Assembly (NCBI GenBank): GCA_034231615.1
Contig: CM067322.1
Coordinates: forward strand, 58,534,938 to 58,598,937
Direction: 5' to 3'
Origin: Meghimatium bilineatum
Taxonomy: Eukaryota > Mollusca > Gastropoda > Stylommatophora > Philomycidae
DNA: 64,000 nt
A program made the position numbers and the translations under genes. Under the pieces are notes generated by a model. It made no database searches, was not told the DNA's origin, and saw nothing but the letters and a program-made list of their open reading frames with translations. This document shows positions 1-64,000 of this stretch, one piece after another; positions within the stretch are counted from its first letter, which is position 1; the number at the start of each line of letters is the position of its first letter.

Positions 1-1935
1 TCAACACATTTCATAAATGTATCTAGTTTATCATTAGAAATATATTTTTTTGATTTTCAAACTTTTCAACACATCTCATAAATGTATCTACCGGTAGTTT
101 ATCATTAGAAATATATTTTTTTATTTTCTTTTTCAATCTTTTCAACACATCTCATAAATGTATCTACCGGTAGATTATCACTAGAAATATATCTTTTCAT
201 TTTCTTTTTTAAACTTTTCAACACATTTCATAACTGTATATAGTTTATCATTAGAAATATTTTTTTTTATTTTCTTGTGCAAACTTTTTAACATATTTCA
301 TAAATGTATCTAGTTTATCACTAGAAATATAGTTTTTGATTTTCTTTTCCAAACTTTTCAACACATTTCATAAATGTATCTAGTTTATCATTAGAAATAT
401 ATTTTTTTGGATTTTCAAACTTTTCAACACATTTCATTAGTGTATATAGTTTATCAATAGAAATTAATTTTTTGATTTTCCTTTTGAAATATTTCAACAC
501 ATTTCATAAATGTATCTAGTTTTTATCATTAGAAATATATTTTTGTGATTTTGAAACTTTTCAACACATTTCATAAATGTATCTAGCTTATCATTAGAAA
601 TATATTTTTTTGATTTTCAAACTTTTCAACTCATTTCATAAGTGTATATAGTTTATCAATAGAAATTAATTTTTTGATTTTCTTTTTGAAATTTTTCAAC
701 ACATTTCATAAATGTATCTAGTTTTTATCATTAGAAATAAATATTTTTCATTCTCAAACTTTTCAACACATTTCATAAATGTATCTAGTTTATCAATAGA
801 AATATATTTTTTTGATTTTCAAACTTTTCAACAAATCTCATAAATGTATCTACCGGTAGCTTATCACTAGAAATATATCTTTTCATTTTCTTTTTGAAAC
901 TTTTCAACACATTTCATAAATGTATATAGTTAATCATTAGAAATATTTTTTTTAATTTTCTTGTTCAAATTTTTTCAACATATTTCATAAATGTATCTAG
1001 TTTATCACTAGAAATTTATTTTTTGAATTTCTTTTCCAAACTTTTCATTACATAAATGTATCTAGTTTAACATTAGAAATATCTTTTTAAAATTTTCTTT
1101 TCCAAACTTTTCAACACATTTCATAAATGTTTCTTGTTTATTATTAGAAATATATTTTAAATTTTCTTTTTCAAACTTTTCAACATATTTCATAAATGTA
1201 TCTAGTTTATCACTAGACATATATATTTTTTGATTTTTTTTCCAATCTTTTCAACACATTTCATAAGTGTATATAGTTTATCAATAGAAATTAATTTTTT
1301 GATTTTCTTTTAGAAATTTTTCAACACATTTCATAAATGTATCTAGTTTTTATCATTAGAAATATATTTTTTTAATTTTGAAACTTTTCAACACATTTCA
1401 TAAATGTATCTAGTTTATCATTAGTACTATATTTTTTTGATTTTCTTTTTCAAAAATGTCAACACATTTCATAAATGTATCTATTTTATCATTAGAAATA
1501 AAAAAATTATTTTGTAACTTTTTAGCACATCTTATAAATGTATCTACCGGTAGTTTATCACTAGAAATATATTTTGTGATTTTCATTTTCAAACTTTTCA
1601 ACACATTTCATAAATGTATCTAGTTTATCATTAGAATTATATTTGTTTATTTTCTTTTTCAAACTTTTCAACACATTTCATAAATGTATCTAGTTTATCA
1701 TTAGAAATATATTCTTTGATTTTCTTTTTTGAAACTTTTTAACACATTTCATAAATGTATCTAGTTTATCATTAGAAATATATTTGTTTATTTTCTTTTT
1801 CAAACTTTTCAACATATTTCATAAATGTATCTAGTTTATCACTAGTAATATATTTTGTGGTTTTCATTTTCAAACTTTTCAACACATTTTATAAATGTAT
1901 CTAGTTTATCATTAGAAATATATTTTTTGAATTTT
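1..1935. repeat. AT-rich minisatellite, unit about 65-76 bp
   Basis: About 28 head-to-tail copies of a unit built on TCATAAATGTATCTAGTTTA followed by a T-rich spacer. The first periods measured are 65, 76, 76, 70 and 70 bp. The longer units partly reflect an ACCGGTAG insertion. Because period lengths are not multiples of three, this is not a protein repeat, although the minus strand reads locally as NDKLDTFMKCVEKFE. It lies next to the ankyrin remnant and the Polinton fossil and shares their AT-rich composition. Confidence 0.9.
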
Positions 1936-2318
1936 TCTTACAACCTCAAAAAAAATTTCTTCCATTTTTTTAAAATATAAAATTAAAAAATTTATTTAAA
2001 ATGTTTCTTTAAAAAAAAAGGCAGAAGAAAATCTCATCAATGATCGGGATAGAAAAATGAATGAAGCATTTAAATTATCATTAAATACTGATAATTAAAT
2101 TGATGCTAATTTTGAAGATGAAAATGGAAATACTCTATTGCACATTAGTTGTCTGTATAACAAAATAGAATTAGTTGAATTTCTATTAAATTGTAAAAAT
2201 ATTAATGTTAATTTACAAAATATTAACAAAAAAATTCCGTTACATATTGTATGTGAATTATGATGTGAGTTTTGATATAATTAAATTATTATTTAATAAA
2301 AATATTAATATTCATTTT

Positions 2319-2496
2319 ATTGTCATGTGACGTATTCGTTCCAGAATACTGTCTTCCCAATAAACTCCTGAACCCCTCTCTGTTTTGGGCGATGTGGCTT
2401 GCATTTTCCAGCGATGTATTCATGTAATTTTTAATGTTGTCAGTCCATCGTCTTCTTGGTCTGCCCTTTCTCCTCTTCCCTGGTACTCTTCTCTCC
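2319..2496 (-). mobile_element. R4 LINE 3' tail, 5'-truncated
   Basis: On the minus strand this reads RKGRPRRRWTDNIK followed by a helical tail ending near a GTCACATGACAAT 3' end, the C-terminal tail of an RTE-like LINE. It is flanked by an exact 18-bp target-site duplication (AATATTAATATTCATTTT at 2301-2318 and 2497-2514), so the boundaries are firm. It interrupts the ankyrin frame. Confidence 0.85.
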
Positions 2497-2650
2497 AATA
2501 TTAATATTCATTTTCAAAATAATAATAAACAAACTCCTTATCAGGTTTTGTCAAACTTTAATACTTACAGAATTATGGAATTTATTAATGAAAAGATTGA
2601 AGAATATTATAGTTATGTATTTCGCAATAGTAGTTATTATATATAAATTC

Positions 2651-2810
2651 CCAGCCAAAGACGGATGTGTCGGGCCATTGGCACAAATAAAACGGTGACA
2701 CAACGCATTTCCATTCTCTGGACTACATCCTGCTGGAAATCTAATAGGACCATGATCCTGCTACAAGGGAAATTGAGGAGTTTGAGAATGAATGCTGAAG
2801 AAGAAGAAGA
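2651..2810 (+). mobile_element. SINE-A copy
   Basis: Matches the recurring unit beginning near GAAGACGGATGTGTC and ending GCTGAAGAAGAAGA. An imperfect flanking duplication (ATATAAATTC and ATATACCAATTC) fits target-primed insertion into the ankyrin remnant. Confidence 0.8.
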
Positions 2811-3094
2811 ATATACCAATTCTGATTTATGGTGTACTTTTTGATCTAGAAGAATATGAACCTCAAAAAAAAAGTTTAGAAAAAAACTTTAATGATTGTA
2901 GATATGAAATAATGGATCTATTATATTAAATTATAATTCATTATTAAATAAATCTAGATTACGTATAAAATATAACCGTTCAGATATTAATCAATTAAAA
3001 GTTATTATTCCTAATATGTTAATTAATTATTTATTAGAAATATAAATCTTTGTATTTTAATTTATTAAACAGTTCAATTATTAATATATTAAAA

Positions 3095-4235
3095 CTTTGT
3101 AAAAATATTAAAATTTTGGGCCCTTTTCTGTAATTCTTGTTCATAAAAAGAACCTATAATTTCTTCACCATTTTAATCCCTTTTTTTTTATATGTTATAG
3201 GGTTTGTACATTTAATTTCACTAATAACAAATATTTCTGTTGTCCATCTATTTGTATAACCTTTTTCAAATATTCCTGTTTTCTTTATTATTCTTACTCA
3301 AATCTCCATCTTTAAATTTTAACTTTATTAATTTTGAGCATGACATGTTTTCAATAGAATCACTTACACCAAATAAATGTTCATAAACATTTTTTTCATT
3401 TTCTTTTTTACTACCTTCAACATTTTTATTGAAGAATGTTTAGTATTATTATAAGTATTTACTAATTAATCTAAAACATTATAGTATTTATTTCTGTTAT
3501 TAGCAGTAAAATATAAAACATCTTTTGTGTCAGTTCCATTCCCTCTTTCAACAATACAGCTGTTTTCTTCATTTTCTGTAGAATAAATATTTATATTATT
3601 TTCTTCTAATAGTTTTCATATTATTGTTATGAAATTCCTTACCTTTATCAACCCAAAGATATAAAGGTTTTCTTTTACTATCACATTAAAAGATATGACA
3701 CCTTATTGAAGACCTTGAGGGTAAAGTCAAAGGGAAGCGAGCAAGAGTTAAGCAGAGATACAAGTGGGAGGGTAACATCACACGTGGACAGGTTACAGTC
3801 TAGCAGAGTGCACCACCAAGACAAGAGACAGGAGATGTTGGAGATACGTTGCAGCCAACCTTCGTTGCGGAGACGGCACATCATGATGATGATGATTACT
3901 ATCCTTAAATACCTTTTTAAATGCTTCAGAAACACCAATTTCACTTTTATTTTTTAATAGGTATTGCCCATGCATATTTACTAAATACATCTATAACAGT
4001 TAATAGAAATTTATAATGTTTATTTTCTTTTGAATACATTGACACATCAACTAAATCAGCTGCCCCATATTTCATCAATACCATTTACAATTGCTTTTCT
4101 TTTAGGAAACTTTTTAATAATAGGTTTATGTAATTCATTTGCTAAATCACTTGACTAATTAATTCCTGATCCTAAAATTGGATTATATAAATACCTAATG
4201 CTTTTAATAAGTCTAGATTAATTTTACTCATTTAA
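3095..4235 (-). pseudogene. Polinton integrase fossil
   Basis: Minus-strand frames carry the Polinton integrase signature: an N-terminal stretch with LHKPIIKKFPKRKAIVNGID near 4100, the rve core TVIDVFSKYAWAIPIK near 3980, and a C-terminal chromodomain-like region around 3100-3300. In intact relatives this enzyme joins the element ends to host DNA. The region is broken and holds an R1 LINE tail. Confidence 0.85.
3685..3898 (+). mobile_element. R1 LINE 3' tail in the integrase fossil
   Basis: Matches the R1 family (compare 42528-43258): the tail encoding an arginine-rich GRQRYKWE-type segment and the 3' end GGAGACGGCAC followed by an ATGATGATG run. It is 5'-truncated and inserted opposite to the integrase reading direction. 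Confidence 0.85.
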
Positions 4236-4239
4236 AATA

Positions 4240-4445
4240 TATACTAAAAATAAACACGGAAAAAGTATGTAGAAAATGTCATATTTTAAAACCATATTCC
4301 GAATATTCAAAAGAAAGTAAAGTTAAAAATGTTTATCGAGCATCTAGTAATGAGTGTTGTAAACCAATAAAACAAGAATATTATAAAAACAATAAAGAAA
4401 AATATAAAGAAGTTTATAATAAGTTTATTGAAAGACATTCAGATT
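4240..4445 (+). pseudogene. Small zinc-binding ORF in the Polinton block
   Basis: The plus strand reads VCRKCHILKPYSEYSKE followed by a lysine-rich helix (EYYKNNKEKYKEVYNKF). Paired CxxC cysteines followed by a charged helix resemble the zinc-binding N-terminal domain often placed before HNH nuclease domains in phages and large DNA viruses. No HNH core is visible. It lies between integrase and polymerase in the same AT-rich block and is treated as part of the fossil. Confidence 0.4.
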
Positions 4446-4992
4446 AAATATTATTTATTAAAAAAGTTACCCTAAAAATGGCTGAAGAAAATCCACAAAT
4501 AAAACATGTTATAAATAAATAAGGAAAAAATGTTGATAAATATAGTATTTATACAGAATAGAGTATTTATAATTTTATATATATATATATATATAGTATT
4601 GATAAATTTATAGTATTTTTATAGTGTATAGTATATATATATATAAATATATATAATAGATATTTTAATCGTATAAAAAAATAGAGTGAGAGATTATGCG
4701 GATAATTTTAATAATGGAAGTAAAAAGCTAAATATTATAATTCATTGTGTTTTTGATAAAACATATATTGTAGTTTATTATAATGCTGGTTTTCGACTAA
4801 TTCCATGAATCATTTTGATATTATATATGATGAAATCAGAGATCATTTTATAGATTGGATTGATAACTTTAATCAAAAAGGAAGTGGTAATGTATTTTAT
4901 GAAATGTTTAAAACAACAGTAGTATTAGTAAAAGTAAGAACAATGAGAGGATCTTCATATTTCGAAATTCCTTTTAAAAGTAGTTATATAAT

Positions 4993-5016
4993 CATCATCA
5001 TCATCAGGTGTCATGC
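4993..5016 (-). mobile_element. Extremely truncated R2 LINE 3' end (24 bp)
   Basis: Only about 24 bp of the R2 3' terminus (reverse of GCATGACACCTGATGATGATG) is present. It is flanked by a 22-bp target-site duplication (4971-4992 and 5017-5038) with one mismatch. It interrupts polymerase-coding sequence. Confidence 0.8.
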
Positions 5017-5176
5017 CTTTTAAAAGTACTTATATAATAAATATACAAAATAAAGATGACAAATATTTTTTGTGGTGTATAATTTGTTATATGTTGAGAA
5101 TTGAACATAACATAAGAAATCCTCATAGAGTATCTAATTATAAAGATTAGGAAGATTGTATAAATATGGAAGGAAT

Positions 5177-5338
5177 CCGCCGAAGACGGATGTGTTGAGC
5201 CACTGGCGCAAATAAAACGGCAACACAATGCATTTCCATTCTCTGGACTATATTCAACTGGAAATCTTGTAGGACCATTGTCTTGTTACAAGAGAAATCC
5301 AGCAGGAGTTTGAGAATGAACGCTGAAGAAGAAAGAAG
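5177..5338 (+). mobile_element. SINE-A copy with 14-bp duplication
   Basis: Full-length SINE-A from CCGCCGAAGACGGATGTGTT to the GAAGAAGAAAGAAG tail, bounded by AATATGGAAGGAAT at 5163-5176 and 5339-5352. One of the best copies for defining the family ends. Confidence 0.95.
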
Positions 5339-5939
5339 AATATGGAAGGAATAGAATATCCAATTAGATTAAATGATTCTGTGTTTGATCAATTTAAAGA
5401 TAATAACTATGTTAGAGTAAATAATTCAGTGTTTGATAGATTTGAAAATAATAATCCTGAAATCGTGTTTAATATATTTGCATTAAAAAAGCAAGATGAT
5501 TTGAAATCAATTTATCCTTTCATTTATCATGTTTTACTGAAGAAAGAGAACACATAATAGATTTATTATATGTTGAGCAAGATAGAAATACTCATTATTG
5601 TTTAATACTCATTATTGTTTAATTACTTCTTTAGGTTCAATTATGATCATAATAAAGTTTTTCCTTGTAGAAGATGTTTACAACCATATTTCTCTAAGAA
5701 ATCTTTATTAAATCATCTGATAGATCCTTTATCTAAACTTATAGTACCTGAAAAGGGAACAATATTGAAATTTGAAAATCACCATTTTAAATTAAAGTTA
5801 CCATTTGTTTTTTATTGTGATTTTGAATCTGTAAATATTCTTATTTCTTCTCTTCAACCAAATCCTACTAATTCATATACAGAAAATGTATTTAAGCATG
5901 AAGTATATTCACATGGAATTCAAGTATCCTCATATATAC

Positions 5940-6076
5940 GTGAGAAAATATTAGACAGTTTGACAGCCTGGCACGGCAAGGAAACAACAACGACCGTGAT
6001 ACATAATACTGTGGACAGAGAGCTGTGGAGAGCCATGACTGCCTACGCCAGCTGGCTTGCGCCTGATGATGATGAT
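5940..6076 (+). mobile_element. R2 LINE 3' tail
   Basis: Matches the last part of the R2 family (compare 10560-10704): a frame with DSLTAWHGKETTTT and ending in a GCCTGATGATGATGAT 3' end. 5'-truncated insertion in the polymerase fossil; a short TCATATA duplication flanks it. Confidence 0.85.
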
Positions 6077-6316
6077 TTTCATATAATTTCATCTTATATA
6101 TTTTACTCTGGTATAGATGCAAAAGAAAAATTTGTTGAAATTACAAACATATAGATAGGAAATTAAATTACTTTACTAGAAAAACCAATAAATGCAAACT
6201 TACACAGCTGAATGTTAGATATGTAAAGAAAAATTTCCATAAAACAAAATAATAGTAAAAGGACATAAATATCATAATTGTAATGAAATCTGCACTAAAG
6301 AATTTATTATACTTGA

Positions 6317-6930
6317 CCCCATCAAGGCCAGCACTGTGCAGTGGTGATGGGGCTTAGTTCAGCCATCAGGGGCTGGAAACTAAGACTGGTCGGGCAGTCC
6401 CACACGAGCAGGACGATAGTCCGGTCCAAGTAAGAAGAGTGCTGATGACGGAGGCATCCAGCCAAAAGGCGTACAAATAATCAGGATGCTGCGCACAAAA
6501 CACAATGGAAACATGTCTGTATTTATAAATAGTTATGGTGCCTGCCTTGTGGCAGACGTTCAGGCAGGGACGGTGCCGGGCCCTATACCTCGAAAGGGCC
6601 CAACCTCAGCTACTGGAAGTCCTAACAGATCAGAACAAGTTATAATTCTATGGCTCAGAACAGGACACAACGGACTCCGCAGTCACATGTATACAAAGTT
6701 CAAGATTGGCAACACAGCCATGTGTACATGTGGACAGGCAGCACAGAGTGCCAAACATATACTTCAAGAGTGTTCTGAGCATGAAATGCTGAGGCAGACA
6801 TATTGGCCAGAGGAAACAACACTGGAATCAAAGCTCTATGGGACACTGTCTGAACTACAAAAGACAGTGAGTTTTATTAAGGAGACAGAATTACAGATAT
6901 AGACATGTTTCAAGTGAACAAAAGAAGAAG
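6317..6930 (+). mobile_element. N1 (I-clade) LINE 3' fragment
   Basis: Encodes the end of an I-clade LINE ORF2: LWLRTGHNGLRSHMYTKFK, then a zinc-knuckle CxCGxxxxxxxHxxxxC segment and a LYGTLSELQKTVSFI tail that closes at a stop near 6900. The 3' end is AAAAGAAGAAGAAT. The polymerase-coding sequence resumes directly afterward, with an ATTATACTTGA duplication at each side. Confidence 0.85.
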
Positions 6931-7155
6931 AATAATTATACTTGATACAAAAATAAGAGAACATAATCATTTTAATAGAAAATATAGAGGCGCTGCATGC
7001 CAATCATGTAAACATTCTAAAATTATTCCAGTATTTTTTCACAATGGAAGTAGATATGATTTTCAATTTATTATAGAAGAATTAAAGAAATATGAAAACG
7101 ATGATCAGAAGGTTACAAGAATATATTTCTATTGAATATGGAAGTTCTTATAGAA

Positions 7156-7658
7156 AAGTAGCTTCAATGACATGAGGAAAATATTAACATCTAAACAAAT
7201 TACAAACAAGTTAAAAATGAGAATTATAAAATGCTATATCTACTCTATTTTAATGTATGGCTCAGAAACATGGACACTAAATAAACAATTATAAGACAGA
7301 ATTGATGCATTTGAGATGTAGGTATATAGAAGAATAGGGAGAACATCATGGAAAGATAAGAAAACAAATAGAGGTGCTATAGACACTTAATATGAAGAAA
7401 GAACTACTAAGAGAAATAAAGATCAGGAAAATAAAATATTTTGGTCACATTAAAAGACATGACCTTATTGAAGACTTTACATGAGGGCAAAGTCAAAGGG
7501 AAGCGAGCAAGAGGTAGGCAGAGATACAAGTGGAAGAGTAACATCACACGATGGACAGGTTACAGTCTAGCAGAATGCACCACCAAGACAACAGACATGG
7601 GATGTTGGAGATCCGTTGCAGCCAACCTTCGTTGCGGAGACGACACTTGATGATGATT
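7156..7658 (+). mobile_element. R1 LINE 3' fragment
   Basis: Codes for the RT thumb and tail of family R1: KMRIIKCYIYSILMYGSETW, RIGRTSWK, then an arginine-rich tail, ending CGACACTTGATGATGATT. It has in-frame stops and frameshifts compared with the better copy at 42528-43258. Inserted in the polymerase fossil. Confidence 0.85.
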
Positions 7659-9589
7659 TAGAGAAAATTAAGATTTCTTGATAGTTATAGATTCTTGACA
7701 ACTTCAGTTGATATTTCTAAAGGAATGTTAGATGAAGATTTTACATTTTTGAATAAAAATTTTAATGAAAAAGAATATAATGCATTAAAATATTTAAATG
7801 ATAAAAATGAAAGAACATTCAAAGGAATTTATCCATATGAATATATTGGTTCTATAGAAAATTTAAAGAAACAATTGCCTCTAATTGATAAATTTTATTC
7901 AACATTTAGACAAGAAGGAATTACAAAGGAAAATATGAACATGCACAAAAAATTTGGAAAACATTCAATTGTAAAACTTTTCACGATTATCATGATATTT
8001 ATTTACAAACAGATGTATTAATTCTAGCAGATGCTTTTGAGAAATTTAGAGAATTCAATTAAAAATAGGAAATTGATCCATGTTATTGTTTCTCTCTACC
8101 TGGATTAACATGGCAATGTGGATTAAAATATACAGGAGTTGAATTATAATTATTATCTGATACTCATATGATTTTAATGTATGAAAAATCAATAAGAGGT
8201 GGATTTTCAGAAGTATTAGGAAAAAGATTGCCAAAAGTATTTTATAAACAAACACCAAATTATGATGATGGAAATAAAATTATTGAAGATTTTGAATGCA
8301 AAGACATTTTAGATCTTTTAAAGAAAAAAAAAAGGAGAAAAATTAGATATTAGAAAATTTCTTAAATATTGTTATTTACAATATTTGGATGCAAATAATT
8401 TATATGGATGGTCAGTGTCACAACTATTACCAATAGGAGATTATAGATGGGAAAACCCTGAAAAGTTTATAAGACACACAGGAAGATATATAATTGAAGT
8501 TGATTTAGAATACACAAATGAATGTAAAAGAAAAATATTTAAATATCCTTTAGCACCTGAAGGAATAATAACTAAAAGAAAAGAATTATATCAATATCAA
8601 TTGAATTTATCGGGTGAAGAGAAATTAGGAAAGGTTCCCAAATTGCAATTCGATTTTAAAAATTAAGAATGATATGTTCTTCATTATAAAGTATTGAAGG
8701 TTCTATTTATCTCTTGGAATGGAAGTAAGCAAAATTCATAGAATTATTTATTTTAAAGAAGAAGCTTGGTTGAAACCATACATTGATTTTAACACAAAAC
8801 AAAGAAAGAAAGCAAAATCTGAATCTGAGAAAGATCTACCAAAAAATATGAATTGTTCATTCTTTGGAAAGACAATAGAAAATATTAGAGAACGAGTTAA
8901 TTTAAAACTAGTTACTAATAAAAAGGAGGCAATTAAATTATATTCTAAACCATCTTTTATAGACGTGATATTTTTTAATAACAATTTTATTGGAATACAA
9001 AATATTAAACCATCAATTAAATTTAACAAACCAATCTATTTGGGGATGTGTATTCTTGATCTTAGCAAATTATTGATGTATGAGTTTTGTTATAATAAAT
9101 TTACTAAACAATTTCCAGATAATGAAATTTTATATGGAGATATGGACAGTTTAGTTTTAAACATATATACTAATGATTTATATAACGAATTAGAAAATAT
9201 GAAAGATGAATTAGATACAATGATTATCCAAAATATCATCCATTATATTCTGAAACAAATAAAAAATTTGTAGGAAAATTTAAAGATGAATTAAACGGAA
9301 AAACAATGACAGAATTTATAACATTAGGAAGTAAAGCATATTCATTTAAAACATTAGGTGTTGAAGAAGAAAAGAAAGAAATAAAAGGCGTTGTCAAAAT
9401 CAACAATTAAAAAGAAATAAAATTTGAAGATTATAAAAGCTATTTATTAAATTCCACAGTACAATATAACAAAATGTATACTATGAATTCTGAAAAACAT
9501 GAAATGTTTATAAATGAAATAAATAAAAAATCATCACCTTTTGATGATAAAAGATAATATATGTAAAAATGGAATAACAACTTATCCAT

Positions 9590-10005
9590 TTGGTTTTAAT
9601 TAATTTTTTATTTCTTTTAAAAACTGTAAACATAAATTACTGTATTAAAAGTAAGTATTTGATCAGTAAAATATTGTATATCTCCTAGTATTTCACGAAG
9701 ATAATCTATTAATTCTAATGGTGGTTGAATTCCAAAACTATCCAAATATATTTTATCATTATTATTTTTAGTTGTATTTTATACCATGCAACCCAATGAG
9801 TACCTTTTGTTTTATCAGTTAAATCGCCATCTAAATTCATTATTCCACATTCTTTTTTTATTTGATTTTTTTGTTCTTGAAGTTCTGTTCTTATAAATAC
9901 ACCTCTAAAATTTGGTATTTTAAATTTTTTAACAGCATCTAATAGTTAAAAGTTTGTAAGAGGTTCATTTGGTAATTTTATATTATCTATTTCTACTAGG
10001 TTATC
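9590..10005 (-). pseudogene. Polinton adenain-like protease fossil
   Basis: The minus strand reads FKIPNFRGVFIRTELQ, then ECGIMNLD and GTHWVAWYK. The NFRGVF, ECGI.NLD and THWV stretch is the hallmark of the C5/Ulp1-like cysteine protease of Polintons, which in relatives matures capsid proteins. It is broken and cut on its upstream side by the R2 insertion at 10010. It lies convergent with the polymerase gene. Confidence 0.8.
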
Positions 10006-10009
10006 TAGT

Positions 10010-10704
10010 AGTCAGAGAAATTAAAGAGAAAGGCCCCTCTTCTTAAATATCAAGAAAACCGAAGTAATGGTTATTTCAAAGAAACAAAATAACGCACCTT
10101 GCAAGATCAAAGTGAATGATGTATTAAAACAGGTCGCCCAATTCAAATATTTAGGTACAAGGATTACGGCAGATGAAAGAAGTTCAACAGAAATAAGAAG
10201 CAGAATAGGACAGGCAAAAACAAAATTCAGAAAAATGAAAAATATACTGTGTAATATGACCTTGTCATTAGAGGTGAGAAAGAGAGTTCTGCAGTGCTAT
10301 ATAACCCTTATACTAACATATGGGTGCGAGTCTTGGACAATAAACAAACTGGAAATTGGGAAATTAGAGGCAACAGAGATGTGGTTCTACAGACAATGCT
10401 GAGAATACCATGAACTGACAGAAAAACTAATGTAGAGGTGTTGGAAGAGTCAAATGCGAAACAGACCTTAATCAACAATATAAGAAAAAGGCAATCTTCT
10501 TTTTTTGACCACTTCATGAGACAGGTTGGTTTAGAGAACATAGTCACAACAGGCAAAATTGACAGAAAAGGTGAGAAAATATTAGACAGTTTGACAGCCT
10601 GGCACGGCAAGGAAACAACAACGACTTTGATACATAATACTGTGGAAAGAGAGCTGTGGAGAGCCATGACCGCCTACGCCAGCCGGCATGGCACCTGATG
10701 ATGA
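10010..10704 (+). mobile_element. R2 LINE 3' fragment
   Basis: Encodes the RT end and tail of R2: KKTEVMVISKKQNNAPCKIK, QFKYLGTRITADERSSTE, YGCESWTINK, then a C-terminal tail ending AYASRHGT and a CCTGATGATGATG 3' end. The reading frame is open for 111 codons and then broken by indels. It is one of the longest single R2 pieces in the window. Confidence 0.9.
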
Positions 10705-10754
10705 TGCTGACTACATTATCATAACTTTGTTCTATCATTTTTATTATTGTAAAA

Positions 10755-10934
10755 TGACAGCAATGGCTGAAATGTTATACTGTGTAAAATGTAGAAAGAA
10801 AACAGATACTTCAGATTTAGAATATTCAAAAAAGCAAAAATAATAGAAATATGTTACAGGGTATGTGTGTGTTAATCTGTGGAACTATAAAAATTAAATT
10901 CATTAAAGCTTCAGAAGTAGTTTATGATGGCTGT
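10755..10934 (+). pseudogene. Polinton zinc-ribbon protein fossil
   Basis: Starts MTAMAEMLYCVKCRKKTDTS and continues with a second cysteine pair around 10865-10890, matching the small zinc-ribbon proteins (YCVKCRKKT...CxxCG type) found in Polintons beside the PLA2-like gene. Broken, with a SINE-A just downstream. Confidence 0.7.
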
Positions 10935-10948
10935 AATTTAAATAATAT

Positions 10949-11108
10949 GTTCTTCTTCTTCAGCTTTCATTCTCAAACTCCCGCTGAATTCTCTTGTAGC
11001 AGGACCGTTGTCCTACTAGATTTCCAGTAGGATGTAGTCCAGAGAATGGAAAGGCGTTGTGTCGCCGTTTTATTTGCGCCAATGGCCTGACACATCCGTC
11101 TTCGGCGG
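10949..11108 (-). mobile_element. SINE-A copy with 14-bp duplication
   Basis: Reverse-oriented SINE-A (TTCTTCTTCAGC ... CGTCTTCGGCGG) bounded by AATTTAAATAATAT at 10935-10948 and 11109-11122. It sits at the junction of the zinc-ribbon and PLA2-like pieces. Confidence 0.95.
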
Positions 11109-11449
11109 AATTTAAATAATATAATAAACTACCATTTGAATAATTATACCAGGTCATAATTTTACAGATCCTGGAACTAATTTAAAGAAAAGGTTAAAAG
11201 ATCCATATGGTAATCCACCAGATTTTACAACACAACCTTGGAGTAAACCAATTAATAGAGTTGATGAAGCTGCTATGAATCATGGCATCTGTTATTTACA
11301 AAATGAAGATAGGAAAACTAGAAATGAAGTTTGTGATAAGAAAATGTTACAAGATTTAAATATATTTAATACTACTATAAGAGAAAGACTTGATATAGGA
11401 ATTGTTAGTAATATTATTCAAGGAAAAATTGCATTAGGAATGGGATAGT
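11109..11449 (+). pseudogene. Polinton PLA2-like domain fossil
   Basis: Reads as the phospholipase A2-like domain seen in Polinton/adintovirus proteins and in parvovirus VP1: FTDPGTNLKKRL-type loop near 11165, then PWSKPINRVDEAAMNH, KTRNEVCDKKML and a terminal IIQGKIALGMG. In relatives the domain is a capsid-associated lipase thought to help membrane crossing. It follows the zinc ribbon, the gene order known in Polintons, and is treated as a fossil. Confidence 0.8.
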
Positions 11450-11800
11450 TTTTATGAAGGAGCCACTGAAAACTAAATAAAACTAAAATCATTTCAGGGA
11501 ATTTCTGAATGATTTTTAAAAGAAGAAGATACAGGTTTTTATATTTTTATAAAATTGGTGCATGCTTATTTATTTTATTATTTAATGATAATTATTTATA
11601 TTTTTTGCTTTGAGGGACATCCTTTCGCAAATTATGAAACAACATTTTTGTTAAGTGAAGGGTGTTTTTATAAGATGATTTTTCTCTTTTTTTATTTTTT
11701 AAAGTATATTTTTATACTTGTATATAAACTTTTTGGAGTAAAAATATTTTTAAGGGTGAAAATGTTTTAAAAATGTTTTTTTTTTTAAATGAGTGTTTTC
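11450..11800. other. AT-rich segment without recognised gene
   Basis: T-rich sequence after the PLA2-like fossil. No conserved domain, repeat family or Polinton terminus is visible here. Confidence 0.6.
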
Positions 11801-11803
11801 ATC

Positions 11804-11805
<2 letters not shown>

Positions 11806-11893
<88 letters not shown>
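11806..11893. repeat. (TA)n microsatellite
   Basis: Nearly pure alternating TA for about 85 bp with a single TT interruption. Confidence 0.97.
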
Positions 11894-11899
<6 letters not shown>

Positions 11900-12045
11900 G
11901 TAGTTACAGTGGAGATATGGAGTTCTAAAGTATTGCATACAGTGGAGATATGGAGTCTAAAGTGTTGTACACAGTGGAGATATGCAGTTCTAAAGTATTG
12001 CATACAGTGGAGATATGGAGTTGCATACAGTGGAGATATGGAGTC
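11900..12045. repeat. Minisatellite, about 39 bp x 4
   Basis: Repeats of a unit containing ACAGTGGAGATATGGAGT with variable spacers, directly beside the TA tract. Confidence 0.85.
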
Positions 12046-12264
12046 TTGTGGATATGAAATAAAGATTAGGAAAGTGAAACCCCCTCTCCCCACAAATTGC
12101 ACAAAAACGTGTAAGAGCTCTTCTTATTTTTTGTGTCTCCATGTGACTATGAAACGGCATCAATGGTATCTGCAGACAAGACGTTCAAACGGCATCAATG
12201 GCATCAGCTGTCAAGACGTTCATTGTTTGCGCAATATCATTTACCTACATCATTCATGTGTTAT

Positions 12265-12528
12265 TGAAGCTCGAAAAAGGAGCAAAGAATAGCAACACTG
12301 TTTACACTTTCCATACGTGTCATAGGAAGCATTTAAGAAGGTTATGCGGTGGAGTTGGCATCATCATGTAGAATCAGTGACCCAAAAGTCATGCTGAAAA
12401 AGTTGGATGTGACAAATTGAAAAATTCAGATATCTCATCACAGCTGTAAGCCTGACACAACGTATTCCATCTTCGGACTACATCCTGCTAATCTGCAGGA
12501 ATTGAGAATGAACACAGAAAAAAAAGAT
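12265..12528 (+). mobile_element. SINE-B copy, diverged
   Basis: Carries the SINE-B landmarks in order: GGAGCAAAGAATAGCAACAC, a GTGACCC-type motif, the CTACATCCTGCTAATCTGCA segment and GAGAATGAACACAG before an A-rich end. It lies immediately beside the COLGALT donor at 12531-12536. Confidence 0.8.
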
Positions 12529-12536
12529 TTACTTAC

Positions 12537-12664
12537 ACGAGATCCCAATCTTTGAAAGTTTGTTCCAATTCCTGCATGAGATCCAACAATTTTTTACAGA
12601 AGTAGGGCTCAAACCTAACATCATCTTCAAAGATCAGTATCTTTTGGTAGTTTCTGGCAATCAT
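12537..12664 (-). CDS. COLGALT exon with EDDVRFE motif
   Basis: 128 bp: acceptor ...TTTTTCTTGAAG, donor CTCGT|GTAAGT. Encodes QKILIFEDDVRFEPYF and ends DWDLV, matching the glycosyltransferase family 25 catalytic region with its acidic EDD motif. Its acceptor side abuts a 31-bp minisatellite. The following exon should start with one base completing a valine codon and then the tyrosine/glycine-arginine-lysine segment, but none was found to the left. Confidence 0.85.
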
Positions 12665-12667
12665 CTT

Positions 12668-13232
12668 CAAGAAAAACATCAATACGTTACAGATAACACT
12701 TTAAAAACATCAATACGTTACTGATAACTCTTTTAAAACATCAATACGTTACAGATAACACTTTAATAAAAACATCAATACGTTACAGATAACTCTTAAA
12801 ACATCAATACGTTACAGATAACACTTTAAAAACATCAATACGTTACAGATAACTCTTTTAAAACATCAATACGTTACAGATAACTCTTTAAAAACATCAA
12901 TACGTTACAGATAACACTTTAAAAACATCAATACGTTACAGATAACACTTTAAAAACATCAATACGTTACAGATAACACTTTAAAAACATCAATACATTA
13001 CAGATAACATTTTAAAAACATCAATACGTTACAGATAACACTTTAAAAACATCAATACGTTACAGATAACACTTTAAAAACATCAATACGTTACAGATAA
13101 CAATTTAAAAACATCAATACATTACAGATAACACTTTAAAAACATCAATATGTTACAGATAACACTTTAAAAACATCAATACATTACAGATAACACTTTA
13201 AAAACATCAATACATTACAGATAACTCTTTAA
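12668..13232. repeat. Minisatellite, 30-31 bp x about 18
   Basis: Tandem copies of AACATCAATACGTTACAGAT plus an A/T-rich tail, with small length variants. The array begins within a few bases of the acceptor of the EDDVRFE exon, so the intron's branch and pyrimidine region lies in repeat sequence. Confidence 0.95.
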
Positions 13233-13239
13233 CACACTC

Positions 13240-14050
13240 AATCTCAGACCGGCCAAAACCGCACGCTATCAATTCATTTCCAGAATGCCTGTTTTCTACA
13301 TGGTGATTTCAATTGTTTTTCTTCAGTTTCTATGTGACTAGTCTAGACACGCTAAATTTAGCCCTCATGTGACTAGCAAAATTGTGGCTTAAATAGAAAT
13401 TTACCGACCGTTTCTAACAGTTGTGGCTGCCGAGCTGTGAAAGGGTATTATGTCCTTTAATTTTCTTCAAAACTCGGTAAGAATGGACCAACATATGATT
13501 TAGATGATGTTGACAGGCAATTTTATCAGGGAATTTTACAGAACGTGAATGAATCAGACGTTGATAGGGAATTAGTTCAGGACTTAGGAGTTGAAAGTAA
13601 CGACAATCCAGTAGTGTAAGCCTAAATTATGACATACCGCCCCCATGTCTGGTTGGACCACAAAATTTGTCTGCAGATGTACATCAGTAGTGGATGTGTG
13701 TTTAAATTTGTTGAAAGTAAGAATATTCCAACTTTCTTTCGGTACATATTTTTTTACATGAAAAATGTAATTAGAAATGTTTTCTCTTATGAACATAGTA
13801 TGCAAATATTGATTTTAAAAAATATATAAAATTTTAAACAGTAGTTATATGTTGAAGAAAGAACAGAGTCAATGTTTTTAATAAAAGGTCTTTGGTCGAA
13901 GTATCAACCTGTGTACTATTCATTGTAAAACTGATGTAGTCTATTTCAATATTTATTTACCATATGGTGCATAGTGTTACCGTAGCCTCACTATCACTAG
14001 ATATGAAAATAATCAGATTTATGCTGCTTCCAGTTAAATTATGCTTAATA
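13240..14050. other. Unassigned intronic sequence with a possible transposon-derived ORF
   Basis: The stretch 13480-13618 reads GPTYDLDDVDRQFYQGILQN and more acidic residues before a stop. Acidic N-terminal regions like this occur in piggyBac-type transposases, and a similar serine/acidic ORF lies at 15554-15766, but no catalytic core is visible. The remainder shows nothing I recognise. Confidence 0.25.
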
Positions 14051-14079
14051 TAAATGTTAGATTTTACATATAAAAATGT

Positions 14080-14225
14080 CTCCTTTTTTTCTGTCAAATG
14101 CCATCTTGTCCTCTTTTTTCTGTCAAATGCCATCTTGTCCTCTTTTTTCTGTCAAATGCCATCTTGTCTTCCTTTTTCTGTCAAATGCCATCTTGTCTTC
14201 CTTTTTCTATCAAATGCCAGAATGA
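14080..14225. repeat. Minisatellite, about 30 bp x 5
   Basis: Repeated TTTTTCTGTCAAATGCCATC units; the short open frame through it is a by-product of the repeat. Confidence 0.9.
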
Positions 14226-14714
14226 AGATTCCATATGAAATCTGGAGAATTTGTGTCATGGTTGGTTACAGCTTGGCTGCGTCTTTGAACCTGACATGTC
14301 CAAATTCAACATTATATTTTTTGGTCACTTTGACCTATAAATGGCAGAGCCATCTCTACCCCAAAACTTTCTTAGCTGCATCTTATGATATATATAGCAG
14401 TACAGTGCAGATATATTTTTTTTCTCCTTTCGTAACACTGTAACACATGGACACAAGCATTACTGACATGAAGAGGGAATGAATGCAAAGTGAGGAGTTT
14501 GTATTCAGGAAGTGGAGAAATGAAGATGGCTCATGTCTGTAGTGAAGACTGCAGGATCAAAAGAGAAATCACAAAACTATGACCTACTGACCTCTTCCCA
14601 GATTTGATAATGGCTCAGAAAGCAGCCGATTTCACTCATTGTCAGTGATCTGAAAATAAAGTGTACAAACAAAGAAATTATGATTCTATCTGTTTACAGA
14701 AAAACATTTTTTAT

Positions 14715-14905
14715 TCTATTTCTGCGTTCGTTCTCAAACTCCAACAGACCAGTAGTATGTGGTACGCAGAACAGAATGTGTTGTCATGGTTAACAGCTCA
14801 GTTCTGCACATTTCAGCTCAACTCATCTGCTTCTGGGTCACTTTGACTCTATGGGATGGGACAGTTAACTCCACCCCAAAACCTCCTTAGTTGCCTATGG
14901 ATAAT
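14715..14905 (-). mobile_element. SINE-B copy, diverged
   Basis: Reverse SINE-B with TCTGCGTTCGTTCTCAAACT, the GTCACTTTGACTC motif and ATGGGATGGGACAGTTAACT landmarks, lacking the 5' end. Confidence 0.75.
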
Positions 14906-14967
14906 AGGTAAGACTGCTGTAAAACTGTAGAACAACAACTAGTATAGCTAGTACTTCTGTGATAGTA

Positions 14968-15240
14968 CCATTGTTTTCACTGTTTTTATTGTTTGTTCAC
15001 TGATTTTATTGTTTGTTCACTGTTTTTATTGTTTGTTCACTGTTTTATTGTTTGTTCACTGTTTTATTGTTTGTTCACTGTTTTATTGTTTGTTCACTGT
15101 TTTTATTGTTTGTTCACTGTTTTTATTGTTTTTTCACTGTTTTTATTGTTTGTTCACTGTTTTTATTGTTTGTTCACTGTTTTATTGTTTGTTCACTGTT
15201 TTTATTTTTTGTTCAGTTTTTATTGTTTGTTCAAGTTTTT
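14968..15240. repeat. Minisatellite, about 20 bp x 13
   Basis: Copies of TTTTTATTGTTTGTTCACTG. All three forward frames stay open here only because of the low-complexity repeat. Confidence 0.95.
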
Positions 15241-16630
15241 TTCAAGTTCAAAACTTTTTCAAGTTTTGTATTTTCTTGAAAAAAAACCTTAACTATTTCC
15301 GTCCGTAAAAACGATATATCGTTGCAGATAGACATCCATTGCGGACATATCCACAATTATTCATTCTTGCAGATATTCCATCTAAAATTGCTTCGTTTGG
15401 ATCATAAAATAATTAGCATTAAGTTATCTAGGTATTTAAACCTTAGAAATCTGGCTAACGGAACAAAACCCCTGTGTGATTAGACATGTGTGACATATTT
15501 ATTTTAAATTAAAATTTGAACAAGGTAGGTTCAGCTTTTAAGAAATTAGCAAAATGGCTTCATCTTCCACTAGTAAGAGAGCTCAAAGATTTAGCAAACA
15601 TCTGGTTTTATTATTCTTTGAGAGTTTTATAATTGGAGACATTATTTCAAGTGATGAGTTGGAAAACAATAATGATTTCGATTTTGACAGTGAAGATTAC
15701 CGACTTGTTGAAAATTGTAAAATAAATAGACCTAATATTATTTGTAAGGGAAGAATAACTTTATAAAAAATTATAAAACTACTCACACTGCTATTGTTTC
15801 CGAAGAATCATATAGGTATAGTGACAGCAATGATAATCTTGCGCTATGTTATACAGTAAATAGTTAGACCTAATGATAATATTGAGTGGAATAAAGTTAA
15901 ACTTTGGAAATTCAATACTTGGGAATATTTCATAAAATTTCAGAATATTTTGTTCAGTTCTGAAATTTGACATAAAACACACAAAAATGGCATAAAACAC
16001 CAGGCAGATAGATTTACTTCAAATAAACTAATTATGATCAGAAAGTGGACAGTCAAGGCATCTACTTTAGTCAGATTGGATTTTAGCATTTCAAGACAAG
16101 TAAAATTGAGGGTGAGTAGAACAAAATGCATGCAAAATAATTTCTGTTCATCTAACATCTCTGTTTGTGGTTAATTTTGGAATTTTATTGTTACAATTCT
16201 TATATTTTGTATGGATTCCATTCAATTATCTTTCTTTTGATACCTTATATGACCTTCCATAGCTAATACTTTGTCCTCGGGAAGCTTGCGCCTAGTCATG
16301 TTGCGGTCCAAAAATTTTGCGTAAAATTAATTACGTCCAAACCCCAGGAATAAGGAATAATTCCGTCCTGAAAGAGTTACAGTTGAAACATTGAAATGTC
16401 TTGTATGTTGTTATTTGCATGTTTTCATACCAATACCATACAGTACAATGGCAGTCTGATAGTCCTCATAAAACTCCATCAAAACTTGTGTTCTACGTAA
16501 GTATTTAGTTGCCTCTCACAACATGCTTGGCAGATACCAGCCGTTATTATTTGCTTCCGTTTAGGACCCCAGTGACACATTAACGAGACAATACAATAAT
16601 TATGACATTTACAAAAACATGGACTACCAA
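15240..16630. other. Intronic sequence; one serine/acidic ORF of unknown origin
   Basis: An ATG-started frame at 15554-15766 (70 codons) begins MASSSTSKRAQRFSKH and becomes acidic (DELENNNDFDFDSEDY). It may be the start of a piggyBac-like transposase, without catalytic domain. No other feature is recognised in this stretch. Confidence 0.25.
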
Positions 16631-16635
16631 AATCA

Positions 16636-16850
16636 TAATAATCTTTTTTTGCCTCATCGAGGCCAACTCCTTGAAGTGAAGATGGGGGCTTAGTCCAGCC
16701 AACAGAGGCAGGAAATTAAGATTGGTCGGGCCATTCCATATATCGAGCAGGACTGTGGCACAGGTACTGAAGTCAGAGATACCAGGTTGAAAGGCACGCC
16801 AACAACACGACTAGATAATGTCTTCACAAACAAATTTTTGTTTGAATCTT
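16636..16850 (+). mobile_element. N1 LINE 3' region fragment
   Basis: Similar to the beginning of the N1 piece at 6317: CATCGAGGCCAACTCC and GGGGCTTAGTCCAGCCA, then AAGATTGGTCGGGCCATTCC. Decayed; no zinc-knuckle remains. Confidence 0.6.
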
Positions 16851-16919
16851 CAGGAATTATGAACAATAGAGCTCTTTCTGGTATCCTTTTGTGTAATGGA
16901 AAAATTTGTTTAATGCCCA

Positions 16920-17095
16920 AACTTTGCCAGAGCCTAAAAGGGGAGTAAAGGATAGCGAAACTGCTACCTACCATGCATGTTGTAAGAGGTGACTCAGACT
17001 TAGGGGTGGAGTTAGATGTCCCATAACTAAGTTGGCTAAAGTGGCCTAGAAGCCATGCTGAAGTTGGATGTGTCAGGCCGAAAGGAACATATATT
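16920..17095 (+). mobile_element. SINE-B copy, 3'-truncated
   Basis: Contains AAAAGGGGAGTAAAGGATAG, TGCATGTTGTAAGAGGTGAC and GAAGTTGGATGTGTCAGGCC, then ends before the usual tail. Confidence 0.7.
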
Positions 17096-17118
17096 GCAAC
17101 TAACGAGAAGATACCCAG

Positions 17119-17282
17119 ACTTTAACTCTCGGCAGTGTGCAACAGTAATTCTCGGCGGTGTGCAACTTTAACTCTCGGCGGTGTGCAACTTTAACTCTCG
17201 GCGGTGTGCAACTTAAACTCTCGGCGGTGTGCAACTTAAACTCTCGGCGGTGTGCAACTTAAACTCTCGGCGGTGTGCAACT
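17119..17282. repeat. Minisatellite, 23 bp x 7
   Basis: Copies of CTCTCGGCGGTGTGCAACTT, more GC-rich than the surroundings. Confidence 0.95.
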
Positions 17283-17520
17283 ATCAGAATACAGTCTCTT
17301 CTTTTTTCTGCATGCATTCTCATAGATGTCAACTAGTACGGATTTTCTGTACTTATACAGATTTTTCAGGCTGAAAAAAAACTCCGAAAAAACCCTACAA
17401 TCAAAAACTTTGTTGGGGTGGGGGTGTTTTTTTAAATAACATTTTTAAAAAAGGCCATTTCGTATTACATCTTCAGTTACTACTTCTAATGCAGACATTT
17501 TGTACATATTGAATGTATTT

Positions 17521-17680
17521 CCGCCGAAGATGGATGTGTTGGGCCATTGGCGCAAATAAAACGGCAACACAACGCATTTCCATTCTCTGGACTATATTCA
17601 ACTGGAAATCTTGTAGGACCATTGTCCTGTTACAAGAGAAATCCAGGGGGAGTATGAGAATGAACGCTGAAGAAGAAGAA
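17521..17680 (+). mobile_element. SINE-A copy with short duplication
   Basis: Complete SINE-A from CCGCCGAAGATGGATG to GCTGAAGAAGAAGAA, flanked by GAATGTATT at 17511-17519 and 17681-17689. Confidence 0.9.
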
Positions 17681-17811
17681 GAATGTATTGAGTGGATGAA
17701 GAAAAAAATGTGGAATTTTTTTTTGTTTGGGGTGCTAATACGGTCCTTTTTATTGAAATACAGAAATAAATTGTTAAAAATATGGATTTATGGAAAAATA
17801 AGCGGACATCC

Positions 17812-18165
17812 ATGCATTCTCAAACTCCTGTAGGTTAGTAGGATGTAGGCCATAGAAAAGGATACATTTTACATTTTAACTGCAATATCTGTGCCTTTCA
17901 GCCTGGCACACCCAACTACAGCATGGCTTCTGAGTCACTGACTGACCTATGAGGTGAAACAGCTAATTCCTCCCCTCAACATGCCGAAATCGGATGTGCT
18001 AGGCCTACAAGGCGCATAACGGTGGCACAACGTAATCACGCTCCCGGCGGAAATCTCACGGATATCCGTGATGGTTACAATGGAGCGAACGCAAAACAAA
18101 CAAACAAACTCCCCTCAAATCTCATTGGTCACCTCTTACGATATGCTTGGCACATAACAGAAATG
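17812..18165 (-). mobile_element. SINE-B copy interrupted by SINE-C
   Basis: Reverse SINE-B sequence runs 17812-17977 and resumes at 18109-18165 (CACCTCTTACGATATGCTTG). The interruption is the SINE-C at 17978-18108. Confidence 0.75.
17978..18108 (+). mobile_element. SINE-C copy inside SINE-B
   Basis: 131-bp insert starting CATGCCGAAATCGGATGTGC and ending in a CAAACAAACAAA tail, flanked by an exact CTCCCCTCAA duplication (17968-17977 and 18109-18118). Related to 44338-44480. Confidence 0.85.
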
Positions 18166-18206
18166 TTATTATAATAATAATTTTTTCTACTCTTAAGCCC
18201 AGAATA

Positions 18207-18362
18207 CCATCAAAGGCGGATGTGTCTGGCCATTGTCGCAAATAAAGAGACGACACAATACATTTCCATTCTCTGGACTATATCCTGCTGGAAATCTAGT
18301 AGGATTATTGTCCTGTTACAAGAGAGAACCAGCAGGAGTTTGAGAATGAAAGCTGAAGAAGA
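18207..18362 (+). mobile_element. SINE-A copy
   Basis: Begins near AAAGGCGGATGTGTCTGGCC and ends GCTGAAGAAGAAGG, 58 bp from the COLGALT exon boundary at 18420. Confidence 0.85.
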
Positions 18363-18419
18363 AGGCACCACAATTCACAGGTGGAAATAAAGAGCGAAAC
18401 AAAATGAGATCCCTCTTAC

Positions 18420-18494
18420 CTTCCATGATATGGATCGGCAAAGCCTGGCAACATCTTGACCCCTTGCTTCTCCAGGTAGGAACTATTAAGTTCT
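18420..18494 (-). CDS. COLGALT exon, MLPGFADPY
   Basis: 75 bp: acceptor CTATTCCAAACAG, donor GGAAG|GTAAGA. Reads ELNSSYLEKQGVKMLPGFAD then PYHG, matching the conserved region between the DGK and GEIGCFLSHY motifs. Phase agrees with the exon ending at 20045, which completes the K of VDAVDGK. Confidence 0.85.
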
Positions 18495-18589
18495 CTGTTT
18501 GGAATAGATAACATATAGAATGAACATTAAACGTAGGCAAGAATTATGTGCTTCGAAAATATGTTCTTGTGGCCGTGGTTGTCGTCTTC

Positions 18590-18722
18590 TGGTGTGTTCG
18601 TTCTCAAGCTCATGCTGATTAGCAGGATGTAGTCCAGAGAATGGAATGCAATGCATCATGGTTTGCAACATATGTGCCTTTCGGCCTGAGACATTAGACT
18701 TCAGCATGGTTTCTGTGTCATG
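18590..18722 (-). mobile_element. SINE-B 3' half
   Basis: Reverse fragment with GTTCGTTCTCAAGCTCATGC, GGAATGCAATGCATCATGG and GCCTTTCGGCCTGAGACATT. Confidence 0.75.
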
Positions 18723-18953
18723 TTTCTGTATCTAAAACAGTTGTTCTCAGCAAGACTTGAAGGGGGGGCACCGAAGAAATTTCTGAAATAGAGGTAAGGG
18801 TAAAACTTGTCATGGGGAGGGGGGCATATGAAGATAAAGACTTGAACAGTAACCAATGAGAAATATAGCGACAAATCTGAAAAAGTCTTGGTGACTTGTA
18901 AGGAAAGTAAATTATCTTTTTTTTTAAGCACAAGGGCTTAAAAATGACTGTGA

Positions 18954-19272
18954 AGGTTAGAACAAATGCAGGACTAACAAACCAGTAACATCTGCAGTTA
19001 GAACAAATGCAGGACTAACAAACCAGTAACATCTGCAGTTAGAACAAATGCAGGACTGACAAACCAGTAACATCTGCAGTTAGAACAAATGCAGGACTGA
19101 CAAACCAGTAACATCTGCAGTTAGAACAAATGCAGGACTAACAAACCAGTAACATCTGCAGTTAGAACAAATGCAGGACTGACAAACCAGTAACATCTTC
19201 AGTTAGAACAAATGCAGGACTAACAAACGAGTAACATCTGCAGTTAGAACAAGTGCAGGACTGACAAACCAT
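18954..19272. repeat. Minisatellite, 41 bp x about 8
   Basis: Copies of GTTAGAACAAATGCAGGACT followed by AACAAACCAGTAACATCTGC; variants are single-base changes. Confidence 0.95.
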
Positions 19273-19374
19273 TATTGTTTATTATTTATATGGATAACAT
19301 TATCAAAACAGTAAAACACCACCAGACGTTTACCATTACTCAAATGACTTAATTGAACCACTCTTTGCCTTTCA

Positions 19375-19650
19375 GTGCCTTTTCCACAGTTCAAGTGAAG
19401 TGCTGAAAGATCACATAAACCTACTCAATGAAAGCTGCCTCAATCACAACATGAAGATCAATAAAGAAAATACAGAAGTAATGTTTATAGGCAGAAAACC
19501 CAATACAATCAAAATAAATGATCAACTACTGAAGTAAAGCAAGTGCAGAAATTTAAATATTTTGGGAGCATTTGTACAGCTGACTGAAGAATGGACAGAG
19601 TGTTGAGACAAGAATTAAAAAGTCAACTATGTAACTTATGAACTTATACC
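19375..19650 (+). mobile_element. RTE-like LINE RT fragment
   Basis: Reads HINLLNESCLNHNMKINKEN then TEVMFIGRKPNTIKINDQLL, the segment just after the catalytic motif of RTE-like reverse transcriptases. A stop and frameshift follow. Confidence 0.7.
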
Positions 19651-19666
19651 AATTTTCCCGTCGAAG

Positions 19667-19816
19667 ACGAATGTATCAGGCCATTGGCGCAAATAAAACG
19701 GAGACACAGCGCATTTCCATTCTCTGCATTACATCCTGCTAGAAATCCAGCAGGACAATGATCCTGCTAAAAGAGAAATTCAACAGGAGTTTGAGAATGT
19801 ACGCTGAAGAAGAAGA
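19667..19816 (+). mobile_element. SINE-A copy
   Basis: Begins CCCGTCGAAGACGAATGTAT and ends ACGCTGAAGAAGAAGAC. Confidence 0.85.
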
Positions 19817-20044
19817 CTAATGGCTTCTAGGTTGACCCAGCCTAAGAAAAGGGCACCAGATTTTCTGGGAAAGTAGCCGCAGGTATGATGTTGGTCAATG
19901 AAAAATACAGACTTAACCCCATACTCCCCACTACGCCTCAATGGAAAAAGTGAAAACATGAAAACTCCTTTTTTAATGAATGTCATACTGCGAGTTTACA
20001 ACAAAATTACAAATAACAGGAGAGAATTTGGTATTTATACTAAC

Positions 20045-20151
20045 TTTCCATCTACAGCATCCACAATTTTGGCATCTATCTCCAAGTAGTCAAAGGCTGT
20101 CAGCATCTGAAGTCTTCTAGCCAGCTGTCGTTTCAAGTTGATCATGTATAT
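20045..20151 (-). CDS. COLGALT exon, IYMINLKR
   Basis: 107 bp: acceptor CATATTTGCAG, donor GGAAA|GTTAGT. Reads IYMINLKRQLARRLQML and ends KIVDAVDGK. The YMINL.R...R...L motif is a signature of family 25 glycosyltransferases. A donor four bases further on would leave the next exon out of frame, so GTTAGT was chosen. Confidence 0.9.
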
Positions 20152-20183
20152 CTGCAAATATGAATAAATAAAGTTTTTAACAC

Positions 20184-20375
20184 CAGACAGCCTAGAGAAG
20201 ACCATAATGGAGGGGATGATGCCAGGGAGACGTACAAGAGACAGACCCAGAAGATGGATGCAAGACATCAAAGACCACCTGAACATGACAGTAACAGAAG
20301 CAGGAAGACTAGCTCAAGATTGACAGAAGCTTCGAAAGGTTGTGATGACTGCTACAGGATATGCTACCTGATGAG
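20184..20375 (+). mobile_element. R4 LINE 3' tail
   Basis: Encodes EKTIMEGMMPGRRTRDRPRR, WMQDIKDHLNMTVTEAGRLA and an end resembling other R4 tails. Lies in the intron just before the IYMINLKR exon, opposite in strand. Confidence 0.75.
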
Positions 20376-20440
20376 TATGAATGTTTTTAATTAACGAAGT
20401 TCGTGGTGGCTGGATTATCAGAACAGCAACCTCCACATTC

Positions 20441-20694
20441 TTCTTCTTTCATTCTCAAACTTCTTAGAGATTATCAAGATGCAGTCTGGAGAACGGAATG
20501 TGTTGCGTCATGGTTTACAGCGTGACTGTGTTATATGCACCTTTCGGTCTGACACATCCGATTTCAGCATGACTTCTAGGTCACTTTGACCATATACGGA
20601 ATGTGACAACCAACACCATCCTAAAACCTTCTTAGTCACCTCTTACAAGATATATGGAAGATAAATAGTGTTGCTATTCTTTGCTCCCCTTTTG
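20441..20694 (-). mobile_element. SINE-B copy, nearly full length
   Basis: Reverse copy from CTTCTTCTTTCATTCTCAAA through GTCACTTTGACCATA to GCTATTCTTTGCTCCCCTTT. Confidence 0.85.
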
Positions 20695-20699
20695 ACTAC

Positions 20700-20965
20700 G
20701 AATTGGCCATAACAGACTGAGAAGTCACATGTTCAGAAAGTTTAAAATTTGTAGACAGACCTGTGCAACTGTGGACTGAGCCCAGAGACTGCAGAACACA
20801 TCCTTCATGCCTGTCAAATCTTCCAAGAAGAGAGTGAGAAAATATGTTTATTTTCCTACTGAGACGGCAGAACTTCCAGACTTGAGGGGTTCCATGGATG
20901 ACCTGAAGCGAATTACACAGTTCATTGTAGCTATTGGCGCTGTAACCTGATATCTGACTGAAGAA
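20700..20965 (+). mobile_element. N1 LINE 3' fragment
   Basis: Carries the zinc-knuckle tail of the N1 group: DLCNCGLSPETAEHILHACQ, then GSMDDLKRITQFIVAIGAVT in another frame. Degraded. Confidence 0.75.
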
Positions 20966-21187
20966 CAAAAAGCTCCCCTTTCGGGCCCTGGAAACACACT
21001 TTTGCTTTTATGGTTAAAAGCTCTGATATAACCGAATTGGATTAACTTTGCGACTGAAAGGAGCATAATTTTACCATAAGATGAACAATTCACGCAGCCA
21101 AAAAAAAAACTTAATAAATATTATAAAATACCTTTACAACTTTTAAAACTAAATGTTTACTTTCAGTTATCTAACAGAAAATGTATT

Positions 21188-21280
21188 CAAACTACAACAA
21201 AATGACACATAACTTGCCTGATCAGATCCTATGTATACAAACTACAACAAAATGACACATAACTTGCCTGATCAAATCCT
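21188..21280. repeat. 43-bp direct duplication over a splice donor
   Basis: Two copies, 50 bp apart (21188-21230 and 21238-21280), start CAAACTACAACAAAATGACA. Each contains the same minus-strand exon end and GC donor (CTGATCAG|GCAAGT), differing by one base. Only the copy at 21262-21267 is joined to the rest of the exon. Confidence 0.85.
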
Positions 21281-21347
21281 AGTTTGTCTTTAGGCTTCTC
21301 TGGTATATACACATGAGGTGAACTGTACAGAGGAGGAACTTCTTGTA
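21268..21347 (-). CDS. COLGALT exon, KLGFDQ, GC donor
   Basis: 80 bp: acceptor TAATATTTTCAG, donor GATCAG|GCAAGT. Reads QEVPPLY then SSPHVYIPEKPKDKLGFDQ, matching the vertebrate KTPDKMGFDE region. No GT donor fits the phase, so this is a GC-AG intron. Phase 0 joins it to IYMINLKR. Confidence 0.9.
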
Positions 21348-21408
21348 CTGAAAATATTATACATTTTGTTCAAGAACATCATCAAGGAAATCATCAAGTA
21401 TTGCTTAC

Positions 21409-21442
21409 CTCCAGGATCAGCTTCTCTGCACTGTAGACGAAT
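21409..21442 (-). CDS. COLGALT short exon
   Basis: 34 bp: acceptor AACGCTTACAG, donor CTGGAG|GTAAGC. Reads IRLQCREADPG plus one base, which completes the valine codon with the next exon. It corresponds to the variable stretch before the SSPHVY segment. Its phase fits downstream but not the donor at 21966 upstream. Confidence 0.65.
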
Positions 21443-21965
21443 CTGTAAGCGTTTGGTATGTCAGGTCTCAGATCAGTTAAATATTTACTGTCCGCACAAA
21501 TTCAACTCTGATTCAATAAATACTTCACAAACACATTTCAGATCATCTAAATCATAAGTTCTCAACTTTTCTCGAGTCACAACCCCATTTTATTTAGAAG
21601 TAAAGTGACCCATGGTCAAAAACATTTTATATAAGGCTTTCAATATGGAAAAAATATTCTATATCGTTCTAAGATTGTTCAGAATATCTTCTACTTCTGC
21701 ATACAAGACATATGGCTCTCAAGTAACCAACACAAATTTATTTTTTGATTTCCACCATAGAGCATGATGTATGATGTGCTACTATTTCATTTGAGGCATA
21801 TATAATTCAATACAATTTAAACATGACATATTTAATGTTTAGCTTGCTATTGTAACTCGTTAACAATTATTTCTTCATAATTTACATTTGAGTTTTTGCC
21901 AACGTATGTTAACCATGTGTGTGTGTCGCATCAGTCTATTAACCGAGAACACAGAAACTACTCAC

Positions 21966-22351
21966 ATTGATGAGTTATATTTGGGTCAAAGGGCATGAAC
22001 TCATGAACCACTAACCTACCATAAGTTATATTTAATATTACATAATCACCAGTGTGTTGCAGGGGAGCAAAGAATAGCACACTGTTTACCTTCAACGCAT
22101 GTCGTAAAAGGCGACTAAGGAGGTTATGGGATGGAGTTGGCAGTCCCATCCCATATAGGATCAGTGACCCAAAGCCATGCTGAAGTCGGATGTGTCTGGC
22201 CGAAAGGCGCAGATATCGCAGCAATGCTGTAAACCATGACACAACGCATTCCGTTCTCCGGACTACATCCTGCTAATCTGCAGGAGTTTGAGAATGAACG
22301 CAGAAGAAGAAGATATTACAAAATGTATGATATTATTCCAACTTTGAGACA
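21966..22351 (-). CDS. COLGALT exon interrupted by SINE-B
   Basis: Acceptor ATTTTAATCAG at 22352, donor CATCAAT|GTGAGT at 21960-21965. The first part reads SQSWNNIIHFVI and the part after the SINE reads YGRLVVHEFMPFDPNITHQ, equivalent to the vertebrate YGFLPVPLRAHS region. A 266-bp SINE-B with a 12-bp duplication separates them. The phase from the 25041 donor fits the acceptor chosen. Confidence 0.7.
22047..22312 (+). mobile_element. SINE-B inserted in a COLGALT exon
   Basis: Full-length SINE-B, GTGTTGCAGGGGAGCAAAGA to GAACGCAGAAGAAGAAG. Duplication ATATTACATAAT / ATATTACAAAAT (22035-22046 and 22313-22324, one mismatch). Other SINE-B copies give the same ends, so the insertion boundaries are reliable. 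Confidence 0.9.
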
Positions 22352-22389
22352 CTGATTAAAATGACAATTGTTTTACAATCATTTCGCCT

Positions 22390-22655
22390 GTGTGTTGCCT
22401 GGGCCTCAAAAGAGAGCCAACAATAGCAAGACCGTTTACCTTCCATGCATGTCACAAGAGGCAACTAGGGATGTTATAGGTTGGAGTTGGCTGTCCCATC
22501 CCATACAGGTTAAAGTGACCCAGAAGCCATGATGAAGTCAGATCGATAGGTGCAGATACCTCAGCAAAACTATAAACCATGATACAATACATTTCATTCT
22601 CCAGACTGCATCCTGTGAATCTGCAGGAGTGTAGGGACGCACACAGAAGAAATCA
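22390..22655 (+). mobile_element. SINE-B copy
   Basis: Begins TGTGTTGCCTGGGCCTCAAA and runs to a CACACAGAAGAAAT end; landmarks in order but diverged. Confidence 0.85.
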
Positions 22656-22934
22656 CTATTTTTCTTTACTGAACTGTTTCAGCCGAAACCCACAGAAAAC
22701 CCTTGGCCACCCCAATTTGGGTCACAACTCATAACATGGGAACCCGTGAGTTAAACGTATACTATAAACATATTTTTTCAGTTGTGATTACGTATAGCAA
22801 CTTTCCTCTTCATCAATAGCAAAAATAATGTTCCTGTTTCAGTTACATTCAAATTCAAATATTTGTCCTTGCAGTGCTTGTTCTAAATTCAACTCATCCA
22901 CAATTCAAAAATTCTACTTATCAGTGTCTATATC

Positions 22935-23098
22935 TTTAAAATAAACTTATCCTTATCTTTAAAATAAACTTATCCTTATCTTTAAAATAAACTTATCCTT
23001 ATCTTTAAAATAAACTTATCCTTATTTTTAAAATAAACTTATCCTTATCTTTAAAATAAACGTATCCTTATTTTTAAAATAAAATTATCTTTATCTTT
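22935..23098. repeat. Minisatellite, 23 bp x 7
   Basis: Copies of ATCTTTAAAATAAACTTATC with a CTT spacer. Confidence 0.95.
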
Positions 23099-23837
23099 TA
23101 GATATCCCAGGAATATCAGTGGGAGGACATAGCATAATTAATTTGAGATATGCGGATGACACTGTTCTGATTGCAAAAAGTGAGGAAGATCTTCAAGAGT
23201 TAATTAATGTAGTAGTCACAGAAAGTAAAGAGAAAGGTTCTTCCTAAATATTAAGAAAACAGAAGTAATAGTTATTTCAAAGAAACAAAATAACACACCT
23301 TGCAAGATCAAAGTGAATGATATAGTATTAAAATAGGTCCCCCAATTCAAATATCTAGGTACAATGATTACAACAAATGAAAGAAGTTCAACAGAAATAA
23401 AAATAACCAAATGGTCAGAGGGTGTCCGACAAAGTGGATGGTGCCGCAGTAACCTAATGAACAAATAGTCAAGCAAAATGAATTTGCTTGACTATTATAA
23501 ACATTATTTGCTCATTATAAACAAAAAATATGAATGCACGCATTTTCTCTTTTACTAGATGCGTTGCCATCCCTGCGCTATGGAGACGGGGCTTGATGAA
23601 ATCTAGTCATCTATTTTGTTTTTCATTTTTTTGTTTTCTGTTGTTTGTCTCTTGAAAAAGGTTCAATTTGAGCCGATACGTGGAGAATTGTCCTGTTTAG
23701 TTTTATTGTATGTTTTTTTATATATACTTTTTTAAATATATTTTTATTAATAGGCAAGGTAAGTGTTTTAGTAACCTGTTTAATTCATTTTGCTCAACAG
23801 AAATAAGATGAAGAATAGGACAGGCAAAAAAAGTTTG
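23099..23837 (+). mobile_element. R2 LINE RT fragment split by another insertion
   Basis: Encodes INLRYADDTVLIAKSEEDLQ, the catalytic YADD motif of the reverse transcriptase, followed by the same KKTEV-type region as at 10050. R2 sequence stops at 23402 and resumes at about 23796 (AACAGAAATAAGATGAAGAA). Confidence 0.85.
23403..23795. mobile_element. Insertion in R2, Penelope-like 3' region candidate
   Basis: About 390 bp flanked by TCAACAGAAATAA-type duplications. It contains a 14-bp perfect hairpin at 23464-23496 and the stretch TTGAAAAAGGTTCAATTTGA then GCCGATACGTGGAGAA, which resembles the stem sequences in 3' regions of Penelope-like elements. No ORF. Confidence 0.5.
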
Positions 23838-23848
23838 AACTACAGTTT

Positions 23849-24007
23849 CTTCTTCTTCAGCTTTCATTCTCAAACTCCCGCTGGATTTCTCTTGCAACAG
23901 GACAATGGTCCTACAAAATTTCCAGTTGAATTTAGTCCAGAGAATGGAAATGCATTGTGTTGCCGTTTTATTTGCGCCAATGGCCCAGCACATCCATCTT
24001 CGATGGT
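23849..24007 (-). mobile_element. SINE-A copy with 11-bp duplication
   Basis: Reverse SINE-A bounded by AACTACAGTTT at 23838-23848 and 24008-24018. Confidence 0.95.
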
Positions 24008-24318
24008 AACTACAGTTTAACCATTAGCAAGATGGATTAAAAAATACAAAACGTCTTCCTGCCACCGGATTCTTTTTTGACAATTTGCGTTATTGATGGT
24101 GACTGTTTTGAAAATGTGATAATTTTTTAGTTGTTAGAGATATTTAAATATTTGCACATATAAATAAAGAATTGAATTCTGCATATATTGGTGTAATTTC
24201 TGTACATGTGTGTTTGATACCAGACGTATGAGAAAGTGGTAAAGACGTTTTAAACAAAAAAACTTATATTTTATAACAAATAAAGCAGAAAAATTTGTAA
24301 AAAAATAACTTACTTTAC

Positions 24319-24530
24319 TTATTGAATTGTTTGGCAACACTGTACACTAAATCACACACAAATCTGTTGTATTTATGGTCTTTCATTATCAAAATATTGC
24401 CGGGGGAACTGTATAAAACATGTAGATTTGCAGTAAAATCGTTCTTTGAGCTTAGGCCTAGAGTCATTTTTGGTGCCACTTCAACATATTCGATATCAAA
24501 CATCTGGAAGTCCCCACACCAACACGCCAT
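24319..24530 (-). CDS. Candidate first coding exon of an unknown protein
   Basis: An ATG in good context (ACAGAATGGCG) opens a 71-codon frame beginning MACWCGDFQMFDIEYVEVAP and continuing with balanced, non-repetitive composition. A GTAAAG donor lies at 24313-24318, before the in-frame stop. I do not recognise the protein. It lies in a COLGALT intron on the same strand, with a CCAAT box 260 bp upstream. It may be a separate nested gene, or chance. Confidence 0.3.
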
Positions 24531-24791
24531 TCTGTATATTTACTGCTGTGAAACTAAATAACCCAATAATTCATGATTCAAGCCACGATTCAATGTTATT
24601 TTATTCAAAATACAATGATACAACGGTCTATAAACCCGATTCACCATCATGGCATCGTACCGGTGTGCAGATGTGGTCAGATTAATTGGTATAAAACGTG
24701 TTACTTCTACGTAGAAATTTTCACTACGATCATGATGGACGTAGAAATGTATCGGCTTCAATTGCATATGTTTCCCGAGTATGTGCATTGA

Positions 24792-24796
24792 CCAAT
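24792..24796. promoter_or_regulatory. CCAAT box
   Basis: GACCAATCAGGC, a consensus NF-Y type site, upstream of the candidate exon at 24319-24530. Inference only. Confidence 0.25.
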
Positions 24797-25040
24797 CAGG
24801 CTCTGGTATGTATATTTAACACAATATCGCATTTGATGACTTCTATCGACAACGGCAAGAGCTGCCATTTTTTTGTTTATCGACAAGTATTTACATAAGC
24901 ATTGTGAAGGTTAAAGTCACTGTTTTTTATCACCATCCTTCTCCTCATCTTCTTCTTTTGCATTCTTCCTTGGACTGCCATGTAGCATCACGTTTTTAAT
25001 AACGACACTTAATGATGATGATGAACCAACACCCACTTAC

Positions 25041-25246
25041 CTAAAGCTTTCACAGAATGAGCAAATAAAATGATGTCATCTCTTGGACCACTATATCCCA
25101 CTGGAGGTCTATTGTAGGAAAGATTCGGTGAAAGGTAGTGATGCAGGTTGATAAGAATAGCAGAGTGCACCATAGGAACAGGAAACACCTCCAAAAATCT
25201 CCCGGTCTACAATGGATAGATAGTTACTACTACGAATGTAGTAGCC
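25041..25246 (-). CDS. COLGALT exon, PMVHS, with frame break
   Basis: 206 bp: acceptor CCTCCTCAG, donor GCTTTAG|GTAAGT. The first part reads GYYIRSSNYLSIVDRE and the second, in the +1 frame, VFPVPMVHSAILINL, then GPRDDIILFAHS. Both parts match COLGALT (YYKRT...VPMVHS...DDIIVFA). The break falls in GAGATTTTTGGAGG, where the run of five T has one base too many for a single frame. Acceptor and donor phases both fit if one base is surplus. Confidence 0.8.
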
Positions 25247-25319
25247 CTGAGGAGGAATACAAGAAACATTTGTGACTCACTTCTCAATAAAAGAAATGTT
25301 GGATTGTTTATCATAATCT

Positions 25320-25475
25320 TCTTCTTCAGCGTTCATTCTCAAACTCCTGCTGGATCTCTCTTGTAGCAGGAAAATCGTACTACTAGATTTCCAGCAGAAT
25401 ATAGACCAGAGAATGGAAATGCGTTGTGTCACCGTTTTATTTGAGCCAATGACCCGACACATCCATCTTCAGAGG
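25320..25475 (-). mobile_element. SINE-A copy with 11-bp duplication
   Basis: Reverse SINE-A; duplication TATCATAATCT (25309-25319) and TATCAGAATCT (25476-25486), one mismatch. Confidence 0.9.
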
Positions 25476-25659
25476 TATCAGAATCTAATCATACTTAACT
25501 GCAGACTAGGCTGACACACAGGTTCGTTAAGGCAGGTAACCCACCAAGTAATTATTACTGGTCTGCCAGGCTGATTTATATATATTCCACATGACATATT
25601 CTTTCCAGATTGTAGTTGTCTTTAGAGTAGACCTGACGCAGGAAGGGGCGTGTTTAAAC

Positions 25660-25821
25660 ATTCTTCATCTTCAGCGTTCATTCTCAAACTCCCACTGGAT
25701 TTCTGTTGTAGCAGGACAATGGTCCTACTAGATTTCCAGCAGAATGTAATCCAGAGAATGGAAATGTGTTGTGTCGCTGTTTTAATTGCACCAATGACCC
25801 GATACATCCATCTTCGGCGGA
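25660..25821 (-). mobile_element. SINE-A copy
   Basis: Reverse SINE-A from TTCATCTTCAGCGTTCATTC to CATCTTCGGCGG with a short GTTTAAA duplication. Confidence 0.9.
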
Positions 25822-25841
25822 GTTTAAATAATCTGAGATGT

Positions 25842-25975
25842 CTCTAATCCATCCTTGTCTTTTTGGCGGCCCTTACCTCTGCTTCCAGGAACCATACCTT
25901 CCATTATTAATTGTTCCATTTTGTTATGTCTCCTTATATGGCTAAATTATATCTGATTTAGAATTACTATATGCA
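25842..25975 (-). mobile_element. R4-like LINE tail fragment
   Basis: The minus strand reads HNKMEQLIMEGMVPGSRGKG, the arginine-rich tail of an RTE-like LINE. Confidence 0.6.
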
Positions 25976-26079
25976 CTACTCTCTGAATTCAGAAAATATC
26001 AAATTACAAGCTAGCCAATCTGCAAACTATGATGCTAAATATTAATTAGGAAGCAATCATTATGTCTAAACTTTGATAT

Positions 26080-26215
26080 TGTCAGATAAGTAAGGTTCTG
26101 AATGGAAACATTGTCAGATAAAGTGAAGTTCTGAATGGAGACATTGTCAAATTTTAAAAAAAGTTCTGAATGAAAACATTGTCAGATAAAGTAAAGTTCT
26201 GAATGGAGACATTGT
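26080..26215. repeat. Imperfect tandem repeat, about 35 bp x 4
   Basis: Repeated GTTCTGAATGGAGACATTGT units. Confidence 0.8.
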
Positions 26216-26349
26216 CCAAGGAGGAAACAACTCTTTGATGTATGTCTATTGTAAACAACAAAAGCTTTGACTTTGTATACAACTAGTCTGTCAAACAGGG
26301 AAAAAGCTTTTCAGATCGTGTTACCGGAAAGTATTCATACCCCCTCCGA

Positions 26350-26500
26350 GTAGATGTCTTTTTCAATAGACACTGCATTGAGCCAGAAGCTGAAGTCTCT
26401 TGGGTATGAAAGATAGATCTGAGAAACCACTCCCACTACACACAAGAATTAAGAGCAAATCGCTCACAATTCCTGGCATTATTGACAACAATAACAACAA
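26350..26500 (+). repeat. Dispersed repeat shared with 29213 and 53708
   Basis: Shares TTTTTCAATAGACACTGCAT and AAGAGCAAATCGCTCACAAT with the copy at 53708-53860. Origin unknown. Confidence 0.55.
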
Positions 26501-26704
26501 CCAGAAAATATGAAGTTGCCTCCTCCATGGAAAAAAGCTGCCTACTACCAATGTAGGATCGCTTGCGGCAGATGGTGTAAGGATACATGGTAAAATTTCT
26601 GTAGCTCACAAATGTAATATACTTTCATCCATCCTTCCAGATCCCGTTAACTTAACCTGTATGGTTATATAGCATTGAAAGTACCTTTTAATACAGAGTA
26701 TTAT

Positions 26705-26950
26705 TCTTCTTCTGCTGCATTTGTATTCAAACTTCTGCAGATTAACAGGATGTATTCTGGAGAATGGAATGCATTGTGTCGACATGGTTACAGCTTAACT
26801 GTGATATCTGTGCCTTTCGACCCGACACATGTGGCTTCTGGGTCACTTTGACCCTATTTGGGAAGGGACATACAACTCCACCTCCAAAACCTTAGTCTCC
26901 TTCTCTAATAATTTGCATGGAAAGTAAACAGTAGTGCTATTCTTTGCTCT
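26705..26950 (-). mobile_element. SINE-B copy
   Basis: Reverse SINE-B landmarks from TTCTTCTTCTGCTGCATTTG to GTGCTATTCTTTGCTC. Confidence 0.8.
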
Positions 26951-27044
26951 ACCTACAAGCGCAGGCAACATACAGGGAGGATATATCCTCTGGTTGCAAA
27001 CCATATCACTTCTAGTTTCTCCAATCACATTTCTCAAGTTTCTG

Positions 27045-27270
27045 ATTCTTCTGTATTCTTTCTCAAATTCCTGCTGGTTACCAGGATATAGACCAGAGAA
27101 TGGAATATGTTGCTTACAGCTTGGGTGAAATATCTGTGCCTTTCAGCTTGACATATCCGACTTCAGCATGGCATGGAACTTTGGCCTTCAGCCAACCTTC
27201 TCAGTCACCTTCTACAAACATGTAACGTATAGAGGTCACTGCTTTGCAATTCTTTGCTCCCTTTTTAGGT
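27045..27270 (-). mobile_element. SINE-B copy
   Basis: Reverse SINE-B with an altered middle; ends CAATTCTTTGCTCCCTTTT. Confidence 0.75.
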
Positions 27271-27517
27271 CCTGCAGCATAAGTACAGGCTCAGGCATTT
27301 CATTTCTAGGCTTGGATCTGCCTGTTACTTGTTGGAGTTCATTGCTGTAGAAACTTGATAACTAACTTGACATTATCCACTCCAACAATAGTCCTCTTTG
27401 TTTTGGAACTCTAAACAATGGACTGTATGTTTGCTATCTCCAGGAATTGCAAGCAACTTATTTTTGGACTGAGAGTCTGTTACCGTAACTGTGCTAGTTA
27501 ACAGGATTCTATAAGAT

Positions 27518-27888
27518 TGTTGGTTGGTGGTCTAGCGGTCCATGGGCTCATGCCCATGCTATTGTGTGATATCAATGCTATTGTGTGATATATGCATGTG
27601 TTTGTGAGCTGTTTTTTTGTTCCATATAATGTGTTCCATTTATCTGATCCTGGAGGGAGAAGCATTTTCCTGATGTCATCCAGCGCTGGACATTCAAAAA
27701 GGTGGTGGTCAACAGTTTCATAGGGATGAATGCACAGCCGGCACCCTGGAGTGTGTTGTGGTTGTATTCTGCTCATGTGATTGTTAAGCTGTACATGTGT
27801 GCGCAGTCGGAAGATTATACTCTGGTCTTTCCTTCCCAGGAGGTTGATGTTGTCCTTAGCATTTGGGCTGGTCATATATTTATAGAGG
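27518..27888 (-). mobile_element. N1 LINE 3' fragment with 11-bp duplication
   Basis: The minus strand encodes GRKDQSIIFRLRTHVQLNNH, CRLCIHPYETVDHHLFECPA and LYGTKKQLTNTCIYHT, an I-clade LINE tail open for 125 codons. Flanked by TTCTATAAGAT (27507-27517 and 27889-27899). It ends about 20 bp from a COLGALT splice donor. Confidence 0.9.
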
Positions 27889-27924
27889 TTCTATAAGATG
27901 ATTAAGAGAAACACTGAGGTTTAC

Positions 27925-28000
27925 CTTTTCAGACATTCCTCCCCAGAAATTGGAATAGTAGCCCTCAACAGAAGCATTTAGCATAGGACCAATTACCAAT
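27925..28000 (-). CDS. COLGALT exon, YSNFW
   Basis: 76 bp: acceptor TTTGCTGTTGCAAG, donor GAAAAG|GTAAAC. Reads LVIGPMLNASVEGYYSNFWG then GMSEK, equivalent to [20 protein letters not shown]. Phase fits the exons at 29724 and 25246. Confidence 0.9.
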
Positions 28001-28199
28001 CTTGCAACAGCAAAAAAACATTGAGAATTAAAAGAGAATTACCAATATTAAATAAAACAAAACACATCAAAAATGTTAACACTTTAACACATCTGTAACA
28101 GGACATAATATATATATATATATTTTTTCAAGATGTTAACACTCTAATAATTCAAGATGTTACCCACACTAACAAATATAAAACAGGAATAAGATATGT

Positions 28200-28490
28200 A
28201 TTCTTCTTCTGCATTTGTTCTTAATTTCTTGCAGATTAGCAGGATGTAGTCCGGAGAATGGAATGTGTTGTGCTAGGGTTTACAGCTTAGCTGTGATTAT
28301 CTATGCCTTTCTGCCTGATACAACAACTTTAGCATGGTTTCTGGGCTGTTTTTTTACAGCTGAGCTGTGATTATCTGCAGCATTCAGTCTGACACATCGA
28401 ACTTCAGCAAGGATTCTGAGTGATTTAAATTGGATAGAACAGCCAATTTCACCACAAAATACCTTAGTTGCTTCTTATGACATGCATGGC
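28200..28490 (-). mobile_element. SINE-B copy with internal duplication
   Basis: Reverse SINE-B in which the segment around TACAGCTTAGCTGTGATTAT occurs twice (about 28290 and 28360). Confidence 0.75.
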
Positions 28491-28530
28491 CTATTAATTA
28501 AGGACATAACTCTAATTGAATTTCAAAGTG

Positions 28531-28806
28531 GATGTCGTCCATGTGTTGCCTGGGCCAGAGAGGGGAGCAAATAGCAACACTGTTTACCTTCCATGAATGT
28601 TGTAAAAGGCGACTAAGGAGGTTATGGGATGGAGTTGGCTGTCCCATCCCATATAGAGTCAGTGACCCAAAGCCATGCTGAAGTCGGTTGTTTCAGGCTG
28701 AAAGGCGCAGATATCGCAGCAATGCTGTAAACCATGATACAATGCATTGCGTTCTCCAGAATACATCCTGCTTATCTACAGGAGTTTGAGAATGAATGCA
28801 GAAGAA
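28531..28806 (+). mobile_element. SINE-B copy, full length
   Basis: From GTCCATGTGTTGCCTGGGCC to GAATGCAGAAGAAGAC, all landmarks present; a good reference copy. Confidence 0.9.
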
Positions 28807-29212
28807 GACAAAAAGTGGATGAAACAAATAGTCATAATCACTTGTGATGGACAAACAATAACAACAACAACATGCATGGAAGGTAAACAGTGTTGCTATT
28901 CTTTGCTACACTTTCGGATCCTACCACATATGTATTCAAGAAGTTAACACTCTAACAAATATAAAACTGGACTGACATCATAAGTCATCGCTGTCTTATA
29001 AAAGATATTGTCACAAGTGGATAATAATAATAATAACAGTTGTGTACCCATAACATTTTCATCTGGCATGCTGAAGGTCTTACCAGCGGACCATCAGACC
29101 AACCAGAATGCAACAGTAAATACCTAGTAGATGACGTGCAAATATAGTGATGCTTTCCTTTCGTGGAAGACTCGCGTAACTTCATCTATGCAGCTATATG
29201 TTCATTCCCTCT

Positions 29213-29350
29213 CAGTAAAAGGCTTCTTCAAAATCATTGCAAACCACAGAGAGTTGCAGCCTTAGTGTGTGTGAAATAAAGCTCTGGAGAAACCCCTCGA
29301 CTGCACAAAAGAAGAATTCTATTTCTCAAAATTCCTAGTGATTCAAACAA
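29213..29350 (+). repeat. Dispersed repeat shared with 53708
   Basis: CAGTAAAAGGCTTCTTCAAA and TGTGTGTGAAATAAAGCTCT match the copy at 53708-53860. Confidence 0.55.
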
Positions 29351-29591
29351 ACGTAACGCTTTCTTAATATCCAAAATCATACCAGCTGTTCAAATAATAA
29401 TAATAACAAATACATTACACATCAACATCTCAGGCAAAGAATATTTCAATCAATTTTGTTTGGGTCATTCATTATCAAACTCCAAACTGAAGTATGTATT
29501 TGAGGCTTTGGATTCTTGACATTTATCTGTGTACGAGATCCTTAGTCAGTAGTGGTGACCCAATAGTCTGCAGCGGCCTGTTCTAACATGA

Positions 29592-29682
29592 AACTGTCCA
29601 GCAGGATGTAGTTCAGACAAGGGAAATGCATTTTGTCATCGTTTTATTTGCATCAATGGCCCAACACATGCAATTTCAGCTG
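29592..29682 (-). mobile_element. SINE-A fragment
   Basis: Reverse partial copy: AGCAGGATGTAGTTCAGACA to CAATGGCCCAACACATGCAA. Confidence 0.65.
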
Positions 29683-29723
29683 TAAAGTTTAATTAAATGT
29701 ACAAGAGCATACAACACACTTAC

Positions 29724-29788
29724 TTTTTCTGCCCCATAAGAATTTGAAGAGTTCTATTATTTTCTAGTGTGACATCAGCATCGATCAT
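29724..29788 (-). CDS. COLGALT exon, MIDAD
   Basis: 65 bp: acceptor ATCTTTTTGATAG, donor CAGAAAAA|GTAAGT. Reads MIDADVTLENNRTLQILMGQ then K, matching the DADN..L.N..TL..LI region that holds a conserved DxD in this family. Confidence 0.85.
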
Positions 29789-29884
29789 CTATCAAAAAGA
29801 TAAAAACCTGCATTATCTAGTTGCATGTGGACAATATTTTTTTAAATCAGTCATAATCATTTTGCATTCAATACATCAAAGTAT

Positions 29885-30100
29885 ATACACTCTACCGCCG
29901 AAGACAGTAGAACACCTCCTTATTGACTGTCCTTACATTTCAACTGACAGGAAAAAACTTGTACAGACACTGTTAACAGTCTGAAACTCACTGTATGGAT
30001 CACTAAGTCAACTTTAGAAGACCTGCACTTTTTTTTAAAGAATGGCTTCACGTTGCCAAGACAAGAGTAGAACTACTCAGTCTATCTATCTATCTATAAG
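29885..30100 (+). mobile_element. LINE C-terminal fragment with (TCTA)n end
   Basis: Reads TVEHLLIDCPYISTDRKKLV, a cysteine/histidine tail typical of non-LTR ORF2, followed by a CTATCTATCTATCTAT run. Confidence 0.6.
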
Positions 30101-30407
30101 CTGTATCCCTTGTTTGCCTTGAAGTGTCAGGGGTAGAAGAGTTCTCTGGAGATGGCCTTCTTGTGTGCTGTTTGTAAGCTTGTTCCTGTGGCTTCTTTGA
30201 TTTCTGTGATCAATCTTTTACATGGTCTGCCTCTGGCTTTATAGCTTGTCTATGTGAAATGGCCATCTGTGGCATGCTGTCTGTTGGTAGTCTGGAAGCG
30301 TGTGAAAACCACTTGATTTGTTGTCTTTTGATGTATTCCAATACTGGTATTGTTTTGGTTATCTGTCTGATGTTATCGTTTCTAATTCTCTCTCTTAATG
30401 TAACTCC

Positions 30408-30930
30408 AGCAACAGAGATGTGGTTCTATAGAAGAATGCTGAGAATACCATCAATCAAAAAACCCATAACCCTTCAGGGTCGTAGGGGTACCACATTGGA
30501 TGCTTCAGCACACAGAGTCCTCCAGCGAATTCTATCCTCAGCGATGCGGATGAGTGTGGAAATATCTAGCCCTGTCCATTCCTTGATGTTGTCTGTCCAT
30601 GTCTTTATTTATACCATGGACTGCCAGAAAAACTAATGTAGAGGTGTTGAAAGAGTCAAATGCGCAACAGACCTTAATCAATAATATAAGAAAAAGACAA
30701 TCTTCATTTTTTGGCCACTTCATAAGACAGGGAGGTTTGGAGAACATAGTCACAACAGGCAAGATTGAAGGCAACAGAGACAGAAGATGACAAAGTGAGA
30801 AAATAGTTGACAGTTTGATAACCTGGCACAGCAGGCAAACAACAACGATGTTGATACATAATACTATAGACAGAGAGCTGTGGACAGCCATGATCGCCTA
30901 CACCAGTCAGCATGGCACATGATGATGACG
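30408..30930 (+). mobile_element. R2 LINE 3' fragment inside R5, holding an R3 tail
   Basis: R2 sequence ATEMWFYRRMLRIP, then after the R3 tail TARKTNVEVLKESNAQQTLI and the usual tail to CATGGCACATGATGATG. It splits R5; an imperfect AATGTAACTCC / AATGACACTCT repeat flanks it. Confidence 0.8.
30452..30610 (-). mobile_element. R3 LINE 3' tail inside R2
   Basis: 159 bp, reverse, beginning CAATCAAAAAACCCATAACC, with ATACCAT on each side (30445-30451 and 30611-30617). Confidence 0.85.
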
Positions 30931-31097
30931 AATGACACTCTGAGTATTCTTCGTAGACGTGTCATTTCTGCTGTCACTATTTTACTTTTGTCTTGTGCTG
31001 TCATTGTCCAGGTTTGGCACTGGTAGCACAGTGATGGGATAATAATAGTCTTGAATAATGCAACTATTCAGTAGTTTTTGGATATAGAAAACAACAA

Positions 31098-31256
31098 CAG
31101 CAGAAGACGGTTGTGTCTGGCTAATGCTTCAAATAGAGCAGCAACACACTGCATTGTTATTCCCTGGGCTACATCCTGTTGGAAATTTAGTAGGACCAAT
31201 GTCCTGCTACAAGAGACATTCTGCGGGAGTTTGAGAATGAACGACAGAGAAGATGA
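31098..31256 (+). mobile_element. SINE-A copy, diverged
   Basis: Contains GAAGACGGTTGTGTCTGGCT, CTACATCCTGTTGGAAATTT and GAGTTTGAGAATGAACGACA. Confidence 0.8.
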
Positions 31257-31341
31257 AATATATACTTGAATAGTGAGTGGTGTGTTCATTGTAGTCCTTT
31301 GTGCCCTTCTGTCAATCATGTTACAGCAGTAGAAGCTTCAT

Positions 31342-31590
31342 CTGCTTCTGCATTAATTCTGCAGTTCTGCTAGTTAGCTTGATGTTGTTCAAATAATGGG
31401 ATGTGTTTTGTCATGTTTTACAGTCAATATAAGGTACTACTGCAGTGAAATGGAACAACAATAGTACTTATGTAGAACACAGGTTTTTGAAAGTTTCACT
31501 TGAACATGATGGACTATCACTAAAACTAAGGGGTTACGTATTTACACCTTTCAGCCTAACACATCTGACTTCAGCATGACTTTCAGCAGT
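31342..31590 (-). mobile_element. SINE-B copy, split and diverged
   Basis: Reverse 3' part at 31342-31425 and a middle part (ACACCTTTCAGCCTAACACA) at 31540-31590, separated by about 115 bp of other sequence. Confidence 0.5.
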
Positions 31591-31734
31591 CAATAAACTG
31601 AATTTGTTGTTTTATTTGCAGCACACCTGCGTGATATTACAATTGTCTTTTCAATTGCTGGAGAACTGCCCAGTCCGTATTCTTCCATGGTGTGAAATTA
31701 AATAATCATCAAGTGGATGCTTAAAAAACATGTA

Positions 31735-32052
31735 ACTAGATGTAATGTAATAGAAGTAATGTATTAGAAGTAATGTAACTAGAAGTAATGTAACTAGAAG
31801 TAATGTAACTAGAAGTAATGTATAAGAAGTAATGTAACTAAAAGTAATGTAACTAGAAGTAATGTATAAGAAGTAATATAACTAGAAGTAATGTATTTGA
31901 AGCAATGTAACTAGAAATAATTTTAAGAAATAATGTAACTAGAAATAATGTATAAAAAGTAATGTAACTAGAAATAATGTATTTGAAGTAATGTAACTAG
32001 AAGTAATGTATAAAAAGTAATGTAACTAGAAGTAATGTATTAGAAGTAATGG
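31735..32052. repeat. Minisatellite, about 15 bp x 20
   Basis: Copies of AGAAGTAATGTAACT and length variants. Confidence 0.95.
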
Positions 32053-32055
32053 CCT

Positions 32056-32318
32056 GAGCTTCTAGTTCAGGGTGCAAAAAACAGTGCCATTGTCACCTGC
32101 CAAGCATATCGTAAGAGGCGACTAAGGAGGCTTTGGGATGAAGTTTGCTGTCCCATCCTAGGATGATCAAAGTGACCTAGAAGCCTTGCTGACATTAGAT
32201 GTGTCCTTCCAAAAAGCATAGACATCACAGCAAAGCTGTAAACCATGACACATTGAATTCTGTTTTCAGGACTACATCCTGCTAATCTACAGGAGTTTGA
32301 GAACAAATGCAGAAGATG
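32056..32318 (+). mobile_element. SINE-B copy
   Basis: CAAGCATATCGTAAGAGGCG, GGGATGAAGTTTGCTGTCCC, CTACATCCTGCTAATCTACA and a CAGAAGATGAAG end. Confidence 0.85.
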
Positions 32319-32384
32319 AAGTCACACAATCCGACAATTAATGTGACATATACTAGAAAATGTTCTTTCAAAATCGGTTACATT

Positions 32385-32515
32385 TATTAAGAATTTCTTT
32401 TTCTATTCAGCTCATTGTGATGTTTTTTACTACTAATTTCTTTTCAGCTCATTATGATGTTTTTTACTACTAATTTCATTTTCTATTCACCTCATTGTGA
32501 TGTTTCTTACTACAA
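32385..32515. repeat. Imperfect tandem repeat, about 45 bp x 3
   Basis: Repeated TTCAGCTCATTGTGATGTTT units. Confidence 0.8.
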
Positions 32516-32552
32516 GTTAATGTTAAATACTAAACAGTAAAAATTAACTCAC

Positions 32553-32668
32553 AAACAGATAGTCAGCCCAAATATTCCGAGCATGTACTAGAGCCTTTTC
32601 CCTCAGACCAATCACATTTGCAAACCGTTTTTCTGTCCAATCACACGGAGATTCTTCATCTGTATATC
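32553..32668 (-). CDS. COLGALT exon, WADYLF
   Basis: 116 bp: acceptor GTTCATCTTTAG, donor CTGTTT|GTGAGT. Reads YTDEESPCDWTEKRFANVIG then REKALVHARNIWADYLF, equivalent to the [20 protein letters not shown] segment. Phase 2 in, phase 0 out, as neighbouring exons need. Confidence 0.9.
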
Positions 32669-32794
32669 CTAAAGATGAACCAATAAACTACAATTGAACA
32701 ACTGATTATAGTTGTGCTTTTTCAATTTTCAATTTCAAAAGAAACAATTATTTTCTGACCAAAAAAAAGGAGTTAAGAGCAGTTTACACGTTTT

Positions 32795-33070
32795 TTAAGT
32801 TTGTCCTAAGATGAGAGACACCTGTTGTAAGCTTGTCCTAAGATAAGAGACACCTGTTGTAAGCTTGTCCTAAAATCAGAGACACCTGTTGTAAGCTTGT
32901 CCTAAGACCAGAGACACCTGTTGTAAGCTTGTCCTAAGACCAGAGACACCTGTTGTAAGCTTGTCCTAAGACCAGAGACACCTGTTGTAAGCTTGTCCTA
33001 AGACCAGAGACACCTGTTGTAAGCTTGTCCTAAGACCAGAGACACCTATTGTAAGACTGTCCTAAGTCGA
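32795..33070. repeat. Minisatellite, 32 bp x about 8
   Basis: Copies of AGACACCTGTTGTAAGCTTG plus TCCTAAGACCAG. Confidence 0.95.
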
Positions 33071-33111
33071 AAGATGGTGGTCTGTTGTTACCTATGAAGT
33101 TGGTGAATGGG

Positions 33112-33256
33112 GTCTTCTTCTTCATCGTTCATTCTCAAACTCCCGCTGGATATCTCTTGTAACAGGACAATGGTCCTACTAGATTTCCAGCAGGATGTAG
33201 TCAAAAGAATGGAAATGCGTTGTGTCACCGTTTTATTGCGCCAATGTCTTCGGCGG
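33112..33256 (-). mobile_element. SINE-A copy
   Basis: Reverse copy from TCTTCTTCTTCATCGTTCAT to CCAATGTCTTCGGCGG with a deletion near its 5' end. Confidence 0.9.
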
Positions 33257-33423
33257 AAGTTTCTGATCAATATTCATATCTTTCTTCCACTGTGATGTTT
33301 AATGGCTGTGGATTAGTGGTTGTGTTCATTCTCAAATTTCAGCTTGCTAGTAGGATGTTCTAAGTTTCAGGAGTTTGAACATGATGATGAGTTTACTGAT
33401 TTTTAGCAGCCATTGTCAAATAC

Positions 33424-36400
33424 AAGAATCTCTAAAAGTTTTGTAACTATTGAGTGGTGTCATAAAGTTCAAGAATCTGCAAGAGTTTTGTTTTGTAACT
33501 ATTGAGTGGTGTCATAAAGTTCAAAAATCTGCAATAGTTTTGTTTTGTAACTATTGAGTGGTGTCATAAAGTTCAAGAATCTGCAAGAGTTTTGTTTTGT
33601 AACTATTGAGTTGTGTCATAAAGTTCAAGAATCTGCAAGAGTTTTGTTTTGTAACTATTGAGTGGATTAATAAAGTTCAAGAATCTGCAAGAGTTTTGTT
33701 TTGTAACTATTGAGTGGTGTCATAAAGTTCAAGAATCTGCAAGAGTTTTGTTTTGTAACTATTGAGTTGTGTCATAAAGTTCAAGAATCTGCAAGAGTTT
33801 TGTTTTGTAACTATTGAGTGGTGTCATAAAGTTCAAGAATCTGCAAGAGTTTTGTTTTGTAACTATTGAGTGGTGTCATAAAGTTCAAGAATCTGCAAGA
33901 GTTTTGTTTTGTAACTATTGAGTGGTGTCATAAAGTTCAAGAATCTGCAAGAGTTTTGTTTTGTAACTATTGAGTGGTGTCATAAAGTTCAAGAATCTGC
34001 AAGAGTTTTGTTTTGTAACTATTGAGTGGTGTCATAAAGTTCAAGAATCTGCAAGAGTTTTGTTTTGTAACTATTGAGTGGTGTCATAAAGTTCAAGAAT
34101 CTGCAAGAGTTTTGTTTTGTAACTATTGAGTGGTGTCATAAAGTTCAAGAATCTGCAAGAGTTTTGTTTTGTAACTATTGAGTTGTGTCATAAAGTTCAA
34201 GAATCTGCAAGAGTTTTGTTTTGTAACTATTGAGTGGATTAATAAAGTTCTAGAATCTGCAAGAGTTTTGTTTTGTAACTATTGAGTGGTGTCATAAAGT
34301 TCAAGAATCTGCAAGAGTTTTGTTTTGTAACTATTGAGTGGTGTCATAAAGTTCAAGAATCTGCAAGAGTTTTGTTTTGTAACTATTGAGTGGTGTCATA
34401 AAGTTCAAGAATCTGCAAGAGTTTTGTTTTGTAACTATTGAGTGGTGTCATAAAGTTCAAGAATCTGCAAGAGTTTTGTTTTGTAACTATTGGGTGGTGT
34501 CATAAGGTTCAAGAATCTGCAAGAGTTTTGTTTTGTAACTATTGAGTGGTGTCATAAGGTTCAAGAATCTGCAAGAGTTTTGTTTTGTAACTATTGAGTG
34601 GTGTCATAAAGTTCAAGAATCTGCAAGAGTTTTGTTTTGTAACTATTGAGTGGTGTCATAAAGTTCAAGAATCTGCGAGAGTTTTGTTTTGTAACTATTG
34701 AGTGGTGTCATAAAGTTCAAGAATCTGCAAGAGTTTTGTTTTGTAACTATTGAGTGGTGTCATAAAGTTCAAGAATCTGCAAGAGTTTTGTTTTGTAACT
34801 ATTGAGTGGTGTCATAAAGTGCAAGAATCTGCAAGAGTTTTGTTTTGTAACTATTGAGTGGTGTCATAAAGTTCAAGAATCTGCAAGAGTTTTGTTTTGT
34901 AACTATTGAGTGGTGTCATAAAGTTCAAGAATCTGCAAGAGTTTTGTTTTGTAACTATTGAGTGGTGTCATAAAGTTCAAGAATCTGCAAGAGTTTTGTT
35001 TTGTAAAAGAGTTTTGTTTTGTAACTATTGAGTGGATTAATAAAGTTCAAGAATCTGCAAGAGTTTTGTTTTGTAACTATTGAGTGGTGTCATAAAGTTC
35101 AAGAATCTGCAAGAGTTTTGTTTTGTAACTATTGAGTGGTGTCATAAAGTTCAAGAATCTGCAAGAGTTTTGTTTTGTAACTATTGAGTGGTGTCATAAA
35201 GTTCAAGAATCTGCAAGAGTTTTGTTTTGTAACTATTGAGTGGTGTCATAAAGTTCAAGAATCTGCAAGAGTTTTGTTTTGTAACTATTGAGTGGTGTCA
35301 TAAAGTTCAAGAATCTGCAAGAGTTTTGTTTTGTAACTATTGAGTGGTGTCATAAAGTTCAAGAATCTGCAAGAGTTTTGTTTTGTAACTATTGAGTGGT
35401 GTCATAAAGTTCAAGAATCTGCAAGAGTTTTGTTTTGTAACTATTGAGTTGTGTCATAAAGTTCAAGAATCTGCAAGAGTTTTGTTTTGTAACTATTGAG
35501 TGGATTAATAAAGTTCAAGAATCTGCAAGAGTTTTGTTTTGTAACTATTGAGTGGTGTCATAAAGTTCAAGAATCTGCAAGAGTTTTGTTTTGTAACTAT
35601 TGAGTGGTGTCATAAAGTTCAAGAATCTGCAAGAGTTTTGTTTTGTAACTATTGAGTTGTGTCATAAAGTTCAAGAATCTGCAAGAGTTTTGTTTTGTAA
35701 CTATTGAGTGGTGTCATAAAGTTCAAGAATCTGCAAGAGTTTTGTTTTGTAACTATTGAGTGGTGTCATAAAGTTCAAGAATCTGCAAGAGTTTTGTTTT
35801 GTAACTATTGAGTGGTGTCATAAAGTTCAAGAATCTGCAAGAGTTTTGTTTTGTAACTATTGAGTGGTGTCATAAAGTTCAAGAATCTGCAAGAGTTTTG
35901 TTTTGTAACTATTGAGTGGTGTCATAAAGTTCAAGAATCTGCAAGAGTTTTGTTTTGTAACTATTGAGTGGTGTCATAAAGTTCAAGAATCTGCAAGAGT
36001 TTTGTTTTGTAACTATTGAGTGGTGTCATAAAGTTCAAGAATCTGCAAGAGTTTTGTTTTGTAACTATTGAGTGGTGTCATAAAGTTCAAGAATCTGCAA
36101 GAGTTTTGTTTTGTAACTATTGAGTGGTGTCATAAAGTTCAAGAATCTGCAAGAGTTTTGTTTTGTAACTATTGAGTGGTGTCATAAAGTTCAAGAATCT
36201 GCAAGAGTTTTGTTTTGTAACTATTGAGTGGTGTCATAAAGTTCAAGAATCTGCAAGAGTTTTGTTTTGTAACTATTGAGTTGTGTCATAAAGTTCAAGA
36301 ATCTGCAAGAGTTTTGTTTTGTAACTATTGAGTGGATTAATAAAGTTCAAGAATCTGCAAGAGTTTTGTTTTGTAACTATTGAGTGGTGTCATAAAGTTC

Positions 36401-36706
36401 AAGAATCTGCAAGAGTTTTGTTTTGTAACTATTGAGTGGTGTCATAAAGTTCAAGAATCTGCAAGAGTTTTGTTTTGTAACTATTGAATCTGCAAGAGTT
36501 TTGTTTTGTAACTATTGAGTGGTGTCATAAAGTTCAAGAATCTGCAAGAGTTTTGTTTTGTAACTATTGAGTGGTGTCATAAAGTTCAAGAATCTGCAAG
36601 AGTTTTGTTTTGTAACTATTGAGTGGTGTCATAAAGTTCAAGAATCTGCAAGAGTTTTGTTTTGTAACTATTGAGTGGTGTCATAAAGTTCAAGAATCTG
36701 CAAGAG
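33424..36706. repeat. Large minisatellite, 52 bp x about 63
   Basis: Tandem unit containing GTAACTATTGAGTGGTGTCA and TTCAAGAATCTGCAAGAG. Almost all copies are identical or differ by one base. A variant with AGTGGATTAATAAAG starts at 33661, 34233, 35031, 35499 and 36331. It lies in the COLGALT intron between the SDHN and WADYLF exons. Confidence 0.98.
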
Positions 36707-36835
36707 TTGGGATGGGACAATGTGAAAGTCATTGATTGTATGCACCAGCTGGTATTAAATTAGACAAATAAACTCACAAATTATTTCCTTTAATTTTTAC
36801 GTCTATTAAATCTAATTTTTACAAAATACTTTTAC

Positions 36836-36948
36836 CTTTATTTTTGTGGTCAATTTTAACATCAACATGGTGGTATAAATGAGACACAGCCGACAGCCAT
36901 TCTGTCAACATTGCAGTTGAATTATCTACGTTGTGATCACTTCGAATC
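36836..36948 (-). CDS. COLGALT exon, SDHN
   Basis: 113 bp: acceptor TTCATCTCCTAG, donor AATAAAG|GTAAAA. Reads IRSDHNVDNSTAMLTEWL, then SAVSHLYHHVDVKID, matching the TDHN.DNT..L..WL..V..LYH.V segment of COLGALT. The first base completes a codon, probably tryptophan, from the missing exon 2. Confidence 0.92.
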
Positions 36949-37084
36949 CTAGGAGATGAATAATGAAAAATTGCAATGACAAAGAGAAGATTTCCACTAA
37001 AATAATTGTAATTGTTTTCAAAGGTATCAAATAAATCTGCAACACAACACGTATCTGTTCTCTGGACGTTAAAAAAAATATGTT

Positions 37085-37211
37085 TCTCTTCTTTTGCGTT
37101 CATCTCAAACTCCTGATTGTCAGTAAGATATAGCTCAGAGAAAAGAATGTATTGTATCACAATTTACAGCATTGCTGTGATATCTAGTCTGTGCTTTTCT
37201 GCCTGACACAT
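37085..37211 (-). mobile_element. SINE-B fragment
   Basis: Reverse fragment: TTGCGTTCATCTCAAACTCC to GCCTGACACATCCGACTTCA. Confidence 0.7.
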
Positions 37212-37650
37212 CCGACTTCACAACGAATTGCACAGGGCGATAGGGCAATGGATCGAGCTGATATTTTGAACTCCATAAAACCCGCAGAAGATGGATGTGT
37301 CAGGCCATTGGTGCAAATAAAACGGCGACACAGCACATATCCATTCTCTGAACTACATCCTGCTGGAAATCTAGTAGGACCATGCTCCTGCTACAAGAGA
37401 GATACAGCGGGAGTTAGAGAATGAACGATGAAGAAGAAGAACTCCATAAGAAATATAGCACACAAGAGTGAGTCTAGTGTTGATAATGATTTCTTTTCAA
37501 TGTCCAGGATTAAAGATGAGGGTTTGAAATGTGGTGTTGCTAAAAGTGAATATTTTAGAGGGCGTAGAAAAATGATGGTCAACCAGAAGAGGACTGGTAC
37601 TGAGAGCAGAAGTTTAATGGCAGATACACTCAGGTAGAGATCAGAGCAAC
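37212..37650 (+). mobile_element. I-clade LINE fragment split by SINE-A
   Basis: Reads RIAQGDRAMDRADILNSI before the SINE and NSIRNIAHKSESSVDNDFFS then GVAKSEYFRGRRK after it. Similar to the region after the RNase H motif at 55070-55380. Confidence 0.6.
37279..37438 (+). mobile_element. SINE-A copy with 11-bp duplication
   Basis: Complete SINE-A bounded by GAACTCCATAA at 37268-37278 and 37439-37449. Confidence 0.95.
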
Positions 37651-37705
37651 TATGAACGTGTCCAGTTTGCAGTGATGATCAGACGACTAACTAACTAAGT
37701 AACTA

Positions 37706-37863
37706 TCTGACCCATACGATTTCAGCATAGCTTCTGGGTCACTTTGATCTCCTATAGGATGGGACAGCCAACTCCAATCCCAAAACCTCCTTTAGTCAAC
37801 TCTTACAACATGAATGGCAAATAACAGTGTCTTTGCTCCCCTTTCCAGCCCCAGCAACACATG
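37706..37863 (-). mobile_element. SINE-B fragment
   Basis: Reverse 5' half: ATTTCAGCATAGCTTCTGGG, ATGGGACAGCCAACTCCAAT, TGCTCCCCTTTCCAGCCCCA. Confidence 0.75.
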
Positions 37864-38111
37864 GGTTGTTAATGGAGTTTTACTTTAATCTTCAGATAAC
37901 GATTGCTGTATGTCTGGCATTGTATCTTATGGGCAAGTTTACCAGATGACTTTTTAACTCAACTCGCTATGGCTGTCCCTCAACTTTTGTGGCTTACAAC
38001 TTGATGGCAATATTTACATCTTCCTGTCCGACTTCAGAATGACACTTTTCATGATTTAGTCACCCTCATTCAATGATACTTATACATACCCGGTAATACT
38101 TTTTTTGGTAT

Positions 38112-38269
38112 CTTCTTCTTCTTCAGCGTACATTCTCAAACTCCCGTTGAATTCTCTTGTAGTAGGACATGGCCTTCTAGATTTCTAGCAGAATGTAGTC
38201 CAGAGAATGGAAATGCGTTGTGTCGCCATTTTATTTTCGCCAATGGCCCGAGACATCCGTCTTTGGCGG
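38112..38269 (-). mobile_element. SINE-A copy
   Basis: Reverse SINE-A; CTTTTTGGTAT occurs on both sides. Confidence 0.9.
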
Positions 38270-38359
38270 CTTTTTGGTATAATAAGCTTCAGTGGTTATT
38301 ATTGAGCATGTGCCAAATATCTATCTATTGTTATTTTCACTTGTGCAGTTAAGAGTCGA

Positions 38360-38460
38360 TGGGAGGAAGTTGAAGTTACCTGTCTTTGGCCATTAGCTTC
38401 ACATTGTCCATCGTCAGCCCGTTTTTCATGGCTTCTTTGATTGTCTCCATCATTTAATTC
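38360..38460 (-). mobile_element. Possible RTE-like LINE tail
   Basis: The minus strand reads ETIKEAMKNGLTMDNVKLMA then KDR, like the helical tail after the GRPR motif of RTE-like ORFs (compare 50130-50200). Confidence 0.45.
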
Positions 38461-38906
38461 AACAAATGGGATTTGAACCCGATACACTCAGATGGCCCCC
38501 ACATACTTCACAACTTGAGCCAATACGCTTTCCATTTTCGACCACACCATATCTCTAAAAATGATGCGATTTCAGTCAAGGCTTCAAACGTATATTCTCA
38601 TGCTACAAGAATCTCTAGCATCCAAGAATCCATTTTTTGCATCACGTGAAACACTGACCACAGCAATTGTCTTTAGACAACGCGACACAACTTTATTGTT
38701 GATAAAAGACAACTGTTTAACTTTTCTCATTCATTTGTGCATCGAATTACGTAACTAGAAGTTGGAAGTACGCTGTGTACATTTTTCACCAAGCAATTAA
38801 ATAAGCCTAGGTAAGTGTTTTTTCTCTTTCCACACGTATATTTATTAATTTGAATAAAATAGGATGTTGTAACCATGTCTAACAAATGAAACAACCATTT
38901 TTCTCT

Positions 38907-39005
38907 TTATATACAAAATTTCACTATTTTTGGAAGTTGCCTGTAATTATTATCGAATTTTAAACAAACACACTGCAGATCGGTCACGCATTCCTCAGCC
39001 GCCAT
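38907..39005 (-). other. Short ORF with strong start context
   Basis: ATG in AAGATGGCGGC opens a 32-codon frame starting MAAEECVTDLQCVCLKFDNN. The AAGATGGCGGC motif is typical of YY1-type start regions. It lies in COLGALT intron 1. Could be an alternative first exon, a separate gene start, or chance. Confidence 0.2.
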
Positions 39006-39228
39006 CTTGTATACCGCTAATCTTTACTGCCGTGTCGATAATTCTGAAATGTCTCTTATTTAAAGAAATTGATGTTTAACAACTACAATTCCTGCCTCTT
39101 TTAATTTCTTTAATTCCTTTTTAAATGATACTAGTAAAAAATCTAAGATTTATATGTAAAATAATTCGAATTATTGGTACAAAACAATGCATAGGTGCGT
39201 GTGCTATCCTGCGTCCGTCGCCATGATG

Positions 39229-39248
39229 ACTTAGACTTAAGTCTAAGT
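39229..39248. repeat. 20-bp perfect palindrome
   Basis: ACTTAGACTTAAGTCTAAGT is its own reverse complement. Confidence 0.95.
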
Positions 39249-39810
39249 GTTTTCTTAGTCAAATCGTCATGTTTAATGGGGATAATTATACAAGAAACAC
39301 ATTGTACATTAAATATATAGTGTTCTATGAAGTCCAATTCTTATAATTCTCTCATGGAAATTTCATAAAGTTCATTTTAATTTGAGAGATGCGTTCTCCT
39401 TTCATTAGACCTAATAATAAATCATCAATGTAGAGAACGTCAACTGCAGCATCTTCCAAACATTCTCATTCTTTTTGATATCTTTGTCTCTTGTTTTTTA
39501 TCATCAAATTTTCTACATAAGAATATCCACACTACAAAACATATATAATAAAGTATTTAATTATATAGAGCTAATTAAATATCACTAATATAGGAAAAAG
39601 AATATTCATAATGATGTCAAACCATTTTGAAAATTTGGTGCACATACCTACCTAGTATTTCACCCATACCTTTGAAATAGAATTGTTTATGTACCTGTGA
39701 TACCAAATGCCAGTAATAATAATAATAAAATATATTTCAGAAATTCAGATACAAAGAGGGCTGAGATGACATTGCCAGCCATAAAGGGGAGCAAAGAAGA
39801 GATTTTAATT

Positions 39811-40680
39811 ATGCTAATTAGACGCAATTATTATGGCTCTGGTTGCATCAGAAAATTAACACAATATAATCAACAAATGCGCCTTGTCTTCACAAACACA
39901 AAAATGTACAGTTTGCAATATATTTTATCCTAAATAATTAAAAAATGCAATAAATATATATTAAATATTTCAATGTAATTATGCAAATTAGACGCCATTG
40001 TTACTTATTTATTAACTCTGGCTGTGTCGGAACATTAACACAATATAATCAACAAATGCGCCTTGTCTTCACAAACACAAAAATGTGCAGTTTGCAATAT
40101 ATTTTATCCTAAATAATTAAAAAATGTAATATATTAAACATACAATTGCATTTATGCGAATTAGATGCCATTGTTAATTATTTATTAACTCTGGATGTGT
40201 TGGAAAATTATTAGAATGTAACCAACAGGTGCGTCTTGTCTTCCTGAACAAGAAAATGTATAATTTATTAGGTTTTTTTAGTACAAATAATTATTAGATG
40301 TGAGAAATGAATATTAAACATACAATTGCATTTATGCTAATTAGACGCCATTGTTAATTATTTATTAACTCTGGATGCGTTGAAAAATTATTAGAATGTA
40401 ACCAACAGGTGCGTCTTGTCTTCCTGAACAAGAAAATGTATAATTTATTAGGTTTTTTTAGTACAAATAATTATTAGATGTGAGAAATGAATATTAAACA
40501 TACAATTGCATTTATGCTAATTAGACGCCATTGTTAATTATTTATTAACTCTGCCTGCGTCGGAACATTAACACAATGTAATCAACAGGTGCGTCTTGTC
40601 TTCCCGAACAAGAAAATGTATAATTTGTTAGGTTTTTTAGTACAAATAACGTTGATATTTATAAATTAGTGGCTCAGTTC
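39811..40680. repeat. Satellite-like array, 170-180 bp x 5
   Basis: Units start at 39811, 39981, 40154, 40334 and 40514 with TATGCTAATTAGACGCCATT; each contains GCGTCTTGTCTTC and GTATAATTTATTAG-type motifs. Units three and four are nearly identical. Confidence 0.9.
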
Positions 40681-41062
40681 CAAGGCAGGGCCGCAACTTT
40701 TTGACAACTGTCATTTCATATTTCCTTATATGTTTCATGTAATTATCTCGAGGCAAAAATTAATTCGAAAAAAATTCGTAACTTTTTTCTGAATTGACGT
40801 ACAGGCTTGGTTGAGGCATCGTTGGATTGCAATTTTCAAGGGCTATCTAACTGTGGTCTTTATAATTATGTAACCCCATTTTGAAAATTTTGTCCTAATG
40901 CCTAGTATTTTGGCATTGTGACATCTCGCTTCGTTCATATAACATCAATACATTCATTTCAAGCCCTGTCATCCTCTCCCTTTTTTAAACAAGCAATCAT
41001 GTAAAATTTATGAAATAATCTAGCGAATATAGATTTTCATATACCAATAAACTCTACATTAC
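40681..41062. other. Intron 1 sequence without recognised feature
   Basis: No repeat family or coding signal recognised. It was searched for the missing COLGALT exon 2 without success. Confidence 0.5.
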
Positions 41063-41138
41063 CTACAACAAACAAAAATAACAAGCACAAATATAGGTAT
41101 TTCAAGTTTGGCCAACACTGTATACTGAGCGTCGCCAT
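41063..41138 (-). CDS. COLGALT first coding exon, signal peptide
   Basis: 76 bp from ATG in CAAGATGGCGA to donor GTTGTAG|GTAATG. Reads MATLSIQCWPNLKYLYLCL then LFLFVV, a short positively charged start followed by a hydrophobic core, as expected for an ER-targeted enzyme. It lies about 4 kb upstream of the SDHN exon on the same strand, and its phase (one base left) is open for the missing exon 2. Assigned by position and signal sequence, not by conserved motif. Confidence 0.55.
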
Positions 41139-41314
41139 CTTGATTATATTAAAAACCCAACCAAACATTTGATATCTCTTAGTCTGCACGTGAATGCTCT
41201 CTGGGCGGAGGATTGGCGTAAAGCTATTGAGAAGATACTATGCTTATTGTTGCGTTGGTGAAACCCATGTGTGCTGCCGTGGACCGAAAAGAGGTTCAAA
41301 TAAGTAAAGTGTCG

Positions 41315-41375
41315 CTGTAACATGTCATGCATGTCGTAAGAGGCGACTAAGAGGGTTTTGGAGAAAGTCTGTAGA
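41315..41375 (+). mobile_element. SINE-B fragment
   Basis: CATGCATGTCGTAAGAGGCG and GACTAAGAGGGTTTTGGAG only. Confidence 0.6.
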
Positions 41376-41555
41376 GAGATTGTGCTCCAACCCACACCCT
41401 CATAAGAAAATTCAATATTTAGTACAATGGACAGACACAAGATAGGATCCTCCTCCTTTCTAATTGTTCTTTATAAAAACCTTCAAAAGTTCCACAAAAC
41501 GAAGTGATTATCTTTTTTATGTATTACCCCCCCCCCCCCCCCAATTTCTCATCGG

Positions 41556-41745
41556 TCGTGTATGCAAGCCGCATCGCCCAAGACATAGAGGAATTCAGAG
41601 AGTTCATTGGGAAGACAACGTTCTGGAAAGTATACATCACATGACAATAACTTATGATGGTAAATGCAAGACCGAAATTATAAGCAGAATAGGACAAGCA
41701 AAAGCAGCATTCCATAAAATTGCATTATTGGAGGACGGGTAATGT
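41556..41745 (+). mobile_element. R4 tail next to an RTE-like RT fragment
   Basis: 41556-41646 encodes EEFREFIGKTTFW, the end of R4. 41650-41745 reads YDGKCKTEIISRIGQAKAAF, the thumb region of another RTE-like copy. Confidence 0.7.
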
Positions 41746-41762
41746 TTCATTCTCATTCATTA

Positions 41763-41852
41763 GTCAAAGTAACCCACAAAAATTCTGACGTCGGATGTTT
41801 CAGGTTGAATGGTGCATAAGTTGCAGCCTAGCTGTAAAGCATGATACAATAC
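41763..41852 (+). mobile_element. SINE-B fragment
   Basis: GTCAAAGTAACCCACAAAAA, GACGTCGGATGTTTCAGG and AAGCATGATACAATACA. Confidence 0.6.
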
Positions 41853-41879
41853 ATAGTGCAAAGAGTGCCACATTGCTAT

Positions 41880-42115
41880 CATGCAGACCCAGGGTGAGCA
41901 GAAACCAAGATTCTAAAAGTACCCTCTCGTGGTGCACCCTGGGAACAGAAGCACAGCGGCTTATGCTGTGTTCCTTGCCAACACTTTTATATTTCATGTC
42001 CGTGAATGTGAAGGTTGAAGATAAAATAATAACTTGGGGGGGGGGGGGGGGGGAGCCAAGCAATATCTCTGACAACTCTGCGCCACACGCATCGGCAATG
42101 TCGACCCATGGTGAC
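41880..42115 (+). repeat. Dispersed repeat shared with 52235
   Basis: Shares GACCCAGGGTGAGCAGA, CAGCGGCTTATGCTGTGTTC and CAAGCAATATCTCTGA with 52235-52470. It contains a run of 18 G (42036-42053). Origin unknown. Confidence 0.7.
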
Positions 42116-42300
42116 GCAAGTCACTCTATCTCTGTCAGCCGAAATGAAGATATATTGTGGAGCGGCCAGTATCAGTGTCCCGAGATAGGTAGATGTCATT
42201 ACGAATATCGAAAATCGTGTGCAAGTATCAAGGGAAGTAAGACTGGCATACTATAATGAGAGGGCAGCACATCGCTAGAGGGCAGCGCCACGTGAAGATG

Positions 42301-42527
42301 TGTCATGTGACGTATTCCTTCCAGAACGTTGTCTTCCCAATGAACTCTCTGAACCTCTCTCTGTCTTGGGCGATGTGGCTTGCATTTTCTAGCGATGTAT
42401 TCATGTTATCTTTACTGTCGTCAGTCCATCGTCTTCTTGGTCTGCCCTTTCTCCTCATTCCAGGTACTCTTTCCTCCATTATTTGTCTTTCTAAACAGTT
42501 GTGACTCTTTATATGACCAAACACTAA
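42301..42527 (-). mobile_element. R4 LINE 3' tail
   Basis: The minus strand reads ERVPGMRRKGRPRRRWTDDS, ENASHIAQDRERFREF and GKTTFWKEYVT. Head-to-head with the R1 copy that follows. Confidence 0.85.
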
Positions 42528-43258
42528 TAGATCTAGTCAATAAATCAAGTCATGAATATAGGCTGGATATAAATATCCAAAAAACAAAAACCATGATAAT
42601 CAGCAAAGACACAGAAGAACAAGAGCTAAACATAAACATACATGGTGAGAAACTACAACAATTAAAACAGTATCAATATCTTGGAAACATAGTCACAAAT
42701 GATGGCAGATGTGAAACAAAAGTTAAAAGGAGAATAGGAATGGCTAAAAGTATCTTCAATTACATGAGGAAAATATTAACATCTAAACAAATTACAAACA
42801 AGTTAAAAATGAGAATTATAAAATGCTACATCTACTCTATATTAATGTATGGCTCAGAAACATGGACACTAAATAAACAATTAGAAGATAGAATTGATGC
42901 CTTTGAGATGTGGGTATATAGAAGAATAGGGAGAACATCGTGGAAAGAGAAGAAAACAAATAAAGAGGTACTAAATACACTTAATAAGAAGAAAGAACTA
43001 CTAAGAGAAATAAAGATCAGGTAAATAAAATATTTTGGTCACATTAAAAGACATAACACCTTATTGAAGATCTTTCTTGAGGGTAAAGTCAAAGGGAGGC
43101 GAGCAAGAGGTAGGCAGAGATACAAATGGGAGAGTAACATCACACGATGGACAAGTTACAGGTCTAGCAGAATACACCACCAAGACAAGAGACAGGAGAT
43201 ATTGGAGATCCGTTGCAGCCAATCTTCGTTGCGGAGACGGCACTTAATGATAATGATG
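42528..43258 (+). mobile_element. R1 LINE 3' half, best copy in the window
   Basis: An open frame encodes NIQKTKTMIISKDTEEQELN, QYQYLGNIVTNDGRCETKVK, YGSETWTLNK and RIGRTSWKEKKTNKEVLNTL. After one stop the tail continues RRARGRQRYKWESNITRWT and ends GACGGCACTTAATGATAATG. No catalytic YADD part remains. Confidence 0.9.
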
Positions 43259-43261
43259 ATA

Positions 43262-43437
43262 TGACCAAAAAGGCGTAGTTTTCTTTTTGTTATTGTGTTT
43301 AGTAACCAACACTCTGGAATCTTCAATGTGTTTATAATATCTGAGTTTCTAATTGTTTCCTTCCATGATATTCTAAATATCTTTCTGTAGCATTTCAGCT
43401 CGAAGGCGTTGATATTCTTTGCCGCTGTTTTACTTAC
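43262..43437 (-). mobile_element. RTE-like LINE fragment
   Basis: The minus strand reads NINAFELKCYRKIFRISWKE then CWLLNTITKRKLRLFGHI, the thumb-to-tail region (R4-like). Confidence 0.8.
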
Positions 43438-43589
43438 ACAGACGTGAAGATAGAATAGAGAAAACACTACATGGAAATCGGAACTAAAGCACTGTTCAAC
43501 TCGAGACAAGCCTCTAGTCAACGGTGATTTAAAATATATGTAAAGACACCGACTTGGACGAGGGGTCCATAATATTGGTGAATGACACC

Positions 43590-44030
43590 TCGGCTAAGAT
43601 GGCGAAGGAACTCAGGCCCAACTCTACTGTCGCGTTTTTCCTAAACCGGAATCTCATGGGGTTTATTGCTCACAAAGAGAAAGTTAACTCTATCATTTGC
43701 TGCATCTCTATCAACAGCAACTTATAACAATACGTTTATAGACCACACACACACAAAAACCCAGGATAATTCAAGTCCATGCTCCAACTGCCGAATACAA
43801 CGAAGAGGAAATATACGTATTTTATGTTTTAATACTGGAGGGAACTGTCGAATGTGGAAGAAGCAGAGCAGGGGAAATAAAGACATGGACAGACAACATC
43901 AAGGAATGGACAAGACAATGTTTATCATCACTCACCCGCATCAGTGAAGATAAAAATCGGTGGAGAACTATATGTTCTGAAGCCTACAATGTGGTACCTC
44001 TACGACCCTGACGGGTTGTGGGTTTATAGA
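43590..44030 (+). mobile_element. R3 LINE remnant: endonuclease piece joined to 3' tail
   Basis: 43755-43835 reads IQVHAPTAEYNEEEIYVFY, the conserved motif of the APE-type endonuclease. From 43830 it continues GTVECGRSRAGEIKTWTDNI and YNVVPLRP, the R3 tail. The RT is missing between them, an internal deletion. Confidence 0.75.
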
Positions 44031-44299
44031 TCGATAGCGGAATCATGTTCACAGATGAGGAATGCTTCAATACCTGATGGGTACATGAGCAATGCACCTA
44101 ATTACAGGAGACAAGTACACTAGCAGCGGAACACCTCATGCGAGACAGGTGTAGTCGACCCAAACCTAAATACTTGATTACCGCCTCCCCGGAGACTGAC
44201 ACCTGGGGACATGATTTGGCCTTAAATTCCAAAGGCACAATGGGTAATAAATCGTCGCAGCGTAGAGTCAATACACATATGTCACCTGGCTAGAAATAT

Positions 44300-44480
44300 G
44301 AAGGCTATTACGGGCTAAGGAAGCCCACCCGAATAACAGGCATGCCGAAATCGGATGTGCTGGACCGGGTGGTGCAAAATATCGCAGCTCTGCTGTGAAG
44401 TTGACAGCGCAACGTACTTCACGCTCACCTGCGGAAATCACAGTGACATTCGTTCTGGTTATCAAAGAGCGAACGTGGAA
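44300..44480 (+). mobile_element. SINE-C copy
   Basis: CATGCCGAAATCGGATGTGC, GTGCAAAATATCGCAGCTCT and GAGCGAACGTGGAACAAGAA; related to 17978-18108. Confidence 0.7.
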
Positions 44481-44669
44481 CAAGAAGATAGCACAATGTT
44501 AAATGACATCTACAACAGTGGCTATATTCCATCGGATTTGCTACAATCAATTTTCATAGCCCTACCAAAGAAACCTGGTGCAGTAGATTGCGAAGATCAC
44601 ATAACAATTAGTCTTATGAGTCAGATGACCAAGATTCTACTGCGCATAATAATGAGGCGTATGAGGAAA

Positions 44670-45982
44670 TATGCAAATATGTTCAAATTATAGAACAATC
44701 GCCTTGATCAGTCAAGCCAGTAAAATACTTCTGCACATTATAATGAAAAGAATACATAACAAGATGGAGAATGAGATCCACGAAGCGCAAGCAGGTTTCA
44801 GAACTAGCAGAGGTACGAGAGATCATATATTTAACATGAGGATGATCATAGAGAAATGTAGAGAGTATAACATCGAATTACATGCATGCTTCATAGACTA
44901 CACCAAAGCATTCGACTGTGTCAATCACCATCAATTATAGGAAATAATGAACGATATGGGTTTCCCAAAACACATTACACGACTAATAGCAGAGCTGTAT
45001 AAAGATCAAGAAGCAGCGGTAAAAGTTGAAGGTGCAAGATCGGAGAGGTTCAATGTACAGAAGGAGTAAGACAAGGCTGTACCTTGTCTCCATACTTGTT
45101 CAACATCTATGCGGAAAATATAATGAGAAATGTGAGACAAGAATCAATACAGCCTGATTTCACACCCATAAATATAGGAGGGCTGCAGATACCAGAAATT
45201 AGATATGCAGACGACACAGTGCTATTAACAACAAACGAACACGACCTACTGAACATAATTAAGTCAACCCAAAAGTTTAGCGAACAGCAAAACTTGTTCT
45301 TAAATATGAAAAAGACAAAAATAATGGCAACTGACAAAACTAAATCAAGACCCAAAATTAATATTGAGAACTGCAATTTGGAAGAAGTGACACATTTTGA
45401 TTATTTAGGAACTAATATAAACAATGCGGGGGACTGCGCAGTTGAGATCAAGACAAGAACGGCAATGGCGCTGGCAAAATTAAAACAGATAAAGAAATTA
45501 TGGCACGGTACTAACATAAGAACCAAATGGTTTTACTACGAACATATGTATTTCCTGTGGCGACATATGGATGTGAAGCATGGACACTAAATAAAACAGT
45601 GGCCAAGAGAATAACATCATTTGAATTAAAGTGTTATAGAAGAGTTTTGAGAATACCATGGACAGCGAAGAAAACAAACCAGGAGGTGTTACGAACAATT
45701 AACGTCAAAGAAGGCTGGCTTCTGAACACTATATTAAAGAAAAAGCTAGCTTTTTTCGGTCATATTAAGAGACACGACGGCATGGAGAGAGTGTTAATGG
45801 AGGGGATGATAGAAGGCAACAGGGGCAAAGGCCGACCAAGACGCCGTTGGACAAAAGACATTCAAGAATGCCTGCGCATGTCACTGGAAGATGCAGGGCA
45901 ACTTGCTCAAGACCGCGGAGAATTAAAGAGATCCATAGGAAAGACTACGTTCTGGAAAGAATATGTCACTTGATGATGATAA
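44670..45982 (+). mobile_element. R4 LINE inserted in R2
   Basis: Reads YRTIALISQASKILLHIIMK, HEAQAGFRTSRGTRDHIF, CFIDYTKAFDCVNHHQL, IRYADDTVLLTTNEHDLL, YGCEAWTLNKTVAKR, then GRPRRRWTKDIQECLRMSLE and GKTTFWKEYVT. One stop near 44938 and frameshifts near 45055 and 45525 break the ORF. A GAGGAAA repeat marks both ends (44663-44669 and 45983-45989). Confidence 0.88.
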
Positions 45983-46835
45983 GAGGAAAAATAAAACCAG
46001 AAATAGCAGACGAACAATGCGGATTCGTAGAAGGAAAAGGCACAAGAAATGCCCTATATATTGTAAGAACATTAATGGAGAGGGTCATAGAAGTACAGCA
46101 AGACCTTTATCTGTGCTTCATAGATTATAGCAAAACATTTGACAAGGTGAAGCATTCAGAGATTATAAAATTGCTAAAAAGTCTTAACGTTGATGGGAAA
46201 GATCTAAGAATAGTAAGAGATATGTATTGGAAACAAACAGCTGCGATGAGAGTTAACAACACTATAGGTAGATTTCAAAAGATAGAAATGGGTGTCAGGC
46301 AAGGTTGTGTAATGTCACCGGACCTTTTCTCCCTGTATACAGAATACATTATGCGAAATATAGAAGATATGTCCGGAATAAAAGTGGGAGGATACAATAT
46401 AAATAACTTCAGATATGCTGATGACACAGTACCGATCGCAGGAAGCGAACAAGAACTGCAAGCCCTATTAGATAAAGTAGTGAAGGAAAGTGAAAACAAA
46501 GGCCTCAGTTTAAACAATAAGAAAACAGAAATAATGGCTGTATCAAAGAGACATACACCACCAAGATGCAACATAATAATTAATAACACAAAATTAGCAC
46601 AAGTTGAAAAAGTGAAATATCTTGGCACCCTGTTAACATCAGAAGGTAGATGTTCAAGTGAGATAAAGAGCCGAACAGCACAAGCCAAATCAACATTCCA
46701 AAAAATGAGAACCATTTTTTGCAATGGAAGTCTATCAATGCAGACCCGAATTCGGGTGCTGGCATGTTGTATCGAACCGATTCTTTTTTATGGATGTGAA
46801 GCATGGACTATAAACAAGAAAATTCAAAGTGAATT

Positions 46836-49085
46836 AAATCTATCAATCAATAAAACCCATAACCCTTCAGGGTCGTAGGGGTACCACATTGGAAGCTTCA
46901 GCACACAGAGTCCTCCAGCGAATTCTATCCTCAGCGATGCGGATGAGTGTGGAAATATCTAGCCCTGTCCATTCCTTGATGTTGTCTGTCCATGTCTTTA
47001 TTTGTCCTCCTCTGCTTCTTCCACCCTCGACAGTTCCCTGCAGTATTGTTTTTGACAAGGAATCGTGCCTTCATACATGTCCGAACCATGCTAGTTTTCG
47101 TCGTTTCACTATTGAAAGCAATGGCTCCTGGACACCTGCACACATCTCTACTTTATTTCTTACGTACACATTGGTCTTATGTTCCCTATAGGAAATTCGT
47201 AGAACTCTTCTGTAGCATTTATACTCGAAAGCCTGTAATCTTCTCTCCATGTCCGCAATGAGTGCCCAACTCTCACAACCATACAACACAACGGAAAGCA
47301 CCAGAGAACTATACAGTTTGATTTTCACTCCAACACTGATGTTGCTTTTCCAAATCACAGTTAGCCTTGACAAGTACGCTAAAGCCATCTCCAGCCTTAT
47401 TTTTAGTTCTGCTTTGCATTTACCATCGCTGCATATACTGGATCCGAGGTATTTGAAGGTATTCACCTCTTCAAGCTTATGTCCATTCATCATGATATTA
47501 GTCTGGTTTTCTGTGTCTCTGCTGTTTACCAAGATTTTGCTCTTATCTGAATTGATTTCCATTCCGTACTTGCTGGTAACTTTTTCTAGCTTTGATGTTA
47601 ATTCTTGCAATGATTGTTCTGACCCAGCTATAAGATCAATATCATCAGCGAAACGCAAGTTGCAAATAGGGCGACCTCCGATCGATATAGACGTGTTGTA
47701 GTCATGCAATTTCTCTTGTATGATGTGCTCTAAGTATATGTTAAAAAGTACTGGGGATATTATGCATCCCTGTCAAACTCCCACAGTTGTTTTGAAGAAC
47801 TCTCCAATTGTATTGTGTGACAAGACAGCACTATTTGCATTTTCGTACAGAGCTTCAATAATGTCTATAATTGTGGTGTCAAAATTAAATTTCCTCAGTA
47901 TGTGCCACAGACCATCATGCCAAACACGATCAAAGGCCTTTGTAAAGTCAATGAAGTTGTGGTATAGATCACGTTGGTGCTGAATATGTTTTTCGATTAG
48001 TGTTCGGATGTTAAGTATTTGTTCAACAGTGCTTCTGTTTGCTCTGAAGCCAGCTTGTTCTTCTGCAATTATTTCTTCTGACTTGTGTTTTATTATGTTA
48101 AGTAGTATTTTGAGCATCACTTTACTGGGGTGTGTTATAAGGCTAATTGTTCTGTAATTTGTACACACTTTCAAATTTCCTTTCTTGGAAATTGGTATTA
48201 TTAGTGATTGTGTCCACTCAGTGGGCCATTGTTTTGTGTTCCATATATTTTGGCATATTTTGGTCATAATATTTACCACATTAATACCCCCGTATTTCAA
48301 CAATTCTGCTGGAATGTTGTCTACACCAGGTGACTTCCCTCCTTTCAATGTTCGTATGGCCTCTTTTATTTCATCTACTAGAATTTCTGCATTTCCTATT
48401 TCTCTGTTGTTTAGTTCAGAATTCTGTAATATCGTGTAGTCAGGATTACACTTGCAGTTATACAGCTCCTTGCAATACTCTGTCCATCTTTTCACTATAT
48501 CTGTAGTTTCATTGAGTATCTTTCCGTGTTTGTCTTGTATTGTAGATATCTTTGGTCTATCTGACTGTGTTATCTTTCTTAGAGTGTCGTATGCTACCTT
48601 GCTGTTTCCGCGTTTAATACCTTCATTGATGGTTTCGCATTTTTCCTCTAGCCACACTTCTTGTGCTTGTTTCATTTTCCTTCTGATATTTTTGTTTATT
48701 TTTCTATATTGCCCTGACATTTCAGGGGCCTCTTTCTTAATCTTTTTCATTTCCCTCCGTTCGTCACACAATTTTAGGATGTCATCTGTTACCCAAGGTT
48801 TGTGTGTTATTCTTCTTGTCCCTAGTATTTCTGTTGCTGATTCTAATAAAGTTCCTTTCATGGTTTCTGTGAGAGAGTTAACATCTTCATTTACAAGGTT
48901 TAGAGCTGCAAATTTTCCTCCCACTGTTGCCTCAAATATCTCTGCTATTTCTGGATCTTTCAATTTTTCTAAATTAAATCTTAATCGTGTGCATTTGTTT
49001 TGCGTATGATTCTTTTTTAGCTTAATTTTGATCGTCAATAGAACCATATCATGGTCACTACCGATGTCTGCTCCTGGAAAAAGCA
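46836..49085 (-). mobile_element. R3 LINE, 2.25 kb, nearly intact, inserted in R2
   Basis: The minus strand runs from the end of the endonuclease domain (PGADIGSDHDMVLLTIK) through the RT: GKSPGVDNIPAELLKYGG, KKGNLKVCTNYRTISLI, EEQAGFRANRSTVEQI, FIDFTKAFDRVWHDGL, NLRFADDIDLIAGSEQ, VNTFKYLGSSICSDGKC, YGCESWAL and the GGRSRGGQIKTWTDNI tail. Only one in-frame stop (TGA before QGC, near 47775) and one frameshift near 47070-47130 are seen. 5'-truncated; TCAAAGTGAAYT duplication at 46824-46835 and 49086-49097; TTGATTGA-type 3' tail. Confidence 0.92.
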
Positions 49086-49859
49086 TCAAAGTGAACTGGA
49101 GCCTACAGAAATGTGGTTTCTGTGAAGTATGATGAAAATACCACGGACAGCCAAGAAAACTAATGCAGAGGTTCTCATTGATGCTGGCGTAAAAAGATCG
49201 ATCATATCAAACATTAGAGGCAGACAGTCAAGGTTTCTAGGGCATGTGCTGAGAAGAACACAGCTTGAACACTTAATAACCACTGGAAAGATCAACGGGA
49301 GAAGAGATAGAGGCCGACAAAGAGAAAAGTTACTAGATGGGCTTGTATCGTCGCACGGTAGAAGCTCACCAACCGAACTTATTGACAACACAAGAGACAG
49401 AGAGTCGTGGAGAAACATGATCGCCTACGCCAGTCGGCATGGCACTTGATTGATTTATTGATTGACAATATTCTCTAGACTAAATCCTGCTAAATAATCG
49501 ATAATAAGTGAGACTGCAGTAAAATTAAATGGAGCCTAAAAATATTTACAAAAGTATTTACACAAGATAGTGAGTTTACCGTTCACGCACAGACTATCGG
49601 GCACGACAATAGTATTATAGATGACAGTGTTCATAACGGACAGTGTTCATAGCGGACATTGTTCAAAACGGACAAATGAACGTTTAACCCATAAGGCTTT
49701 TCTTAAGAATAAAGAGAGATTGAAACAAGATGTCAAAAAGCCAATGCTGTGACTTAAAAACTGTCACCAATACTTAATTAAACCCCCATCAATCTGCACG
49801 GCTACAAAACGAGAATTGTTAAACAGTATTTTTATACAAACTTTGTGTTACCAATGTCA

Positions 49860-50210
49860 AACATGACTATTGACAAAGACACTAGTGAAAAAGATCACAT
49901 TTTGTGAAATGAGATGTTTGAGGAAAGCTATAAATATCACGAGAAGAGACCGCCGGAGTAATGAAGATATCAGAAAAGAAGTAAAGACTATCTCAAGTCA
50001 AGACTACATCGAGAGGCAGCAAACCAGATGGTTTGGCCAAATCACGAGAATGGAACCTGCGCAAACAGCCCTTCGCGCATACATCAGCAGAAAACCGGGC
50101 TACAAGGAACATGGAAGACCAAGAACTAGATGGGCAGAGACAATCACAAAAACATTAAATAGACACGGGCTGACCATGGCCAATGGAACTCAAATGACCA
50201 AATAAAAAAA
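49860..50210 (+). mobile_element. R5 LINE 3' fragment
   Basis: Open for 111 codons: MRCLRKAINITRRDRRSNED, YIERQQTRWFGQITRMEP, GRPRTRWAETITKTLNRHGL. Followed by a poly-G run and GATAGATAGATAG. Confidence 0.85.
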
Positions 50211-50374
50211 CAACTCAGAATCCTCCCTCACGATTGGATTTGGGGGGGGGGGGTATACAGCACAATAGATAGATAGATAGGAACACCAGGGGTTTAGGAT
50301 TGAATTCATAATAAGTTTTGGTTACACATATAAAAAGCGTTGTCATCGTCGGTCTATGTAAACTGTGGTGGTTT

Positions 50375-50475
50375 TTGGTTGATTGCTGATCCAGTGGTTC
50401 ATGACCTATGACTCAATGCCATTATGTGTGATACATGCATGTGTTTGTGAGCTGTTGTGTTCCATATTCTGTTAC
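50375..50475 (-). mobile_element. N1 LINE 3' end fragment
   Basis: Similar to 27518-27610: GCTGATCCAGTGGTTCATGA and TACATGCATGTGTTTGTGAG. Confidence 0.65.
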
Positions 50476-50524
50476 TTTCTCTGCGTTTGTTCTCATAATA
50501 CTGGATAATAGTACGAGTATGTAG

Positions 50525-50770
50525 TCCCAAGAGTAATTTCGGACATATAAAAAAGACACAATAGCGTGGAGAGACGCATATTAAAGGGCAGAATTCCGGG
50601 AAGAAGAAGAAGAGGTAGACCTAGAAGGAGATGGACAAATGACATCACAGACTGTATGAAGATATCGTTGGAGGAAGCAGAGAGATTGGCACAGGATAGA
50701 ATCGGGCTCTGGAAACCAACTACAAAGACAACTTTATCGAAAGAATAAGTCACGTGATGATGATGATTCC
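50525..50770 (+). mobile_element. R4 LINE 3' tail
   Basis: Encodes RIPGRRRRGRPRRRWTNDIT and SLEEAERLAQDRIG, with a GTCACGTGATGATGATGAT end. Confidence 0.85.
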
Positions 50771-50858
50771 GGAGAACGGAATGCGTGTGTCATAGTTTAT
50801 AACTTTTGCTATGATATCTACGCATTCGGTCTGACACATCCGATTTCACTATGAATTT
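50771..50858 (-). mobile_element. SINE-B fragment
   Basis: CCGGAGAACGGAATGCGTGT to GACACATCCGATTTCACTAT, directly after the R4 tail. Confidence 0.7.
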
Positions 50859-51017
50859 TGTTCCATATAAGGTGTACATTTATCTAGCCTCGGAAGGAGA
50901 AATACACTCTATTAAACCAGTCCCTTTTCCATATAGTCATGCGCATTAATATCAAAATAGCATTTATCTTTACCAATGATACTTTTCCCCTCGTTCTTCT
51001 CTAGGAGTCAAGCCCTG

Positions 51018-51245
51018 ATATGGATTTGTCAAAAACAATACTGCAGGGAACTGTCGAGGGTGGAAGAAGCAGAGGAGGTCAAATAAAGACATGGACAGAC
51101 AACATCAAGGAATGGACAGGGCTAGATATTTCCACACTCATCCGCATCGCTGAGGATAGAATTCGCTGGTGGACTCTGTGTGCTGAAGCATCCAATGTGG
51201 TACCCCTACGACCCTGAAGGGTTATGGGTTTATTGATTGATTGAT
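51018..51245 (+). mobile_element. R3 LINE 3' tail
   Basis: Open frame DLSKTILQGTVEGGRSRGGQ to AEASNVVPLRP, then GGGTTATGGGTTTATTGATT and a TTGA repeat tail. Confidence 0.9.
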
Positions 51246-51438
51246 GGATTTATTCGACGAACTGTACTTTAGACGCTAGCCCCAATGCAGAACCGTATAG
51301 TTTATCATCTAGGGCTCATTCAGATGGTTAGTTTTCTTCGGTGTGGTACAACGGACTACATACTGTGTTTGCTCAAGATTTTCCACAAGGCCCGGGCACA
51401 TACAGATGTCAATCCCAAATATTCTTTACATGTGCTGT

Positions 51439-51558
51439 TTGAGTACGTTGAATGTTTGAGTACGTTGAATGTTTGAGTACGTTGAATGTTTGAGTACGTT
51501 GAATGTTTGAGTACGTTGAATGTTTGAGTACGTTGAATGTTTGAGTACGTTGAATGTT
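51439..51558. repeat. Minisatellite, 17 bp x 7
   Basis: Exact copies of TTTGAGTACGTTGAATG. Confidence 0.97.
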
Positions 51559-51559
51559 G

Positions 51560-52230
51560 TACTCAACTTTTTTTAAAAATTGTTTGCACCTTTCTTCCAA
51601 GTTTGTTGATACCATTGTATTTTTTAGTTGCGTAGATTAGTTGAGTTCCATCCATTTCCTGCCCATGGTAATGAACTTGTGATGAGGATCTTCATTTATG
51701 GAGATAACAATTGCTCCTGCTTGTTTTCGCTAGAAAATTATCAATCTCATTTTCTGAAATCCATTGGAGAACGATTTATTTTTGCTTGGTTGTTTAGTTC
51801 AGATATGATTTTGCTTCTTACTCGCTCTCGGACCGTAGTCAGACACTGATACGGATTTCATCGATGAACTCCCCTGTGATCACCAGCTGGTGGAATGTGG
51901 GGCTAGATTCTGGAGGGATTGCAAAACATAGATTATTTGGCATCAGTCATGATCACTATCTTGTATTCATGAAAGTGGGATCTTATCTAACTGATAATTT
52001 GTCATTTTGCGTAGACTTTGTGTCGTCAGCCAATCAAAAGTATGGGAAAGTGAAATCAGCCAAGATAAATTATGCGAGTTTTGGAAGAGAATGAAAAATG
52101 TTACAGAGGAAACTGCTTGAAAGCTCTACAGCAGTTAGTTTTTATTCCTTGTATGATTCATCATCTGCTGGTTTATATGATGGTCTCTGTTTTTTCCTGG
52201 TTTATATCTTTGATGCATGGAGTGCACAGG
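51560..52230. other. No recognised feature
   Basis: Short open frames only; no family matched and no splice-supported coding segment seen. Confidence 0.4.
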
Positions 52231-52234
52231 TTTC

Positions 52235-52470
52235 AACATTACTCTCGTGCGGACCCAGGGTTAGCAGATAACCAATATCATAAAGTACCTCGTCGTGGTG
52301 AACCTTGGAAAAGGAAACACAACGGCTTCAGCTGTGTTCCTGGCCAACACTTTTGGGAATCGTGTCCGTTGACGTAGAGGCTGTAGGTGGAATAAGAACT
52401 GCCTGCAAAGAGACAAGCAATATCTCTGATACCTCTACACCAGCACATCCAGCAACGCTGGATATAACAA
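52235..52470 (+). repeat. Dispersed repeat shared with 41880
   Basis: GGACCCAGGGTTAGCAGATA, AACACAACGGCTTCAGCTGT and ACAAGCAATATCTCTGATAC match the copy at 41880-42115. Confidence 0.7.
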
Positions 52471-52735
52471 TGTTAATGTCCCGATATGGGTAGATTTCGC
52501 TAGGTATAACAATGTTAATGTTACGATATGGGTAGATTTCGCTAGGGTATAACAATGTTAATGTTGCGATATGGGTAGATTTCGCTAGGATGTAGCAATG
52601 TTAATGTTACGATATGGGTAGATTTCGCTATGGTATAACAATGTTAATGTTGCGATATGGGTAGATTTCGCTAGGGTATAACAATGTTAATGTCTCGATA
52701 TGGGTAGACTTCGTTAGGATATGGCAATACTCAGA
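52463..52735. repeat. Minisatellite, 43-44 bp x 6
   Basis: Copies of GATATGGGTAGATTTCGCTA plus GGGTATAACAATGTTAATGT. It follows the dispersed repeat directly. The 41880 copy has a single similar GATAGGTAGATG motif after it. Confidence 0.92.
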
Positions 52736-53385
52736 GTACACATTTAATCTGGAAACGGCAGTACACGCTAGATGACAGCGTTGTGTATTGTAAAACGATA
52801 TAGTGGCATCGAAGTCACAAGTGTCATATGTGAGACCGTACGGCGGAAATGATCTTCATGCTCGAGAACACACACAAGCCCACATACCTCACCGCAATTG
52901 ACCCCATCTAAAGTAGGAGTCATGATTCAGATGTTGGAAACCTAATCTCTGACCGAAGCAGTGGTGCGGCTCGGACTCTGAACGCTGTGGGCAACGTAGA
53001 CGGGGATCAAGTTCTTGTCTTTGAGGACATAGCAAACCTAGTCTAACTCGACTATCGACGTTGCCCAACACGACTCATACTGAGAGGATTGGGTTCAGTA
53101 CCAAAGGACACAGAGGTGAATGATGTCTTATTACACGAGATTTGTTCGTTGACTGAGTAGCTCTTTGTCCGAGACAGGCTGCAATCTTTGGGTGATAAAT
53201 GCAACAGCCCAGAGTAAAAAACACATGTCGCGCCTGCAGATGAATTGGAAGGCCATAACAAGCGGACGAGGCGAGTGCGTGACAAATGCACAAGCAAAAT
53301 TCCAGACCCACCCCCCCCCCCCCCTTCCCTGGCGTGTATGTCGAAGATTCACCTCGCATAGGAAGTGATATCAACACTGAGTCTA
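52736..53385. other. No recognised feature; poly-C run
   Basis: GC-richer than average. Contains a C run near 53308-53324. No family recognised. Confidence 0.4.
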
Positions 53386-53387
53386 AT

Positions 53388-53545
53388 TCGACTATTGGCA
53401 ACAAGGTTCATACAGAAGAAATCTACTATTGGCAACAAGGTTCATACAGAAGAAATCGATTATTGGCAACAAGGTTCATACAGAAGAAATCGATTATTGG
53501 CAACAAGGTTCATACAGAAGAAATCGATTATTTGCAGCAAGGTTC
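53388..53545. repeat. Minisatellite, 34 bp x about 5
   Basis: Copies of TTGGCAACAAGGTTCATACA plus GAAGAAATCGATTA; overlapping ORFs here are repeat artefacts. Confidence 0.92.
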
Positions 53546-53707
53546 ATGAAGAAGAAATTGGGTCTGGGACCTAGGGTCACGAAGGGTGGTAATGGAATAT
53601 TCTTCCTACACGAGGAACAATACGCTGGCTGCGAAGCGCCTTGTTGGAGGAAAGATGCACAGTGGGTAACAGACAAAATACCAACCCGTCTCGTAACATA
53701 TACCTGA

Positions 53708-53860
53708 GTAAAAGGCTTCTTTAATAGGCATTGCACTGCGCCTAAATCTAAAATATGCTGTGTGTGAAAGAAAGCTCAGAGAAAGCACCATATTGCACAT
53801 AGGAAGTAAGAGCAAGTTGCTCGCAATTTCTGGGGTTAGTGACAAACAATCTTCTTCATT
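53708..53860 (+). repeat. Dispersed repeat shared with 26350 and 29213
   Basis: AGTAAAAGGCTTCTTTAATA, TGTGTGTGAAAGAAAGCTCA and AGAGCAAGTTGCTCGCAATT. Confidence 0.6.
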
Positions 53861-53972
53861 GTTCTGAAACTCCTGCAGATTAACAGGATGCAATCTGGAG
53901 AACGGAGTGTTGTGTATTTGTTTACAGCATTGCTGCAGCTTTCTACCTGACACATCCGACGTCAGCATGGTT
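53861..53972 (-). mobile_element. SINE-B 3' half
   Basis: Reverse fragment from ATTGTTCTGAAACTCCTGCA to GACACATCCGACGTCAGCAT. Confidence 0.75.
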
Positions 53973-54344
53973 TAGGTCCACTTTCTTATTTCCCTGATCA
54001 TTTTGTAATGTGTCTGAACACTTGTCTGATGTTGTACAGAAGGCTTTCATTTCTGGTGTTCTGGGTTGATTTCAGTAAGGATTTTCATTCTGTGAATATA
54101 TTTATATTCTTTGCAATTCTGGTTCCGTGATGATTTTCAGTGCATGGAGTGCAATTGTTAAGACCCTATGCTATAAAGTTGAAGAATGTTTTCATGGTTG
54201 GAAAACTTAAAATATTGTCATATTTGATTCTTATGAACAAGTCACCTTCGCTATTCATTACTGTCTCCGAGTATATATAGAGTGACTCATTTTTGTATCC
54301 CCAGTGACTCGATGAGCACGATTATTAAAATATAGACCGGTTGC

Positions 54345-55050
54345 GCTCCTGAACAGTGGATTGCGACAGTGGAGAGAATAGTAGATTGAGGCAGTGGAGA
54401 GAATAGTGGAATGAGGCAATGGAGAGAAAGGTGAATTGAGGCAGTGGAGAGAATAGTGGATTGAGGCAGTGGAGAGAATAGTGAATTGAGGCAGTGTAGA
54501 GAATAGTGGATTGAGACAGTGGAGAGAATAGTGGATTGAGGCAGTGTAGAGAATATTGGATTGAGGCAGTGGATAGAATAGTGGATTGAGGCAGTGTAGA
54601 GAATATGGGATTGAGGTAGTGTAGAGAATATTGGATTGAGGCAGTGCAGAGAATATTGGATTGAGGCAGTGGAGAGAACAGTGGATTGAGACAGTGGAGA
54701 GAACAGTGGATTGAGACAGTGGAGAGAATAGTGGATTGAGACAGTGGAGAGAATAGTGGATTGAGGCAGTGTAGAGAATATTGGATTGAGGTAGTGTAGA
54801 GAATATTGGATTGAGGCAGTGCAGAGAATATTGGATTGAGGCAGTGGAGAGAACAGTGGATTGAGACAGTGGAGAGAACAGTGGATTGAGACAGTGGAGA
54901 GAATAGTGGATTGAGACAGTGGAGAGAATAGTGGATTGAGACAGTGGAGAAAACAGTGGATTGAGGCAGTGGAGAGAACAGTGGATTTAGACAGTGTAGA
55001 GAATAGTGGATTTAGAAAGTATAAAGAATAGTGGATTGAGGCAGTGGAGA
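54345..55050. repeat. Minisatellite, 25 bp x about 28
   Basis: Copies of GAATAGTGGATTGAGGCAGT plus GGAGA. Base changes alternate between G and A or T at a few positions. It opens a 272-codon minus-strand frame that is not a gene. Confidence 0.97.
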
Positions 55051-55064
55051 GATCGATGTTGGAA

Positions 55065-55390
55065 TGCGACACGTTGATTTTCGTGCTGGTCATGTGGGTG
55101 TTCAAGGGAATGAGATAGCAGATCGGTTAGCTTGCACAGCTACTGTGTCGTGTGGTAGAGCAACGGATCGTGCCGACTTTTTAAACTCCTTACGAGAAAC
55201 ACTGCCAAATTAAATTTATGAGGATTTCTCTTCCTTGTCCAAAATAATCGAAATGCGGCGTTGCTAGAAATAAGCGCAACTGTTGGCTTAGAAAAATAGT
55301 TGTAAAGGAACAGGGAACTGAACTTTGTCATTCCTGTAATGATTGCTACACGCAAGAGTAAATCAGACTTATCAGGAGTGCAGCGATGGT
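55065..55390 (+). mobile_element. I-clade LINE RNase H fragment
   Basis: Reads HVDFRAGHVGVQGNEIADRL near 55075, the conserved GH.G..GNE.AD motif of LINE RNase H, then TDRADFLNSLRET. Stops follow. Confidence 0.8.
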
Positions 55391-55405
55391 AATCCAACGA
55401 CAAAC

Positions 55406-55565
55406 TTCTTCTTCTTCAGCGTTCTTTCTCGAACTCCCACTAGATCTCTATTGTAGCAGGACAATGACCCCACTAGATTTACAGCAGGATATAGTCCAGA
55501 GAATGGAAATGCTGTGTGGCGCCGTTTTATTTGCGCAAATGCCCAGACACATCTGTCTTCGGCGG
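55406..55565 (-). mobile_element. SINE-A copy with exact 11-bp duplication
   Basis: 160 bp bounded by CAACGACAAAC at 55395-55405 and 55566-55576. Defines the family ends. Confidence 0.97.
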
Positions 55566-55691
55566 CAACGACAAACTAACTAACTATATATTGTGAATAG
55601 AATTTGGAGTTGGGACGTGGAGCTTAAAAACGGCACATGTCGAACCACACTTCGTAAACAACTGCCCACACGATATATATCAGGGTACATT

Positions 55692-55994
55692 CATTATCAT
55701 CAGGTGCCATGCCGACTAGCGTAGGCGGTCACGGCTCTCCACAGCTCTTTGTCCACAGTATTATGTATCAAGGTCGTTGTTGTTTCCTTGCCGTGCCAGG
55801 CTGTCAAACTGTCTAATATTATCTCACGTTGTCGCCCTCTGTCTCTGTTGCCTTCAATTTTGCCTGTTGTGACTATGTTATTTAAACCTGCCTGTCTCAT
55901 GAAGTGGCCAAAAAAAGAATATTGCATTTTTCTTATATTGTTGATTAAGGTACGTTTTGCATTTGACTCTTTCAACACCTCTACATTTCAACAC
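55692..55994 (-). mobile_element. R2 LINE 3' tail with exact 11-bp duplication
   Basis: Reverse R2 tail: LKESNAKRTLINNIRK, GNRDRGRQREIILDSLTAW and AYASRHGT on the minus strand, bounded by CAGGGTACATT at 55681-55691 and 55995-56005. Confidence 0.95.
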
Positions 55995-57344
55995 CAGGGT
56001 ACATTATCATTACGAAATATGGACTGTTCGAGGTCAGATGTTTTAGTTGTACAGTGCCACTACTTTGCCTAACTTTCGATGAAATATCGATTTATATGAA
56101 GTGTCTGCATATCAGCCTTATTCATATTCGAACTCAACAGGTAAAACATCACCTTGTTCCCCCACACACTTCCCCCTTTCCCCACACTCTCAATCGAAAG
56201 GATAAACACTAGTCTGCATTATCTGTGAGCAATTACGATTTTCAATTCAAATTGATTTATGTGAAATTACCGCTTTTCATGTAAACCCAATCTGCGATTT
56301 AATTCAGCTTTCAATTAAAAAGTAATCTACTAGTATTTACTGCTGTTTATTCAAAACTAATTTACGAGTAATTACAGCATTAATTCAAAACTAATATACA
56401 AGTAATTATACGTTTTGGTTACAAACTAATCTATGAATAATTATAGTTTTTCATTTCAAACTAATCTTCGAGTAATTATAGCTCTTCATTTCAAACTAAT
56501 CTTCGAGTAATTATAGCTTTTCATTTCAAACGAATATACTATTAATTACAACTTTCATTCCAATATAAATATACTACATATATATGTGTAGAATATAGGG
56601 TCCTATATGGTGGAAATATTATGAGGAAATATAATACATTTCATCTACTAGTAACAAAAGCTTTCATTCACATGACTCTACTAGTTAATATATTTTTTCA
56701 TTCATAACGAATCTAGAAGTAATTACATGTACAGCTTTTCATTCGGAATTAATTTAAAATAGCGTACGTTCTAGTACGATAGTATTACAAACCTGTACAA
56801 GCATAAGCAAAACAATTATATTTATTAAAACTCTCGACTTGTTGGATGTCTTTTGGTGATGAGAGTATTTTATATACCTCTCAATGTTCGTGAACACCTG
56901 CTGTATACTATATTTGTTGCTTCGAGTATTTCTTACAACCCTGACATAGTAATGTGCATCTGCGGTTTAATTTCGAGAGACAAAATCTACAACGATCACG
57001 ATTACAACATTATATACCACTTAGTTGGCCCATTCGGTACATTTTATCATATATATACAGTATATTAAATAACGCATAATGAAAGAAAAACTGCATGTTA
57101 CGTTATAACATTAAATTATTGTTTATTTCAGCTCCGTCTGCTTTGTTATTAACCCTTTTTAAATAAACTGACATTATAGCACAATGTGAAACAATAACCA
57201 AACTGTCAGACGATATCCGCCAATGTGGAGAGTGTCTCAGTAACAAAACTAAGAAAATATAACAAATATTATAATGTATTATTGTCAGGTGTTAGTAATA
57301 TAACACATTTTTCACAAAATATCTTGTAGGGATATTTGATGATG

Positions 57345-57530
57345 GAAGAAGACGAAGAAATCAGAGAGGAAAGTATGGATCGACAATATTAAAGCCAGGA
57401 CAGGAATAAGATTCTCCACTCAAACAAAAAACTGATAACAGACAGGCATGGCGAAAGTTTTGTGTGGATGTTTCCAGAGTGGCAACCCTGACGGTTATGG
57501 GTTTGATGATGACGATGATGAATATAGCAA
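57345..57530 (+). mobile_element. R3-like LINE tail
   Basis: Frames read DDGRRRRNQRGK and AWRKFCVDVSRV, and the end TGACGGTTATGGGTTTGATG parallels R3 3' ends. Confidence 0.65.
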
Positions 57531-57762
57531 ATAGTAAATGAATATTAATAAGAAATTAAAAAAACCTAAGAGATAAGAACTTTTTCCATGTTACGAACTA
57601 ATAAAGACTTTTATCAAGAAACAACAACGAACTAGAAATAAACAAACAAAACGAAATACAAAGAGATTGTCTTACAAACCTGATCTCATTATATTAGACA
57701 TGAAAAAAAAGACGCAATTATGTTTTGTTACAAACAACCGCGATGCTGGCCAGAATTTTACA

Positions 57763-57850
57763 TATCATTGATGGCTGGTTGCTTGGTTGCTGATCCAGCG
57801 GTCCATGGGATCATGCCCTTTGACCCAATGCTATTAAATGGCATTATATT
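57763..57850 (-). mobile_element. N1 LINE 3' end fragment
   Basis: GCTGATCCAGCGGTCCATGG and CCCAATGCTATTAAATGGCA, as at 27530. Confidence 0.65.
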
Positions 57851-59039
57851 TCTGGGTATCCTGTGGATTTTTGACCAACCCCGGGACAGAAAATAACTAT
57901 CACACCCCCAGAAAGGTAGGTTTCAACATATGCACTGTTCCTAACCACTGTAGCCAAGATATAGTTAACTGTGCTCATTCCCCGCCACCAATTGACTACT
58001 GGTTATGCTGAACTTCTCTATTTCTCCAGGCATACAAACCAAATGTTCAAGTCAAAAGGATTGTCACGTCCTGAGTCACTGTGCCTCTATGATGGGTCTC
58101 AGCCATAGGAAAAAACAGTGCTGTCAGTTTCCTCCTCCCCAGTGCTGCACAGAACATCTCTGGCTCCCTCCCAGCCATAGAGGGTGCACACATATATTCA
58201 AATAAACATGAAACACATTTCAACAACAAAATAAAAGCATACGAAGCATAATTGTATAGATGACGTGCCATGAAGCTTCTATAAGAAGATAACCTCAATA
58301 TAATGGCATGTCATCTACTAAGGTTTTCTGTTGCATGTGTGGTTTGTCTAGTGGGCCATTGTTGAGACCCACAGACCCACAAATCATTGGTGAGACCCAC
58401 AGACCCACACATCATTGATAGATGAAATCATGAGTAATTACTTCTAGATTCGTTATGAATGGAAAAAAAATGTAATTGCTAGTAGATTAGTTCTGAATGA
58501 AAAAGTATATTAACTAGTAGATTAGTTCTGAATGAAAAAGTATATTAACTAGTAGAGTCATGTGAATGAAAGATTTAGTTACTAGTAGATGAAATGTATT
58601 ATATTTCATTCTCATATTTCATCATAAATATTCTACATATATATGTAGTATATTTATATTGGAATGAAAGTTGTAATTAATAGTATATTAGTTTGAAATG
58701 AAAAGCTATAATTGTTTGAAGATTAGTTTGAAATGAAAAGCTAGAATTATTCATAGATTAGTTTGTAACCAAAACGTATAATTATTTGTAGATTAGTTGT
58801 CAATTGAAAGCCATAATTATTCGTAGATTAGTGAAAGCCTCACGTCAATGATGCCAACTATACACATATACATATACAAACACACCAAAGAGTGAATTTT
58901 TGTTTACGAACCCATAAAGTACGTCAACAAAACAAATTTTAACAAGTTTTGACATCCTTCCTTCCTTGCCAACTCTCAAGAATTTAGGAATACACCCTGC
59001 TTAATTATGTAAAAAGAAATCCCCCCCCCCCCAAAAAAA

Positions 59040-59365
59040 AATTATATATAAAAATTTTTAAAAATAATTAACTTAGCGCAAAAAAAGTGCGGAAAAATAT
59101 AATGCATTTTCTATTTTTTTACAAATGTTTGAAATTCATACATACTTAATTAATTGATGTACAATAGCAGCATAGTTGGCTGCAGAAGGCAATCTGTATT
59201 TAATATCTTACTCGGTGCGGTCAGATTTTGTTATGATAAGAGTTACAATGAAAACACTGCCTTGTCTCAACATGTCGATCAAGAATTCAATATCCGTATT
59301 TTTAATCGTTTTGGTTGCAAATCTTCGTTGATCTTCGTGTCTGCAGATTTAGCATACATCTTTTT
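59040..59365. other. No recognised feature
   Basis: AT-rich, with one short ORF. Nothing matched. Confidence 0.4.
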
Positions 59366-59508
59366 CTGTAGCGTTCATTCTCAAACTCACGTTAGTTCTC
59401 TCTTATGAAAGAACAATTGTCCTACTATATTTCCAGCTGGATGTAAATGCGTTGTCTCCGTTCTATTTGCGGAAACGGTCAGTAACATCGGAATACGTCT
59501 TCGACGGT
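59366..59508 (-). mobile_element. SINE-A copy, diverged
   Basis: Reverse copy from AGCGTTCATTCTCAAACTCA to GAATACGTCTTCGACGG. Confidence 0.75.
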
Positions 59509-59509
59509 A

Positions 59510-60275
59510 TTCAATAAACAATACGCAGTAATCTATTCCGGAAATATAAGCAAGTTAAGACAAAATGACGATGGCTGCCATGACAAGGTTCAATATGATT
59601 TCGAAAGTTAAGTTCAACATTATAATAAAAATGCTTCTATATAGATCTCTAGTGGTAACTATTCTAAAAATTAATCTATATAGATCGCCAGTGGTAAATA
59701 CTTGGGATTTGTTCGTTCCAAAGATCCACCTGCCGACATGAGTAATCAAATCCCTAAAGGGGCAGTATTTAAGACATCCCAACAGTTTGAAATCCATAAT
59801 TCTGAGGAAAAACACTTTCAAAATGGAGATTAACATTGAGGAAGAAGCAAATATTGGAAAACAATGGAAGCTGGCAAATGTGTTCTTAAACTCATACGAA
59901 GTACTCACGGACGCACACAGCGTAGATCAAGGTTGGTCAGGTGACCACCCGCTCCCCCCCCCCCCGAAATTACAAAATTATTATCTAGTAATTTCCATAT
60001 CCCTGTTCGTAATGCAATAAATAAATTATATACTAGTTTTGTTTTTTTAAATACTAAATCCACTAAGTCTCCAAGTCTTTAAAAAAAATCATATAGCAGT
60101 TCATAATTGTACTGTGTGTAGTTTTCTTTCATTATGTTTTTCAAGGGTGGGGGTGGGGGGTATTGATACGTTGAAAACAAGAAATTCAAGGTTCATTATT
60201 TGGATAGTCTTTTCATTATTATTTGGTTTATGAAGTTCATTCATTATAATCAGAAACCATGTAGAATGAATGACT
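59510..60275. other. No recognised feature; direct repeat of 24-30 bp
   Basis: ATAGATCTCTAGTGGTAA and ATAGATCGCCAGTGGTAA occur as two nearby copies (59640 and 59680). A C run lies near 59957. Confidence 0.4.
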
Positions 60276-60277
60276 TA

Positions 60278-60530
60278 GTCCATCATAGTTCTCCACAGCT
60301 CTCTATTTGCAGTATTTTTGGTCAAGTTCGTTGTTGACTTCTTGCAATGCCACGACAACACATCATATAATATCCTCTCATGTTGTCGTCCTCAATGTCT
60401 CTTTCCTTCTATTTCCAGTTGTACCCATCTTCGTCATATCCACCATAACGTGTCCAAAAATAAATGTTCTCTTTCTGATATTATTATTATGTAACCATCT
60501 CGCATTCACTAAACTAACTAATATCTGGAA
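60278..60530 (-). mobile_element. R2-like LINE tail, diverged
   Basis: Reverse fragment: TTCTCCACAGCTCTCTATTT, AATGTCTCTTTCCTTCTATT and CATAACGTGTCCAAAAATAA parallel the R2 tail at 55692. Confidence 0.7.
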
Positions 60531-60604
60531 ATCAAAAGATCTAGGAAGAAACACCAAGCTAAAGCTATTCAACTCCTGTATTGTTCCAGTATGTACGTAT
60601 GTAC

Positions 60605-61425
60605 GTTAAGCCGGCCCTCTTGTGTGCTGAATATATTGTGGAATTTGTAGCCTCTTATTTCAGTAGTCCATCGTTTTCGTGGTCGGCCCGTAGGCCTGCA
60701 TTCGCTGTATCTGTGTAGCATATCGTGCTGTGGTATGCTGTCTGATGGTAGTCTGCTGATGTGTGTAAATCATTATATCTGTTGTCTCTTAATATATTCC
60801 ACGATCGGGATGGTGTCGGTTTCTTGTTTAATGTCTTAATTCCTCACCCTGTCTCTTAGCGATATTCCTAGGATTCTGCGTAAGCATGTCATTTCAGCTG
60901 TCACAAGTTTACGTTTGTCTTGTGCTGTCGTTGTCCACGTTTAGCATTGGTAGCACAATCAATCAATCGTCATGCTGAATGGCGTAGGCGATCAAGTTTA
61001 TCCACGACTATCTGTCTCTTGTGTTGTCAATAAGCTCGATTGATGGGCTTCTACCGTGCCACAATACAAATCCATCTAGTAACTTTTCTCTTTATCGTTC
61101 CCTATCTCTTCTCCCCTTGATCTTTCCATAGGTTATTATGCGTTCAAGCTGTGTTCTTCTCGGCACATGCCCTAGAAACCTTGACTGTCTGGCCCTAATG
61201 TTTGATATGATTGATCTTTTTACGCCAGCAAAAAACAGCACAGCGTTGGCGTAATAATCGTTTTGAATAGAGTTATTTTGGTGTTTACATCTACATTTTT
61301 GTTTCTGAAGATTGGTGCCATTTGCCCTAGGGCTTTCTATACTTTACTACATCTATTGTGTATTTCTTTGCTGCTTGTGCCGTCTGTCGTTATATTACTT
61401 CCTAGGCATATGAATTTAGTATACG
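60605..61425 (-). mobile_element. R5 LINE fragment split by R2
   Basis: The minus strand reads IVEYIKRQQI, RLPSDSIPQHDMLHRY and GRPRKRWTTEIRGY at 60605-60950. After the R2 insert it reads MAPIFRNKNVDVNTKITLFK at 61265-61330, which is upstream coding. Confidence 0.75.
60960..61234 (-). mobile_element. R2 LINE 3' tail inserted in R5
   Basis: Reverse R2 tail of the same subfamily as 49098-49455 (GCGTAGGCGATCAAGTTTAT, CTCTTCTCCCCTTGATCTTT, TTGATTGA 3' end). Short AGCACA repeat on both sides. Confidence 0.8.
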
Positions 61426-61429
61426 AACG

Positions 61430-61868
61430 TATGGAAGTGAAAGCTGGAAATCAACCCAAGCAACAGACCAAAAAATTAAACAGCTTCGAAAACAAATGTC
61501 TCAGGAAACTGATGAACATAAAATAGAGCGATTTCGTCACAAATATGGATTTACGAAATAAAACACACAAAGAATATGTTTCAAACATCATAAAAAATCC
61601 CCGATGGAAATATCTGGGTCCGTTTTAAGACTAGATGTAAACAGAATAAACCAACAAGCCCTTATATGGACAACTGAGGATAAAAGAAAACGATAAAGAC
61701 CCAAAGCAACCCTAACAAACACCATACTTACAGAAGGGGAAATAACTGTCGGCAAGCCCATACAAGAACTAAAACTTTTGCAGGCAGCGGATCGCAACTC
61801 ATGGAGAAAACCAGTCAAAACCTGTGCACTATATGCCACATGCGGCATGAAGGAACAAACTAACTAAT
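61430..61868 (+). mobile_element. R6 LINE 3' fragment
   Basis: Reads RLDVNRINQQALIWTTEDKR, IQELKLLQAADRNSWRKPVK and LYATCGMKEQTN, a tail type with the RPK.T...L..D...W pattern of many RTE-X-like elements. Frameshifted upstream. Confidence 0.75.
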
Positions 61869-61904
61869 TGTCTGGCATTCGACTTTTTTTTAACACATGC
61901 TATT

Positions 61905-62108
61905 TTGGTGTTTATCGCTGTCCATAATACGCTCAGCATGCATCCAGAGGCGAGGGCGGAGGTGCGGACCGTCCCAGGCGGCATCATTGGGAGGGCGGCA
62001 AATTTATTTTCGTCCAGTCTTTCAGAATCACTGACATATTTTTTAATGCCACAAGGGCGGAAAATTATGATTCCGCCCCGGGCGCTATTGACCCACGCTA
62101 CGCCACTG
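61905..62108 (-). mobile_element. hAT-like non-autonomous element end
   Basis: On the minus strand it begins CAGTGGCGTAGCGTGGGTCA then GCGCCCGGGGCGGAA, matching the CAGTGGCG...GCGCCCGGGG termini common in hAT elements. Opposite end not found. Confidence 0.5.
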
Positions 62109-62109
62109 T

Positions 62110-62660
62110 ACATATGTACACATTCGTACATATGTCTCTGTAATTAGTGTGAACGAAAATCGATGTAAGGCATTAAAAAGGGAGATCTGATAAAGCAGAG
62201 AGGGTAGAACCGGGGTTCATGAAGAGAAGAGATAAGGAGGTATGTGTGGATAAACCTCATGTAAGAGAATGTGGGAGGATGATAGCATTGGTTACAGGAG
62301 AAACTCTCTTATAACGTACATGGTCGTAATGGGTCCCTCGGTCCAGCAACAGCTTGCAAAGTCCCATGTGTGGCCACCAACCATCGCACATAGGCTCAAT
62401 TGTTTAAAGCATACGAACGATAGTGATGACGCAGAAAAGGGGCAGCAAGAAGATATAGCGCAATGACTGAGTGTAGAAAGGGTTGTGAGGGTTTAGTTGA
62501 AGGATAGTGCCTAGTTAATAGCATGGAGCTTAAGAGAACCAAGGTTTTGCATCATTCTGTTATCTAAGGATCCCCAGAATAGCGGGCGACTAAGCCAGTG
62601 ACTTGATTATCATGTTTGCCCATGTGGGATTGGCTATTGAAATGAAGAGCTACGAAGTTA
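62110..62660. other. No recognised feature
   Basis: Purine-rich sequence; nothing matched. Confidence 0.4.
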
Positions 62661-62689
62661 AATCATGATAGAGATAGCACACAAGTGCT

Positions 62690-62905
62690 TCGATCTGACA
62701 GAAGTCTACCCATTTCCCCAGTAAATTTCCAGTTGCATGGTTTACAAACAAAAACATATATGAGGTTACAGGACTCACAAGTAAAACAGTGGTGGATGTG
62801 AAACATAAACTTGGGAAACTGGATTGTCGGATTTGCCTCCTCGTTTTCTCCCTTCAATCGCTTATTCACTGTTTTTATAGCACTGCCATTTATACCTACG
62901 ACATT
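62690..62905 (-). mobile_element. Penelope-like GIY-YIG endonuclease fragment
   Basis: The minus strand reads CFTCESCNLIYVFVCKPCNW then KFTGEMGRLLSDRS. This resembles the C-terminal endonuclease of Penelope-like elements (NLIY.I.C..C...YIGET.R.L..R). The frame is open for 93 codons. No RT lies nearby. Confidence 0.65.
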
Positions 62906-62944
62906 TATACTGTGATCCCCTATAGGCCATACATATAACGCCAT

Positions 62945-63585
62945 TGTTTGTGACGGTTTCCTTTATCTAGCAGCATCTCTCCGTGTCTCTGACTTCTCCA
63001 CGCTTTCCCTTAAATCTCTATGGTGTCTTCATGTTTACTGTTATTTTATGTACATATATACGTCATGGTTGGTTTGTTGTATTGCGATAGCTGTGCCTTT
63101 TGATAAGCCAGGACACTTTTGTCTTCCTATCCGATCCTACTCTCCGTCACTTTTACCCTTTTTCCATCGTGTCTACTCCTTGTCCCTTCTTTCTCTAGCC
63201 TACTAACTTTCTTGCTCACACACCCTAATTCTTTTCTGCCCTTGTTGACCTCCATGCTGTGTCATATTTATGTTTCGACTTCGGTCTTCGCATTCAATCA
63301 GAGCATTCTGAGAGTCTGATTAAATTGCGGTGCGTGTTGATGTTTCGTTATCACCAAGTTAAAGCCACTGTCACTATTTCCCTTCTCATACTCGATATTG
63401 TTTTGGAATATACAGTAAATATATGCGTAATTTTCTGGTAGGCAACGAAACTCCAAAAAACGAGTTTGTTTCTCTTTTTACTAACCATCTGTGTAAATTC
63501 TTATATTGTGTAGCTTTGAGTATTGTTAAGTGACTTTGAGGAGAGTAAGTCCTTACACCTTTGGCCAATTTGTGGATTGTTCACA
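62945..63585. other. No recognised feature
   Basis: T-rich plus strand with short frames; nothing matched. Confidence 0.4.
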
Positions 63586-63599
63586 CAGAATAGGGAGAA

Positions 63600-63926
63600 T
63601 ATGGCAGAAGATCACAGACAGAAGAATAAGGAGAACATCATGGAAAGAGAAGAAAACAAATAAAGAGATACTAAAAACACTTAATATGAAGAAGGAACTA
63701 CTAAGAGAAATCTCAGGAAAATAAAATACTTTGGACACAATAAAAGACATGACACCTTATTGGAGACCTTACTTGAGGGTAAAGTCAAAGGGAAGCGAGC
63801 AAGAGGTAGGCAGAGATACAAGTGGGAGAGTAACATCACACGATGGACAGGTTACAGTCTAGCAGAGTGCATCACCAAGACAGGAGACAGACGATGTTAC
63901 GGAGATGGCACTTAATGATGATGATT
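63600..63926 (+). mobile_element. R1 LINE 3' tail
   Basis: RIRRTSWKEKKTNKEILKTL, then GKSKGKRARGRQRYKWESNI in another frame, ending GATGGCACTTAATGATGATG. A 25-bp gap is present relative to the 42528 copy. Confidence 0.88.
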
Positions 63927-64000
63927 TGTGGATGCTTCATCCAAACCAAGTTTAACCATTTTCATGTTCGGTAACTCTTGAATATGATTCAATAATAACA

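Follow-up and report, generated by a model that had tools for sequence, protein, structure and literature searches.

Introduction

DNA transposons of the hAT superfamily have short terminal inverted repeats that begin with CAG or CAGTG. In maize, the outer hAT termini of two nearby Ac/Ds elements can mobilise the DNA between them as a macrotransposon, with an 8-bp duplication; among Ac macrotransposons, a 28-kb unit is reported to have been excised and a 10.3-kb unit to have increased in number (PMC9910405). The nearest animal case that we found is Teratorn of medaka, an element of 180 kb with 30–40 copies and a transposase gene, in which piggyBac is fused to a herpesvirus genome (PMC10175614). 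The Starship elements of fungi are described as very large, cargo-bearing and variable in size, as using a tyrosine recombinase-like gene and as reaching about 5 copies at most. Gene-capturing Helitrons and Pack-MULEs are DNA transposons that acquire fragments of host genes; full-length captures are called exceptionally rare (PMC6431247).

Here, we analyse 64,000 nucleotides from the slug Meghimatium bilineatum (assembly GCA_034231615.1, contig CM067322.1, positions 58,534,938 to 58,598,937), hereafter the window. The first 62 kb of this stretch form the right-hand part of one copy of a giant element with hAT-like ends. In contrast to the maize units, the slug unit measures about 180–620 kb, has about a hundred copies and lives in an animal, and its movement is inferred from the sequence. 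It shares with Teratorn the status of a giant animal DNA element, but it is bounded by hAT-like termini and an 8-bp duplication, and the portion read carries host-like DNA with introns. Very large and variable size and the presence of cargo are common to the slug element and the Starships, for which a tyrosine recombinase-like gene and a much lower copy number are described. Like the gene-capturing Helitrons and Pack-MULEs it appears to have taken up host gene sequence, and its COLGALT exons match about residues 36–528 of a vertebrate COLGALT protein used as a ruler. This gene resembles COLGALT1/GLT25D in its collinear exons, its Glyco_transf_25 domain and its best PDB matches, which are to procollagen galactosyltransferase 1, but differs in being SINE-interrupted, partly frameshifted, multicopy and apparently drifting.

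Results

A SINE interrupts a conserved COLGALT exon

The initial annotation of the window had described a SINE inside a conserved exon of a COLGALT-type gene, and this description was borne out. A SINE-like repeat at 22047–22312, antisense to the gene, splits an exon that has a fitting acceptor, phase and donor (Table 1). The acceptor, TTTTAATCAG, terminates at 22352 on the minus strand, and the previous exon ends in ...TTTAG/GTAAGT at 25041, one base into a codon, which is the phase that this acceptor needs and the one annotated. The GTGAGT donor assigned to the downstream piece is also present but is private to the window copy; all seven other copies read have GTGAGC and two extra bases before it. 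The two bases missing from the window lie at 21965–21972, just before the donor.

The 12-bp target-site duplication is found on both sides of the SINE, as annotated, but is imperfect, its two copies atattacataat and atattacaaaat being identical at 11 of 12 positions. This duplication, a simple 3′ tail (AGAAGAAGAAG) and a dispersed short family are the features by which we class the repeat as a SINE. Further copies, many of them diverged, lie elsewhere in the window (e.g., 22414–22651, 28561–28808, 20690–20438, and 32070–32321). As many of the longer copies start at about query base 11–19, the true 5′ end may sit some bases inside 22047. Inspection of the SINE by eye recognised no RNA polymerase III A or B box.

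The identity of the interrupted gene as COLGALT is solid. When joined, the window exons find PDB chains of procollagen galactosyltransferase 1 at E = 2.9e-40, Pfam Glyco_transf_25 was matched in three separate exons, and twelve exon blocks, with the split exon counted once, are collinear from 36.95 to 12.54 kb. Exon order was judged against the vertebrate ruler, most blocks being placed by chained alignment and the rest by eye. The domain and the collinear similarity along the protein expected of a COLGALT (GT25) gene are thus both present, whereas an uninterrupted coding sequence is not, given the SINE in the window exon and a frameshift in the window copy. Judged by eye, most exons have splice sites that appear usable.

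Two repeats were noticed around these exons. A 52-bp tandem array of ∼58 units occupies 33438–36708 in a COLGALT intron and is much shorter in the copies on contigs C14 and C7. The exon near 20.1 kb is repeated ∼12 times with a spacing of ∼1.46 kb in one copy, at C12:17755003-17772701, and similar clusters are found at C25:30752461-30803631 and C8:11902719-11921603.

Table 1. Features of the window and of the element copy that contains it (positions are those of the window unless a contig is given).
Feature	Position	Strand	Basis or remark
70-bp AT-rich satellite array inside the element	1..1935	+	continues at least 8 kb leftward
Broken Polinton/Maverick-like relic	4217..11445	+	PF08398 (PLA2-like) matched at 11140-11445; polymerase-like pieces judged by eye
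COLGALT exon (MIARNYQKILIFEDDVRFEPYF...), last in window	12537..12664	-	Pfam and chained alignment
COLGALT exon (SLTMSEIGCFLSHYQIWEE)	14592..14649	-	Pfam and chained alignment
COLGALT exon (NSSYLEKQGVKMLPGFADPYHG)	18420..18494	-	
COLGALT exon, GT25 domain start	20045..20151	-	Pfam and chained alignment
COLGALT exon (PPLYSSPHVYIPEKPKDKLGFDQ), GC donor	21268..21347	-	
COLGALT exon (DLRPDIPNAYRF...)	21409..21487	-	assigned by eye
Interrupted COLGALT exon, downstream piece, reads TYGRLVVHEFMPFDPNITHQ	21966..22034	-	donor GTGAGT from 21965
Target-site duplication, left copy	22035..22046	+	atattacataat
Target-site duplication, right copy	22313..22324	+	atattacaaaat
Interrupted COLGALT exon, upstream piece	22325..22351	-	acceptor AG at 22353-22352
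COLGALT exon (GYYIRSSNY...FPVPMVHSAILINL...), frameshifted in window copy	25041..25246	-	alignment
COLGALT exon (LVIGPMLNASVEGYYSNFWGGMS)	27925..28000	-	borders by eye
COLGALT exon, DxD motif (MIDADVTLENN...)	29724..29788	-	by eye against vertebrate ruler
COLGALT exon (YTDEESPCDWTEKRF...)	32553..32668	-	borders by eye
COLGALT exon (SDHNVDNSTAML...)	36836..36948	-	borders by eye
Right terminus of giant element, CAGTGGCGTAGCG read inward, 62108 being the last base	62096..62108	-	copy alignment
Flanking octamer TACATATG, duplicated target site	62109..62116	+	
Next COLGALT 3′ exon found, outside the window	C25:58457276-58457479		in the same element copy as the window, 90 kb beyond the final exon of the window

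The interrupted site is dispersed through the genome

The genome (1.61 Gb in 32 contigs) was searched with the interrupted site, 22035–22324. This gave at least 40 matches, the window included; 39 of those listed cover the full 290 bases and the remaining one 288, and the identity of the others to the window's site is 95–99%. A match over the full 290 bases points to a repeat larger than the SINE family, since the SINE family alone would give SINE-only matches. The flanks of seven copies align beyond the site. In five copies, each fetched over 40 kb, long blocks can be aligned to the window, mostly at 95–98%; homology runs over tens of kilobases, and substitutions amount to 1.7–1.9% outside exons and tandem arrays. 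The SINE and the same imperfect duplication are present in eight of the eight copies aligned at the DNA level.

In these eight and in the listed matches the SINE was read in the DNA itself; elsewhere its presence is suggested by the junction at the protein level. With a 36-residue query for the uninterrupted exon we obtained 101 matches (112 of 112 candidates scored), none of which starts before residue 7; an intact exon would begin matching at residue 1–2. The great majority (98 of 101) start at residues 7–12, that is, at the SINE junction, on 23 of the 32 contigs and in both orientations, and most of these 98 places share the same 49-residue open frame. Four of them start at residues 7–9, slightly upstream of the rest, and just one of the four is among the DNA-confirmed listed copies. 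A weak match to the uninterrupted exon was seen at C14:42132092 (E = 0.63). The copies beyond those read at the DNA level presumably carry the same SINE. This dispersion contradicts the reading of the insertion as a recent event private to one host gene.

Two copies have the 70-bp satellite abutting the sequence from window base 17123 or 19223 and lack both the Polinton relic and the final exons of the window.

The SINE insertion most likely preceded the spread

As all matches to the uninterrupted exon begin at residue 7 or later, the SINE was most likely in place before the element spread. The frameshift of the window copy, which lies in the preceding exon, has a narrower distribution. A search with that exon gave 78 matches (84 of 84 candidates scored), of which 29 are in frame, 42 are shifted, the window copy among them, and seven are partial or weak and belong to neither class; six of the 29 in-frame places contain stops. 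At the DNA level the shift was seen in five of five copies, including the window, and was absent in one other copy. The interrupted exon lies within 15 kb of the preceding exon at 24 of the 29 in-frame and 40 of the 42 shifted places, and seven in-frame and 22 shifted places coincide with DNA-confirmed SINE copies. Since the SINE-interrupted exon occurs in both classes, the frameshift seems to postdate the SINE and to mark one sublineage that includes the window copy. The annotated death of this gene copy by recent retroposition thus holds in part: the copy is dead or close to dead, but the insertion most likely predates a roughly hundred-fold spread.

Ends and size of the element

A probe at 59–60 kb of the window is dispersed likewise (42 matches, merged into 40 places), and the segment at 62.9–63.6 kb is unique at high identity, its other matches being at 82% or less. 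Between the window and the C7 copy, homology stops at window base 62108, at ...CTACGCCACTG, the complement of CAGTGGCGTAGCG. In both copies compared the right boundary falls exactly on this CAGTG terminus with different flanks beyond it, the adjoining octamer being TACATATG in the window copy and CCTTTAAG in the C7 copy. We searched the 1.6-Gb genome for each octamer joined to the terminus, allowing up to one mismatch and using reversed patterns as controls. For TACATATGCAGTGGCGTAG one exact match was found, at C25:58375459, upstream of the window on the same contig and strand, along with four one-mismatch matches elsewhere (control 1). For CCTTTAAGCAGTGGCGTAG the one exact match was at C7:14621124, again upstream on the same contig and strand, along with three one-mismatch matches (control 0). 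These sole exact matches give lengths of 221,579 bp for the window copy on C25 and 575,997 bp for the C7 copy.

An 8-kb stretch read at the left end of the window copy contains TACATATG and the 13-bp inverted repeat CAGTGGCGTAGCG, identical at both ends. Such a repeat starting with CAGTG is in good agreement with a hAT element, as is the 8-bp target-site duplication beside both termini in two of the two copies tested. Polintons/Mavericks have long terminal inverted repeats and a 6-bp duplication, and Teratorn-like elements have piggyBac ends and target TTAA. With 13-bp repeats and an 8-bp duplication the unit does not end as a Polinton/Maverick does, nor are its CAGTG termini those of a Teratorn-like element. 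About 0.5 kb inside the left end, part of the C-terminal hAT dimerisation domain is matched (PF05699; 20.5 bits, E = 4.2e-4), just short of the Pfam cut-off of 21.4 bits. No whole hAT transposase gene was seen in the parts of the element read, which are the smaller share of its 222 kb; hAT domains are abundant genome-wide (150 of 2569 candidates scored). Both ends of the window copy also have in common a 112-bp direct repeat of 88% identity.

A left-end probe gave at least 40 genome matches. For fifteen of the 40 listed right ends, a left end lies within 800 kb on the side and strand expected, compared with one on the wrong side and three on the opposite strand. The paired spans range from 180.5 to 617.7 kb with a median of 281.8 kb. 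One of them, of 440 kb on C12, overlaps another element: at C12:16313430-16753401 a 195-kb element on the minus strand is apparently located within or next to the plus-strand span, possibly as a nested insertion. No listed left partner was found for 25 of the 40 listed right ends, and for 18 of the 40 listed left ends neither a right end nor a SINE site was available as a partner within 700 kb; as pairing was done among the matches listed, unpaired ends are no evidence of absence.

The COLGALT 3′ exon that follows the window's last exon was found at at least 95 places, partial ones included, nine of which have a stop (150 of 260 candidates scored). It lies in gene orientation within 400 kb of 33 of the 40 listed SINE-bearing copies, at a median distance of 124 kb, and inside 10 of the 15 paired elements.

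Other content of the element

The satellite array at the left of the window extends over at least 9.9 kb in the window copy, the corresponding minimum for two other copies being 15.3 and 16.9 kb. The Polinton-like relic is internal to the element and common to other copies. It contains pieces which, from a reading by eye, we take to be polymerase- and protease-like; Pfam gave no match for them, a search for viral relatives of the polymerase-like piece at 8698–9270 confirmed none, and PDB and PHROGs searches with the polymerase-like pieces returned nothing usable. The PLA2-like domain in the relic is of a kind typical of some small DNA viruses and Polintons. Apart from weak noise, Pfam searches of other open frames yielded reverse transcriptases and a partial hAT domain, and the part of the element read has many SINEs and LINE pieces. 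Several LINE reverse transcriptases lie at 43260–51550, a segment that is unmatched in the five compared copies over the stretches fetched and was thus perhaps inserted after the window copy landed.

The cargo exons show no detectable selection

Among the fetched copies, exon variants comprised 30 replacement changes, three of them stops, and 14 silent ones, against a neutral expectation of 2.62:1 (p = 0.50); distinct variants were counted rather than loci, with 2 to 14 partly overlapping loci per exon block. Purifying selection on the cargo, which some exons that differ little from copy to copy might suggest, is unsupported by these counts. Substitutions were rarer in exons (63/4994) than elsewhere (2044/114508, a figure inflated by some unrelated LINE matches), a weak result in the opposite direction. 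With no selection detectable, the COLGALT exons in the copies examined apparently drift as dead passengers. The functional route of the initial annotation, in which the cell must splice the SINE out, is not supported, given the neutral exon variants, the frameshift and the 2-base difference of the window copy.

The second COLGALT locus for which that annotation proposed a search turned out to be about a hundred element-borne places. No separate host COLGALT was recognised in the genome searches, two of which scored 150 of 260 and 150 of 271 candidates, so that its absence is not proven; the weak match at C14:42132092 is a possible candidate. The best match to the preceding exon, C4:5781391, was considered as a host gene and proved to be an element copy, with 97.8% identity over 850 bases including intron. 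A Pfam search for Glyco_transf_25 gave 11 matches, all of them short exon matches.

Discussion

Taken together, we put a probability of roughly 80% on the reading that a giant hAT-type element spread with a SINE-interrupted, intron-bearing COLGALT gene on board, that the frameshift came later and that the exons are dead passengers. The SINE would have inserted once, antisense, into an exon of a COLGALT gene already carried, or soon afterwards taken up, by an element with the 13-bp terminal inverted repeat CAGTGGCGTAGCG, 8-bp target duplications and a size of about 180–620 kb. The element would then have spread to about a hundred dispersed places, with the interrupted exon copied along, and the neighbouring exon would have been frameshifted afterwards in the sublineage of the window copy. 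A hAT transposase, once encoded by the element or supplied in trans, probably moved the unit whole by recognising outer hAT ends 0.2–0.6 Mb apart and carrying all that lay between. Judging by the direct repeat common to both ends, the segment may be bounded by two small hAT elements of like orientation, as in the maize Ac macrotransposons. The introns with usable splice sites suggest that the gene came as chromosomal DNA and not as a retrocopy, and it was probably captured with its introns from the chromosome.

Seen at the window locus alone, the interrupted exon with its fitting phases, the frameshift and the private 2-base difference could be read as the species' own COLGALT gene killed there by a recent SINE insertion. 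We find this hardly credible, as the paired ends of a mobile element enclose the locus and the insertion is not private, the 290-bp site being matched at 40 or more places and the junction at 98. It is also very unlikely that the gene still works with the SINE spliced out through sites outside or inside it. The acceptor side is indeed little changed in the aligned copies (alignment reaches about base 22350), a GT donor is kept in the window and in the seven others, and most exon splice sites look usable, but the copies differ in their exons as expected without selection, some have stops and indels, and the frameshifted class and the stops among in-frame places further argue against function.

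The main rivals concern how the unit spread. A segment of 200–600 kb could have been duplicated by recombination or replication errors, with the hAT-like ends incidental; the part read does resemble ordinary chromosome, with SINEs, LINEs, satellites and an intron-bearing gene, the sizes vary widely, and the parts read hold no whole transposase gene. Such duplication would not, however, be expected to place the right boundary on the CAGTG terminus in both compared copies, or to repeat each flank beside a matching left terminus and nowhere else exactly, and the junction places are spread over both orientations and most contigs; we consider it improbable. An integrated large DNA virus with a captured COLGALT gene would fit the PLA2-like domain, and its size range and copy number would resemble those of Teratorn (PMC10175614). 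This origin is quite improbable, as the 62 kb read are mostly non-coding and rich in satellites and retroelements, the gene keeps long introns, the virus-like pieces are short and broken, and the open frames searched, with ∼150 kb of the element lying outside the part read, gave no recognisable gene of a herpesvirus or another large virus.

In a bolder form, about a hundred hAT-type transposons of 180–620 kb moved whole and spread an intron-bearing host COLGALT gene, and the species may have no other recognisable COLGALT locus, as the strong matches to COLGALT queries look like element copies. We regard this version as evenly balanced between right and wrong. Such a unit would be, to our knowledge, larger than any other animal DNA transposon. 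Our literature search found no description of a hAT-ended element this large, and we call the element undescribed on that basis alone.

The locus also illustrates a practical trap: at a single locus, a SINE in a conserved exon resembled the death of a gene, while the copies across the genome suggest an order of events and a passenger gene. If the unit moves whole, cut-and-paste transposition can mobilise animal chromosome segments of hundreds of kilobases, intron-bearing genes included, about a hundred times over, which would bear on the size limit of DNA transposons and on how host genes multiply.
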